DNA from: Deltaproteobacteria bacterium
GTDB taxonomy: Bacteria; SAR324; NAC60-12
Assembly (NCBI GenBank): GCA_002685535.1
Contig: NYXK01000211.1
Span: 1 to 64,000, forward strand
Length of the DNA stretch: 64,000 nt
Reading direction: 5' to 3'
The translations under genes were made by a program, and so were the position numbers. Each line of letters opens with the position of its first letter. Position 1 is the stretch's first letter. Below are positions 1 to 64,000 of this stretch, in pieces. Under the pieces are notes generated by a model. It was not told where the DNA came from. It worked only from the letters and a program-made list of their open reading frames with translations, and made no database searches.

Positions 1-469
1 TCATTGACCACAACCCGTTCCGCGGGAGCTTTCGAAATTGGTTCGGCGACGAAAGTGGGGGAGATGACGACGGTAATATCAAGGGGACTATTGAGAGGCC
101 ACATAGGAGCTATACGCTGCGCGATGGGATTATAAACAGCGCCGTCATCGAGAGTATTAGGACGGTCGTTGAAGGGTGGGATCGCAGCCGTGTTGGCCGG
201 GACCGTGATGGTTGCGCCGGAGGCATCCGTTGTTGTTACTGCTGCTGGAGTCTTTGGACCCATTACTTTTCCCATCACGAACTGCATGCCAAAGAAGATG
301 GCGAGACCTTGCGCGGCAGATTTGACCATAGGCTAGTCTTGTCAGCCTTCATTCGTACACATAGCATTGGGCTGGACGGAGAGGAACAATGGGGTTCGGA
401 AATTGAACATACACCCATTCCGCCTTCTTGTGCTTGCGCACGCGCAGCTGGAGGAGCTGCTCCTGACAT
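1..469 (-). CDS. CLPTM1-family multi-pass membrane protein, 5' part only
   Basis: The gene runs off the left edge, so only the N-terminal ~130 residues are present. Exon 1 (413-469) encodes a short Ala/Gln/Gly-rich start. An 80-nt intron (333-412, donor GTATGT, acceptor CTAG, phase 0) joins it to exon 2 (1-332), which begins GPMVKSAAQGLAIFFGMQFV and continues to a stretch reading IAPMWPLNSPLDITVVISP. That hydrophobic N-terminal anchor followed by the MWP-x-(D/N)SPLD segment is typical of the CLPTM1 (cleft lip and palate transmembrane protein 1) family, eukaryotic multi-pass ER/endomembrane proteins. The ATG at 469 was chosen because the sequence after it matches the usual fungal N-terminus; the frame stays open further upstream to about 616. 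It is divergently arranged with the LOG-family gene. Family call is fairly secure; the C-terminal domains cannot be seen. Confidence 0.75.
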
Positions 470-1226
470 GTTGAGGCTATTCGGAAGTAAATCCTCGTAA
501 ATTGAATGAGGAGTGATGTTCGAAGAACCAGGCTTCAAGTCCGCGAAGTCGCAATAATTCGAGAACGACGCTAGAATGGCGTGGACTCGAAGATCCATGT
601 CACAAGTTTCAACCAATCATTGGCCACGGTGTTGACACGGCTGCACGCGGCTGAGGGAAGCGACAACTTCACCTTACATATGCCAAGACATTCGAACTGA
701 ACGCAAGGCGAATTCCGAAGACTTGCTGCTTGTCGCCAGCATCAACACCATCTTCCTTCACTTACCATTGACTGACGGCGAGATATAATAGGCGAACGCT
801 CAATACTCAAGCTACCTCACATCCACACTTTGAGGCATTTAAGACTCATTCGTTTTGAATAGTACACTACCAGCCATAACTCACTTTGTCTTACAGACTT
901 GACCGCTCTTGGCTGCACAACTTCTGCATTGCATTGAGTCACACACACACGAAAAACCCCATAAATTGAATAGAATCTGTAAGACATATATATCCTCTCT
1001 TCTTACATTTCTTCAAGGAATATCTCTTTTCATATTCGAACTCAGAAAGAAAGAAAAGACTCATATTTCTTCTAGGAAAGTTCAGCTCAATCGCCACCCA
1101 CTTTCCGCTTTCGATCTTCAACTACAACTTGGAATTAGACCTCCAGATTTCGACATCCCCTCACCCCAATTTAAAGATTACGTCGAACAGAGTCATCTCT
1201 TCAATCTTTCACCCCATCACCTCATC
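470..1226. promoter_or_regulatory. Divergent intergenic region between CLPTM1-like and LOG-family genes
   Basis: About 760 bases separate two divergent start codons, so this segment should hold both promoters and 5' UTRs. The right half (roughly 840-1220) is rich in T/C and A tracts, as is usual in fungal 5' leaders. Small open frames here have no recognisable product. No specific operator was identified. Confidence 0.4.
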
Positions 1227-2401
1227 ATGGCTTCAGGTGGCGGATCTCCCGCCCTCTCAGGCACCGGAACTCCTTTACCAGCTTCAAACTCAGGAACCGA
1301 CTCACCAAATCCACATAATAACCTATTCAAGCTCAACCCAGCCAACATACTCTCAACTACCAACAATGAGAATGTAGCTCCTACTTCTGATGGTGTTCCA
1401 AAGACGAAGATCTGTGTATTCTGTGGTGCTTCACCTGGGAACTCGCCAGCTCATATGGTATGTACTTCTCAACTCAAACCCCGAATGGAAATATCTATTG
1501 CTCTATTCTCTCTTCTGTCCTCCATGCGTGCTCGAACAATAACCCGGAGAACATTGGATTTGTCTTCAAATTTCAGCAAATCACAGTACAATTTACACGT
1601 CATCCCAAAACACCGTCACTCTTCATGTCCTTTCAAAACACAGCTAACGCACTCACCAACAGGAAGCAGCACGCTCTCTAGCCCGTGTCTTTCACGAGAA
1701 CAATATCTCTCTCGTCTACGGCGGCGGAACAGTCGGTCTCATGGGCGAAGTAGCACGTACGCTTGTCTCTTTGTCAGGACCATCATCAGTCCACGGCATC
1801 ATTCCAGCTCCTCTGATCAAGGTTCGTCCATCTCCCACACTCAGCACTCAACCACTTCCCATCCTTCCTTTCCTCTCCCCTCGAATATAATCCTCCGAAG
1901 GAGCATATCGATCCTTCGAGATATACCCCCGAAACGTGAACTCCCATATTAACACCTCTCAAATAGTACGAGCGCGGTCCCGACTCCACTTCCGCCGAAA
2001 TAACATCCGGCTCCATCCCCTCAACAGCATTATACGGCCACACAACCGTCGTAAAAGACATGCACACCCGCAAACAGCTCATGGCCCGCGAAGTTCTTTC
2101 CGGTGGTCCAGGAAGCGGTTTCATCGCTCTCCCAGGCGGTTACGGCACCCTCGAAGAACTCATGGAAGTCGTAACCTGGAACCAACTCGGGATCCACGAC
2201 CGCGGAATAGTAGTCCTCAACATCGAAGGCTATTGGGACGGTCTCCTCAACTGGGTCAAGGGCAGCGTCGAGGCTGGGTTTGTTGGCGAGAAGAATAGTG
2301 GGATTATTAGGGAGGCGAGGGATGCGGAGAGCGCGGTGAGGGAGTTGAGGACGTATAGGAATGCGGAGGGGAGGTTTAGACTGACGTGGGGTGAGGAGTA
2401 G
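1227..2401 (+). CDS. LOG-family protein (cytokinin riboside 5'-monophosphate phosphoribohydrolase-like)
   Basis: Three exons: 1227-1457, 1663-1821 and 1967-2401 (introns start GTATGT and GTTCGT, both phase 0), giving 274 residues. After a Ser/Pro/Asn-rich N-terminus of ~60 residues the Rossmann-like core begins at KICVFCGASPG. The nucleotide-binding loop YGGGTVGLMG opens exon 2, and exon 3 carries the DMHTRK segment and the LOG signature PGGYGTLEE. These residues (Arg of MHTRK, Glu of the signature) are the conserved catalytic set of the LOG family, often annotated in older databases as lysine decarboxylase. LOG enzymes release the free base from nucleoside 5'-monophosphates such as cytokinin ribotides. 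Whether this fungal protein acts on cytokinin precursors or on other nucleotides cannot be told from sequence. Length is normal for fungal members, with the low-complexity N-terminus as an extension. The ATG at 1227 is the one that follows directly after the pyrimidine-rich leader. Confidence 0.88.
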
Positions 2402-2901
2402 ATTTTTGTTGTGGGGGAGGGGAGGAGGGAGAGGTGATGGAGATGGGTTGCTTATTGCGTTGCATGCCGTGACTTACTGTTCTCTCTTGGTGTACTGCAT
2501 TCGTAGATCGGTGTGCATGGCTAGGTAGATGGAGAATACACAAGTATCTAATAGAACTCGCAACGCTTTTAGACAAGATCAACGTCACGAAATGCTCCTA
2601 GTAATTTGCTCTGCTTTCATACATCGTGCTACCTCAACGACGGATGGATAATGAAGTTGAGGGAATGTAAAGTCACGGAATAATGCCAATGCTTTGCCTT
2701 GCGTATCATCCTCATCTAATAACGGGACCTGGAACGCCAGGCTATATAATGTCACCGAATCATCTGGCTACTTTCTTCATGTCATGTATTCTAATTTTAC
2801 ACTCTCGAGCTAGCTATCTATTCCTCCATCATTTCAATGAAGTATTGCCAGCCAAACGCCCAATCCAAAGTCCTCAAACCACATCAGACAATGAAAATAC
2901 C
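2402..2901. other. Convergent 3' intergenic region (LOG-family / PRE5)
   Basis: About 500 bases lie between the stop codons of two convergent genes and should hold both 3' UTRs and polyadenylation signals. The open frames seen here are antisense or low-complexity shadows; nothing else was recognised. Confidence 0.5.
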
Positions 2902-3920
2902 CTACGAATCAACCTCCATGCCCTCCTCAGCCTCCGCACCCTCCGCACCATCAGCCACAAGATCAACCCACTGCTTAACCTCCTGACCATCAAACAGCTT
3001 GAATCCCTCAATACTCTTCGCACCCTCCTGTTGGATCCCAACAACACCCACACTCGTATTCTCAACCGTCAACTCCTTATCCTGCGCCAAACTCTCCTTC
3101 AAAGCCCTCAACCCATGCTTAACCAACTCCTCCCTCCCACAATCCGCGAAACTCTCCAAGTTCCTCTCCAAATACGTCCTCGCCATCTGGGATCTCGCAC
3201 CAATAGCACAAGCCACCATCTCCTGCGTCATGCCACTCGGCTGAAACTCAAATAGATGCGGACCTGTCTCGTCGACACCAGCGATGAGGAGGCCGACACC
3301 GTAAGGGCGCTTGCCGTAGTGTTGGGTGTTTGTCTGGGCGCGCTCGCCGATGGAGGAGACGATGCGCTCGAGGGGGATGGCGCGGCCGTAGGTGAGGCGC
3401 GAGGAGAGGGATTGCTGCTTCATGAAGTTGGAGAGGACGCGAGCGTCGGAGGCCAGGCCAGCGAGGGAGACGCCGAGGTGTTCGTCGATGGCGATGATTT
3501 TCTTTTGGTAGGAGGAGAGTTCTTCGGCATTGCGCTGGAGGTGGGAATCAACATTAGCATAGGGATCTAAACCACGACCACGACCATGTATCGTATTGTA
3601 GGAATAAATTTGCAACTTTGGAGAGAGGGCGGAATAGATCTGCGAGGGACTCGGTGACTTGGAGGAGTAGATGACATACCTTCAGAGCTACAAGAACAGC
3701 ATGTGTCTTGCTAACGATACCAACGACGACGCTTCCCTGCTTCACAGCCTCCGATGCATATTCGACTTGGAAGATACGACCTTGCGGCGAGCTATCATAG
3801 ATCAATTAGCACGAAGTATCTCTCTATAAGCCCGACCAGCGCGTTTGCAGGAAGCTGGAGCTTGGATGTGACTTGAACTTACAAGGTGACGGAATCGTTG
3901 TCGTAGTTATTTCTGAACAT
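2902..3920 (-). CDS. PRE5: 20S proteasome subunit alpha-6 (PRE5 / PSMA1 type)
   Basis: Three exons on the minus strand: 3883-3920, 3680-3791 and 2902-3534, giving 260 residues. Exon 1 starts [12 protein letters not shown] and exon 2 supplies [20 protein letters not shown], the N-terminal signature of proteasome alpha subunits that gates the 20S channel. Further segments, such as [36 protein letters not shown] and the EFQPSG region, identify the alpha-6 subunit (yeast Pre5, human PSMA1). Alpha subunits are non-catalytic and form the outer rings of the 20S core in nucleus and cytosol. The C-terminus carries an acidic tail ([13 protein letters not shown]), slightly longer than in yeast. Splice sites are GTAAGT/TAG and GTATGT/CAG and keep the frame exactly. 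It diverges from VPS55 across a ~580-base spacer. Confidence 0.93.
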
Positions 3921-4499
3921 GGTTGCGTTTGCAGCTCCTGCTGTGTCTTTTCTTTAGGTGGGCGGTGCGGCAATGTGGATTTCTAATCGTGAAGGAGAAG
4001 AGAAAGTGTGTTGTGGCTGGTTGAAACTGGAATTGAAGTTGTGATGGAGAGACGAGGCAGTCGCGATGATGAAGCTCAGGGCAGATTGGAATAAGGCTGC
4101 CGTAAATATGCAGGGGTAGCTGTCTGTATATACCGTAAATTGACTTGTGGGCTCGATTTATGGTTAGCGTGGATTTAGTCGCGGGCCAGAGCCGCATGGG
4201 AGGGCCGGCGCAACGTCAGCTCTTGATCGTACAGGCCGGGCGAGGACAGCTTCACTTGACAACTTGCTATCGACCACAACTCAACAAACTGCACATATCG
4301 AAACGAGCGAGTATCATCGGCTGGAAGATATCTGGAGAACAGAAGATAGGGATTGTTGAAGTTGCGAGAAGCAAAGGAAGCGAATCAAGCCAGGCGCGAA
4401 CCTTGGACAGCTATCGCAACTCGGTTCAGCCTCGAGACATACACACGCCATAAACACAGTACCAGAACAAAAGACAAAGTGCCTCTATCAACCGCCAAA
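3921..4499. promoter_or_regulatory. Divergent promoter region PRE5 / VPS55
   Basis: A spacer of about 580 bases lies between two divergent start codons. It contains both 5' UTRs; no clear Rpn4-type proteasome element was spotted by eye. Overlapping small frames on both strands have no recognisable content. Confidence 0.4.
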
Positions 4500-5227
4500 A
4501 TGGCCGCAGGCCTCAAAACCATCATCTCCCTCTCTTTCGTACGTCCTCTCCTTCTCCCCCCTCCCCTCCCACCTTCCTTCCACCCCATATCAAGCCCACC
4601 CCTCCTCTCCCCTCCTCCCACCCAACACCACACCACACCTCACTAACACCCCCTCTCCTCCTCAACAGGTCCTAGCAATCGGCTTCCTCCTCGTAATCCT
4701 CTCCTGCGCCCTCTTCCACCAATACCTGCCCCTCCTCGTCGTTGCAACCTACGTGCTCGCTCCCCTGCCCAACTGGATCTGTGGACGATGCGCCAATCCG
4801 GATGATTTCGTTGAGAGTTCGGGGAATGCGGTTGTGGATTTCGGGAGATTCTGTACGGGGTTTTTGGTGCTGATGGGGATTGGTAGGCTGATTTCCTTTC
4901 CTTGGTTACTCTTGGTCGAAGGTTCTGGGTATGGATGCTGTAGGGTGTGCCGTACCCTGCTGGGCGCAGAGCTGGGAAAGATAGCGGCGCAGTCGCAGAC
5001 ATGCGGTTTAGGGTGGAAGGGTGTGATGAGGGGCAGGATGGGCATTGATGCGGAAGTAATGAGAGTCCATGCTAACATTCTCTTTTTAAATAGCCCTCCC
5101 AGTTCTCCTCGCCCACTCCGGAATCATCCTCTGGTACGCAGCCGTGATGTCCATCATCGGCGGTGTATTGATCTACGGCACCATCATCGCCTTCGGGATG
5201 TTCTTTGAAGAAGAGCATGAGTTCTAA
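4500..5227 (+). CDS. VPS55: Vps55-like endosomal membrane protein
   Basis: Three exons, 4500-4538, 4669-4882 and 5094-5227, encode 128 residues (introns GTACGT...ACAG and GTAGGC...TAG). The protein is almost entirely hydrophobic with four predicted membrane segments and contains the highly conserved family core LAPLPNWICGRCANPDDF followed by GNAVVDFGRFCTGFLVLMG. It ends in an acidic EEEHEF tail. In yeast Vps55 pairs with Vps68 and acts in late-endosome to vacuole transport; the animal relative is the leptin-receptor-overlapping protein (OB-RGRP/LEPROT). The first exon encodes only MAAGLKTIISLSF, so the gene would be missed by single-exon prediction. Length matches the family (about 130-140 residues). 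Identification rests on the near-invariant central motif and is strong. Confidence 0.92.
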
Positions 5228-5909
5228 GTCTGCCGATATCACATAGTGAGGGACAGTAATGCAGATTGCCTTGGCATGAGTATGAGGAGGCAAGTGAAAC
5301 TCTGAGAGGAGGGTCAAAGGAGTGACGTGGTATGAACAAGGGGCTTGGAAAGATATGAAAGAGATGAGGGGTAGGATTGGGAATAGGAATATGGGAAGAC
5401 AGTGTACAGTGTGGCATATAGTTCCAGCGAGTACATGGAATTTCAAACAGGTTTTTTCTGTCATTTATCATGGTTCTTGGAATGAATGAATGAATGAATG
5501 AGCAAACTTCGTCCCACCAACGAAATATTCCAGTCAGATGGTAATTCTTCTATGTTGAAAACAATTCTACTGACTCTCTATCTATACCAAAGATTGAGTG
5601 GGGTATCTTTCTATCGTTGAGTGACGATGCCCTTCCCTTCCCTTTGGTGGGCTATTACCCTTGGTAAAGTCTATGTTGAACGCCTCGCTTCTTCCTAATT
5701 ATCCAAGTAGCTTGCTCCAATCAGCGCTATATAAGATACGTTGAGTATATCTCGAGCTCCAAACACCATTCGAATGAAAACAGAAACGCCATGCTGACCA
5801 GAAGCCTAACTAAAAATCCGGACATTGAGAGGTGTGATATCCAAAAACGCCGGCAAAAGAACGCTACCAGGGACAACCGAGGAAAAGGGGCGAGTATAAG
5901 AAGCGAGTC
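5228..5909. other. Convergent 3' intergenic region (VPS55 / ABZ1)
   Basis: Roughly 680 bases lie between convergent stop codons. It includes a short AATG microsatellite and otherwise looks like unremarkable 3' UTR sequence. Confidence 0.5.
5481..5502. repeat. AATG microsatellite
   Basis: About five tandem copies of the tetranucleotide AATG lie in the 3' region between VPS55 and ABZ1. It may be length-polymorphic; no function is suggested. Confidence 0.85.
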
Positions 5910-8675
5910 TCAGCGAAACAGACCCAGTGTCCCACTCAACTTCGTCAACATCTCCTCTCTCTCACCAACAGGTGTACTCAGTGCCGTAACCGCGCCCCCA
6001 GCACCAATATGCCAAGTCTCCTTTCCTCCCTCTCCACTCTCTCCATCCCCAGCGACAACCTCATCCTCCCACTTAAAAGCACACCGGATGTTGACACTCC
6101 AATCTCCTCTTCCCCCCACATCCGCATACCCTACCACTCCACTATACAGGCTTCTCTCCCTTCCGCCTTCCACCTCTCTCAAGATTTCACAGCTACGCTT
6201 CTTTGGTGCACCGGTCATGCTTCCAGGCGGTAAACTCGCTGCTAGCACATCGAGGCCTGTATACCTACTTCTCTCCTTCTCCTCCTTCTCCGCCTCACTC
6301 AAATGCCCAGCTAACTCCTCTGGATAAGGAGCTGGAATCGTGCCTTGCACAACAGAAATCATCTGATACACACTAGCATACTCCTCCACCTGCATCAATT
6401 TCGGGACCGAGACATTCCCAGCACCACAGACGCCATGCAGATCATGCCGGACGAGATCAACAATCATCAGATTCTCAGCTTGTTCTTTTGGAACAGCGAG
6501 GAGAGAGGTGGCGGCTGCGAGGGTGGAGACCTGGGAGGATTTGCGGACGGTGCCTTTCATGGGGCGGAGTTCGGCTGTTGAGGGTGTGTAGCTGAGGAAG
6601 CGCTCGGGGGAGGCGGAGATGTATGTTAGGGGGCCGAGACGGATGTAGGAGGCGAAGGGGGCGGGTTGGCGGGTGCGGAGGGTGGTGTAGAGATTCCATG
6701 CGGAGGGGGAAGAGGTGGATGATGGGGTTGTGGAGAGAGTGACGTGAGTTTGGTCGGTGAGGCAGAGCTCGTAGGAGTCGCCAGCGCGGATGGAGGATTG
6801 ACAGGCGAGGACTTTGGACTCGTAAGTGTTGTTTTCAGGGGTATCGATTGCGAGGACAGTGGTGGGAATATCAGGTTGAGAGCCTGGCTTGGTGATTGAG
6901 TCAATGACGGGCGCTTTGCGTGCTGCAAAACCATTTGATGCTTTGCTCTTGACTTTTGCATGGATGGTTTGTCCGGAAATCTTGATATTGTTCAGAGCTG
7001 TTGCAATTTTCCCAGGATCATTGTGCTGCAGATACCTTGCTGTTGCGATACCGGTGAACATGTTATCTTGGTGGTGGAGCTTCAACCCACAAGGAAGAGT
7101 GACATTCGTCTCGATCATCTTGTCTAAGAGCTGACACTTCGTCATAGTCAATGGGAGATTTGAGAACGTGATACTGAACAGATCATGACTCTCCTCAAGT
7201 AGGAAGAGGGCCTCCAGCTTCGAGACAATGCCATCCATCCACGCACTAACTCGAGCAGTTTCATCCGCTGGAGCAAGTTGCTGGATGTAGATCTGATTCT
7301 TGACAGGGTCGACGATGATACTCTTGTCAACCCAAGCAAAGCATAGATCTGGACGATCATGCTGACGTCCGCTCGCATCAGGTGTTACGCCGATGTTTTC
7401 GAGTCCTAGCTCATATGTCGCGTAGCCCATATATCCACCCCAAAATGGAGACTCGTTATTGCCCTCCACTACTTTGTATTGTTCGAGACGCTGAGCTAGA
7501 TATGGCCAAATTCCTCCACATGCCGAGGCCGCAACAGTGCGAAGCATTGCGTTCTGGCCAGTACATGGAGGAGGAAAGGTCGTAATTGTGTCCCTGCTAG
7601 CTGCGTATTGAATCTTCGTACAGTCTTTGATATCTAAACCAATGATGGAATATCTTCCTCTGACATCCACACCCCCACTTAACTTCTCGTTTGCATTGGA
7701 CGACTCGAGGATGACCTGATCGTCTTGTATATCTAGAATAGCTTCTACGATATGTTGGACCGATAGGTGTGCAGGAATATCGACACTGCGCGAATGGCAC
7801 ATGCTTTTGCTAGACCTGGTGGTTCCATTTGTCTGAATGGTTTCCAATCTTCGGCGACTTCGACCTAACAGGCTTTCTGGAGTTGCGAAACGTCCTTCAA
7901 TGGGGCCCTCTAAATCGATCTGCGTCTGTCGGTACTGCTTATTCCAATCCCGAGCGAGCTTGAACCAATTTTGTGTAACCTTCGTAGTTTCATCGTTCGT
8001 GCATATGGACTCCGGGTGGTACTGCAAGGCCCAGAAAGGTTTCGTCCTATGCTGTACAGCAACCAAAACCCTTTCATCCATGATTCCTGAATCATTTTCC
8101 TCTGCCAGATCGTGCTCTGCCCAAGCCAATGGCAATAAATCCGGACATGTTCTTGTAGCCTCCCATTTCGAAGTCTGCCAGCGCTCTTCCGAAATCGAAT
8201 CTTGGCCAATGTCGGCGCATAAGCTCTGGTAAAGTGTAGCGTTGATCTCCCCAACACCACCGAACAGATTCTCGTTACGTTCCTCATCGGCTTCGCCAAA
8301 ATGTACTATCCTCCTTACAATCCCATGCTGCGGCCCCTTCAACCTCCGGACTTTCCCTCCAAATTCCAAGCACAAGCTTTGAAAGCCCAAGCAAATCCCC
8401 AGTACTGGGATCATCTCCTCGTCCGCCAACCTCCAAATCCTCCTCATTATACCAACATCTTTTTCAATCTCCGGATGGCCCGGGCCAGGGCCACATACTA
8501 CCGCCGCATAGTGCCGTAGTTCTTTGTGCAGGGCCGAATCGCTCGAGAGCGCGGGGTTGTCGATATGTATTGTTCTGACAGAGGCATCAAGTGTGGTTTC
8601 CAGAAGTGAGATTATATTGTTTGAAAAGCTGTCGTAGGCATCGATGAAGAGTATTAGAGGTTTCGGGACGAGCAT
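5910..8675 (-). CDS. ABZ1: 4-amino-4-deoxychorismate synthase, fused PabA-PabB
   Basis: A single uninterrupted exon encodes 921 residues from the chosen ATG (8675); the frame also opens at 8750, which would add 25 residues. The N-terminal ~300 residues form a class I glutamine amidotransferase: IDAYDSFSNN at the start, the nucleophile elbow GICLGFQS with the catalytic Cys, and QYHPES with the His/Glu pair. The C-terminal half is a chorismate-binding domain with SPERFL, PMKGTVRKS, LMIVDLVRHDL and the GSMTGAPK loop. Together they aminate chorismate to 4-amino-4-deoxychorismate, the step before p-aminobenzoate in folate synthesis. The bipartite architecture and PMKGT (rather than the anthranilate-synthase PIAGT) support PABA synthase over TrpE. 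The start at 8675 was preferred because MLVPKPLILFIDAYDSFSNN begins right at the domain. Cytosolic enzyme by family knowledge. Confidence 0.93.
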   Translation of the reverse strand: MLVPKPLILFIDAYDSFSNNIISLLETTLDASVRTIHIDNPALSSDSALHKELRHYAAVVCGPGPGHPEIEKDVGIMRRIWRLADEEMIPVLGICLGFQSLCLEFGGKVRRLKGPQHGIVRRIVHFGEADEERNENLFGGVGEINATLYQSLCADIGQDSISEERWQTSKWEATRTCPDLLPLAWAEHDLAEENDSGIMDERVLVAVQHRTKPFWALQYHPESICTNDETTKVTQNWFKLARDWNKQYRQTQIDLEGPIEGRFATPESLLGRSRRRLETIQTNGTTRSSKSMCHSRSVDIPAHLSVQHIVEAILDIQDDQVILESSNANEKLSGGVDVRGRYSIIGLDIKDCTKIQYAASRDTITTFPPPCTGQNAMLRTVAASACGGIWPYLAQRLEQYKVVEGNNESPFWGGYMGYATYELGLENIGVTPDASGRQHDRPDLCFAWVDKSIIVDPVKNQIYIQQLAPADETARVSAWMDGIVSKLEALFLLEESHDLFSITFSNLPLTMTKCQLLDKMIETNVTLPCGLKLHHQDNMFTGIATARYLQHNDPGKIATALNNIKISGQTIHAKVKSKASNGFAARKAPVIDSITKPGSQPDIPTTVLAIDTPENNTYESKVLACQSSIRAGDSYELCLTDQTHVTLSTTPSSTSSPSAWNLYTTLRTRQPAPFASYIRLGPLTYISASPERFLSYTPSTAELRPMKGTVRKSSQVSTLAAATSLLAVPKEQAENLMIVDLVRHDLHGVCGAGNVSVPKLMQVEEYASVYQMISVVQGTIPAPYPEELAGHLSEAEKEEKERSRYTGLDVLAASLPPGSMTGAPKKRSCEILREVEGGRERSLYSGVVGYADVGGRGDWSVNIRCAFKWEDEVVAGDGESGEGGKETWHIGAGGAVTALSTPVGEREEMLTKLSGTLGLFR

Positions 8676-9536
8676 TGTTACATGCAAATATCGCGGAGTG
8701 CTGGGAAGTGGAATAAGAAAAAGAGAGTCATGGAGGGCGCTGGGAAACATTTTGGATGATCCGGCGGTCAGTGGAAGCAGAATCGCTGCTTTGAGACTAG
8801 TGAGGGGTGGCTTGCATATCTCTGTTTAGCCGAGCCATAAAATCCCCATTCTGTTTTCCCTTCCCAGGAATCCAATCGTGATACTCTTTTTTGTTTATCT
8901 CAAGGTCTGTTGTGAATGTATAACAGAGATATCCTATGCTTCATGTATGCTTTTAAGTGTTTTAGCGAGAATTCCTTCGTATAGATGCCAGACCAAGCCA
9001 TCTACATAACTGAGCCAGGAGTCATGAATCGCTTGGAGATGGGTATAATGATGATTGTTCATGTCATAGCAGGATTTCCGTTTTCCAATACCGACTATAC
9101 GGAAAACAGACTGCTCCTCTATTCTCGGTTATCCCTCTATTTCGAAAGTGATATATTGCGGACGAAAATGTCAGTCTCTTCTCGTTTCAGAAGTGATACC
9201 TACGATTGTATTGCTCCAGAGCCTATTCAACGTCGGAATGTATGCTTAGAGAAGCGCTCATATGAGCTATATCTATGTTCTCGCTATTGTTGACACAAAA
9301 GAGGATTTCAACATCGCTTGTGTCACATGATCGTGCTTACGTGAAATCGCCACCAAGATCTTCAGCCTCCTTTCGTCTACAGCCCTTCGAACACAGCTTC
9401 AGCATCCCTCCTAGATTGGTAAAGATTTATGTTTACAAAATCCTTGGAGTTTGGAATGCAAATCCCCTCTTCTAGTCGAACCCGAAGTCTTACGCGGGCC
9501 GGTTTCTGAACGTCTCCGGGACGGTCAAACAACGCA
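8676..9536. promoter_or_regulatory. Divergent region between ABZ1 and the first 2EXR gene
   Basis: About 860 bases should contain both promoters and mark the border between the housekeeping block and the 2EXR block. Open frames at 8985-9293 and 9275-9475 are short, have no recognisable domain and are not annotated as genes. Confidence 0.4.
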
Positions 9537-10643
9537 ATGGCAACAGTAGGGCCACAGCCCGACACGAGGACTAAACCTTCAGATGTCGTGATATCACTAT
9601 GCGACACGAGCCTCACGCCTGAGAACCAGACCCAGTCATCTTCTCCACCAACCAGGTCGACCCAGACGTCGTTTACTCTCTTCCCAAATCTCCCACCCGA
9701 ACTCCGTGCCCCAATATGGAAACACGCACTCACCAGCCGAATCATAAAATGGACCCGAACCAACAATCAAAACATCTTCAGCGCCCCCGAGAACCACATC
9801 CCGCTCTTCCACGTTTGCAAAGAATCACGTGAGATCGCGATGCTCTATGGAGAATATATTTCCCTGCCCTCTTCCTCCTCCTCCTCCTCCTCCTGCTCCT
9901 CCACCGCCACTAGCACAGTCTTCTTCAGCCCCATACTCGACTTCCTCCTCTTCGAACCAATCTGGACCGATCTCGTCCCCAAACCCGGTGCCAAATTCCT
10001 CCCCGACCCCCTGGACTCTCTCCCTACAGCATTGAAAGGCGTCAGGAACATCATGGTGCATTCGCACTACACCGACGAACGGAAACGGCCTACTGCTCTC
10101 TTCGAGAAATTACATGAGCTCGAACAGGTTCTCGTAGCAGCGGACGAGAAATCTATTGGTTTCCAAAACCAGAGTAAATTCATTCTCGGCACAGCTTACG
10201 ATATCAAACTGTATTATGCAGCCGATGTTCGGAAACGCTTCCCAAAATTCAAGGTCCCGTATATAGCGGTTGGATGTCTGGGCTGGACAGGATCGGAACG
10301 GAGGAAAATGCATCATGGGCATCAAGATACGCGTGAATTGCTTAGGGTGTGTGAAAATGAGGCGCAGATGAAGGAGCATCTAGCGGTGATTAGGGAGGAG
10401 GAGTGGAGGTTTATGGAGGAGTTGAAGAAGGAGAGGGGGTGGGCTGGGGGAGGGGGCAAGTTGAAGTTGAAGTTGAACTTCAAAGATGTGGACGGCAAGG
10501 GAAAAGAGAAAATGATCGAGAAGGAACAAGATGAGCAGCGATGTGGCAGTGCTGCTGTTAAGAAAGCTGATCCGCCGGTTTACTCGGGTGAGCCGGTGAA
10601 TGCGCCAGAGGATCCACCACCGTATACAGAAACGGAAGAGTAA
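9537..10643 (+). CDS. 2EXR-domain protein (copy 1)
   Basis: Intronless, 368 residues, with a clear ATG. Both family motifs are present: FPNLPPELRAPIWKHAL near residue 45-60 and CKESREIAMLYG about 40 residues later. These are hallmarks of the fungal 2EXR domain (Pfam name), whose biochemical role is unknown. Between motif two and the rest lies a serine run coded by a TCC microsatellite. The middle keeps the typical downstream segment (LDFLLFEPIW, then a V-R-N-I-M-V strand). The C-terminus is Lys/Glu-rich and ends in a proline-rich tail with two PPxY-type motifs (DPPVYSG and DPPPYTE), which elsewhere can bind WW domains. It is the longest and most intact member of the local array. Expression or function cannot be inferred. 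Confidence 0.8.
   Translation: MATVGPQPDTRTKPSDVVISLCDTSLTPENQTQSSSPPTRSTQTSFTLFPNLPPELRAPIWKHALTSRIIKWTRTNNQNIFSAPENHIPLFHVCKESREIAMLYGEYISLPSSSSSSSSCSSTATSTVFFSPILDFLLFEPIWTDLVPKPGAKFLPDPLDSLPTALKGVRNIMVHSHYTDERKRPTALFEKLHELEQVLVAADEKSIGFQNQSKFILGTAYDIKLYYAADVRKRFPKFKVPYIAVGCLGWTGSERRKMHHGHQDTRELLRVCENEAQMKEHLAVIREEEWRFMEELKKERGWAGGGGKLKLKLNFKDVDGKGKEKMIEKEQDEQRCGSAAVKKADPPVYSGEPVNAPEDPPPYTETEE
9870..9903. repeat. TCC microsatellite coding for polyserine
   Basis: About eight near-perfect TCC repeats, with one TGC interruption, encode a serine tract inside the first 2EXR protein just after its second motif. Repeat-length changes would stay in frame. Confidence 0.85.
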
Positions 10644-10968
10644 AGGCGAGTGCAAGTCGACTAGAACCCCAGCCCTATACGGTACAATAACGGCGAATTG
10701 ATCTCCACTGGTGAATTTACCCATTGCTCCAGCGACTCTCGATTCAATTGACGCAAAAGTCGCTCAACGCATCTTAATGAGAATTTTTCTCCTCTCGATA
10801 TCGCAACTGTCCGGCGTCGCGCGACACACTATCAGCGAAGCAAAGCTCGACTCTAAAAAGTCGATATCGCAGCCCTGAGCAGCGTGAACTCCAAATCAGC
10901 ACCAACAAACTAGACACGACCGTGATAGCGATGACCAGACTCGCGGTCTCAAAGACCTCAACGGCCAT

Positions 10969-11808
10969 GTGCTCTCCATTGACGAGCTGCTCACCTTCGG
11001 TCTCTTGAAAACCGAGCTCCCCGACAGCGATGTCGTTCTCTACTACCAATGGACCCCCACAGCCACCTTCCACCCCTTCAGCAAGCTCCCAGTCGAAATT
11101 CAATTGTTCATTTGGAAACTCAGCCGTCCCCGTCGCAAGATCTTCGTTCATCGAAATGGTCATATGCTTCGATGTCGAATTGCAGTTCCATCACTCCTGC
11201 AGGTCAACCGGGAAAGTCGTATTGAGATGTTGAAGCACTACACCGCGCCAGCTCACATTCCTGGTGTTCCAGATCGACGTCCTGCACTCTCTCAATACTA
11301 CTTCGACCCAACGATTGAAATCGTGGTCTTCCGGAGCTACATTCACCTCCTCAGTCTTGAAGAACACATGAATGCAGCGGAAGACATTTTTGTCGCTGAG
11401 AGCCTCGCAACACTCCAATCTTCGATAATTGGTAGTACGTGGTGGAGTGTACCGTGGAAGTTCTTCGACCCAATCTCAACCTCTACACCTGATACGCCGC
11501 CCTATTATAGACATTCCAGAAACAATCAAGTACGATTCTTCCGAACGCTCTCTTCTCTGCGAGATTTGGTGCTCGTCGGTGGGTCCTGCGCGCTGAAGTA
11601 CGATTACCAAAGAGCTCTCTGTGTAAAAAGCCTGACCGCCATGTTCAAGGAATTCCGGCATCAGGATCCAGGCCGAGGTGAGGTAGAAGTCATTGTGCTT
11701 ATGAAGTGTCATCGACCTGGCACGTTGGAATGTGAGGAGTGCTGGGTTGGCTTCAGCGAGGAAAAATTCAGGGCAAAGTTGTTGAGGGCAGTCCTTTCCG
11801 GATCTTGA
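10969..11808 (+). CDS. 2EXR-domain protein (copy 2), N-terminus unresolved
   Basis: The open frame encodes 279 residues. It holds FHPFSKLPVEIQLFIWKLSRPRRKI (given here by its ends: FSKLPVEIQ and FIWKL) and the second motif QVNRESRIEMLKHY, then YFDPTIEIVVF and a conserved-looking SLRDLVLVGG strand near the C-terminus, so the 2EXR core is complete. The frame has no ATG before the first motif: position 10969 is GTG, and the next upstream in-frame ATG (10777) is separated from the domain by two TGA stops. Either a small upstream exon is spliced in (several AG acceptors lie just before 10920) or the 5' end is damaged. The start coordinate therefore marks the open frame, not a proven initiation codon. 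It follows copy 1 in the same orientation, 325 bases downstream of its stop. Confidence 0.65.
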   Translation: MLSIDELLTFGLLKTELPDSDVVLYYQWTPTATFHPFSKLPVEIQLFIWKLSRPRRKIFVHRNGHMLRCRIAVPSLLQVNRESRIEMLKHYTAPAHIPGVPDRRPALSQYYFDPTIEIVVFRSYIHLLSLEEHMNAAEDIFVAESLATLQSSIIGSTWWSVPWKFFDPISTSTPDTPPYYRHSRNNQVRFFRTLSSLRDLVLVGGSCALKYDYQRALCVKSLTAMFKEFRHQDPGRGEVEVIVLMKCHRPGTLECEECWVGFSEEKFRAKLLRAVLSGS

Positions 11809-12867
11809 GCTATTTAGCCGAACGTCCACATTCATCCGTCTTGGGGACCGTCCAAGGCCGTTTGCGTTCCATAACTCGAGGTTATCTGATCTTTGGAGCG
11901 ATGCAGTCATTTCTCCGACCACCACACCACGGTTGCAGAGCTCCCACACACGTTGGTCATGGTTGAGTGGGATGTTCTTAATTGTGGCTGTATCTGGCAC
12001 GTTCTCGGTGGTTGGCTTTGCATTTGGGCGTCTCCTTCGCGCAGAACTCCGGCTTTGAGGCAATAAAGAGTATAAAAGTTCAATCTAGCATAATCTTTCG
12101 TGATAGGTAAGGAGCGCACTATTCACGAGCGGTGGAAACTTTCGAGACATGGGGTGCTCCGAAGGAATGCCTGTGATTATGTAGCTAGCGTAAGCTAGCT
12201 ACCACTCGTACCCAAGCGAAATTTCCTCCGACATTTGTGCCACTGCTGCATCCTTGATATGATCTCAAGCAAGACCTCATTATGGGGACTTGCGATGATA
12301 TCGCCAAACAAACATTCGCTTAACACAGTACGGTTGTATAATTCTCTGGTCCCCACAAGCGCATAACACTACCAGGCTTTCAGGAAAATTTCCAATATTT
12401 GTGGACCATCGGAAAACTGACGGGAAGTTTAGTTGCAAAAGTCATCGACTGGGTTGTGATGTTTAGCGCGACGCCTTGCCAACCTTGTCATATCTCAATT
12501 GACTGATCCCTAATGGCGAGGTAAAGCCTAGGAAAACAGCTAAGCAATGTCCAACCGTCTAGCCGCCATGCTTTCGGCAGTAGCCAGTCCATTCACAGAC
12601 AGTCGGTCTACATATGCTTCCATAGCAGCTTTAAATCCATTACGCTCCCACAAACGCCTCTACTCATCCCACCAATCAACGTTTTCCCCTCCGCCATTTT
12701 TCTCTCTACCTTGATCATCGCGACACATCAGCGAATTGTTTGCCAATCCCTGATCAAAGGAGAGTTCGCACCTACAGCATACAGACTCCACTCCAATCTT
12801 CGGCGACCGTCGCACCAGGGACTTTATCTCGACACCAGGTTCGCAACACTTTACGATTAATTCCAAT
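11809..12867. other. Intergenic region between 2EXR copies 2 and 3
   Basis: About 1.06 kb without a supportable gene. It contains a perfect short inverted repeat at 12181-12202. The open frames on both strands are short and show no domain. Confidence 0.4.
12181..12202. repeat. Perfect 9-bp inverted repeat with 4-nt loop
   Basis: GTAGCTAGC, then GTAA, then GCTAGCTAC: a perfect hairpin-capable palindrome in the spacer between two 2EXR genes. It could be a transcription-end hairpin, a small mobile-element footprint or chance; no flanking target duplication was recognised. Confidence 0.8.
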
Positions 12868-13758
12868 ATGGCCGGAATAAGCAAAAGGAAAAGGCTGCAA
12901 TTGCAACGTCAGCGCTCTTCTATACCGGGGAATATTCCCGCAGATAAGCCAAAGATCGCAACCAACGACAAGTCTCGACGTCAAGCTTCCGCCAAGACCA
13001 GATTCAATACGCTCCCTCAAGAGCTTCAAGACTACATCTTGTTCGACATCACCTACAACAAGCAACACACAATGGAACTCCGTCGAACAATTCCATATCA
13101 ATATGACAGGATGCCGATTCCAAACAGCGGTATCGATGCCTTTAGAGGAGCCGGACGGCCACTTCCTATCACTGCCTACATATGTCATGCAAGCCGAGAG
13201 GAAATGTTTCGTCATCTGAAGCTTTTGATTCCAGGAAATCCACAGTGCGGCTACTGGGAGCCCGAAGTAGACAGACTATTATTGACAAACGACACGCAAG
13301 CTGACCTCATGGCCTTTGCCGACGCTTCTGGCTTGGAGGTTCTCGACAAGGTTCAACACCTTACACTTTATCACATGGACTTTGTTCCACACCTAGTGAA
13401 CCCTTGCTGCTCCCGCCACAATCGCCGACAAAAGGCAGAACTGAAGCCCCTTCAGCAGATATCAGCGCATGAGCGCCTCAATTTGCCTCCCATCGAAGCC
13501 TTCAGAGCTTTGAAGACTTTGAGAATAGTACCGTCACGAGACGGTATGGATCAACCCTGGTTACTGTCAGAGGAGGGAGTGAAGAAGTGCAAAGAGGCCT
13601 TTCTTGAGTACTTTTCGCTCTTGCAAAAGAAGGTGGATCCTACCCATAATATTCCAGTGGTTGAGATGAAGATGATCCCTTCGTATAATGGCGTACCGCG
13701 GTATTCTGACGTTAGTCGAGAAGAACGCATTCGGTATCCGTATCCTTCGGCACGTTAG
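12868..13758 (+). CDS. Divergent 2EXR-like protein (copy 3)
   Basis: Intronless, 296 residues, clean ATG. A basic N-terminus (KRKRLQLQRQR) precedes FNTLPQELQDYILFDI, which resembles the first 2EXR motif but also an F-box start (LPxEL-x-x-x-I). The second motif appears as CHASREEMFRHLKLL, keeping the SRE...H pattern. A patch with CCSRHNRRQK lies in the middle. The usual IW of motif one is replaced by IL, so this is either a diverged 2EXR protein or a related F-box-like fungal protein. The frame is intact and long, unlike several neighbours, so the gene is likely functional. It sits in the same orientation as copies 1, 2 and 4. Confidence 0.6.
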   Translation: MAGISKRKRLQLQRQRSSIPGNIPADKPKIATNDKSRRQASAKTRFNTLPQELQDYILFDITYNKQHTMELRRTIPYQYDRMPIPNSGIDAFRGAGRPLPITAYICHASREEMFRHLKLLIPGNPQCGYWEPEVDRLLLTNDTQADLMAFADASGLEVLDKVQHLTLYHMDFVPHLVNPCCSRHNRRQKAELKPLQQISAHERLNLPPIEAFRALKTLRIVPSRDGMDQPWLLSEEGVKKCKEAFLEYFSLLQKKVDPTHNIPVVEMKMIPSYNGVPRYSDVSREERIRYPYPSAR

Positions 13759-14762
13759 TGATTTAAAACAATGCATGACTGGGTTTATTTACTAGGGTGC
13801 AAAGCAGAGACCAATGTGCCAATTACATGCGCAATGGTGGAGCATAGAAATTAATGAATGCAATAGGAACGCTGAGTGGTGTCCATTCTTGAAGATCATG
13901 CTGTAATTGTCTTAGTATAGTTTTAGGGCCGAGACTTAGATTAGGTTCTTCAATAGAAATCCCTCATTCACTACTGACTCCATCTTGTGATGCGAGCAGT
14001 AGAGATATCTCCCCGATTTAGTACATACTGAACTGGATGTTAAAGCTAAGCGAGTGCCTCAATCGCAGACAGAACAGAGCTTCTGAAAGCCTTTAATCAC
14101 ACCTTCTTTATCCACAAAAGACACCTTTGGAGGCACAGAATGCCACGGAGCATTCGTTACTGTATTCAGAAATCATATCCATACGTATCGAATTGCCCTC
14201 AGAGTCCACCGAGTTTTGGTCACGTTAGCCGGAAAATCAGAATCGAATTTCTGCCCAATCAAAGATTGGATCGTCTTAAGGTTAGGTAGCCACCAATATG
14301 TACTACCCAGCAACCATGACAGCGCGGAGAAAATGCAAACAACAAGTGTTGTGTCGAGCAATGTGGGTAGTCAAGAGCCGACCGAGATGAAGGTGAAGAT
14401 ATTCGCCTGTCAAGAAAGGTAACTCTAATCTGCAACTTCACGAGGAGTCCAACACTTGTGAACGAATGACGATGTGCACTTTGACAAAAAACTATACCCG
14501 GAAGCTGCCGTTGCAATCGGGCAATTTGATCTGTGGGGCCCAAATAAGCGACCCAAGAAACAACCCAACTACTCCCTCACTTACGGCACGCAAACTTCTA
14601 GTGCAAGCTAGACTTACCTTAGATGCCACACCCACAAGCTCTGATATACTGCACTATCAAAGTCTCCTCTTTTCAGTACAATCCCTCAATTTTCGGAATG
14701 AAATGCTTGGTCTTATTTTGTGTACAGTAAGCATTGCTTTACGAACTAAAGCTAACCACAAG
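13759..14762. other. Intergenic region upstream of the decayed 2EXR copy 4
   Basis: About 1 kb with no supportable gene. The frame of copy 4 is open back to an ATG at 14466, so part of this region could be its 5' coding sequence, but the added residues show no domain. Confidence 0.35.
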
Positions 14763-15579
14763 ATGTCGAGAACAAGTTTGACATCTTCAGCTGAGGCACA
14801 CCTTATTCCAATTTCTGATGTCACTGACGACATTATTTCATCACCATCCGACCAAGAGGGGCCCGAAGGCTCATCCGAAGGACAGGGAGCAGACTCATCA
14901 CACAAGGAAGCCAGTGATAGTCTTGGCTCTGGGCCCATGGCCGCTAAATCTCCCACCGACTTCAGTCAGCTGCCCCTGGAGCGACAACGACAGATTTGGA
15001 AACATTGCCTACCTCCCGGGAAAATCACTTCTCTCTTTTACTACTATACCATCATTCGACTTGGTACACCAGCTCCTATAGGACTCCGGATTAATCGCGA
15101 AAGTCGGCCGGAAACACTTCGACACTACAAAGTTTTGCTACCAACCACACACTGACAGCCTTGAATACTGGGACAGCACTGTCGACACTATACAGCACTG
15201 AGACATGTCAACTTACATGGCTTCTACCTACCTCGAGATGACTTTGACCGTTTGTCCTACTCCAGCGATAATGAAGGCAGAATTGGCGACGTGTCGATTC
15301 GTGGAGTTTCTTTACCCGCCAACTGTCCGAGGGCTGCAGATGTTTATCAGCATGACGAAGAGCTGGACGAAGAAAGGATTGAGCACATCTAGCGTCGAGA
15401 CCGGCCCTAACCTTCGATTGCATTGTCCGAACATGAAGATGCTCAGACTTTGGCCTGATTGTGGGCCCGATGAGGTAAGAGATACACATCAGGGGCTCAT
15501 CGACTTGCTTAGCGCCTGTCAAGAGGAACCTCCACATAGATGGGCTATCACAGACGAAGGGAATTTAATAGAGGTCTAG
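14763..15579 (+). pseudogene. Decayed 2EXR gene (copy 4)
   Basis: The start region (Ser/Glu-rich, then FSQLPLERQRQIWKHCLPPG and LRINRESRPETLRHYKVLL) gives both 2EXR motifs. The frame then hits a stop at about 15152. Shifting by one base around 15139 continues as YQPHTDSLEYWDSTVDTI, matching the position where the family normally has its F/Y-D-P-x-x-D-T segment, then meets a TGA near 15199, and the same frame stays open to 15579. A third frame also has plausible coding sequence in 15210-15390. One frameshift plus at least one stop within the expected domain length argues for a pseudogene. No canonical intron removes both defects. It remains possible that a truncated product of about 130 residues is made. 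Confidence 0.6.
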
Positions 15580-16334
15580 ATAATGGATTCAACACGGAGC
15601 CGGACCTGGATTTGGTACTTGTCGGTTGCCAATTAGCTTCTACTTGAAAGTGAAGCTATGAGACGTGTAATGCTTTTCTCTGGTATGATGGTAAGGAACG
15701 AGTCCAGATAAGACACAGACTGTAAGATTGTCCGTGAAATGCCGGCTTCAATCTCTGACATAAACATGGACTTCACTTTACACATGTCTTGAATACTGCC
15801 CTACTTATCTTGTTGTCGGTCGTTCGTTCTTTGATATTTGTCACTTCAAATTCACATTTTTGTGTTTAGCCTCTGGGCGGCATTTGTATGCCCGTAAAGG
15901 AGCTGCACGTGCCTTGGAGGACAGAGTGTAGTCACCTGCACGATGCCGAGACATCGTGATACTTGTCACGCAACCTTCTGCTTTTCTCTCGTTACGTACG
16001 CAGAGGGCCCTCAAATTGCGGGGTTCTCTGAAGAAAGCTGGCCGGCCGCTGTTGGGGCGCCACACAATGCTGGAGATTCCAGAGAGTAAAGAATGAATTC
16101 ATGGCAGAGAATTAAGATTCCTGATTGCTTCTCGAGCTGGCTGGCCGGTCGTGCTTGCCTTTTTTGTTTGCTTTCACTAGCGTTGTCTCTAAGCGAGACA
16201 GGATATCTACCAGGCAGATGCTCCCAGCTTGTCCCCGAAACTTCACCAACGACTAAATCAGTACTTCAACATCACCCAAAAGAACCCGACCTCACAGCAA
16301 TTCTCTCACCACAGACCTCACCACGCAATTCAAC
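15580..16334. promoter_or_regulatory. Upstream region of the MYND gene
   Basis: About 750 bases between the decayed 2EXR copy 4 and the MYND gene. The last 250 bases are CA/TC-rich like a fungal promoter and leader. No gene seen. Confidence 0.35.
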
Positions 16335-17149
16335 ATGGGCCGCTGGGGTGAACGATTCTTCGAGGGTGACAACGACCTGGACGAGGCCAGCATGATGTCT
16401 GCAGACGCTGGCATCGAGCTCTACAATTACGAAATCGACGAGCGAGAGAGCGAGGACTTCTCCTTCTCCGGCAAGGGCCTCGAAGCTACCAGAGACCATC
16501 TCAACAGTGGCGTCCTGAGCCGCCTCTTCAACAAGTACGCTACCAATAAGTCTTTCGCTGATGGCAGTATGAGCTGCAAGGAACTTCGATTGGTCCTCCT
16601 AGGTAAAGTGGCATCTGGTCTACCCGAGATCCACAGGTAGACTAACATTGTGTGCTCGAAGCTGTCTTGGCCATGCGCCTTGGTGCCACAATCGAGCCAG
16701 TCCACATGGATCTGTTGCGCGACTCCTACACCAAGATCGACGTTTCTCCCAAATACTCCTTCGTCCTGGCAGACTCTGGTTTCCGTGCTCCAATGAAGGA
16801 ACAGTTCGAGATTTCTCTGGCCAAGTACAAGAACGACGGTACACCTTATAACTTCGATGCCATCCGCTGCGAGAATATGCCGTGCTCCAAGGAGAACAAT
16901 GAATTGGTCGAGGGAAAGACATTGAAGAAGTGTGGAAAATGCTTGGTCAGTATATTCCGTCTTTGATAGCAGATATGAGCTTCGAATGGATTACCACTGA
17001 CACTTCTGTAGGAGGTATTCTACTGTAGCAAGGAGTGCCAGACCCACGACTGGACCAAGCACAAGAAGAATTGCATCACCCCCGAGAAGCGTGCCGAGCA
17101 GGAGAAAAACCGCAACGCAGGAAGAGGCTTCGTTTCGATGAATGTTTGA
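16335..17149 (+). CDS. MYND-type zinc-finger protein
   Basis: Three exons (16335-16602, 16662-16945, 17012-17149) give 229 residues; introns are GTAAAG...AAG and GTCAGT...TAG. The first ~150 residues are acidic and helical without a recognised domain (starts MGRWGERFFEGDNDLDEA). The C-terminal ~50 residues form a MYND zinc finger: CENMPC, KKCGKCLEVFYCSKECQ, then HDWTKHKKNC, i.e. the C-x4-C / C-x2-C / C-x3-C / H-x3-C pattern split across the last intron. MYND fingers bind proline-rich peptides and mediate protein-protein contacts. It interrupts the run of 2EXR genes and, unlike many of them, is fully intact with good splice sites, so it is likely expressed. No specific ortholog name can be given. 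Confidence 0.82.
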
Positions 17150-17881
17150 GATCCGAAAGTGTTTCGCAGGAGCACGATGATGGTGGCTTTACGATGGGAT
17201 TACGACATTTGCTGCAGATGACATCGGAGACTTTGACTTGATAAGGACTTCTTGCGATTTGCATTTTGCTTCAACAGGGAAGAATGTATCCACAAATCCG
17301 CACCTTTGCGTCCTATGATTCGGTGATGAGCTAGTGATAGACGTACTTCTTACGAGGAGCCTGACAGTGTGTTAGAGGAGCTGACAAGCTGCATTTCAAT
17401 GTCTCGGGAGTCTTTTGAGACTTAGTATTGTGAAATCCTCGTCGCGGCAGTTCCATACCGTAGTGAAAGGCTGATGCCCTTTCCTTGGCTAAGGAACGGA
17501 ACAACTTTATCATGTGTATCGCGACGGAGGGCTTTACAACTAGGCTATTCTTAATGGGATCAAGCAGATATCTAGTCCTGCTGGGCTTCTTGAATCGTTT
17601 CTTGGAACTGGCTGAGGTATCCGAGACGAATGGAGTTGAGATCAGTATGGTACAAAGGTGGGGAGCTTCTACTCGTTATACGCATCGTATGGCTTCGACA
17701 TATTCAGCAAGATGCTAAAGCATCCAAGCTCACTGTACCATTTCATGCATTAATATGAGAGACCTTGGATACTTTTGTATATGTTTATTGTATAGCCATT
17801 GTGCAACTGCTCTTTTTCGGTGCAAGACTTCCTTCAATCACCAGCATGAGCGCTACTGTCCTCTGTCTCGCTCCGGGATTG
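17150..17881. other. Convergent intergenic region, MYND gene / 2EXR copy 5
   Basis: About 730 bases between convergent ends. Short frames at 17485-17718 and 17755-18039 overlap the 3' part of copy 5 or lack domains. Nothing else recognised. Confidence 0.4.
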
Positions 17882-18727
17882 TCACTGCCACCAAATATCT
17901 TTACAGACCCTTCGGTATGAAACATGCTTCTCCAAGAAGGAGCTCTCGACATCCTCCCAATCCTCCACTGAGAATAGATGTACTGAGTAGCTTGGCTCCA
18001 AGAAGGTTGTCTTTCCTATGTTTGCAAACCCTTTCGTGACATTCACAATGCTTGGGGCTAGGTCTGGAACACTATCGCCACAGCTCAATTTAATGACCAA
18101 AGTGGTAATTTTGTTGGTCGTAGTGTGGTAGGATTTCCGCAAGTCTTTGGTTGCCCATCCTAGGCCACTGTCCCACCAGAAGATCTAATAACGAGTCGGA
18201 CTGAAGCAAATTGGTCGGTGTGGCATCCATCGCTGTAATTTCTTGGCTTCGGATGGGAAGTCCTGGGTACGGAAGATCTCGTAGTGACGGAGAGTCTCTC
18301 GCCGGCTTTCCTGATTGACTTGAAGTGTGACGGAGAATAGCGCTCCGCCCGCATTTCTTTCTTCAAGGAGTTCGTACACCTCATTCTTGATGTTCATTAC
18401 TCGCCCTTCAGGTAATACTGCCTTCCAGAACATGAGTCGCAGTTCTTCCGGCAGTTTCGAAAACAGTGTAAACTTTTTGGGAAGGAGCCACTGTTCGACA
18501 AAGAGTTCTTCGTTGGGGTCAGGGAATTCAAAGGTGAGCAGGGCAAGCGTTGCTACAACCTCTTCAATCTCTTGTAGAGTGCCTTTGGATCTCGTGAGGT
18601 ATCTGTAACGTCATGTCAGTTGTTACTTTTGTGACATTGAGGTGATCAATCCGGCTTACTTGTGGGTCATGGCGGTCGTTGCACTGGGGCTTCGCCTTTG
18701 CTGATGGGAATGAGCATTGGAGGACAT
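17882..18727 (-). pseudogene. 2EXR gene (copy 5) interrupted by one in-frame TAG
   Basis: Exon 1 (18660-18727, from an ATG starting MSSNAHSHQQ) ends CAC AA and is joined through a GTAAGC...ACAG intron to exon 2 at 18602, reading K-YLTRSKGTLQEIEE. The domain follows: FSKLPEELRLMFWKAVLPEG and QVNQESRRETLRHYEIF. A TAG at 18185-18187 stops the frame in the middle of the expected domain, but the same frame continues for 101 more codons (IFWWDSGLGW, ending at 17882) with coding-like composition. So one substitution separates this from an intact ~260-residue protein. A CAG-to-TAG (C-to-T) change would explain it. It is a head-to-head inverted paralog of copy 6 with the same intron position. Alternatives: stop-codon readthrough or a sequencing error. 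Confidence 0.7.
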
Positions 18728-19244
18728 CAAAGCGGGTACGAGGCGCTCCGCTTGTCGTGCTCCAGGGTGGTACGATACAATACGCGAGAGAAGCTGAGAT
18801 AGAGAGAGCGGAACGGATTTCGAGGACTGGGTTGCAAAGACTTGATTCCAAGGTCCTAAGCTCGACTCGAAGCTTATGATCTTAAAATCATCTCTGGACA
18901 ACTTGGAAGGGTCCAGAGGCCCGTATTCACTTCTTAGGGGGTGGTCTCTGAGAGGAGATAATCTCTAGGAGTCAACAACGCAACCACGAGCAGCACGTGA
19001 CGGGCGAAAGATACTTTAGCCTAGTACGTGCTAAGTGGACTTCGTTGAAATACGCGCCTTCCTCATGCGCTTTCGGATCATGTAACCTGGACCATCGAAA
19101 TGCAAGCAATATCTTCATCCTCTTCCCTGCCTGGATATCCTTCAATAACCTGCGATACAAGCAACGACATTCCTCCGCGACATTACACAGGAAAGCATTG
19201 CACATCTACTCAATCGCGAAAACTGCAGACATTTTATCCAGCTC
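18728..19244. promoter_or_regulatory. Divergent spacer between inverted 2EXR paralogs 5 and 6
   Basis: About 520 bases between two head-to-head paralogous 2EXR genes, expected to carry both promoters. The open frame of copy 5 extends upstream to 18901, so its start could lie inside this spacer. Confidence 0.4.
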
Positions 19245-19863
19245 ATGGAAATGGCTCCCGGCAAATTCGCAGACACGAAGAGAGGCAAAAAGAAGGTCAA
19301 AGGTACCTCGAACGAACACAAGTAAGGACCCTAAACCCGCAAGCGCCTAGATAGAAGGATCACCGCAATGATACAGACACCTGACCCGGTCCAAAGGCTC
19401 CATGAAGGAAATTGAGGAAGCGACCGAGGCTCTCGAGCTATTTACCTGCGAGCTTGTCGATCCGAACGAAGAGTTGTATCTGCAGGAGCACAGTCTGAAG
19501 CATATGCCCGGATCCAGCAGACTCTCAACGGAGCTCAGACTCATGATTTGGAATGCTACCTTCCCTACTGGACGTTTGCTACCAATCAACCTCGAACCCT
19601 TCTTCCTACTTCTGCGCCCCCCAAAGAAGAATGGCTGTACGCTGCCAGTATCACTCCACATCAACGATGAAAGTCGCCAAGATACTAAGCGACATTACTA
19701 TGTCTTACTACCCGACGAAACACCTCCCATGGACCCAGAATTCGCACCCAAGAACATGGTTCCAAGCTGTTTGCGCAAAACTTTGTATATTGACATGGAA
19801 AGGGACTTTGTGTACCAGGAGGAAGGCAATTTCAGCTGGGTAAACAAGACTTTGACCAGTTAG
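19245..19863 (+). CDS. Short 2EXR-domain protein (copy 6), probably C-terminally truncated
   Basis: Exon 1 (19245-19321) encodes MEMAPGKFADTKRGKKKVKG and a few residues more, ending CAC AA before GTAAGG. Exon 2 (19377-19863) resumes as K-HLTRSKGSMKEIEEATEALELF. Total 187 residues. The first motif reads SRLSTELRLMIWNATFPTG and the second HINDESRQDTKRHYYVLL. Intron position, phase and the LTRSKG start are shared with copy 5, proving common descent. The protein ends soon after the second motif, where other members continue for 80-150 residues; no extension in the following 100 bases was found in any frame. It may be a functional short form or a truncated relic. Confidence 0.65.
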
Positions 19864-20505
19864 AAGTGACACCTACAGGGAAGGATCCGGATGATGCATA
19901 GACTCCAGTACCGGTTACTGAAATTTGTGTACTGTAACAGACTGCATCTGCTCGCTTGGCTGTGTAGGCAATCTAGGTAGGAATTCACGGGTGCTGGAGT
20001 GTAGTCCTTGGCGCGCTAGCCTCAGCATCGAAGAACCCCACAGCTTGCTCGTCTTCCTTTCCAGCATCATCGCAAAATCTGGTTAGGCCAAGAAGAAAAG
20101 CACAAGGGATCGCTGTAAGTCTTTAGTACCCATTACCTTCAGAAAGTATATCGCTGAACGCAGATCCAGCTCAGCTCGCTCTCACAATCCGTTCTCAACC
20201 ATCTAAACCTCCTCATACACGAACCTGATCTCTCAATTATCGCGACCGAAGACGACATTCTCGAATATCACAGTATTTTTAAGCCTCTACTTACTACACA
20301 TGCACACACCGGGACATTGAAGTTGTTTTCTTCTTGGGGTATTCTTTCTCAGTTCTGAACTGTTTTGTTGACTAACTGGTTCTGCACCAATAGGAACTCA
20401 AGATGTCTCCGAAGATTACCCCCGAGCCGAAAACCCCCTTTCAACTTCACTACCAACCGTCAATCCCAACTCTACCAACAAGTCCGTGTGTCACCGATTA
20501 TCAAT
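19864..20505. other. Intergenic region between 2EXR copies 6 and 7
   Basis: About 640 bases. The last part has T/C-rich leader-like sequence and an ATG at 20403 whose frame ends at a TAG (20520-20522). No gene supported. Confidence 0.35.
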
Positions 20506-21125
20506 ATGGCCTTGATAACTAGTCTGGTTGTCGGTGTCGCAGTCTTCCTGATGGCCGTCCTTTGGCACCAGGTCTTTCAGCAAGGCCGTGCGTCGTGACA
20601 GTCAACCTCCCTCAAATAGTCACTTCTAGCGCAAACTTGGTTTTGTCGCTCCTCTTATACCTGCCCGACCTTAACCAAGACCTCTTCATCCAATCTTGCT
20701 ACAATTCCACCGATTTCCGACTTTTTGCCTTCCTTCCACGAGAAGTCCGCTTCATGATTTGGCGCGCAGCCATGCCCCGAGGCCGCCGCTTTCCACTCAC
20801 AAGCTTCCGTGATAATCTGCCAGGATTTCTTGGTCCTCGTCCCCCAGTCCCCTACAACGTCTGTCAAGAAAGCCGCCAAGAAGTTCTACGACACTTCATC
20901 TTCTTGAGATGGACAGTCCACTGGGTCCAGAGATTCCAAAACCCTACCGTCATCACACTCAGCCACCCCTTACAAACAATGCAAGTTCTCTTCGACCCGA
21001 TCACCGATATCGTAACTTCAAGCTCATGGACTATTACGACCCGCATCGGCTTATTAACCGAGGTAATGCCAGTAGACTTTGTCTTTCTAGCTTTCGCGCT
21101 GTTACGTTGTCGCGCGGTTACGTGA
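20506..21125 (+). CDS. 2EXR-domain protein (copy 7), 5' and 3' structure uncertain
   Basis: The domain frame (open from 20562, where the first codon is TTG) contains FAFLPREVRFMIWRAAMPRG and NVCQESRQEVLRHFIFL, then VLFDPITDIVTSSSW, so it is a 2EXR member. It lacks its own ATG. An ATG at 20506 in another frame encodes a strongly hydrophobic segment, MALITSLVVGVAVFLMAVLW, that would make a membrane anchor. It can be joined to the domain frame only by removing a 32-nt piece (GTGCGT...AATAG), shorter than usual introns. The alternative is the ATG at 20403 in the domain frame, blocked by a TAG at 20520. The C-terminus is also short compared with copies 1 and 2. It may be a recently damaged gene. 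Confidence 0.5.
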
Positions 21126-21339
21126 TATTATTGAACCTTTTCCTAAAAGCATGATTGCCAAAGTAGAACACAGTTCCATGTTAAGATTGAAGCGGGAGAG
21201 ATTGCCGCGCTAGACCGTTCCTAAAACATTATTGCGCCAGCACCAGGTACAAGAAGCTCAGTACATAGATATTCCCTCCAAGAAAAAGAAATAAGAATAC
21301 CCAGAGCTCATTCATAAGGAGCAATTTGAGCCGTCACTG

Positions 21340-23469
21340 TCAACAGAATATGAAGGACTGGATGTCACAAGTTCCTGATTCCGTTAGAGCAAGCGCTTCT
21401 CCGTCCATAAAGCCCTGCACGTACGCTTCACCCACGACCATGAATTTGTCACCTACTGGCCTAATAACAAGAGGCGTACTGCAACCAAAAATTATAGCGA
21501 TTTTATCGCCTACCTTCATTTCTTTTGTCTGATCAGTTTCGTATAAGTTGTCTGGGCCCCACCCAAAATACCCATTCCTCGTCAGCATGAATCTCCGTTG
21601 CTGCACAGCCCTCTGGCAACTACAGTAAACTTCCATGTACGTGAGCTCCTCGGCATCTTGCGGGATGGCGTTGCTGAAGTAGCTCCCCAGTGGCTCTTCA
21701 CCAAGCATGAAGGAGTCATGTGTAGAACGCCATCCTTCCCATTTAAAATAATATCCGCCTTGTGCCATTAGCCAGTCCCATCCTTTTGCTTGAAATTGTG
21801 GTAAGGCTGCCCAGAACATCGATGGCAGACTCAAAAGTGCGGCGTGACGCTGCTGGACACGTTCGCCTTTGGCGACAACAGAGAGTAGTAAAGTATGCCA
21901 GAGAGCCGAGCCTGTTGCCTCAAAGTCCCCATATGAACTTCTCCAAGAAGGGCATGGAGCGATACGATGCTTGTGCCATGTGAAGTACCCAGCCTCAGGA
22001 GCACCAAGTCCAACCACTTCGTCGAATATGAATCCTTCACACGAGAATAGCCTCCAGTCGTCTAGGAATGTATAAGATGCTTGTACACTGCCATGTGCGC
22101 AGTAAATAGCGTCAGGGTCTGGCTCTGGATCCGAGGGCTCCCACGGCGGCGCAACAAGATTATATTCCGGGCGAGAGAACCGCACCCGGCCGTCCCAAGT
22201 CCAATCAGCTGCCCACGAAGGTGCTCCAACTGGACCCCAAGGATTTCCATGGCGAAGTGGCTCTAACTTCTTCGTGTGAGCAATGAATACCCGGGCAACG
22301 GCAGCGAACAGCTTTGGTGGTTCAAACTCGTAGGCTATCATAATATCTGCTGCAATAGCTGGGTCCATCATTCCTATTAATGCAAACACTTTGTCGCGCA
22401 CATCGCGGCAGTCAGCGGAATTTGCAATGTCCAGCAGACGCCGGAAGCCGATACGGTTTGTCCCTTCCCCATCAAAACGACTCAGTGGGCGTAGATCTAT
22501 GTGAACAAGGTGAATGCTGTAAGTTTGCCATACCAAATTGTCTCGGAAGCCCCTGGAGGTAAGTTCTTTTCGCAGCTCTCGGTCTTTGAGAGTCCAGTTA
22601 GATCCGTGATAGAGAACCCCAATTCCATTACAAAACGTACTCCAGTCGATAACTTGGTTCCCCTGGCGAAGGATAGTGGAGGAAGCCCCCATGATGAGCT
22701 CTTGGATGACCCAAAGTCGAGACCAGTACTCTTGTTTCATCAGCCCGTTCAAGGCGCAGAAATAAATCCCCTTAGACGGCTCTCCTTCTTCGATCTGCAA
22801 CCTCTCAAGATCACGTTGATCCCCCTGTAGAGAGGCGAGAATCCGGAGGAAACGAAAGGCGTGGTTGATATCAGCATCTGGGCGACTCCATCCGATCCAT
22901 GCGATCACAAACCATGCTCCGCTGTAGATGTCTCGCATCTTCTGCACTTGATGAGCCCTTTCATGGTCGTCGGCTTGATTGATACATATGGCATCTATCC
23001 AGAGCCTGAAGCGATCACCGAAAGTATTGTCCCCTGCCAGCGCCCGCAAAGCACTTTCGAGATTTGCAGTGACCGATACTGTCTCGCCGCTCAAAATTAT
23101 GTCCTTGCGAATCGACTCATCGCCCCAAACATACGACAAAGCAGCGAAATCGCCCCAATTAAAACGGTGGCGATGTGGAGCCGGGGTACTTCCGCAGGAC
23201 AGATCCACCCCTTTAGGCTGAGGATCTGGTCGAGCAGCACCAACCCATCGTTCTTTTACCTGGCGAGGAGTTTGCACATACGTGCTAGTTGAATGCATAA
23301 ATGAACCATACTCTGGCTTGAAGTCTTTCAACGACACCTTCTCAAGTGTGCATCGTAACGGGTACCCTGGCAGGCAAAGCCCAATACTGACTACCCTTAT
23401 CTCGTCTGCAGCCTCGTCCAGGCGTGAATAAAGCCTGCATTTCGTTGCAAGCGTGATGTTGTTCTGCAT
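21340..23469 (-). CDS. HET-domain protein (heterokaryon-incompatibility type), 709 residues
   Basis: A single exon with a clear ATG at 23469. After ~105 residues the HET domain starts with FAALSYVWGDESI. It continues with RLWIDAICINQADDHERAHQVQKM, here split as LWIDAICINQ and HQVQKMRDIY, then AWIGW, and later EYWSRLWVIQEL. These are the three conserved blocks of HET (fungal TIR-related domain) proteins. The remaining ~450 residues include VRDKVFALIGM, typical of this subclass, and end in a segment around GDKIAIIFGCSTPLVIRP, common at the C-terminus of HET proteins. Such proteins can trigger cell death after fusion of unlike individuals; no partner is known here. It diverges from the 2EXR copy 8 over ~490 bases, the only 2EXR/HET promoter pair in the window. 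No frame damage is seen. Confidence 0.9.
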   Translation of the reverse strand: MQNNITLATKCRLYSRLDEAADEIRVVSIGLCLPGYPLRCTLEKVSLKDFKPEYGSFMHSTSTYVQTPRQVKERWVGAARPDPQPKGVDLSCGSTPAPHRHRFNWGDFAALSYVWGDESIRKDIILSGETVSVTANLESALRALAGDNTFGDRFRLWIDAICINQADDHERAHQVQKMRDIYSGAWFVIAWIGWSRPDADINHAFRFLRILASLQGDQRDLERLQIEEGEPSKGIYFCALNGLMKQEYWSRLWVIQELIMGASSTILRQGNQVIDWSTFCNGIGVLYHGSNWTLKDRELRKELTSRGFRDNLVWQTYSIHLVHIDLRPLSRFDGEGTNRIGFRRLLDIANSADCRDVRDKVFALIGMMDPAIAADIMIAYEFEPPKLFAAVARVFIAHTKKLEPLRHGNPWGPVGAPSWAADWTWDGRVRFSRPEYNLVAPPWEPSDPEPDPDAIYCAHGSVQASYTFLDDWRLFSCEGFIFDEVVGLGAPEAGYFTWHKHRIAPCPSWRSSYGDFEATGSALWHTLLLSVVAKGERVQQRHAALLSLPSMFWAALPQFQAKGWDWLMAQGGYYFKWEGWRSTHDSFMLGEEPLGSYFSNAIPQDAEELTYMEVYCSCQRAVQQRRFMLTRNGYFGWGPDNLYETDQTKEMKVGDKIAIIFGCSTPLVIRPVGDKFMVVGEAYVQGFMDGEALALTESGTCDIQSFIFC

Positions 23470-23959
23470 TCTGATCGAGTCTCCTCTCCCGGATGCTAGC
23501 TGTGAGCAGACGCCGACAAATTCAAAGAATATACGAAAGCGTGGTTCCTCGAAAACTCATGGCTAATGTTTCGGGTTGATCTTCCTCACTAGATAAGAGA
23601 AAAAAGAAGAGATGGGGAGTCAGCACCACTGGTGCATCTAGCGAATCAACGAGTAAGCTGCGCACCGGCTGCGATACAAGCCACACACGCCACGGCTGGT
23701 ACTTTGAAACAATTATGTACATGCAATGCCGGAATCGCGAGTCGCCAGTAACTACAATGATATTGTTTCGATTCTCTTTCAGGTTTGAATAATGTCTAAG
23801 ACAGACTATCAATTCGGTAGTCTTATTTCCATCCTTCTATATAAGCATACCTACATATCCTTTTCCCGCTTCCCTTTCCTTCTTGTCAAAGCAAAGTCAT
23901 CTCGACAAAGACAGACAAAGAACATGATTCTCCACTATTATCTTTTGACTACAATCAGG
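23470..23959. promoter_or_regulatory. Divergent spacer HET gene / 2EXR copy 8
   Basis: About 490 bases between divergent starts, AT- and TC-rich with TATA-like stretches near 23840. It should contain both promoters. Confidence 0.4.
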
Positions 23960-24738
23960 ATGTCAGACACCAGAAATAGCGATGCGGCCCCACCGATCGA
24001 GGAGCAAGTCATTGCCCTCAACCTTCAGCTGCTCAACCACGAGCTGCCTGGTGTTGGACAGTACATTGTTGACCAGAACCTTGGTCGCCCACTCGAGAAA
24101 TTTACATGTTTTGGCAAGCTACCATATGAGCTGAGACATATGATCTGGGATTTCAAGCTCCCTAGAAGACAGGTTGTAGACTTCAAACCATTTTTCAAGG
24201 GTATGTGGGATGACAAATCTCAACCTAAACTCCCGTTGGTCTGTTTGTAAACCACGAAAGTCGGACGCACTTCCTGAAGAAAAATTCTATCTTCTTTCAA
24301 TATCGCTTCCCTGATGTGGTGAGTTTGAATACCTTGCCCAACCCTTACAGCGTATTCTGCTTGGATCCAAAAGTAGATCTAGTCCGGATCGACCCTTGCC
24401 AAGCTTTCGGCGATTGCTCGGATATTTAAAGCTTTTCAGGCAAAAGCCCGAGTGTCTGGCAAAAGTCGAGCATCGAGGTTCCTCGCACCAGCTGGGACGA
24501 TCTCCAGGAGTTATGCGAAGGGATCATGGTAGGGGAAGATGATAGCAATGATTTATTCACCTACTTCACAGGCTTGAGAACAATACATCTCACGGAGGAT
24601 CCATATTGGGGTGACAAGTTCCGACGCACATACGGTGAGAAAGCATATGATGCTCTACTCAAACTCGTCAAGCACGAAAGAAAGGGAGACCTAGCCAAGA
24701 AACCAATACCGGCTATTGTCATACACAAATATCGCTGA
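23960..24738 (+). pseudogene. Frameshifted 2EXR gene (copy 8)
   Basis: Starts MSDTRNSDAAPPIEEQVIAL and has motif one as FGKLPYELRHMIWDFKLPRR. The frame ends at TAA near 24248, but one base over it continues exactly at motif two, FVNHESRTHFLKKN, then CLDPKVDLVRIDP. A TAA at 24427-24429 follows, after which the same frame stays open to 24738 (SWDDLQELCEG, GLRTIHLTEDPYW). The second break can be avoided by a 67-nt intron (GTAGAT...TTTTCAG, phase 0), but that would delete the conserved LDPKVD-following segment. No intron repairs the first break without losing motif two. So one frameshift and possibly one stop interrupt an otherwise complete gene. Confidence 0.6.
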
Positions 24739-24774
24739 AACAAGGTTCGTTCTGACCATAGTTTTCTTTACGAC

Positions 24775-25085
24775 AGGGCCATGCCATATCCATGGAACGG
24801 AAAGTAGCCAACAATCCTTCAGCCGCCTCAAGCCAGCGAGGCTTCAAGCCCTTGAAACATAGTCACAACTAACTCCTAAAGAGCTTGAGGCTATAGACCA
24901 TGCTGGCATGACTTTTGATGAGGCCCATTTCATGATGAATTCATTGTCAGTCAAGTCCCAGCCAAGTAAGTCATTTATTTGTTTTTAATCTCATTCTTCC
25001 TGATGTCTATCCCACCTGCCTAGACGTACCCTGTAATCAGACACAAGATAAGTGCTCCAATTCTTTGCAACTTCATGTCGGTTAA
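24775..25085 (+). pseudogene. Relic of a small protein gene with a single in-frame TAG
   Basis: One frame reads FSRLKPARLQALET, then TAG (24860-24862), then SQLTPKELEAIDHAGMTFDEAHF. It reaches a good donor (GTAAGT at 24966) and can be spliced to an acceptor TAG at 25023 to end NQTQDKCSNSL...* at 25085. The LTPKELEAIDHAGMTFDEA segment has the look of a conserved small fungal protein I have seen but cannot name with certainty. No in-frame ATG lies upstream, and the TAG is one C-to-T change from CAG. It lies directly behind 2EXR copy 8. Could also be a chance open frame. Confidence 0.35.
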
Positions 25086-25959
25086 TACATACAAAATTTC
25101 TTTACCTTGATTCACACTATATTTTCAACCTAACCCGAACTCTTTTTGATTGATTATTGTTTTCCCCTTCACGACAATGCATTTGAAGTTTAGTATCATC
25201 CTTCATGAGAGAGAGTTTGCTCTGCTCGGAACTTCTTGTCTTTCTTTAGTAAGAATAGGGAACCTTTTCAAGGCATCAGACATAAGTGACGACCATTACT
25301 GTATCCCGAGACGCATCACCAGCACCCCTGTCACGAGACGAATCTATAGTTTTAGAATTACAATTTATATCACTATATATATTGAGCTATTATTGATATG
25401 CCACGTTCTTTAACTGTTTCCCCTTAAGGAAACCACTCAACAATAAGGAAAAGAGTACTGTTAATCATATTGTCGATTGATTTGATTACGCTACCAATCG
25501 GCGTTTCCGCTATCCCTCTCTTGTTTAACAGCGACTATCAGCATATTTTCGATTTCGAAGCACTTGAGGGAAGGTCTTATCACGACATAACATGGCTCTA
25601 AATTGCAAAGATACTTAGAGAGGAAATGGTCTGGGAGTTACGCCGTTGCCGATGAGATGGTTGGTATATTTCACTGCTTAGTAATGTACATTAGCCGAGG
25701 TGGAATTTCACTATGTTCACGGCCTGTTGGCTATATATTACTTAGCCACAACTCCCGGGGCCCAATCATGTGTGTAGCATAGAAGAGAGGGCTCTTGTCC
25801 GACCTATCCGAAAGTGGGATGGTTCACAGAAAACACAACATCAGCCTATAAATCAACATCCTTACTAGGTCTATGATGTAAGAACTACGTCTCCTAACAA
25901 ACTGCATTCATTTCCATCGCATCTCATTGTTATCTTTGCATCATTATCTATATTATAGA
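25086..25959. other. AT-rich intergenic region upstream of the PrpF-like gene
   Basis: About 870 bases, AT-rich, with TATA-like elements (for example near 25730 and 25940). No gene recognised. Confidence 0.4.
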
Positions 25960-27084
25960 ATGCCAGCCCTTCGTGCTGCTTTCTGGAGAGGAGGCGTATG
26001 TAACGCTCTCATCTTCCATAAAGCTGACCTTCCCAAAGATCGTGCAGCATGGCAGCCAATCTTTGCAGCCGCTATGGGCTCACCTGACCCATACGGCAGA
26101 CAACTCAACGGCATGGGTGGGGGAATATCATCGCTCTCCAAAATATGCATCGTATCCCCATCCGCAAGACAGGATGCCGATGTTGACTTCGAATTCGTCC
26201 AAGTCGTCATCGAAGATGGCCAACTTGACCTGGCGAGCAATTGCGGCAACATGACTGCTGCGATCGGCCCATTCTCGATTGATAATGGCTTATTGAAGAA
26301 ACCAATAATCGAACCTGCATCGAGTCCGGGTCCTGCGTCCTGTACTGTTCGCATATTCAACACCAATACACGAAAAGTCATTCACTCCACATTTTCAGTC
26401 TCAGGAGAACCGTTGAAATTTCATCCAGGAGGGACGTATGAGATGGCGGGCGTTGCAGGTGCCGCTTCCAGAATCTGCCTGTCTTTCATATTTCCAGGAG
26501 GGACCCAAACAAATTATACGCTTCCCACAGGCAGTGGCACTACAGTTCTGAATACAAGAAACGAACAGGGATCAAGAATACAAGCTACTTTGATCGACCT
26601 TGCCAATCCAGGAGTTCACGTCGATGGTCGCGCGCTTGGACTAGACTCTAGTACGACCCCACTAGATCTCGACAAGCTACACCATAAAATGTCATTGTTA
26701 GAGAAGATCCGTAGAGAGGGTGCAGAGAAAATGGGACTGGATCCGGATATCGCAAGCGTGCCTAAAATCGTCATCGTTTTACCACCAACAGCAGAGGCAG
26801 CTTCAAAGGGTGTACATATACAATGTCTAGTTCTCTCTATGGGGCAAACGCATAAAGCGATTCCGCTGACCTTAGCACTGAATCTGGGAGCGGCATGTAA
26901 GATAGAGGGCACGATCCCTTTTATACTAGCGAATGGCATTGATGCTAAGAGAGATGTTACTATTCAGCATCCGAGCGGTACAATCAATGTAGGGGTTGAG
27001 TTGAATGGGAAGGAAGTTGAGAGCGCAGTGCTGTATAGTACCGCAAGGCTTTTAATGCTTGGGGAAGTAAATATAGAGGCATGA
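25960..27084 (+). CDS. PrpF/DUF453-family isomerase-like protein
   Basis: Intronless; 374 residues from the ATG at 25960 (an ATG at 25927 would add 11 residues lacking family similarity). The start MPALRAAFWRGGVCNALIFHKADLP matches the PrpF opening (given by its key part: RGG followed by the FH..DLP segment). It is followed by MGSPDPYGRQLNGMGGG and SSLSKICIV, the family's first active-site region, then NCGNMTAAIGPF around the catalytic Cys/Asn loop. PrpF proteins (2-methylaconitate cis-trans isomerase) and relatives such as 4-oxalomesaconate tautomerase move double bonds in small di/tricarboxylates and are built from two diaminopimelate-epimerase-like halves. The substrate here is unknown. 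In many fungi such genes are scattered or sit near secondary-metabolism genes; no such neighbours are visible. The frame is intact. Confidence 0.88.
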   Translation: MPALRAAFWRGGVCNALIFHKADLPKDRAAWQPIFAAAMGSPDPYGRQLNGMGGGISSLSKICIVSPSARQDADVDFEFVQVVIEDGQLDLASNCGNMTAAIGPFSIDNGLLKKPIIEPASSPGPASCTVRIFNTNTRKVIHSTFSVSGEPLKFHPGGTYEMAGVAGAASRICLSFIFPGGTQTNYTLPTGSGTTVLNTRNEQGSRIQATLIDLANPGVHVDGRALGLDSSTTPLDLDKLHHKMSLLEKIRREGAEKMGLDPDIASVPKIVIVLPPTAEAASKGVHIQCLVLSMGQTHKAIPLTLALNLGAACKIEGTIPFILANGIDAKRDVTIQHPSGTINVGVELNGKEVESAVLYSTARLLMLGEVNIEA

Positions 27085-27289
27085 GTTTGTAGTGCAGCAT
27101 ATGTGTATAACGCGTCAGCTCAAACTTATCCGAGGTCCATGATCGCTTGACTGGAGGAGACATCAGCATGTGTGGCGATGTCGTATGACATAGCGCGCTC
27201 TGGCCGCAAAAACACTAAGAATGACTTTTCAGCATCGCAATATAACTCAGACATTAACATCCCATCGATTCATAAGCTTAAATGGCGAA

Positions 27290-27640
27290 AAGAGCTTGAT
27301 GGTGGTGTCGTGAGTCGAGAGGTTCTATCACATGGGTGGCCGTACTTGTTTTTAATAGCTCGGAGCGTCCCCAGCAGTGGCTGAGGTACGTATACTCCGC
27401 TTCTTCATTCTGAATTTGAACAAGCCTGATACTGGTGTCTGTGCAGTCGCCTAGATCAAGCACACAGTTGGAAGACGACTCATGCCTCCCAGACGACAAT
27501 CATCATGTGTTCTGTGGCATTGGCTCATCCACTTCTTGATTAAGCTGATCGAGTCTGATGACGATGTGTCACCACCTATATTTGGCAGTTCGCTCGCCAC
27601 CGATGGCTGCAAACTCCTTCCTATACTGTATTCCGCTCAA
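27290..27640 (-). pseudogene. HET-domain gene fragment, frameshifted
   Basis: Two minus-strand frames together spell the start of a HET protein. Upstream is SISLIKKWMSQCHRTHDDC, the N-terminal linker seen in many HET proteins, then LPTVCLI. After a one-base shift it reads LDLGDCTDTSIRLVQIQ and YTYLSHCWGRSELLKT, the first HET block. The frame then stops near 27278 before the second and third blocks (no LWIDSLCI-type motif in the rest). So only the N-terminal third survives, with at least one frameshift. It lies between the PrpF-like gene and the 28.7 kb relic. Confidence 0.65.
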
Positions 27641-28694
27641 TTCCAAACAGGTGCATCGTGTCCATAAAGCGATACGTGTAGCGGACATCCTTGATCGCCT
27701 TTGCCCAAGATCCCTTCAATGCCAGCTTCGCGGACGATGGATACTATTTCTTGTTCGTTGATCTCTGCTGCGTAGTTCCGAATGACATCTTTCGCCAGAC
27801 CGCATGCAACGCAGCCTTGATGCGCAGATTCATCGAACTTCCAGAATGGTGCCGAACAGAGGTGACCCCGCCTTCTGCCACATGCGCCACAATAATTATG
27901 GTCGATCTAAGCATCTGTATCTAGTACTGATAAAGAAATGGCGCAGGTCAGACTGGTGCAGTGGGATTCCTCTGTCGTGCGAAGGGGAAAGCGAAATTGT
28001 GACAGTTGATCCGGAAGAGCTCGCAAAAGAGATATATGCTCAGCAGACCGTCGGGTCGGAACTAGGCAGCTGTACGCCTCATACCTGACCAGACATGTGG
28101 ATTGTGGTGTTATACAAATGTATATTCCACTGCATCTCCCTTAGCCTTAATATTCTTGAAAATAGTCAGTGTGCTGATCTTTCAACTTCGAGTCGCGCTG
28201 TCACTTATTACCTAAGGCTGAGTTTTGAGTTTTGAGTTTTGAGTTTAAGATTAAGTCAAATATCTACGAAAGATGACACCTGCTGAGTTTAGTGAAGTTG
28301 TTTTTGAATGCGTCGAAATCGAGTCGAACATGATTTGATATCAAGTTAGTCTCTGAGCCTAGGTGTCTTGTTTATTCTGTATGTTTACCTTTCTCGCTTA
28401 TTCACAACACAAACTTGCCCACTGCAACATCATTCCCTCCTCCCAGTCACAGTCATCCCCTCACCCTACAAAACATCAGTGGAACCCTCGCTATCTCCTG
28501 CAATTCAAACGCTTCCCCCGGAAATATAAATACCACCCTCCCAAAATCAACTCAACCCACTCCTCGCCTTCCTCTATTGTACCACACCCTCCCAACCCCA
28601 AAACAGATCTCTCGATCCACCCACTCTTCCCACCATAAATCCAAAACTCAACCAACAATACAAAACACACCACAACCCCCCCTCCCCAGAAGAA
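27641..28694. other. Intergenic region between HET relic and the Q/G/M-rich relic
   Basis: About 1.05 kb. It contains a heptanucleotide tandem repeat at 28220-28246 and a C/A-rich stretch (28430-28690) that generates long but featureless open frames. No gene supported. Confidence 0.4.
28220..28246. repeat. Heptanucleotide tandem repeat GAGTTTT, ~3.9 copies
   Basis: Three perfect copies of GAGTTTT and a fourth lacking the last base occur in the intergenic region. A minor satellite with no apparent function. Confidence 0.9.
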
Positions 28695-29300
28695 ATGCAT
28701 TTCCACTTCGGCGCCCACCTCGCCCGCCACCCGCTCCTCCACGGCAACATCTACGCCTCTTTCTCATTCGGTCAACGCCCTCGCCCACAATCCGTAGGCT
28801 TGTTCCAACGGGTCCCCACAATAGGATATAATATCAACCGCTGGATGAACCATGCTTCTGCGCATGGAGCGCCGGGTTCGAGTATCGGTAGTGTAAGCGG
28901 AGAAGGATAATAAGCACGAGCTAGGGCTCCAGCTCCAACCATGGGTATGGGTGGAGGTATGAGACAGCCACAAGGAATGAGTATATACGGTGGACATTCC
29001 ATGGGCGGTGGATGAATGCCATATATGCCCGGACAGCCACGAATGCAAGTCCCACGTTTGCGACAACAACAGGGATTGCAAGGGTATGACTTTGATGCTC
29101 ATAGTATAATAAGTTCGAGGTGGGGGAGGTAGACGCCCGAAGGAATTAGAGAATTGAGACCTCGTGTTAAAAAATGGGAGTTGCAGCAGCTGCAGCAGCT
29201 GCAACGGCAGCAGATGATGGGGATGGGGATGGAGGGATCTGGGGGGTTTGGTGGGGGTATGTATGGTGGGGAAATGGGGATACCAATGGGATATCAGTGA
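28695..29300 (+). pseudogene. Gln/Gly/Met-rich reading frame broken by four stop codons
   Basis: One frame runs 201 codons from ATG 28695 to TGA 29298 and is interrupted only at 28908-28913 (TAA TAA), 29013 (TGA) and 29130 (TAG). Its translation is coding-like: MHFHFGAHLARHPLLHGNIY, then ARAPAPTMGMGGGMRQPQG, MPYMPGQPRMQVPRLRQQQG and ELQQLQQLQRQQMMGMGM followed by glycine-rich repeats. Every stop is one C-to-T change away from a Gln (CAA, CAA, CAG) or Arg (CGA) codon, exactly the residues abundant around them. I take this as a gene killed by C-to-T transitions, such as repeat-induced point mutation (RIP) would give. The protein family is unknown; it may be a low-complexity, possibly prion-like or RNA-associated protein. 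Confidence 0.55.
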
Positions 29301-30940
29301 TGGTAGTAAACCTGGTGCCATTAGGAGGCTTGAAGCGCTGGATCAAGCTAGTAGTAAGCCATCGTGTCAGATGAGAATGCCAGGTGAAGAGCTCGTACGG
29401 ACGACTTGGGATAACTGGATGAAAGCGGCTGTGTCATTTTCAACGGAATTAGGCTCTTGGGCTGGAACCAAAGCACTCTTTGACGTTGTCTTCGATACCT
29501 TCTGATAATTTGTAACGTAACGTATGCCAAAAAGAAATGATTCACTCACTGAAAAAGAAAAACCTCAAAGCCTAAGCTTGCCGAGTGGGATATGTGTAGA
29601 TCTGATTTAACGGGCTCTGGAGCGTCGAGGCCGAGGCCTTCTAAAAGCTGTTGAAATCTTAAATATTCATTACAACTTACAAAGTCCCTCATTGAATTTC
29701 GGGTAAGACTCGATACTCAAGAATACTCTAATATACTTCAAATTAATCCTGGTATACAGATTCCCTCGTGTATTCTTTTCATCTTTCTTTCCCGCTATTT
29801 TATTTTGTCCTCGCTATGTACCCTTTTCATTCTGAATTCATAAGTAAAATATTCCCTCGTAGCTCTTTCCCATGAAACCTTCTCGGAATCCCGCACGATA
29901 TCCCTCATAAGCTATACTGTTCTTGTATCCTCCCTTCAAGATCTCCCTCACAGAGATACAATCGTATCTCCAAATTCCGCACCTCGAATGACTTACGATT
30001 AATTAAAAATAGGAGAAGCCATATCACGCTTTCACAAAAAACTATTACCCCCGCGGAGATCTCCTCACTCGCTCCTCACTCGCTCCTCCAGTAAATTCTA
30101 ATCGTACTTTCCCAATGTTTAATTCTCACAATATCAATGTTCGACATTAACATCGAATATCACTTGAGGAAGCAAGCGATTGTTTGCTTAATGACATATA
30201 TGTATATCCCTCGACAGAGAGATATATCGAACGATTTCGCTGCTAATCGGAATCCCCTTCTCAACCTAACGAATCAACCTAACGAATAAACCCGGTGGTT
30301 CGCATCAACAAGACGCGGGAAGGAAAGAGCGCGACTCGAAGCGCATTCAAGTCAATTCAAAGGAACAAGGTTAGATGAAGCAGCTATGTAGTAGCATATG
30401 TATGTATGACTTTTACATTCTATGTAAAGACACTGTACAGCAGCGAATATAACATCACTCCTCATCTCACCACTCATACGCTCAAGCGAATCAAGCATCA
30501 AACAACCCCACCCACCGAAACTCCCAAAACATCAGTCCAACTACTGTATCAACAAATGAAAAATGTATGAATCACGGAGCTCACTAGTCAAAGTACAGGG
30601 AATATACCAGTACACGTGGAAGTGAAGTAAAATGGAAGCAGAGATCAAAAGGCAGAAAATATTATCATATGATACACACACACACACAAATTACAAAGAT
30701 GTACTACTTATTTTCCATCAACCAACCGAGGAAATAACCACCAAAACCAGCAGACCATGCACGCGAAATGTACGCTCATCTATGTCCAGTCCAGCTGATG
30801 CACTGTTTGTAATAACAGCCAAACCAAACCAAGCCAAGCAACGCACCCAGACCGCATGGAAATCTATGATACATTCCTCCTTCTATCCCACAAACACACC
30901 CAAGGCACAGCGTGAGCACGACCCGAAAACGCATTCGTAA
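29301..30940. other. Intergenic and SEC16 3' region
   Basis: About 1.6 kb of AT-rich sequence with no supportable gene. It includes an 11-base direct repeat (GCTCCTCACTC type) near 30061-30090 and an ACAC run near 30675. The right end should be the SEC16 3' UTR. Confidence 0.4.
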
Positions 30941-33900
30941 CTACGCACCCTTATCCCCCATAACATCAACATACCCCCTCCCCTTCTTCTTCGCACCCTT
31001 CTTCGCTCCCGCCCCACCAGCGCCATCCTTCCTACTCCTCGGCACTGGCGGTCCCAGCAAATCATCAATACTACTCGCATTACTCATGCCCGTCCCAGGC
31101 CTACTAGGCGGCCCACTACTCCTCAGACTGCCATTCGACTGACTCCTATTCATCAGCGGCGGCGCATTCAGATTCACGCTCCCGTCATCGCTTTGTGGAG
31201 ACGAGGAGACGAGGTGGTGCTGTGCGTGCGTGGAGTCGCTGACGGCGCGCTGGGCGAGCATTTGGGGTGCCATGCCGGGTGCCATGTTCATAGGTGTGGG
31301 GATTGGACGGGGTGCGCTTGTTGGTGGACCGCCGGCTGCGGAGCCATTGCTTGAAGGTGGACCCATATTCATGGGTGCGCTAGCTGTCCTGGGAGGACCA
31401 GCTGCTCTGGGAGGCGGCGGTGTTGCGCTCTTCGCTTGAGTGTCTTCGGCGCCGGCTTTCTTGTTGACCCAACGCTTGAGATCGGGGTCGTAGTAGAATG
31501 ATGAAGCTTCGCCTAGTTTAGCTCGGATGGGCTTGTTGGGGTTGGCGCCCATGTCTTGGGACTCTTTCTTTGCGCCGCCGAACCAACCGCCGAGGCCCCA
31601 GCCTTTCTTTGCGGGAGCTGCCTCTTTCGCCTTTTGAGCTAAGGGGATAGTGTTAGTAGATGCGTGGAATGTGGCGGATAAGAGTTTAAAAGACTTACCA
31701 TCTGCTTCAGCTGCCTTCCGGAACGCCTCGTCCGCTTCCTTGTCTTTCTCCGCTTTGGTCTTCTCACGAGCTGCGGGTGCAGGTGCCGCCTTGAGGCCCG
31801 GGATATCGTCGTCATCGTCATCCATGAAGGACTTCTTCTTGGGGCGAGGTTCGTCTGGCGAATCCGGCTCGTTCTCTGGCTCGTATGGTACATATCCACT
31901 GGTTGGAGGTTCGTAACCACCAGAATATGGTTGATACCCGCTGGATTGAGGCTCCTCGTGAGAAGGTTCCTGGTAGCTGTTTATAGCAGGAGGCTCGTAG
32001 CTACTTGACCTAGATTGATCGTGCGTAATCGAAGGTGGAGAGTCAAAGTTTGACGTGGGCTGCTGATAGGAAGGCTCTGAGGGCGTGTATGAAGGACGAT
32101 GCCCGTCAAATGAGTTGACAGCTTGAGGGGAAGCGTATAGATTTGTCGGAGGCTGCTCAGTGACTGGGGTTTGTGGAGTGTACCCGGAAGCAGGTTCATA
32201 TGGCGAAGGGTTGCCAAAAGGAGTATATGCTGATTGAGGCGTGAAGCTGGATCCGGTCTGGGGTGTGTATCCGTTCCCCTGAGCAGGCTGACTGTTTGGG
32301 CGATAATCAGACATCTGTCTTTGTGGTTCGTAGCGTTTGAACTCGCTTGATGATCTCTCATCAAGGGAGGTTCTAGGTTGAGAACCGTACGAGTTACCAC
32401 CTTGATCCTGGTTGCCGTACTGCGATGCGCCAGGTGCATATCTCGAGCTTGCTTTAGTGACTGGTACAGGTTGAGTACCATTGATGCCCAGACCTCCAGG
32501 GTATGAACCATATATGTCTGCATTGGACGGTGATCGACTAATTGTAGGAGTCCCTCCAGCGATTCTTGAAAATGGCCCAATATCAGCTGCACCTCCAGTC
32601 GTTGATTCAGCAGAAGCAGCTTCAGCCTCATCACCTGCAACGAACTTATTGAAGGTAGCCCAGACAGATCCTTTTGCCTTATCAATGCTGGGCTTCCATG
32701 ACGCATTCTCATCTTTGGGCGACTGCTTCAATCTCTTGCTCAAATCCTCGAGCTCAGAGATTAATAATCCATGATGATATGGTGATCTCCTTGTCTGGGA
32801 AGTGATAGAAGCTCCGATCGCATCGCAGTATTGCAGGGCTTTGTCTCTAAAGCCATACTCTGCCAACACCTTTGCATGCTGCAACTTGTAGACAGCCAAA
32901 TGCGGGCTCGAGACCGCAATGGTCGAGGTACTTGACAGAGACATGCCGTACTCAAACACTTCGCTTAGCAGGACTGGCTCTAGCTCTCTGTCAAAATCGT
33001 ACGGCTGCCTCAACTGGTCAGAACCAACGAGCACAATGCTCGCTTGGGGGTCATCGACTCCACCGAAGATAGACAGACTTCTGGCGAACAAGAAGCAGAT
33101 GTGAGCTGCTTCAGCTCTGCCGTAGCCAGAGAGTAGCTTGCCCAAAGCATTGAGAGCTTTGCTATCGTCGGTGCTGCGGTTACTGAGGACCAGTCCAAGT
33201 GTCTCGCGCCATCTGTCCAAACCATCAAGAGCATCTTTCGATGGGCCAGCACCATTTGAGGCACTGACCATCTGGAATCCGGCTCTGGCGGATGGAGGCA
33301 CGAGCTCATCGATACTCTCCTCAAAATTCCCTGCAAAGATCTCATAAAGGGCTGCAAGGGGCTCGACATTATCGCCAATGATCTTGACTTCTTTTTGAAT
33401 GAATTCTTGAGCGACCTGTTTGTATAGCTCTTTCGAGACTGTGTTGGAGATGAGCATAGCATGAGCCCAGAGCCGCTTATCAACGGCATCCCAGACAGCT
33501 TTCTCGCGCTCACCACGCAGCAAATGCTTTCTCAATTGGTCCACAGCTGCAGGGTCCACAGGGTCGGCTCTTGTCGTTGAATTTGATGAGTGTGAAATGC
33601 CAGACAAATCAGCACCAGTGGCATACAGTGGTGCAGAAGTATTTTCCTCGTCGAGTCCAGGCGACAAAACAGCCCGAACGGCTTTCTCGGCTACGGGAGT
33701 ACCTTCTAAAATTCCATCATTCTCGATGAATACTCGGAGGATTTTCCACAAGAGTATCCGCTCTTCGATACGTTTGTCTTCATGAGACAGGGCCGAGACT
33801 GTCCGCAGATAAGATGCGTTCTGCTCTAGGATTTCGATGCCTGATGCGAGCCACGTCGAGACTTCCTTCTTTTTGGATTTGCCCTTCAGTGGCCCAGGGA

Positions 33901-36900
33901 AACTGGCGAGACGCTCCTGAAGGGGATCAAGGTCCTTGATGCTTCGAATCTTGACAGTGCCAGGACTTCGAATGATCATAGCCTGTGCATTCATGCCGTA
34001 CCGTGGCACGTCTTGGGGAAAGGAAGTCATGATAGAACCGCCAACGCCCCATGCGAAGACGGGAGCACCTCTCCATCTCTGTAATGGATCATTCTCCCGG
34101 CCATCAGTAGGCGCGACGTAGCTGAGTCCTTGAGAGAACCCTCTGGCGCGGCCCTGTGTGGATGACACTGGCGCCGTTTGGTAGCTGTTGTTGACTCTAG
34201 GGGACGTAGGCACTTCTACAGATGCTGGACGTTGATAGGGAACAGAGCTGCTCATTTCGAGACGCGGTCCAGCGAAGGCACTTCCAGGAGACTGGGTCTG
34301 TGATCTTTGAGGTGGAACAAATGGCTGAGGTGGGCCTTGGGAAGCCTGCTGTGGCATGTAATTTGAAGTAGACCGTTTTGGTGGAGAGCTGACCAATCTA
34401 GACGCGAGACCCTGAGGAGGTGGTGTCTGCGATACCTGGCGCACCAGTGATGGCTGTGGCGGCTGATTGTACTGGTTATGCAGCTCGCCATAATTCCGGG
34501 TTGATGTTGGTGACAATTGACCTTCTTCTTCGACTTCTCGGGTAGGCGGTAGATGTTGATTCCTCAAGCCAGACTCGTACCCGGAGGAGCTGGCTCGGCG
34601 ATCGTAACTTCCAGACTCAGAGAAGGAGCCATGGGGTCGTAATTCTTGATTTCTTTCGAAATGCGCTAAAGGACTCGACGTTCGAGGTTGATGCGGGAGG
34701 ATGGGTGCAGATTGCGATGGTTGAGCACTTACAGTAGCTGGTGCATATGATGCAGGTGCTGGCTTTTGACTAGGTGGTGCAGGGGAGTATCGAGATTGAG
34801 CTACTGGAGGAGGGGCAGTGTGGCTGTGTTGCAGAGGTGGAGGTGCTGGAGAGTATCTTGAAGCTATTGCTGGCACGGGCATATTTCCAGTCGGAAGTGC
34901 CGCATACGGACTTACACGTTCAGGAGCTACCAGGCCCTGAACTTGAGCCTGCTGCTGTGGTGGCAAATGCTGATGTTGCATCGGCTGTTGTTGAACAGGA
35001 GGTGCGCTATAAGGACTTCGTGGTGGTCCTGTAGGAGGAGGCACAACCCCCGGTTGGCCATAAGGACTCTGCATAGGCGATGCAAGACCAGTCGTGTGTC
35101 TGGCAGCTGGTTTTGGCCTGGACATTGGCAGGTCCTCGAAGAATCCGCTTTGTGACTTTCTGACAGTCTTTGGCGGTTGTGCCTCGGCTCCTGTCTGAGT
35201 TTGATTTGGCTGAGAGTGACTGTTTGTAGGAGGGGTAATGCCTGCTGAAGCTGCTCGAGGAGGAGGATTCTGCATACTACTACTTCTTGGGGGTGCAATA
35301 TCTGCTGGAGCTTGTGATCTGCTCATAGTCTGCATGCTCGCCCTCTTTCGTGGCCTCACAACATCCATGGGGAGATCGTATGGTGAGGCATAGCCACCTT
35401 TGGCTTTGTCCGCAAAGCTTTGAGCTTTCGGCATCTCTGGCCTGGGAGGTGGCGGTTGAAAGCTCGCTGTTGACGGTGACATGTAAGGCGAAGCTACGGC
35501 AGGCGTAAAGGCTGGTTTCGAGAGATCAGTCAACAAAGGTGCGGTGGGCGCGTAGGCATTCTTGGGGGCCACTGGAGCGGCCGCAAGTGCACCAGCTGGC
35601 AAATATTTATTGCTACTGCTGGTTGGCCGTATCGCCTGCCCTCCTCCAAGACTATCGAATCCAACTACGTGACCGTTAGGTCCAGTGACAGGCGTTGGGA
35701 TAGGAGGGCTCGTCTGTTGGCCAAATAGATCCTCTGTACTTTGGTCATTGTCCTCAAGGAATCCTTCGTCATCGCTGCCGAAGAGAGTAGCAGGGTCAAG
35801 AGCTGAGCTTTCCGCTGGTTCGTCATCATCCGGGAGAAGCTCGTCGTCGTCGTCGGCCAGAAATTCATCACCCGCCAAAGCTGCTTTCCATTTTGCGGCA
35901 AGATCTTCCTCTGTCGCATCCAGAGCATTATTCTCATGAGCAGAATCCGGGTCGCCAAAAACAGCTGACAGGACTGTACTTGATGACGCAGCAATTCCTC
36001 CCCCAGTAGATCTTTCTAGGGAGCTCTGAGAGCTCTCCATTGGATTCTCCTCCGCCTCCGGTATACTCTCGTGGATCTGCTCGTGTGGCTGATAATGTAG
36101 AGAATCCATAACTTGTATGGTAGATTTCCTCTCCAAGTGTGGTTCGGGCGCCCGTTCCTCCCCATCATCTTCTTTGCTGGCCTGGGCGAAAAAATCCTCC
36201 TCGTTTGCATCATCCGTCGCAAAAGGATCGTTTGAATGTAATGGCTCAGGCTGACGCGAAGTATCCTCATGTGATTGAACAAGTGGCAGTCCTTCCTCGA
36301 AACGAGCCTCTAACTCTTCGTCCTGCTCAGGTCTGACATCTCCCCCATATGTCTGTCCATAATCTGGTAATCTTAACTCATCATCATCCGCGCCATGTAA
36401 AAAGTCCTGGTGATTATCCGTTTGGCCCGAGTTTTGGGCGAAGAAGTCGGCCTCCGGGTTGTTGCCCTCATCCCCAAATAGGTCTTCGGACGCCTCCTGC
36501 TCCACCTCGTTGAGAATGTCCTCAGCCTGACTATGTGGAAGTGGCTGCTCATGGTGAAATTCTGCCAAATGAGCTGGTGGAACCTGGGGAAAGGAATTTG
36601 TCCGGTCTGATTTCGCCATAAACTTGAAAGGGTCCGTATCAGTCCGCTGGATGTTCCATTGCGGATCCACCTCATCATCCTCTCCCCAGTTGACCTCTTC
36701 AGACACTGTTCGAGCAAAAGACATCGTGCTAAGATGTTTATTTTCATGGTGGGGTCCTTCCGAGGGAAATTCGGCCTTATTCAGATCTTCGATGTTTTCC
36801 TGCTCCGCGCCATTGTGCCATGGGTTCTCGTCCAGCTCTACTCCACCTGGACTTGCCAAAGACGTTGCGAGCGCATCACGAAGATCCCCCAGCTCTGGAT

Positions 36901-37132
36901 GATCATTGTTATTTTGGGCTACTTGTTCCTCAGCAGCGTTTACCTCTTCTACAGCTTCGGAGTCGATTGGAGTCGATGCAGCAGGCGCTGGCTCTGATTT
37001 GTATTCAAAAGGGGGCTCGGGCGTTGGTACTGGACTCGACTGGACCTCGGGCGTTTCTGTCGCAATTGTTTCTGGCGTCGAGTTTGGCATAAAGGCAGGG
37101 TGCCATGACGGATGTGCCGATTCGGTCATCAT
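30941..37132 (-). CDS. SEC16: COPII coat assembly scaffold Sec16
   Basis: The raw frame is 2063 residues, but a 60-nt intron (31639-31698, donor GTAAGT, branch-like CTAAC, acceptor TTAG) sits in it without a stop or frame change. Spliced length is 2043. The first ~1000 residues are acidic, then Pro/Gln/Ser-rich and disordered. The conserved central domain begins about residue 1015 at LQRWRGAPVFAWGVGGS and includes RYGMNAQAMI, RIEERILLWKILRVF, KALNALGKLLSGYGRAEAAH and VYKLQHAKVLAEYG, to about residue 1480. The C-terminal region, with YYDPDLKRWVNKK, is the usual Sec16 C-terminal segment that contacts Sec23. Sec16 organises ER exit sites and COPII vesicle budding. It diverges from the P4-ATPase gene. 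Two consecutive Met codons start the frame; either could be used. Confidence 0.93.
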   Translation of the reverse strand: MMTESAHPSWHPAFMPNSTPETIATETPEVQSSPVPTPEPPFEYKSEPAPAASTPIDSEAVEEVNAAEEQVAQNNNDHPELGDLRDALATSLASPGGVELDENPWHNGAEQENIEDLNKAEFPSEGPHHENKHLSTMSFARTVSEEVNWGEDDEVDPQWNIQRTDTDPFKFMAKSDRTNSFPQVPPAHLAEFHHEQPLPHSQAEDILNEVEQEASEDLFGDEGNNPEADFFAQNSGQTDNHQDFLHGADDDELRLPDYGQTYGGDVRPEQDEELEARFEEGLPLVQSHEDTSRQPEPLHSNDPFATDDANEEDFFAQASKEDDGEERAPEPHLERKSTIQVMDSLHYQPHEQIHESIPEAEENPMESSQSSLERSTGGGIAASSSTVLSAVFGDPDSAHENNALDATEEDLAAKWKAALAGDEFLADDDDELLPDDDEPAESSALDPATLFGSDDEGFLEDNDQSTEDLFGQQTSPPIPTPVTGPNGHVVGFDSLGGGQAIRPTSSSNKYLPAGALAAAPVAPKNAYAPTAPLLTDLSKPAFTPAVASPYMSPSTASFQPPPPRPEMPKAQSFADKAKGGYASPYDLPMDVVRPRKRASMQTMSRSQAPADIAPPRSSSMQNPPPRAASAGITPPTNSHSQPNQTQTGAEAQPPKTVRKSQSGFFEDLPMSRPKPAARHTTGLASPMQSPYGQPGVVPPPTGPPRSPYSAPPVQQQPMQHQHLPPQQQAQVQGLVAPERVSPYAALPTGNMPVPAIASRYSPAPPPLQHSHTAPPPVAQSRYSPAPPSQKPAPASYAPATVSAQPSQSAPILPHQPRTSSPLAHFERNQELRPHGSFSESGSYDRRASSSGYESGLRNQHLPPTREVEEEGQLSPTSTRNYGELHNQYNQPPQPSLVRQVSQTPPPQGLASRLVSSPPKRSTSNYMPQQASQGPPQPFVPPQRSQTQSPGSAFAGPRLEMSSSVPYQRPASVEVPTSPRVNNSYQTAPVSSTQGRARGFSQGLSYVAPTDGRENDPLQRWRGAPVFAWGVGGSIMTSFPQDVPRYGMNAQAMIIRSPGTVKIRSIKDLDPLQERLASFPGPLKGKSKKKEVSTWLASGIEILEQNASYLRTVSALSHEDKRIEERILLWKILRVFIENDGILEGTPVAEKAVRAVLSPGLDEENTSAPLYATGADLSGISHSSNSTTRADPVDPAAVDQLRKHLLRGEREKAVWDAVDKRLWAHAMLISNTVSKELYKQVAQEFIQKEVKIIGDNVEPLAALYEIFAGNFEESIDELVPPSARAGFQMVSASNGAGPSKDALDGLDRWRETLGLVLSNRSTDDSKALNALGKLLSGYGRAEAAHICFLFARSLSIFGGVDDPQASIVLVGSDQLRQPYDFDRELEPVLLSEVFEYGMSLSSTSTIAVSSPHLAVYKLQHAKVLAEYGFRDKALQYCDAIGASITSQTRRSPYHHGLLISELEDLSKRLKQSPKDENASWKPSIDKAKGSVWATFNKFVAGDEAEAASAESTTGGAADIGPFSRIAGGTPTISRSPSNADIYGSYPGGLGINGTQPVPVTKASSRYAPGASQYGNQDQGGNSYGSQPRTSLDERSSSEFKRYEPQRQMSDYRPNSQPAQGNGYTPQTGSSFTPQSAYTPFGNPSPYEPASGYTPQTPVTEQPPTNLYASPQAVNSFDGHRPSYTPSEPSYQQPTSNFDSPPSITHDQSRSSSYEPPAINSYQEPSHEEPQSSGYQPYSGGYEPPTSGYVPYEPENEPDSPDEPRPKKKSFMDDDDDDIPGLKAAPAPAAREKTKAEKDKEADEAFRKAAEADGKSFKLLSATFHASTNTIPLAQKAKEAAPAKKGWGLGGWFGGAKKESQDMGANPNKPIRAKLGEASSFYYDPDLKRWVNKKAGAEDTQAKSATPPPPRAAGPPRTASAPMNMGPPSSNGSAAGGPPTSAPRPIPTPMNMAPGMAPQMLAQRAVSDSTHAQHHLVSSSPQSDDGSVNLNAPPLMNRSQSNGSLRSSGPPSRPGTGMSNASSIDDLLGPPVPRSRKDGAGGAGAKKGAKKKGRGYVDVMGDKGA

Positions 37133-37916
37133 GGCGATGATATGCGTTTTGGGAAAAGAACTGAATACTGATTGCGAATGTCAGCAGCTGTCCCTATACC
37201 CATGGTCCTTCCACCACATCGTCATCAGCAAACAAAGGGGGCGCAAAGCCAGACATACTTATACAAGGATATCCGCTAAAGAACAAGTCAAATTAGGTAT
37301 TGATAAGAGAGAACTTGCATCCATTTGCTACAGTGAAGAAGGATTCATGGTGTTGTGTCTGACGGGGCAGAATGGGTTGAAGTGAGTGAGATGTTCGGGT
37401 CGGGATGCAAGCCAAGTATCATTGTACTTTCGCGACCAGGCGAGGCGATGGTTGAGGCCAGCTTTCGAGCCATGAGGCGCTACGGCAGCCGAGATGAGCT
37501 CAACGTACAGAATGGGATACTCGGTTGAATATCAACAGTAAAGTCTAGGGTAAAGTTGGTAGTTGATCACAAGGAGAAGAAGGAAAGACTCCCTGACTGC
37601 CATGATACTTTAAGTCACTCCTCTCATATTTAAATGCAAATTGTCCAATTCGGCTCATCCTATAATTACCATCTAGCTCTGCTCGTCTCGCTTCGGCCAG
37701 GCAAGGAGCAACATCATTGCTACGGCGGACCGGATCTACTCTCCAGCCAGAATATCCACATCCGCGTGTCAGTGGCTGAGACCCAAGACGGAAGACAAGG
37801 CTACAGTGAAAGACACCAGACGACAACCTGTACATATTTGATCCTGACCTCTCCCACGAACAACTCTCCCTCTTCTCATACATCCTCTCCCATACCACCC
37901 ACCGCATCAATGAGGC
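37133..37916. promoter_or_regulatory. Divergent promoter region SEC16 / NEO1-like
   Basis: About 780 bases separate two divergent secretory-pathway genes. It likely contains both promoters, and a 5' UTR intron of either gene cannot be excluded. No specific site identified. Confidence 0.4.
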
Positions 37917-40900
37917 ATGTCGTCGAGCGCATACCATCAATCAAATGCCCCCGAACTGCCAGCGGATGACTCGGATCCTGACCTCGACCTCGACATCCAG
38001 GAGCTTGACCCTATAACCACATCCAGCCCCTCAGGACCCTCGTCGTCGCGCAGAGATCGCACACTCAAGGAAGAGCGGAGGTCCGGCCATATACCATTAC
38101 GGAACCTGCGTATGAGTGGGCTGCGAGGATTTGGCAAACGCAATCGAGGATATGGAGATCTGGGGCGGGATAGAGATGAGGATGCCCATGGACTGCTGAA
38201 CGATACGCCGGATCTGGATGGGGCAAACCGTCTTTCCGCCGGTAGCTTCAACAGCGCTGAAGATGATGCGCCATTGCTCCCAGGAGGGGGCCATCGGCGG
38301 CGGCCCAGTATCGAGGCCTTCAACAAGCTAGGATCGCATATACGACTGCCCAGCTTCCTGTCGAATTCAGGGACCCAACCAGCCCCAGAAAATGAAGAGG
38401 AGCAGGAAGAAGAACACGATCCAGCATCCTCCCGAACAGTCACTATTGGCACTTCTCAATCCGCGCGATTCCCTCCAAATGCCGTCTCCAATGCGAAATA
38501 TACCCCTATCAGTTTCTTGCCACGAACTTTGTATAACGAATTCTCTTTCTTCTTCAACATGTACTTTTTACTCGTCGCGCTCTCGCAAGCGATTCCCCCT
38601 TTGCGGATAGGATACCTCTCGACTTACATTGTGCCGTTGGTCTTTGTTCTAGCGATTACATTGGGGAAGGAGGCTTGGGATGATATTGGAAGGAGGAGGA
38701 GGGATACGGAGGCTAATTCGGAGGGGTACACGGTGCTGTGTTTTGATGAGTTGGGCGTAGGAAATGCGGATAGGTACCATGCGAAGAATAAGGGAAAGGG
38801 AAAGGGCAAGTTCAAGAAGAACTCGCTGGTCGAGCCGGATAGGTTGTCTGATATCCAGGAAGAGGAAGAGAGTGCGGAAAGTGGAGGAAGGCGGCAATTG
38901 CCATCATCGGAAGTTCGAGAAGTGATTCGAAAATCACGCGATCTGAAAGTCGGGGATGTCTTGAAGTTAGGGAAGGATCAACGAGTGCCAGCCGATGTGG
39001 TGATCTTGAAGAGTTTCACGAATGAATCTGCAGTGTCCGTGGAAGAGGAGGCCGATCTACCTCCAGTGTCTGAATCGCTTCTGGTGGAGCCAATATCAGA
39101 TCCACCAATCGAGGAAACTGCTGCTATTACAGCTGATGCCCGCGAGTCGACTACGGAACTCGGGAACACGCCCTCTGCAGATGCTGGAGGCGTGGGGGAA
39201 ACTTTCATCCGAACTGACCAACTTGATGGTGAAACGGATTGGAAGTTGCGATTGGGATCACCGCTTACTCAAGCTCTTGAACCAGCTGAATTCGTACGCC
39301 TCAGAGTCGTGGCAGGTAAGCCAGACAAGAAAGTGAACGAATTTATTGGAACGGTGGAGTTGTTACCCAAGGGCCGCAATGGTTATGATCCATATCTTCC
39401 AAGGCGATCTCCGCTGAACAACGAGGTCACAGGTGAAGAGCCAACTTCTAACTCGGCACCTCTGACTATTGACAACACGGCCTGGTGTAACACCGTTCTC
39501 GCTTCCAATGCGACGACCTTGGCGGTGATTGTTTACACTGGACCACAGACGAGATCCGCGCTCTCAACTTCTGCTTCACGTTCAAAGACTGGTCTTCTTG
39601 AATACGAGATCAACTCTCTGACTAAAATCCTTTGCGCTCTCACGCTTACATTGTCGGTTGTCCTAGTAGCTCTAGAAGGATTCGAGCACGTTGAGGGTCG
39701 TGCCCCTTGGTATGTCAAGATAATGAGATTCTTGGTCCTCTTTTCGACAATCGTCCCGATCAGTCTTCGAGTCAATTTGGACATGGGAAAGAGTGTCTAC
39801 TCGTGGTTCATTCAAAGGGATCCTGGAATTGCAGGAGCTGTCGTCAGGACAAGTACTATTCCGGAGGAACTGGGACGAATCGAATATCTCCTCAGCGACA
39901 AGACGGGAACTCTGACCCAAAACGAAATGGAGATGAAGAAAATCCATGTCGGAACTGTTTCGTATGCGAACGAGGCGATGGATGAAGTTACTGCCTACAT
40001 CAAGCAAGGATTCTCGGTCCCTGCTTCTACGGATCCAAATCAACCGGCCATGCTCATCACCCCTTCGTCTACATTCATGGCTTCCACAACAGTAACAGCC
40101 ACCAGAACTCGGCGGGAAATTGGTGCTCGAGTGCGAGATGTTGTCTTGGCGCTGGCTATCTGCCACAATGTCACGCCTACTGTCGAGGAAGAAAATGGAC
40201 ATACATTTACCTCGTACCAAGCCTCATCGCCCGATGAGATTGCAATTGTCAAATGGACGGAACTAGTCGGGCTTCGATTAATTCATCGTGACCGTAAGGG
40301 GATGCTGTTGCAGTCAGTTGATACTGGTCGGCCTGTTGTTCGAGTCCGTATCCTAGAAGTGTTCCCATTCACCTCAGACGGGAAGAGAATGGGTATCATT
40401 GTTCAGTTTATGGATGGATCCGAGAAACCTGGAGTCACAAATTCTGATGCTGGCGAGATCTGGTTTTACCAGAAAGGTGCTGATACAGTCATGACTTCGA
40501 TTGTTGCAGCTAACGACTGGCTTGACGAGGAAACTGGTAACATGGCCCGGGAAGGCCTCCGAACGCTCGTCGTAGGCCGAAAGCGTCTTTCCGTCCAACA
40601 GTACCGGGAATTTGCAGCCAATTTCAAGGAAGCCTCCGTTGCAATCAACGGTCGTGATGCAGGCATGGCTCGTGTCGTGTCCCACTACCTCGAGCGCGAT
40701 CTTGAGCTTCTCGGCGTAACTGGTGTAGAAGACAAGCTACAAAAAGACGTCAAGCCCTCTCTAGAACTTCTGCGCAATGCTGGTATCAAGATCTGGATGT
40801 TGACAGGTGACAAAGTCGAAACAGCTCGCTGTGTAGCAGTCTCAGCCAAACTCGTCGCCAGAGGCCAATACATCCACACGATCGCCAAGCTCAAGCGCAA

Positions 40901-41985
40901 AGACAATGCTCAAGACCATCTCGATTTCCTCCGCGGCAAGAAAGACTCCGCCCTCCTCATCGACGGCGAATCCCTCTCCCTCCTCCTCACCCACTTCCGC
41001 CACGACTTCATCAGCCTCGCAGTCCTCCTCCCCGCCGTAATCGCCTGCCGGTGCTCCCCAACACAAAAAGCCGACATCGCGCACCTCATCCGCGAGTTCA
41101 CCAAAAAGCGCATATGCTGCATCGGCGACGGCGGCAACGATGTCTCGATGATCCAAGCCGCCGACGTCGGCGTCGGCATCGTCGGCAAAGAAGGCCGTCA
41201 AGCCTCTCTCGCCGCCGACTTCTCCATCACTCAATTCTGCCACCTCACCAAACTCCTCGTCTGGCACGGCCGCAACTCCTACAAACGCTCCGCCAAGCTC
41301 GCACAGTTCGTCATCCACCGCGGCCTCATCATCTCCGTCGCTCAAACCATGTACAGCATCGCTATCAAGTTCGAACCCGAAGGCCTCTACAAGGACTGGT
41401 TACTCGTCGGCTACGCTACAGTCTACACCATGGCTCCGGTCTTTTCTCTCGTCCTCGACAAAGATGTTGACGAGAACCTCGCGAACCTATACCCAGAACT
41501 GTATAAAGAGTTAACAACCGGCTCATCCCTCTCATACCGGACCTTCTTCGTCTGGGTCGCGGTCTCCATCTATCAAGGCGGCATGATCCAGGGCCTGTCG
41601 CAAATCCTGACAGAGGTCGACGGCCCGAGAATGGTCTCTGTATCGTTCACCGTGCTGATTCTAAATGAGTTGACGATGGTCGCGTTTGAGGTTACGACGT
41701 GGCACCCTATCATGATTGTTAGTCTTGTGGGTACGTTGCTGCTGTATTTGGGGAGTATACCGTTCCTTGGGGGGTATTTTGATTTGGGGTTTATTGTTAC
41801 GCTGTAGGTTTTCCCCTGTTCTAATTTTTGCGTCTAGAAGGCCACATTCTAATGAAAAGATGTATAGTGGATTTATCTGGCGCGTCGCTGCCATCTCGGC
41901 AATTTCTCTTATACCGCCTTATGCAGGGAAATTGATTAGAAGGGCTATCAAACCGCCTAGTTATCGAAAGGTGCAGGGGATCTAA
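37917..41985 (+). CDS. NEO1: Neo1-type P4 ATPase (phospholipid flippase)
   Basis: Exon 1 (37917-41803) and a short exon 2 (41868-41985), joined by a 64-nt intron (GTAGGT...TATAG), give 1334 residues. Without the splice the frame ends at 41807 and loses the conserved tail GFIWRVAAISAISLIPPYAG. The N-terminal ~200 residues are acidic and disordered. The flippase core starts at NAKYTPISFLPRTLYNEFSF (first membrane pair). The M4 motif PISLRVNLDMGKS replaces the Pro-Glu-type site of ion pumps, as in P4 ATPases. DKTGTLTQNEM (phosphorylated Asp near residue 660), MLTGDKVETA and GDGGNDVSMI complete the catalytic set. PISLR with a long N-terminus fits the Neo1/ATP9 class, which works in Golgi and endosome membranes and, unlike other P4 ATPases, without a Cdc50 partner. 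A ~65-residue acidic insert follows the VPADVVILKS region. Confidence 0.93.
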
Positions 41986-44900
41986 ATCGCCCTTGGCTCT
42001 TGAATGGAGAGAGGGCGGAGGCAGTAGTTCTGGCTTAAGTATGAAGCCCGTGGTTGTAAGAGACGTTGAACTGAATTGGATTGTATTGTACTATTGCATA
42101 GCGCGGTGTTTTTGGCTTTTTGTCGTCTACATAGCTGGAAAATTCCTTGGAGATAGAATTTCGAGTCTCTCTACCCCCGCCTTTCCCACCAGCTGCATTC
42201 CCAACCCGTGGAATCGGCATAACCGCAACTAAAAGAATCTTTCCCTCCCACCTTGACAGCTCCTTAGCATCTCACGTAAGCCGGTCGACTGACACCGGAC
42301 ACACTGTTGTCACTCAGTGATCCCGAGTGATTATGTGATAAGTAGCCGTAGTTCGCTCTTTTGACTGTGAGACCACCAGGACTATTCTTGATCAGGCACT
42401 GGTTTGTAAAATGATATCTCAGCTCTCCAAGCTCTTGATTCTATGGAAAGTGAGGTTATTTCAATTTCTGCTCTTGAAAATGACAACAACTTTTCCACGA
42501 CAGAGATTCTGTACTCGGCAGCCACACTAACCCCTTCACTGCCCTCGTACTTCTCCCATGCCAATCTATCTCCCAAAGTCCCGGGAAACCACTCAGTCTT
42601 TCTTCCAACATCGAATTCTGCTCTATGTCTCTCACTCAGATTAAGGTTGACGAATTTGACATCTTACAGCACAAGCACACAATAACGGGAAGCTGCTTTG
42701 CCACGCACGAAGTGAGACAACGTCACTTGCTACCAGTTCATTACTGTGTACCAAGAGCTTCTTTTGAGCTGGTTTATATATATATTATACAGATGCGGAC
42801 TCTTGAAATCCAGTAGGGGAAAGGTCACGGAAACTTGAAAATTATGGTAAAGCAAGAGACAGAGGGATCAGTTGAAGCTTAAGAGCGAATCGAAAAGTGG
42901 AAGAAGTGAGCAGGATTATTCGGTGAAATGAAGATGATTGGGGGATTGATGATGCTTCGATATGTTGCTACTGTCTTGTCGAGTAAAAGGTATATAATTG
43001 CCAATCCGAATGTGAAAATTCGAAAAAGCAGGTTCGCAGGCATGGTCCCTCCATCTGACCAGTCGTTCCAAGCGTCTGGCTTACATACTCCGCGCTAGTT
43101 CTGGGTTTTCTAGGTCTTGTGATTGCAAAATCTCTGTCATTAGGGAATTGGGGCGCGGACCGGAGTGGTAGTTGAAACATGGCTCGAAACATTGTCCTCC
43201 GAAATGAAATGGAGAGGAACAGATGGTAATGAACAGAAAATGACCGAGAGATGTCGGCAGAAGGGAGATGGTAGTCGTATGTATTGGGTAATAAGACATC
43301 CCTTCGCGTCGCGGTACTCAGGAACGACAGTATATTATGCTGGGAAGGTTCCAGAGATCAGCTAAGGCACGAGATCGCTGATGTGCTATATTTGAAAACA
43401 TTGCGGTACAATAAGACAGTAGAAAGAACACCGGTCCTCCCATGGCTATGGCTAATCCATGTGTACCCGCAATGAACATGTGGTAGGGATGGTCGGGGGC
43501 GACTTATGTACCATGCTAGAAGAGAGTATGTACTTTTGTTGATGATCTGGATGCGTCCGTATGTCTGGATTTTTCGGCTTCGTACATAGTTTAGTCCCAC
43601 CAGTTTAGGATATCCTGTTTGTAAGGACGAGTACCTATATAAAGCCTTCCGCGTCATTGAACTAGATCTCCACAACCTAGAGAACAATGCATACTCTGGG
43701 TGACGGAAGACACTGCTGATATTCCACCTTCGTAAAGCACCGAACATTGATGTTTCCCAGGATTGAACAGTGATGAGGGGTAGATGAACTTACATATAGG
43801 AGTCTTGAGAAAACGTATTTCTCAAGTAAGAAAACAAACACAGAAAGCCAACGTAAGCTGACAATAAGAAGTATAATGGCAGTGGAATGGAAATACTACA
43901 ATAACAACTTAAGAACACAAGAGCTCACAGCCGCTGAGTGTACGACCTTCACCGTCATGCCTTGTTGGAAGAAAGGGTTCAAAGAGGCAATTCTGGGCTG
44001 AACAGTGCAAGTGAAAGACCTCTGCGGAACGGCAGGATCTTATCTGGCCCGACTCTGCGGTTTTGGACTCTTGTTCTGATATCGCTTACTGGATACTTGT
44101 CGATGCGAGTTAGATTATATATAGGCAGGAAGTGGTGTTGAGTTAAGAAAAAGTAGCATGTTGATCGAAAACATTAGTAGCATTTGGACAGGTGGTGTTT
44201 CTCCTTTGAGGGCGTGAATCAATTCCGCACGACAGACAGACTTCATCAGAATGGATAAGTGGAGTTTTGCAAATCGATCCACATTTTAAGCCTCAATCTC
44301 ACTTCCAGCAAACTTGAAATAACCTCCTTTCCCCAGCCTCACCAGACCTTTTCCAACGTATAATAACCACGTACATATCCACAAAGGTCAAGTCTCTAAC
44401 CACCTACAATGAACTCTTCTCAAGGCCGTTATTTGAGATCTCTTGAAGACTGCTGAAGTTGCTTTAGTCCCAAGGTTCATTACTCGATCGTGCACTCGGT
44501 CTGTCGCGAGTCAACTGTTGACCTTCCTTGAAGATCTGGGAGTGTTCGCTTCTGGCCACAATTCCAAACTGGCAAAAGGGGATCGCCAACTGTCGTCGCT
44601 TTGACAGCAAACAAACAGCAAACAACCAAAGTGGCCTACTCTTCTTCCTTTGATGATGCCATTATAATCTAGTCACAGGGTGTGTTTCACTGCCTTAAAC
44701 ATTAGTTCCACATCTAAAGCTGCGGTACGACAGCACTTGACAACATGGCAGTCTAATTTAAAAGGTAGACCTGGCTACTAGGCCAGTGATTCTTCCTGTG
44801 TCGGCCAGTGGTATCGACTCACTGGTGGTCACAATATTTCAGCTTTATATAGCCTGACTTGGGTCCAACTTCTTTTACTTTGGCAGAGTTCAGAGTGAGG

Positions 44901-45826
44901 CTCAGGGCAGTTCTGCGACGCTGCATCGTAGGAGCGAGATCTGAGAATCGGACAGTTATACCTTAAAGACTGCACCTGGCAATTTCTTCAAGAATGGATA
45001 ACCTTGTTTCCGTCGTACCGCAAATTTCATGACATACACCAAGCTTTACTATGTCTTCCGACTTGCCACGGTATGTGATTACTAGATATTGAGAGTCATC
45101 CGGAAGACATTGCCATGGCTGTTGAAGAGCGGCTCCAGTAGTTTCCCTGTTGGTGACAGGTATATTGATAGGGGTCACCACGGATATGTTCCGTGCCGTC
45201 GCCGTTTAGAGCAGGAGGAAATGTGATGTCGCTTATCTATAGACAGACAACAGGATCATTACGATGACAATCGAAGAGATCTTGACAACAAAACTACTCT
45301 TCGATATAAATTGGCGATTAGGAACAGCGTCATTCTGATTTTCGAGGTCAGTGTGCTTTTGTGGAATTTTAACCAGTACGTTGACAGCGGCAGGAGAAGT
45401 GGCAATAGAACACAGCTCCAAACTGCGACTAAGCTAGGGAGTACGATCAAAAGCTATCCCCTGCATTGCAAAGTAATATACTGCCCTTTTGTCACAAAGA
45501 CCCGAAAGCAATACCACAACGTTGCTGCTCGTAATACCGCGGATCCAGTCAGAAGCCGTTCACCAGCATCAGACAATGCTCTCCGAGTGCATTCAGCTTG
45601 ACAACCGGGAAGCCTGCTTATTGCGCTTTTTAAGTCTTGACTCACAAGTATCTTGAATTTTCAAAACCTGGAACATTGTCCAATCACGCAAGGATTTGCT
45701 TTTGACTACATGAGCGCTTTGTTTACTATCGTGGTTTTCAGGGGGCGCCAAGCGAGCGAGACTAAATCTAGCGATTGTGCAACAACAACAGAGGAATAAG
45801 GAGAAAACAAGATCAAGATCGCTGGG
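41986..45826. other. Gene-poor region, about 3.8 kb
   Basis: No open frame here has a recognisable domain, a good start context and plausible length together. The largest (43358-43747 minus, 129 codons) is rich in Ser/Arg/Tyr without any motif. The sequence is AT-rich, with a TATATA stretch at about 42775. It may be 3' and 5' flanking sequence plus a worn-out insertion, but no terminal repeats or transposase remnants were spotted. Confidence 0.4.
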
Positions 45827-46105
45827 TCATGCTACACTACTGCATGCAAAATTGTCGCAAACAATGCAGGTCTTGTACGTAACTTCTGCCATCTCTGCCA
45901 AATCAACATTTGGAGGTTCCTCGTCTCGCCAAGAACTGGGCATCCAAAGGCGGCGTCCAGTTTCCCCTCCCCTGAAAATGATACCAGGATGCTCGGCAAG
46001 GGGCGCCTTTTTGAGACCAAGCATCAGCCAATCCTCAACGCCACCAACAGAATGCGCGAACCACTTACGGAAGAGAGTCGTGTGCCCCGGGTGGATCGAA
46101 CCCAT
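45827..46105 (-). CDS. Small hypothetical protein, 92 residues
   Basis: A clean ATG frame with coding-like composition: MGSIHPGHTTLFRKWFAHSV, GGVEDWLMLGLKKAPLAEHP, then LWMPSSWRDEEPPNVDLAEM. It is not recognised as a known family. The final ~15 residues (KTCIVCDNFACSSVA) look less convincing, so a splice near the GTTACG/GTACAA sites before them is possible. It would share a 160-base divergent spacer with the DUF5672 gene. May be spurious. Confidence 0.35.
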   Translation of the reverse strand: MGSIHPGHTTLFRKWFAHSVGGVEDWLMLGLKKAPLAEHPGIIFRGGETGRRLWMPSSWRDEEPPNVDLAEMAEVTYKTCIVCDNFACSSVA

Positions 46106-46265
46106 CGTGGACTGCTGTCAGTTCGCTCAAACCTTGATAAGCGCAAGGCGGGCGCCAGCCAGCGCGTATCTTTCGATTCTGCCATCTTCATCATTCAAGC
46201 TCCTTTTCCAGCTTGTTCTCTACTGAGTCGGGGTCTCATTCCGGACTTTACCACAACAGCTCGTG

Positions 46266-47213
46266 ATGTTCGCAGCTGTGCTTCAGGTTAAGAAGTCGAC
46301 GCTGCTTCTCTTCGCTAAAGTAACTGTCGTTTTACTCGTCCTCGCATCCGTGCTGCTCTTCTTCTCAGACACAATTTCATCATGGACGACACGAAACCGT
46401 GATATATTCACGCCGCATAAACCAATCGCCGGCACCAATGTCGGAGCAATAATTGAAGACCGACCACTCAGTAATCTCGCTCCATTACTGCTGCATTTCT
46501 CTTCAGTACTCGGCCCCAATTGGCCCATCGTGCTGTTCACAAATCCGAGTACGAATCCTCTGCTAGATGCATCTGCGCCGTTCCAGCGCGCAGTCGAAGA
46601 AGGAAGGATAGAAATCCGCGCTTTACCGAAAGATACATCGTTCAAGAATCATGCGGCGGTGTCTGAGTTGCTCACTGCGCCATGGTTCTGGGAACAGCTA
46701 GCTCCCGCTGGCCATGTGCTTTTGTTTCAGGCAGATAGCATACTCTGCTCGAATTCCAAGACGAAAATGGAGAGTTTTCTGGAATACGATTTCGTCGGTG
46801 CGCCGATCGACGTTCCCCTCGAGGGTAATGCCGGACACGGAGAAGGATATAATGGTGGATTGTCCCTGCGGAATAGGACGATGATTTTGGATATCATAAA
46901 GAAGTACAGTTGGATGGGAGAGAAGGCAGAGGGCAAGATTGTGCAGGATGCTTGTGTTACGAAAGCTCCGTGCTTGAAGTTCGAGGATCAGTGGTATTAC
47001 TCGAAGATGAAGGGAATGGGTGCCAGGCTGCCGAGCAAGGAGGTTGCGGCGACCTTTGCGGTTGAGACGATTTGGTACGACACGCCGCTTGGATATCATC
47101 AGGTGGACAGGTGGAATGCAGATAATATCGATAAGGTGGTGGAGTGGTGTCCTGAATATAAGATCGCGACCACGGATGGGATCGTTTGGCATGGGAAGAA
47201 GGAAGGAACTTGA
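46266..47213 (+). CDS. DUF5672-domain protein, putative glycosyltransferase, type II membrane
   Basis: Intronless, 315 residues from the ATG at 46266. A single hydrophobic segment (about residues 9-32, TLLLFAKVTVVLLVLASVLL) near the N-terminus indicates a signal anchor, with the rest lumenal or extracellular. The domain has HFSSVLGPNWPIVLFT at its start, LLFQADSILCSNS with a D-x-x-x-C arrangement, EYDFVGAPIDVP, GYNGGLSLRNR and a DQWYYSKM segment. These match the fungal DUF5672 family, widely viewed as GT-A-like glycosyltransferases by analogy (the GGLSLRNR pattern resembles donor/acceptor loops). Catalysis is not proven. It likely acts in the secretory pathway. No cluster partner is evident. 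Confidence 0.8.
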   Translation: MFAAVLQVKKSTLLLFAKVTVVLLVLASVLLFFSDTISSWTTRNRDIFTPHKPIAGTNVGAIIEDRPLSNLAPLLLHFSSVLGPNWPIVLFTNPSTNPLLDASAPFQRAVEEGRIEIRALPKDTSFKNHAAVSELLTAPWFWEQLAPAGHVLLFQADSILCSNSKTKMESFLEYDFVGAPIDVPLEGNAGHGEGYNGGLSLRNRTMILDIIKKYSWMGEKAEGKIVQDACVTKAPCLKFEDQWYYSKMKGMGARLPSKEVAATFAVETIWYDTPLGYHQVDRWNADNIDKVVEWCPEYKIATTDGIVWHGKKEGT

Positions 47214-47403
47214 TCTTACGATGCTCTACATGTAACCTTAATTTTGTACGACTGTGCGAATGCTGATACCCCGACGTTGTTTCTTGATTGTTTTAATTTG
47301 TCACCTTCTTCGCACGAATATCTCATTTGTGTGTATTCATCATTTATACAAGCACTCATCATATCTACAATATCCGCCATCTGTTCTACGCGGCCATCGC
47401 TCT

Positions 47404-48387
47404 TCAATTACCAGACATCTCATAGACTTCTCTACCCTTCTTCGCCATGCTCGACCTAAAAGCCGGCATCTCATGCCTCTGCTGCGGTACTTCCATCTCC
47501 TGCGGTCCCTTCGGACTCTCCGCGACATGCTCAACCAAATGTTCCTCGTCTGACTTCATCCTCGTCCGTCGCCAAACCAACCAAGCCCCAGCAGCAATCG
47601 CAAGTATCCCAAGCACGACACCGATGCCGATTCCAGCTTTCGCTCCTCCCGATAAAGAACTGGCTTCGACTGCCAATATCGTCGCTGCTGTTGAAGCGCT
47701 CGAGCCGAGCGAATTCGACGGTGTTGTTCTTGCTGTGCCTGATGAAGACTCCGCGGTGGGCGCCGCGGTGATCACATTGAAGCCATTCACATGCATCCCA
47801 AAGACAATGGTTGGGCCAGAAGTTAGCTGTACAGTCGTAGTCTGCGATCCCCAAGGTCCAGAAGGCGTTGTAGATTGGTAGGCAAGAGTCTCCCCACTTG
47901 TGAGCAGAGACGTACACTGTGAAGGAAAGGAATCTTTCCCAGTGACCGGGACATTCAACTCAAATTCCCTAGATCGAGTCAGTTACTCTCGAGCCCCTTT
48001 ACGGAACGTAGCAAGTACTCACGAAGGACAACAAAACACATGCTGAGTGCTCTCGCTAACCAGCAGCGTCTGAACCGCACTATACGCTCCAGGACACACA
48101 AACGTCGGGCCCAACAGCGTCGTCGTCTCCGTATCCCGATCACTCTGTCGTAACGAGGACGTAACTTCAGTCGGTAAACATGGAATCGCGGTCGGCACAA
48201 TGCTCTCTCCAAAAAGAGGATCAAATGCGATCAAGTTCCCACCGAGTCCAGCTCGCTGAGCATACAACTGCGTCGAGCAGGCTGCGATCGACGTCCACCT
48301 CGAGCTGATCGGTAGCCAGGCTGTTGTCTTCCCGTCAACGACTTCAAGGGTCTTGTTAGGGAAGAAGAAATCGTCTGCATCGGACAT
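47404..48387 (-). CDS. Single-pass plasma-membrane or wall-sensor-like protein, 5' end uncertain
   Basis: Two supported exons (48023-48387 and 47404-47968, intron GTGAGT...CTAG) encode 309 residues from MSDADDFFFPNKTL. The ectodomain has several Cys (AACSTQL, IPCLPTE, FVCPGAY, VFCCPS and SQCTSLL) and a Ser/Thr-rich stalk. A membrane helix follows near residue 235-258 (GGAKAGIGIGVVLGILAIAA), then a basic stop-transfer WRRTR and a ~60-residue tail. Such proteins need a signal peptide. The frame just upstream reads SLLLIVQIA before MSDA, a good hydrophobic core, so the true start is probably in an upstream exon joined near 48413. That exon was not identified with confidence. Overall architecture resembles fungal surface glycoproteins of unknown role. 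Confidence 0.72.
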
Positions 48388-51151
48388 GGCGATCTGCACA
48401 ATAAGCAGGAGACTTCAACGAGTGTCGTACTGCTCAAACTCCAGAACAAAGAAAGGTGCACGAGAAGGCTTCGGAAATAGTAAACAGAAGAACCATGGAC
48501 ATGGAGAGCAGAGGAACATCCTGCACCGCGGAGGATCCCAATCCCCCATGCCTCCTCTGCAGGAGACTGAAACAGACGCAAATGGAAGGTCGCTGCAGAG
48601 CGCATCTTGGTGCCACTGGAAACACGGAATTAACGTTGTTGGTGTATGAGAAAGGAGTTTGTTCGGTTGAACCAGACTGTCGGGTCGGAGGATGGTCCAA
48701 AGTGGTCTTTTGGGATGGAAATGCTGCCGCTTTGTAGGCACAGGCGCTTAGGATACCAGAAAACGGCATCTCGGCATCCTGTTCCTGCGCCGAAGTGGAT
48801 TCTTGTTGCTGCATATACGAGATGCTCTCCCAGTCGAGGTTTGTGGACACTCTTTTTTCACCTGTAATTTCAAATTGTCTTTTACTAGAGAAAGGCTGGA
48901 ATCGACATCGCCTACCAGCCCTGTCGCTGGGCTGGGTTTCGATTACGAAATACAGGCTGCAGCTCGACAAAGTTTCGGGCTTTCTACACTGCTTGTTTTC
49001 TGTTTTGACGGGCGAGGCGCAGCTTCACATGTTGCCTCGAATATGGCTTCGCTACACAGCTGGCGTTTCTATCTGAACTTTTCAGTTCCTTCAATTCCAT
49101 CTAGTCGCTTCAATTGCGACAGCATCGGTTGTGAAGCTGTTACATCATAGCATCATCGCACGAGAGGTTTACTTACGTGATTAAGTTCCTGCTGAGCGGA
49201 CTAGTTTTCTAAGCTGTAAGTCTTTCTCACACATCCTTAATCTACCTACCTACACATATCACTTCAAGATAATCTAAGATTGAAAAATATTATGAAGCAT
49301 AATCGTACCCTTCACAAGATCGACAAATTCACAAAAGATCAACACAATCAAATTATATCAAAGGCAGATTCGAATCACGGCAGGCAATTCCAATCATTCA
49401 TTCCACAAGCCCGAACCTCAAAGACACCAGAACTCCAGACAAAATCAGCCTTCTCCCCCCCTCTCCACCGACAATCTAAACATACACCCAATTCTCATTC
49501 CCATCCTTCCCAACCTCATCCCTCCCCGACAATCTACTCGTCAATCTCTGACTCCTCTCTCCATTCCTCCACTTCTGTCTTCTCTTCTGGCCACCAATGC
49601 CACCACTGCGTCGGATGATGGGAGCTCGATTGGCGGCGGTGGAGGCGGCGGCGGCGTGCGATGGGTACTTTATCCAGCATTGAGGGTGTTTTTGGAGGGG
49701 TGCTGAAAGGGTTCGGAAGGGCTTGCGAGCGACCTGTGCGCGGATGCGGCGGGGTGGGCTGGCGGTTGCTGGGCCCCAAGCTCTTGCTGGTTGGGAAGAC
49801 ATGTTTGATGGTTGTGGTGAGGAGAGAGTTCGTAAGCGAGGGGGAGTGAGGGATTGTGCTTGTGTGTGTTGGGAGATGTTGTGATTGGTATCTTGCAGTT
49901 TGACGTTGCAGATTTTCGGTGTGCTTGAGAAAAGAAAGGAAGAAGGAAACGAGACTGGAAGGAGGCCTTGAGGATATAGGAATTGGGGAGAAACGACGAG
50001 CTGGAATGTACCTACGATGGCATTGTCTTTGCACTTAGTATTGAGGTTGGGAGTTGGCAATAGGAGAGGTTCTCGCTAAACAATGTTTGGAAAGGAGTGG
50101 TGGGGCGGGCATTGGACAATAGGATTGCAAAGCCGTCTCGAATTCTACAGGGAACGATGGAGCTATAACAGCTTGGTGGCTTTGGATATAAGTAAATGAC
50201 TAGATTCATATGTAAATAGCCTTCTAGTAGTCTTCAATCAAGTTTCTGCACTGTTGCATTCACCCTTCACTCGAATATTCTCGCACGATCACGCAAAGAT
50301 GAACTCGCTTGAACTCGTTCCACAATGCCATATCAATTGAAGCAGATGGACACAGCTATCTCATGCAGAACTGAATATCCAATATATCTCTTACTTAGAT
50401 ATATGTAAGTATCTGGAGATACTTGGTCTGTGACCCGAAACCCTCTCGGAGATCAATACAAGATATCGAGCTTGTATTCTGATTAAGCTAATCTTGAGTC
50501 TGGAAGATTCTATCTGCACCACTACCACTTACCACTCAGAAGGATGGACTTCTCGAATAATCATCTTGATATAATTGAATTAGCTCAACATTCTTGCTAT
50601 CTTCACGACTTGGTCTCGCAATTGAACTGCTTGCAGTGAAGTAGACCCTAGTCAAGCCATTCTTTCAGTACAGGAAAGGTCCCAAGCAAGAGTTCAAAGA
50701 TAACTAGATATTCGCCCAGTCGTTCTTGGTGCGTTGAATCGTCTGGATAGCTTTGGGGGAAATCGGATAGCTGCGAGACCCAACTTCCCCTGCTTTGCTT
50801 GCAATTCTGCAACTTCAGACAAATTGAAATTATACGGCGGGGATGGACAGCTGGACATGGTATTGATGACAAGGTTCAGGAAGATGCGCGATTTCAGCTG
50901 TGATAGATCTTTCCGTCAATCAATAATTCAGTTTGTTGCTGTCAACCCCTACCAAGCGCTGAAAAGGCAATCTTCTGATTGGGCAGCGTTGTGGCGCATA
51001 TGTTGGTTGCATGGCGGTTCGCCTAGGCTCCACCAGAGGCCATCCACAACATCATTTACCTCAACAATGTCCAGCTTCCATCTACTCCCACACGCATGAA
51101 GGAGAACGAAGTCGCGAATCAAGTTGCCTTTACCATCCTGGTGTGGCCGCA
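48388..51151. other. Intergenic region, ~2.8 kb, with a GC-rich patch
   Basis: No gene is strongly supported. A GC-rich patch (about 49610-49800) gives long overlapping open frames on the minus strand (49476-50060, 194 codons; 49534-50034, 166 codons), both Pro/Arg/Ser-rich without motifs. The first may be a hypothetical protein. A short inverted repeat AAGTATCT-GG-AGATACTT lies at 50409-50426. The last few hundred bases are the HET gene promoter. Confidence 0.35.
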
Positions 51152-52960
51152 ATGTCTCACTCTTTCTATGAGCCATTAGACCCCAACGGAGGCATCCGCC
51201 TCTTGATTCTCGAACCTGGCCAGGATGACAGCCACATCAGCTGCCGCCTGATCTCGCACAACATCAATCTCAATCCAGATTACAAAGCACTCTCATACGA
51301 ATGGGGCTCTCAGAGCATTCAGAGTTCCATCTCGCTTGACAGCCAAAGCTTCCAAGTAGGAGAGAATCTCTGGTGGGCATTGTGGTATCTGAGAAAAGAT
51401 GGCGCGGTCACGAGACTCTGGGTTGACGCTCTTTGCATCAATCAACAAGACGAAAAGGAACGTGGTCATCAGGTCTCCATGATGGGGAGAATCTATAGGA
51501 ATGCCGACGTCATCTGTTGGCTCGGCAAGGGAGAAGACCCCAAGCATATCAGAGCGATGGAACATATTTGCGACTGGATATTCATAGAAAGCCGAGCCAA
51601 GGCTGGAGACCGAAGTACCCACCCAGAGAGCTCGACGACAAAGAAGCGCCATAATTCAATACAGGGTGACGACCAGATGTTAGACTCTTTCGCCTCGTCG
51701 GCTTCCGATGATCTCGCTGCCATGGTTGATCCGCCTGCAAAAATGCAGCCAAGAACAGTACTGAAGTCTGGCGTAACTTCCATGCTTCAAGACGAACATG
51801 CTTACTCAAGGTCACCATCTCATTTCGTGGAGGTCGAAGCAATATGTTCGCACAGCTACTGGAGACGAACATGGATTATACAAGAATTTGTACTGGGAAA
51901 ATCTATAAGAATTCGTCTGGGATCGTATGAGATTGGGGAGAGTGACTTCCAGCTTGCTGTGGAGCAAGTCCTACTTCAGCGCTTTAACAGCAAAGGATTG
52001 CAGCTTCTGGACTCATTTAGAGTTGCTTACTTGAGAAGCGATCGTCTAAACGGCCATCAGCTACCACTGATCAGACTTATTGAACTGAGCGAGAAGTCTT
52101 CGTGCCAAGATCTCAGAGACAGGATATATGCTATGATTGGTCTCGCAAGCGACTGTCAGAATGGCGAAATCATTCCTGATTATTCGAAGTCGTTTTGTGA
52201 GGTGTTTGAAGACGTGGTGCTTCGGCACTTCTATCCTTCCGACCTGGATAGGCTTGGACATAGCTGGTCGACTGTCTATGCGAGTTGCCTTGTGCAGAGA
52301 ATCCTCTGGAGGACCTCTGAGAGTGTATCTGAGGTCGATGAGGCGATTCTGGCACAGAAGTTGTTGGATACAGATTTATTGAGTATTCATGGGAAAAGTT
52401 GTGGTACTGTGAGAGAACTCAGCGTGCCTCAAGATGGTATGTGGTGGGCTCATGCTGGTCTTGTCAAGCCAATACGTTCCAGCTCTGCCAGTGATGAAGA
52501 GGTCTATACCAAATTAGACTTGATCAACCAGCAGGGGGTTGAAGGGAATGATGTAGAGAGTCGATCATTTCTGACGTTCACCTGGCCTTGGATAGTGTGG
52601 GCTTTAAAGTCAAAGAAGAGGGAGGAAGAAGAATCACAACCTGAGAGAACAATTATCATGCGGGCTGAGATAGGAGAGAGCTTTCAGTGTTACGTACCGG
52701 GATGCACCCAGATCGGAGACAAAATCTGTAGATTCGTCAACTCCAGTACGGTTGCAGTGCTCCGACTCTCGGGGAAATCCACCACCCTGATTGGAAGGGG
52801 GATGATACTGGATCGCTTAGGTGACCTAGACATTCTTCTCGAAGGAGAGACTGGGTCGTCTGAAAACTTCACAGATACCATGTTCAGTCGAAACAACCCA
52901 GTGCTGTCATTCAAGCTCACTCCAGCTGAGCTTAAGAGTCTAACATCTCCTCACTATTGA
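51152..52960 (+). CDS. HET-domain protein (second copy), 602 residues
   Basis: Intronless. The ATG at 51152 (MSHSFYEPLDPNGGIRLLIL) is preferred because the typical HET opening P-x-x-x-x-IRLL-x-L-x-PG follows at once; the frame is open upstream to 51011 without family similarity. HET blocks: YKALSYEWGS near residue 42, TRLWVDALCINQQDEKERGH, then VICWLGKG, and SYWRRTWIIQEF near residue 235. The link to the third block contains a ~60-residue acidic/Ser insert (HPESSTTKKRH to MLDSF). LRDRIYAMIGLASD follows, then a C-terminal ~200 residues ending with the GMILDRLGDLDILL-type region, commonly seen in this class. It has the architecture of heterokaryon-incompatibility effectors but is unrelated by position to the first HET gene. 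No frame damage. Confidence 0.9.
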   Translation: MSHSFYEPLDPNGGIRLLILEPGQDDSHISCRLISHNINLNPDYKALSYEWGSQSIQSSISLDSQSFQVGENLWWALWYLRKDGAVTRLWVDALCINQQDEKERGHQVSMMGRIYRNADVICWLGKGEDPKHIRAMEHICDWIFIESRAKAGDRSTHPESSTTKKRHNSIQGDDQMLDSFASSASDDLAAMVDPPAKMQPRTVLKSGVTSMLQDEHAYSRSPSHFVEVEAICSHSYWRRTWIIQEFVLGKSIRIRLGSYEIGESDFQLAVEQVLLQRFNSKGLQLLDSFRVAYLRSDRLNGHQLPLIRLIELSEKSSCQDLRDRIYAMIGLASDCQNGEIIPDYSKSFCEVFEDVVLRHFYPSDLDRLGHSWSTVYASCLVQRILWRTSESVSEVDEAILAQKLLDTDLLSIHGKSCGTVRELSVPQDGMWWAHAGLVKPIRSSSASDEEVYTKLDLINQQGVEGNDVESRSFLTFTWPWIVWALKSKKREEEESQPERTIIMRAEIGESFQCYVPGCTQIGDKICRFVNSSTVAVLRLSGKSTTLIGRGMILDRLGDLDILLEGETGSSENFTDTMFSRNNPVLSFKLTPAELKSLTSPHY

Positions 52961-53132
52961 GGACCTACACGCAAGAAACTAGATGTGATCTACTCTTAGA
53001 GCAGTATTCATTTTGTTAATCCTAACATTGAACCGAATTATCTCAATCATGGCAATGCCAGAGGACCAAGCTTTGCCGGGGCAATCTTTGGGCCATACTT
53101 CAAAATCACATGAACCTGATGGAAAAACTTGT

Positions 53133-53747
53133 TCACCACGGCAATGGCCCTTCTTTGTTTGAGTAAGTCCCATTCTCCCCGTCCGTCTCAAGTGTCGCCA
53201 GCCTAACAGCATTGATGGCACCACTTTCCGCACTCTCGCTCGGTCCGAAATCCGTCAGGTTAGTCGCCACGAGTCCAGGACAACAGAGATTGATCTTGAA
53301 CCTCTTTTCCTCATGCTTCTTCGCATAATTTCACCAACATATTCATCGCTGTCTTCGTCCTCCGATAAATTGGCCAGTTCCCTGCCCAAACCTGCCTCCA
53401 AACGATCCAAGCGAGCTCGACATGAATACCACGCGAGGAATCTCACTCTTCTCAAGCAAGGGCTTGAATGTTTCCAGAAATTGAAACGCACCGAAGACAT
53501 TGGTATTGTACGCCTCAAGCATCACATCTCTGATGAAATTCTCCCCCGGCACGTACTCCTTGTCATTGCCGATCCCATCATTGTTGATCAATACATCCAG
53601 CCGGCCAAACTTGGAAGCCACAATTTCTCCGGCAGCAGTGATGGACTCGTCAGTCGAGACGTCGATGGTGATAGGCTCGACAGACAGTTTCTCGGCTTGT
53701 AGTTTTGCTGCCGCCGCTTGCCCACGTTCGGGGTTGCGACTTCCCAT
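53133..53747 (-). pseudogene. Short-chain dehydrogenase/reductase pseudogene
   Basis: Three frames together spell an SDR of the carbonyl-reductase-like class. The first (53747 downwards) has MGSRNPERGQAAAAKL, ITIDVSTDESI, GRLDVLINNDGIG and VVFMSSSLGSFGG. After a frameshift near 53400 comes PIYRRTKTAMNMLVKLCEEA with the catalytic Tyr-x3-Lys. A further shift near 53290 gives FKINLCCPGLVATNLTDFG and ends GPLPW* at 53133. The N-terminal TGxxxGIG cofactor loop is missing; the sequence before MGSRN is not Rossmann-like and a poly-T tract lies just upstream. Two frameshifts plus a lost N-terminus make a functional product unlikely. The next residue of the usual NNAG motif is NNDG. Confidence 0.78.
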
Positions 53748-54986
53748 CAAATATTGCCATATTTGCTCTTGATGTATGCTAGATTTTTTTTTTCAAGGCC
53801 TGTGAACCATGATGGAGCGATTCTTTCGAGATGTGGATTTTCAGCGTGGTGGAGCCTTTCATCCTTTTTGTGCAACTGTGCCTCCAGCTTCTGTCATGAT
53901 GTCCGCGGACTTTTCTTTACCTGCGAGAGAATATTTTCGCATGGCATTTTGGGTTCAGTTGGAGATGGAAGCTTCAAAAACAAGTGTCGTCGTATGTGAC
54001 TGACAGTCTGGAAATCTCATTGGCCCGCTTCTTAAAAGATCGCCAAGTGCGATAGACGATATACGTCAGAGCCAGACTTTGAGCATATCTCTGGGGCAGC
54101 ATGATTGTGTACGAGGACTGAACTTGGAGATAGAGACTTCCAAATTCAGTCAGCCCATGTTCTAGTTAATTTGATCACTGTTATATGCTGACGAGCGTAA
54201 CCAAATGTAGAAGTCCTGGCCTGGTGTTACCGCAGACTCGCGTCCTGTTCACCCTCAATTTGTCTGGGCTATTCGGAGTAGAGCATCAACGAAGCTGCTT
54301 GAAACATCGATACATGCGCTTTCGATTTGAAGACAGTTTCTTATTTTTATTTTGAAATGACGGCTAATCTGAGCTGTAAGCCTGGATCGATCAGCTCGAC
54401 TTTCAGGCAAGAACTAGTCCATCCCACCTTTGACCAGGATCAAAGAGAGAGGGTCTCGAATATCAACAGCATAATACATTCTACAAGTTGCTCGACGAGA
54501 AATGGAGAAACGAATCCCTGAGAACCAGTCTACCAAGACTCTCAAAGAAGCGAACTATGCCAGGGTCTCCATGTTACCACATCCGGGTCCGGAGCCATCT
54601 AATGGTCTCAATCGCGGGATCTGATCCCGCACCATGACAACACTAACTGATTCGCTCCACCACCGCGCCGGATAAATTCAACTTCTGAATGTGCCACTGA
54701 AGACTGGATCTAATCAATGTACCTAGGCCGTTAGGTGTCGTGCATATGCACGATAAGGCGAATGTGGCATTGATAGGACACTTTACCCCTCCACCTGCCA
54801 TCTGAGTGCAAGAACCATTGTAGTGCGGGGCAGGAAAGCCGACGGCGGAATGTCAACGGCCAATGATGGGAAGATGTTGACGGCTGTACTTGGACAGACA
54901 TCTTCTTGATATTGAAGCCATTGGAACACAGCATCGACCTTCTATTCTTCATTTTCCGGATGAAAAACTCTCACCAAAAGCTCGAG
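53748..54986. other. Intergenic region upstream of proline dehydrogenase
   Basis: About 1.2 kb with a poly-T tract near 53785 and a tRNA-like element at 54603-54672. The ORFs here are short and unsupported. The frame of the proline dehydrogenase gene is open back to 54906. Confidence 0.4.
54603..54672 (-). other. tRNA-like element, probably a tRNA-derived relic
   Basis: On the minus strand an A-box-like segment (GGTGGTGGAGCGAATCAGTTAG-type, here shortened: TGGTGGAGCGAATCAG) is followed by GTTGTCAT resembling an anticodon loop. Then comes GCGGGATCAGATCCCGC, a perfect 5-bp stem with a 7-base loop like a T arm, with the loop changed from TTCGAAT to ATCAGAT. The acceptor ends do not pair and the anticodon stem is poor, so a working tRNA is unlikely. 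A decayed tRNA or a SINE head is a better reading. Confidence 0.3.
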
Positions 54987-56470
54987 ATGAGGGTTTCTCA
55001 CACAAGTCCTCTCATGAGGATACTTTTTTCATCTGCTCGAAAAGCGTCTCCGGGATGTCGACTGTACTCGCAGTCTCACTCTGCGACAACCGGTGCAAAC
55101 AGTTTGTCAATGTCAGCACGAGTCGCAGAGTCTCTTACCTACAAAGAACTTCCACCGCTCTCTCTAATGCCAACACATCTCCTTCTCCGATCTTACCTCA
55201 TAACTTCCATCCTATCATCTCCCCGTCTGCTCAACCTTTCCATGCCCCTCCTCAACATCATTGCCAACTCGCCATCTCGCTTCCTCAATCCAGACAAGAA
55301 TCCTGCGATCGGCTTCCTGGTCCGCAAAATCATATACGAGCACTTCGTTGCAGGCGACGGTGAAGCAGCTGTCATGAAAACGGTAGCTCAGATGAAACAA
55401 GTGGGATTCCAGGGGGTGATCTTGGGATATGCGAAAGAGTACGCGGCTGATGAAGGGGAAGTGGGCAATGAAGAACTAGATGTCAGGAGGTGGAAGGAAG
55501 GATATGAGAAGACGATGGATATGATCGGGCCTGGGGACTTCATGGCTGTGAAGTAAGCCATTCTCCATGTATCTGGATTAAGAAGAAAAGTGGTAGCATA
55601 TACGACAAACACTGACAATCAGGCAGATTATCAGGTGCCGGAGCATCAACGCTCTCTGCTCTCGCCAACAAGCAACAACCACCACCTCAAATGTGGACCG
55701 AGATGCTCTCACTGTGCCACGCAGCAAAAGCCAAAGACATCAGGGTATGGATCGATGCCGAGCAGCAAGACTTACAACCCACTATCGACGAATGGACCCT
55801 CCTGTTGATGCGAGAATTCAATCGCAACGGCCAGGCATTCATGTACAACACGTTTCAAGCATATCTCAAGGTTACGCCAAGAAACATCCTCAAGTACCTG
55901 AAAATCGCGCAGGATGAAGGCTGGACCATGGGAATCAAGCTTGTGCGAGGAGCATATATTGCTACCGAAAGACGAGACTTGATTCACGCTACCATCGAAG
56001 AGACACATGAAGCCTATAATGGCATCGTGGAGGATCTGTTGAGACAACAGTATCCAGGTCTGGATGAGAAGAAGCGATACCCAGAAGTCGCGCTCATGCT
56101 TGCGAGCCACAACGAGACCAGCATCAAGAACGCATACTCGATTCAGAAATCATTGATCGAGCAAGGAAAGCCTACCATTAAACTCGAGTATGGACAACTT
56201 CAGGGAATGGCAGATGAGATCAGTTGCGGCCTCCTGCAGCTCTGTCAACGAAGTGGAAAAGAAGCAGCTGAGAAACAAAATGAGATGGAAGATAAGCTTC
56301 GACCGAGGGCGTTCAAATGTTTGGCTTGGGGAAGTACGCAGGAGTGTTTGCAGTTCCTATTGAGGAGGGTAAAAGAGAATGGGGATGCGGTCAGTAGGAC
56401 GGGAGCCTGGGTCATGGGTTTTCGGAGTGAGATCTGGAGGAGAATGAAGGCGAGCTTTGGGGCGGATTGA
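54987..56470 (+). CDS. Mitochondrial proline dehydrogenase (proline oxidase)
   Basis: Exon 1 (54987-55552) and exon 2 (55627-56470), joined by a 74-nt intron (GTAAGC...GGCAG), give 469 residues. The N-terminus (MRVSHTSPLMRILFSSARKA, then SPGCRLYSQS) is Arg/Ser-rich without acidic residues, a typical matrix-targeting signal; ATGs at 54960 and 55014 are alternatives. The barrel domain shows VKLSGAGAS after the splice, VWIDAEQQDLQPTID, MYNTFQAYLK, GIKLVRGAYI with the active-site-region Arg, ALMLASHNE and LEYGQLQGMAD. It closes with AFKCLAWGSTQECLQFLLRRVKENG, holding the C-terminal Arg pair that binds the proline carboxylate. The enzyme is the yeast Put1 equivalent (FAD-linked oxidation of proline to P5C). 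Other prn-cluster genes are not adjacent. Confidence 0.92.
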
Positions 56471-56882
56471 GGATTTTATTTGGATTATTAATTTGCAACT
56501 ATGAAACGCAGTGTCTTGATTTTCGGCTTTTGCCGTGCTGGACGACGCCGTCGATGTTCTGCCCAGTATTGTCCTGTCTTCCGAGTCTCACAGTTCGCTT
56601 GTGAGTTTTGCAGCAAGTAGTCGATCCCTAATAACACGTGCCTGTATCTTCTTCGTCCATCGAATTCTGGTCTGACGACGGACGACCAACTCCGAATCTG
56701 TGGTCTCTCCCATGCCGAACCATCTGTTGTTTGCCAATTGGAAGAGCTGCCCCATGGAAACAATGGCGATGAGGTGCTGGACTGTCACGGATGCAGCATT
56801 GCGCAGCCACCAGCCGGATGAAGTGACATGTTGAGCTACTGTCACTCGAAGAGACATGAGACATTGTCGTTGGCTACCAGTC
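56471..56882. other. Convergent 3' intergenic region
   Basis: About 410 bases between the stop codons of proline dehydrogenase and the 2EXR gene. Nothing recognised beyond 3' UTR sequence. Confidence 0.45.
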
Positions 56883-57608
56883 TCACAAACAAATATCGAG
56901 CTCTCTGCGACATTCTTCCGGCATCGAGCCCTCCTCCCAGGAGCATGGACACCGCTGGAATTGGATCTCAGGTGGTGTCCAGTCTTTCCATCTGTCCTTT
57001 TGCTGGAACCTTTCCATTTCCTTTGTCTTCAAATCCGCCAGACCCTTCTCCATCACGACCCGCAGTGCTTGCGATCGATCTTCGACTCCAGCTTGCTTGG
57101 AAATTGGCAGTTTTTGTATCGTCTCCCGATGGACGATGATCAAAATCCGCCGCACCGAAGGGGTGTACCATCCCAGCAGACGTGAACAAGCCCAGTGACT
57201 GGCCTTGAACTTCTCAGGATCCTCTTCCCATTCCCACTCAACGTTATACAAAGAGCTCATGTGCAAATTTTGGGTCTTGAATTTGAGTAGTGTTGAAATC
57301 ATGCAGTGGGCCTGCAGTCTCCAGGATCTGGCAATATAGTCGACGGAGAAGTCAATCCAGCCCCAATTACATCTGTGTGGCAAATCAAAGCAGTCTCTAT
57401 TGGTGTTGAATCTTCTATGCTTTGGAACAAATTCGAAATGCTCCAAAGCTATGCTTCTGGCTTCAGCATTGATGAACACAGCGCTCGGGATTGGCTTGGC
57501 CATGCAACAATGCAAAAGGCGGGGGCGAGGGAGTGTCCAAAGCCATATCTTTCGTCGCAATTCTAGCGGCAATCGACGGAAAGGGTGAAACTCTTTCAAG
57601 TCACTCAT
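56883..57608 (-). CDS. 2EXR-domain protein (copy 9, outlying)
   Basis: Intronless, 241 residues with an ATG at 57608 starting MSDLKEFHPFRRLPLELRRK. Motif one reads FRRLPLELRRKIWLWTLPRPR, given here by its core LPLELRRKIW. Motif two is changed to INAEARSIALEHFEF (EAR in place of ESR). Later segments WIDFSVDYIARSW and VRRILIIVHRE fit the family layout. The C-terminal third is Lys/Trp-rich. It lies ~33 kb from the main 2EXR array, so it probably arose independently or by an older duplication. The frame is intact. Its function, like the family's, is unknown. Confidence 0.75.
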   Translation of the reverse strand: MSDLKEFHPFRRLPLELRRKIWLWTLPRPRLLHCCMAKPIPSAVFINAEARSIALEHFEFVPKHRRFNTNRDCFDLPHRCNWGWIDFSVDYIARSWRLQAHCMISTLLKFKTQNLHMSSLYNVEWEWEEDPEKFKASHWACSRLLGWYTPSVRRILIIVHRETIQKLPISKQAGVEDRSQALRVVMEKGLADLKTKEMERFQQKDRWKDWTPPEIQFQRCPCSWEEGSMPEECRRELDICL

Positions 57609-57838
57609 AGCGATTTCCGAACAAGGCGAAGTTCTTGAAGGATTGTATGAGGGGAAAATAATGTTGGTAAAGGATTCCCAGGGTTGAGGAATGAGCTTTC
57701 AGTGCGATGCTGAGTCAGGCAGAAGTTAGGCGAAAGTCTGCCGACTTTAATTTACAGGTCACTGAACGAAATGTCAAACAAAGAATGCTCCAGACCGGTC
57801 GCCAAAACGTAAAGAATTGGCAGTAGACCGTCCAAAAT

Positions 57839-58741
57839 CTACTTTGTGCTTCTCTCTAAGATCTCCTTCAACCCGTTATCCTTACCAAGCTCCTGGTCTA
57901 GCCTTCCTCTGGGAAGCTCAAACGTCTCTGCTACCCTCCCATAACTTATCCCACCTAGCTGGACAAGTGGTCTTAATATCCCCAGATCTGTCTCCCCATC
58001 TTCACCCATCGCCTCCGTCTTAATCCAAAATCTCGTCCCCTCAATAATAGCCAACGCACCCACGGCCTCTCCCTTCTCCCCTCTCCCATGATAATCCAAT
58101 TCCTTCATCTCCAATAACTTGCCCTCAATACTAAATACCGCTTCCTGGACTCTTTCAGGTTTCACAGTCTCACTCTTAGCAGGTGTCAACCCCGATAATT
58201 CCCACTCAGATACTTCGTACGGTACATCTAACGAGGTGGCGTTCGCAGCGTGGATGATATTCTCGGTTACCAGATTGATTACGCATTCTCCTGTCTCAAC
58301 AAGATTCCGTCGTGTATCCTTGGGACGAGAGGGTCGAGCGGAGAATCCGACTACGAAGGTTGGTGGGTCGTGATCTACAATCTGGAAGTAGGAGAAAGGA
58401 GCGAGATTTTTGGTTCCGTCTAATGATATCGTGCTGATGAAGCTTATGGGCCGGGGAATTGCAGAGACTAGAAGCCGGTAGTTGGCGAGCATAGGCTGGG
58501 CTGAGGGGTCGATTGATATATGCGTTGAGGATGTCGAGGGAGGAGTAGATGCCGGGGTGTTGATGGATACTGTAGATAGAGTTTGTGGCGATTGCTGCCC
58601 ATATCTCCAACCTGGGGATGGGGCTTGTGTTGTTTTGATCGGAAGCGAGGGGTCGAAAGGAGGGCGATGTGCTTCGATGGCTTTGAAGTCTGCGTACTTC
58701 GATTTCAGAACAAAAGGGCTCGGACTGGCTTTACTTGACAT
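57839..58741 (-). CDS. Flavin reductase-like (FMN-binding split-barrel) protein
   Basis: From the ATG at 58741 the protein is 300 residues. The domain begins ANYRLLVSAIPRPISFISTI and has NLAPFSYFQIVDHDPPTFVV, then KDTRRNLVETGECVINLV. This is the classic flavin-reductase-domain pattern (pyridoxamine-oxidase-like split barrel, binds FMN) found in many fungal single-domain proteins. The C-terminal part includes DLGILRPLVQLGGISYGRV. A disordered Ser/Thr/Pro-rich stretch precedes the domain. The frame extends upstream to MTQAARQTLPNCQSLTLSAT (ATG 58964), which is rich in Ser/Arg with few acidic residues and may be a mitochondrial presequence. Cofactor and substrate cannot be fixed by sequence. Confidence 0.85.
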   Translation of the reverse strand: MSSKASPSPFVLKSKYADFKAIEAHRPPFDPSLPIKTTQAPSPGWRYGQQSPQTLSTVSINTPASTPPSTSSTHISIDPSAQPMLANYRLLVSAIPRPISFISTISLDGTKNLAPFSYFQIVDHDPPTFVVGFSARPSRPKDTRRNLVETGECVINLVTENIIHAANATSLDVPYEVSEWELSGLTPAKSETVKPERVQEAVFSIEGKLLEMKELDYHGRGEKGEAVGALAIIEGTRFWIKTEAMGEDGETDLGILRPLVQLGGISYGRVAETFELPRGRLDQELGKDNGLKEILERSTK

Positions 58742-59391
58742 CCTAGACTGCTGGAGCTGTACCCTGGACGGGCTCTTCGCTTGTACTATGAAGTTCGAAC
58801 GCCATCGACCCTTTGTTGACATGGCGCGAACTTCTTTGGTGGTCTCGTGACTTTGGCGACCAGGGTGCATGCGATGGGCTCGAAATTTGGAAGAAGTAAC
58901 GAAAGTTGCCGACAGTGTCAGGCTTTGGCAATTTGGTAATGTTTGTCGAGCAGCCTGGGTCATCTTAAAAAATAAATAATTGATTTTGTGGGTTTGACTC
59001 TCGAAGGGCGTGCTTGCGCCAGCTAAGGTGGTCTGGTCTATCTCGGCGTGGGCAACTCCAACATTCTCGAGTGCGGAAAGCGGTCCCGCGGACCCACTCC
59101 CTGATCGTCTTGTTGGGATTGATCGCTCACGTGTTTCTCGTTTTGCAATTTTGATCGACCATAGAGCTCTGATACGATAATGGGTCTTCGAGATGCCTTT
59201 CAGACGCACTGAGTGAAGATGGGGTTTCGCGGTTTGACGAAGGTGATGAGCTGTGGTTCGGGACCATTACTCAGCATTGCTTGGAGAAAAGAGATGAAGA
59301 CTCCCTGTCAATAATGATGCTCAAATGAGAATTTCCAGAGTCACCGTTCCATATCAATGGAGAAATACGCTCAAAGTACTCGTCTCCTGTC
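58742..59391. other. Region between flavin reductase-like and Zn2Cys6 genes
   Basis: About 650 bases, including a possible N-terminal extension of the flavin-reductase gene (up to 58964), its promoter and the 3' end of the transcription-factor gene. No separate gene seen. Confidence 0.4.
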
Positions 59392-61870
59392 TTATTCAAG
59401 GTCTGGCATATGCGAGCTTGCCCGGAGACCATCATTCCACATCCACTCACTTCCCCCAAGGTCGAGCCCGGACGGTTCTTCTAAAAAGTCGAAGTTCAAT
59501 CCATCGATGGCAGACTGCATTGTATCCGGATGCAACACACCTAACTCATTCTCTCCTGTGTTCGTCCAAGACCAAATCATGTCTTGTTCAAGTGGCACAC
59601 CGGGACTTGGCATTGAGACATCCCCCTCCAACGATACTGGTTCGGGAACGTTGACTGGGGTAACTTCTTGTGGTATCTTTATCTTCTGACGCAGGCCATC
59701 GAGTTCTTGGAGGTCTTTCTTGTATGGACCAGCGACAAGGATACCTCGCATCATCATCTCGTCCAAGAGATTGAAGGTCTTACGAAGATCCCATTGCTCC
59801 GTAGTAGCTGGTGTGATAATATCGACGAGGATCAACACAAAGGCACTGGCGAACATTGACTCAAGATCAAACGGAAGGAAAAAATCTGTCCCGCATTAGC
59901 ATTCAGACTATTATATACTGGAATTTCTGCAGGAACTTACCGACAAGATTGTGGGCTCGCAACCCATCTATGGTCTTCAAGACTTGCAGAGCTGACTCGA
60001 CACATACCCGAAGTAATCCAATTACCGCATCGGAAAGTTTCATTGGCAGGTTCCTACTAGCTAGCTTTGTCTCTAGGAGGAAGAAAAGCACAGGTCGGAT
60101 GGTGAGAATGGTACACTAATCTCGTCAGCGCATGCCTGACTCTCACCAATGGCTGCGACGAACCTGATGGTGGAGTAGGTGCAGACTCGCTGCAACTCTA
60201 GAGATTGTATTTGATGATCTCTGTAGTTCTATTTTCATGTCGTTGTTCAGTATTATCGAAGTGTCAGCAAGACGCCTCAGAATGGATTGAATTGCGGAAA
60301 TAAATCTTGTGCCGAGTTGACGCTGGTGCCCAAGACCGTACACTACTGTGCTGGAGTAAGTCCACATACAGCGAAATTTTCAACAGAAGTCTTCACCCAC
60401 CATTTAGTATTTGCCCTAGTTGCGAGGAAATGTCAGTGTGGAGCGCCATCACGAGCCCGGATCCTTGGCCAGGATCAATAGCGGGCATGGACAGCGCAAT
60501 ATCCTCATCATGCAAAGCAGGCGGGACACCAACAAGACACGACAAATTTCTTTCGATTGCATAGACAGTCCACCATAGTTTTGTACGGTGCTCGAATTCA
60601 TGCTTTGTGATGCGCTTTGCGTCAAACCTTCGGTTTAGGCCTTGGGTCAGGCAGATTCGGAGGGCTTGTCCAGCCTGAAAGATACATTAGCGCCTTTGAT
60701 TCTTGACTGGCCAGAATGTAATACAGACGTGATCGTAGGCAGCTCGTCTCATATCCATTGCCTGCATGAACAATGCCAGCATACAAAGTATTTCGATGGA
60801 CACGATTGGGTCTTGGCGCAATCGATGAGGGTCTGGTAAAGCCTCCACGGCACGGCCAAAATAAGCTGCACCAGCTGGACCTGATTTACCAGCCTCGCGG
60901 GCCAGTATAGAGGTCCCAAACGCAAAGACTAGAAGCATTTTGATCTGCCACAAGTTCGATTGCGAATGCTGATCTCGGTAGAACTGATGAAGGCTAGCGA
61001 GAAACACCTCTTTGTCAAAGAGATAGTACAATGGACTCAACGTGAAATGGAGAGTATTGGTCAGATACTCTGCATAATCTTCAGGGGGTAAATCGACACC
61101 GGAAATGTCGAGGCTGGGATGCTTGAATGGGATACCGTAGATACCATCCGGTATGGGGATGACATCGTGAAGTCCAGGACCAGCAACCGCATCGCTGATG
61201 AAGCTTCTGATCCGACGACTGAAAGACCAGGAGGAACTGTGGCCAAGTCGTCCTTCACAGGAGATGAGCCAGTGTTCGATGAAGTCAACTCGAAATTAGG
61301 AGGGCAACGCACGATACTCATCTCCAATCGCGTCGGGAGAGTTCTGATCACTGATCAGGACATTTCGACGGTCGCTCTACCAGGTATCAGCCCCAAGCTG
61401 TGACAATGGGCACCACGGCACCAACCAGGTCGTCATGCGATTGAATAAAACCATCGTTTCCATCGCTCGGAGTCAGATGCCTGAGTGAGCTTCCCAAATT
61501 GGAAGGTTCAGTTCGCAAAACGTGCTGGACCTGTCCACTAGGAGTACCTGATTCTGTTCTCGGCCACCTTGGCCTCACAGCCACACTCTCGTTATGAGAG
61601 GATTCGGCGTGAGTTACCACACCTGACCGGGGGGAGTTTTGTTGTACAGGTCTATTGGCAACACCAGAGGCACGGCTTTCCAGCTCTTGGAGATACCTGT
61701 ACGATGTCTCAGTACCCCTCACACGAGTATGCCGGGGCCACCAACTCCGCTGTCACAACAATCTTCCTTTGCTTCTCGCCGAACACACAGTCTCGTCTTT
61801 GAGATAAGCAATGCTGGCACGGATGATGGCCGCTACATTTGATCTTGCGAGTCCTGCATCGCTGGCAGCT
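59392..61870 (-). CDS. Zn2Cys6 fungal-specific transcription factor, multi-exon, parts unresolved
   Basis: The zinc cluster is at 61867-61770: SCQRCRTRKIKCSGHHPCQHCLSQ, shortened to CQRCRTRKIKC and CQHCLSQRRDC, giving the C-x2-C-x6-C ... C-x2-C-x6-C pattern. The linker YLQELESRASG follows in exon 2. The fungal-specific regulatory domain is supported by exons at about 61255-60729, 60674-60401, 60345-60164, 60115-59941 and 59885-59392. Their splice sites (GTCTGT...CAG, GTGGGT...CAG, GTTCGT...TAG, GTAAGT...CAG) keep frame. They spell LGHSSSWSFSRRIRSF, LHFTLSPLYYLFDKEVFL, AGQALRICLTQGLNRR, WTVYAIERNLSCLVGVPPAL and CTILTIRPVLFFLLE. Unresolved: the first exon before the zinc cluster, a frame change between zinc cluster and linker, and the junction near 61300-61390. 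Target genes are unknown. Confidence 0.78.
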
Positions 61871-64000
61871 GTGCTGATCAGCATCAATTAAGAGGACGAT
61901 ACTGGGCGATGATCTTCCTCACGCGTTCAGAGTCTTCTTCTTTTTCCTGATCGGGGTTATGGTAGTTTTATCCATGCCGTGTTTGATGTCTCATGAGGTT
62001 GCAGATTCGCCGATCGCAGTGAACAGTCGCCAGAGAGTGGGATGAGACGACATCTAAGGTTCGCTTGCCATGCGCGCTAGCATCACGTGGCGAAGCTCTC
62101 ATTTTGGTGTCACGTTTCGGGTATTTCAATTGATCTCAACACCAAAGACCAGGAGCTCGAAACATTCAGGTGAACATTATTTCGAGTCTCGATGACGTCT
62201 TAGTGAAGAAAGAGTCTCAATAACCATTTTTAGATACGATGCGATGTCAATATCTCAGTCCTAAACATCCCGCGGTATGCACACAGCCTCAGCCTCCAAA
62301 CGAACTGGGTGCAGCCTATTCGAGCAGTGTGGTTATATAATCTGCATGCCTTTTAAGGAGAATTAACTTGAAATAAGAACCGTAAATGATCCATTGGCTA
62401 TGAATCCTCGAAGACTTTTCCAGAAACATCAAAGAATGTGTAAGCTAATACAGCGAGCATTGGGTGAATTTTGATTTGTTTCTTTGGCAAGGAAAAACAG
62501 CCCTGAAACGAGAGACAATTGTTATCTTGATCTAGAAATCTGGATCTCGATGACTTCTCATGCTCAACGGACTCTATAGGTATGAAGCCAGAGTATATTT
62601 AATTGTTGACACATGCATTAAAGCGAGCAGATTCCTGATGAATGCAAGACCGATGTGAGCTTGAGATCCAGGTGGTAGACTCCAACAGCGTCGAAGCTGG
62701 CCTCGTCGGTAGATTGTTGCCACTGATGTCTTGTCAGCATTTAGGGCTGACCTCTCAATGCCGTCAGACGATATTGCCGAGAGAACCTCCCTCGGTGTTC
62801 GTGAAACTTGACTTCACGAATAGATTCTTCTCAAGCATCTATCAGAAGCTTCGCATAGAAGAGGAATCCTTACAAAATGCCTGTTATCTGCCAACAGACG
62901 AATGTATGCTGTCGTAGCTCAGCTGCCGAAGATGCATCCTGATTGTGGGGAGGCAGTGGCCTGCTTGTGCTGCATCGTGGCTGGCAGAGCTAACGGAAAA
63001 CAGGCATTGACGAGTGGTTGGCGCAGTTCGTAGGACTCAAATATAGTGCAGTGTTCCCAGCCTCCTTCTCATCCCGCATGTGGAAAGCCGTTGGAAGAGC
63101 AAAAGAACCTGCATGGAATAACTACACTATCACTTTCATATTCTTTGTCCAATAGGCGGTATTCCAACAGGCTCTATGGGAGTGTAATTAAAAAATATTG
63201 ATCAACTCAGCTCAGCGGAAATTTTGAGGCATGTGAAGATGTGGTGTGAAACATCTTCAATTAATTTTGGAGAATTGAACTTCGAAGAAATAGTGAACTA
63301 GCGACAGAAGCGCCCGGAAGAACTCCAATTTCAGGCAAGGATAGTGGACACTATGCGCCCCGACCCGACAAGCCGAGGGGGTCTAACTCCTGAAGGCATG
63401 GGGTCCAGCGCTTCTGCATAGTCCTTGCAGGGTTTACAGGGACTTCACCGTGGCCTAAGCCAGCGGCCAAGCTGTAAGCGAATTGATTCGATGTTTCCTA
63501 CGAGAACAGAGCCTTTCCTTTATCGACTGGAAGTGTGTCTTCTCAAATCATTGTAGAATTGGCGGTCTCAAGACTCAATAATTGTGGGTTAGATCTGCTT
63601 GAAGATGCTTGTTTCAGAAATCTTACCATGAAATTGTCCTGTCAGACATATCACAGTCAGCTGGAAAGTGGGTGCGGGCAAGTGTAATGGGTCGCACAAC
63701 TCTTATCTCACCGTACGGCTGAAGTTGATTCTCGTGCACGATGGCACAAGTCGCCCTTTGCATGCAGCAGCACTCTCTTGTCCACGTATTAGATCGCCGT
63801 GCGAATCTGCCTGAAGTCTTTACTTCTGGCGGTATCACCGCTGCGCCGCACACTCCTCCTGCAAGGCATGCAAGGTACTGTTGCACCCCCGGTAATCCGC
63901 TACGGGACAGCCCCCATTTCGTCTATGGACCACATGAGAAATCATCAGACAGGCCATAAAGTGGGAACGACGTGAGATCGGCATAATATAGAGGGGTCCG
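61871..64000. other. Right-hand 2.1 kb without a supportable gene
   Basis: This includes the promoter, and probably the first exon, of the Zn2Cys6 gene near 61900-62100. Frames at 62642-62917 and 63741-63959 are short and lack domains. No RNA gene or repeat was recognised. The flanking sequence is needed to see whether another gene begins past the edge. Confidence 0.4.

What the first reader, a model, noticed from the sequence alone, without database searches (positions are those of the whole stretch)
9537..24738. Run of eight 2EXR-domain genes in 15 kb, with a mix of intact and decayed copies
Eight loci in this stretch carry the paired motifs (LP-x-E...IW and SRE/ESR...H): 9537, 10969, 12868, 14763, the 18 kb pair, 20506 and 23960. 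Three are clearly broken and two more are truncated or have no start. This is direct evidence of local duplication and loss in a family whose function is unknown. Position beside a HET gene suggests a fast-evolving recognition or conflict locus; that part is inference.
Basis: partly seen in the sequence, partly recalled or inferred. Interest (0 to 1): 0.72.

Follow-up and report, generated by a model that had tools for sequence, protein, structure and literature searches.

The report
Old, half-decayed fungal 2EXR gene array
A 15-kb stretch of fungal DNA (found inside a bacterial genome bin) really does hold eight copies of a poorly understood fungal gene family, five of them readable and three broken, but this is one ordinary cluster among many in that fungus, the duplications are old, and the neighbouring self-recognition gene is no closer than chance predicts.

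Summary
The observation largely holds. Pfam 2EXR (PF20150) matches seven of the eight loci above its curated cut-off; the eighth (12754-13758) scores 20.4 bits against a cut-off of 24.8, but its own relatives support it. A ninth copy, not listed, lies at 56883-57698(-). The "intact/decayed" call needs revision. Three copies that lack an in-frame start (18.2, 19.4, 20.5 kb) each have a 55-57-bp phase-2 intron near the 5' end that supplies an ATG (class seen in 2 of 698 control ORFs); 10.9 kb has the same layout with a poor donor. So five of eight can be read through and three (14.4, 18.2, 23.8 kb) are broken. The window is fungal DNA in a bacterial bin with 76 above-cut-off 2EXR matches, strongly clustered, many of them relics. 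Five array copies plus one from another contig form a supported clade (96/90); 9.5 and 12.8 kb belong elsewhere; 10.9 kb is ambiguous. Divergence is deep (best pair 44%, synonymous sites saturated), with purifying selection where measurable: old birth-and-death, not recent expansion. HET adjacency is not above chance (P about 0.3). Function remains unproven; I favour an F-box-like adaptor, supported only indirectly through DUF7730.

The parts
9537..10643 (+). 2EXR copy 1, intact single-exon reading frame (about 368 aa); not of the local clade, nearest C7/C80 copies
   Evidence: PF20150 59.2 bits; tree 96/81 with C7_6.2p and C80_9.6p
10777..11808 (+). 2EXR copy 2; body open to stop (10888-11808). 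Candidate first exon 10777-10859 and phase-2 intron 10860-10913 (54 bp) with poor donor GTCGAT
   Evidence: PF20150 45.4 bits; best BLASTP to the 18.2 kb copy, 38% over 108 aa; lax intron scan
12868..13758 (+). 2EXR-like copy 3, intact, divergent, below Pfam's cut-off; not of the local clade
   Evidence: 20.4 bits, cut-off 24.8; local HMM 34.8 bits
14763..15579 (+). 2EXR copy 4, broken: TGA at about 15154, reading continues only by frame changes into 15202-15579
   Evidence: PF20150 32.2 bits; three-frame view; clade member
17882..18727 (-). 2EXR copy 5: exon 1 18727-18660, intron 18659-18603 (57 bp, phase 2), exon 2 from 18602; single in-frame TAG at 18187-18185, about 100 codons open beyond it
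   Evidence: PF20150 48.7 bits
19245..19863 (+). 2EXR copy 6: exon 1 19245-19321, intron 19322-19376 (55 bp, phase 2), exon 2 19377-19863; complete domain, short C-terminus; closest relative of copy 5
   Evidence: PF20150 37 bits; 44% over 119 aa to copy 5
20403..21125 (+). 2EXR copy 7: exon 1 20403-20485, intron 20486-20542 (57 bp, phase 2), exon 2 20543-21125; short C-terminus
   Evidence: PF20150 35.6 bits; intron scan
21340..23556 (-). HET-domain gene (738 aa ORF), open; neighbour, not shown to belong functionally
   Evidence: PF06985 E 1.2e-28; adjacency test not significant
23960..24738 (+). 2EXR copy 8, broken: frameshift near 24240, TAA at 24427
   Evidence: PF20150 35 bits; three-frame view; clade with C75_150.6m 98/87
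56883..57698 (-). ninth 2EXR copy, outside the array, open 271-aa frame
   Evidence: PF20150 46.2 bits

Best explanation
This is one of many arrays of 2EXR paralogues in a filamentous fungus whose contigs sit in a bacterial bin. Shown: eight paralogues lie between conserved housekeeping genes; at least five fall in one local clade; several have a short phase-2 5' intron; three are broken; and the closest pairs diverged long ago, with purifying selection where it can be measured. This is slow birth-and-death of a large family. Inferred mechanism: each protein is an intracellular adaptor. The conserved FxxFxxLPxELRxxIW helix and the ESR helix form an F-box-like docking module, probably for Skp1 or a similar partner, and the variable loop and divergent C-terminus recognise a target. 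Duplication then supplies new target specificities, and spare copies decay.
For: Pfam and genome-wide counts; clustering of copies: 47 of 78 have a neighbour within 5 kb against 21 at random, maximum 39 in 1000 draws; tree and label test; shared intron class against 2 of 698 controls; purifying selection: pN 0.39 against pS 0.85 for the 18.2/19.4 kb pair, dN/dS about 0.12 and 0.18 in two other pairs. F-box-like module: 2EXR against DUF7730 profile P 7e-10; DUF7730 against an F-box profile P 2.7e-4 over 45 columns, with the loop falling as an insert; 0 of 200 shuffles as good. 24 of 36 copies show weak DUF7730 matches.
Against: Direct 2EXR against F-box comparison is weak (P 0.0056, 18 columns, probability 6.6%), no F-box family rings for any of 36 copies, no PDB relative. 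Half of the F-box profile rows were recalled from memory. AlphaFold models are poor (pLDDT 40 and 57). DPCfam (PMC9621593) reports that the cluster behind PF20150 extends over a region that AlphaFold predicts as mostly unstructured. No target or partner is known.
Confidence: 0.45

Rival explanations
1. Genomic drift: the array is a set of mostly dispensable spare copies; the family has a few functional members elsewhere and this locus contributes little.
For: Three of eight broken; relics common genome-wide; only 28 of 78 copies have the simplest intact single-ORF form, though introns and locus edges lower that count. Plant F-box genes show a similar pattern (PMC3030570).
Against: Purifying selection in the pairs measured; shared intron class and N-terminal extension among local copies.
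Confidence: 0.3
2. Conflict or nonself-recognition locus: 2EXR proteins and the neighbouring HET protein form part of one fast-evolving recognition system.
For: An open HET gene lies between copies 7 and 8; both families are numerous in this bin.
Against: No HET-2EXR association within contigs (P 0.27-0.52); no sign of positive selection, with dN/dS 0.12-0.18 (pair averages only).
Confidence: 0.15
3. Assembly or sequence artefact: the breaks are base-calling errors.
For: The assembly is a mixed metagenome bin.
Against: 6 substitutions and 0 indels in a 14.9-kb overlap of two contigs; long ORFs nearby are open.
Confidence: 0.04
4. RIP or transposon capture shaped the array.
For: Duplicated sequences in many filamentous ascomycetes are targets of RIP (general knowledge).
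Against: Composite RIP index negative throughout; no repeats of 24 bp or more, direct or inverted, in 8800-25800.
Confidence: 0.02

Closest known systems
2EXR family (Pfam PF20150)
   Same: Domain matches above cut-off for seven of eight copies; both ExR motifs (ELR and ESR) in most copies
   Different: Nothing beyond the array arrangement and the 5' intron; copy 3 is divergent and falls below the cut-off
DUF7730 (Pfam PF24864)
   Same: Related N-terminal module: profile P 7e-10; one protein elsewhere in the bin passes both cut-offs
   Different: DUF7730 has a KQIYxEAxxxLY helix in place of ESR; window copies do not reach its cut-off
F-box (PF00646)
   Same: LPxELxxxI helix; aligns across the F-box through DUF7730
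   Different: Long insert between the helices; no direct family match; Skp1 binding untested
Plant F-box gene birth-and-death (PMC3030570)
   Same: Large family, many pseudogenes, purifying selection on conserved members
   Different: Different kingdom; function of 2EXR unproven; no between-species comparison here

Membership tests
2EXR (PF20150) | Whole-protein score over 24.8 bits | tested here: met
   Seven of eight copies 32-59 bits; copy 3 at 20.4 does not meet it
2EXR (PF20150) | Two conserved ExR motifs (LPxELR and ESR) | tested here: met
   Alignments A1 and A2; copy 8 only across its frameshift; some copies vary (EIQ, ERQ, EVR, EAR, ASR)
F-box (PF00646) | Significant match to the F-box family | tested here: not met
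   No F-box family at E up to 1 for 36 copies; profile comparison weak
F-box (PF00646) | Three-helix fold binding Skp1 | tested here: inconclusive
   Models with pLDDT 40 and 57; binding not testable with these tools
DUF7730 (PF24864) | Score over 27 bits | tested here: not met
   Window copies weak only, E 0.017-0.08
HET-type recognition locus | Linkage to HET genes above chance | tested here: not met
   5 of 18 HETs within 5 kb against 3.8 expected, P 0.31
HET-type recognition locus | Polymorphism or incompatibility phenotype | not testable with these tools
   No second isolate found

The most novel reading that the evidence does not exclude
2EXR and DUF7730 together form an unrecognised, loop-inserted F-box-like superfamily of fungal ubiquitin-ligase adaptors, expanded in arrays much as F-box genes are in plants.
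Probability: 0.3. Interest if true: 0.65.

Novelty: new member of a known kind. Interest (0 to 1): 0.33.

Why it matters
2EXR is a family of unknown function that is very numerous in at least this fungus. If it is a loop-inserted F-box-like adaptor family, many unannotated fungal proteins gain a testable role. Even if not, the array shows that short 5' introns can make 2EXR copies look dead when they are not, which matters for counting genes and pseudogenes in this family.

Tried and rejected
18S rRNA search failed twice, so the fungus is not identified. PDB profile searches gave no relatives. Skp1 search in the bin found nothing, and its controls did not ring either, so it says nothing. RIP indices negative. 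Codon-bias gene finding was too weak to use. Six-copy, eight-copy and nine-copy single-clade tests were not rejected (p 0.39, 0.13, 0.41), so the tree alone does not exclude a single origin. My local HMM drifted to about six DUF7730-like copies, so 78 is a slight overcount.

Full report
What the window is. The window is C210:1-64000 of a 7.28-Mb bin. Same-genus relatives are 1.3-3.3 Mb and none of 97 relatives carries 2EXR. Window genes include a proteasome subunit, Vps55, PABA synthase, PrpF, Sec16, a P4-type flippase and HET, so this is fungal DNA binned with a bacterium. The fungus was not identified.

Observation. Seven of the eight named loci pass Pfam's 2EXR cut-off; the eighth (12754-13758) does not, but is a divergent relative. 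A ninth copy lies at 56883-57698(-). The array lies between the PABA synthase gene (5910-8825) and PrpF (from 25882).

Intact or decayed. Copies at 9.5 and 12.8 kb are open from an ATG. In those at 18.2, 19.4 and 20.5 kb the frame that carries the domain has no convincing start upstream (18.2 and 20.5 kb have no in-frame ATG at all before the domain; in 19.4 kb the sequence shared with 18.2 kb extends upstream of the first ATG). Each has exactly one strict candidate intron, 57, 55 and 57 bp long, all in phase 2, with first exons of 22-27 aa. For 18.2 and 19.4 kb the junction reads K|YLTRSKG and K|HLTRSKG. Only 2 of 698 control ORFs show this class. 10.9 kb fits the same plan with a non-consensus donor. 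Broken copies: 14.4 kb, 18.2 kb (one TAG) and 23.8 kb (frameshift and TAA). Sequence error is unlikely: 6 SNPs and 0 indels in a 14.9-kb contig overlap.

Genome context. The bin holds 76 above-cut-off matches. With a local HMM, 78 copies lie on 24 contigs totalling 2.34 Mb; 47 have a neighbour within 5 kb against 21 at random. Relics with stops or frameshifts occur in other arrays too.

Descent. Best BLASTP hits are on the same contig for 40 of 71 copies. On the tree, five array copies (14.4, 18.2, 19.4, 20.5, 23.8 kb) plus C75_150.6m form a clade (96/90); 9.5 kb groups with C7/C80 copies; 12.8 kb lies elsewhere; 10.9 kb is unstable on the domain alone but matches 18.2 kb over the domain and N-terminal extension. 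That extension is found only in window copies among the loci searched; leave-one-out detection works for 18.2 and 19.4 kb but not for the others. Median end branches exceed one change per site and synonymous sites are saturated, so the duplications are old. The measurable pairs, both outside the window, give dN/dS of 0.12 and 0.18.

HET. The HET gene at 21340-23556 is open. Across contigs HETs are no nearer to 2EXR copies than random positions, so adjacency here carries little weight.

Mechanism. 2EXR has no solved relative. Profiles link it to DUF7730 strongly and, through DUF7730, to the F-box, with the loop as an insert between the LPxEL helix and the next helix. I take an F-box-like adaptor as the most likely mechanism, but membership in F-box is not met by direct tests. 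DPCfam (PMC9621593) notes only that the two ExR motifs might matter.

Verdict. A real but fairly ordinary array in a known, uncharacterised family. The birth-and-death claim stands in a slower form; the HET inference does not.

Noticed in passing
whole window; G000: The window is fungal DNA in a bacterial genome bin of 7.28 Mb, more than twice the size of its same-genus relatives; much of the bin is probably fungal contamination.
   Followed up: partly
G000:C58:76000-90923 and C166:44000-58923 (L084, L085): At least 14.9 kb shared in opposite orientation at 99.96% with 6 substitutions and no indel: overlapping contigs or two haplotypes of the fungus.
   Followed up: partly
L042:7142-8059 (C113_87.1p): A protein that passes the curated cut-offs of both 2EXR and DUF7730, linking the two Pfam families.
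   Followed up: yes
16257-16966: Two adjoining open frames in the array without a Pfam hit; the C-terminal cysteines look like the start of a MYND finger (my reading, untested).
   Followed up: no
50963-52960: A second open HET gene (PF06985 E 1e-25) in the window, about 4 kb from the ninth 2EXR copy.
   Followed up: no
L058:10139-10459 and L056:8739-8996 (C120_70.0p, C126_93.7p): The closest 2EXR pair in the bin (78% over 82 aa) lies on different contigs and has dN/dS near 0.12; the domain of one carries two TAG codons.
   Followed up: partly
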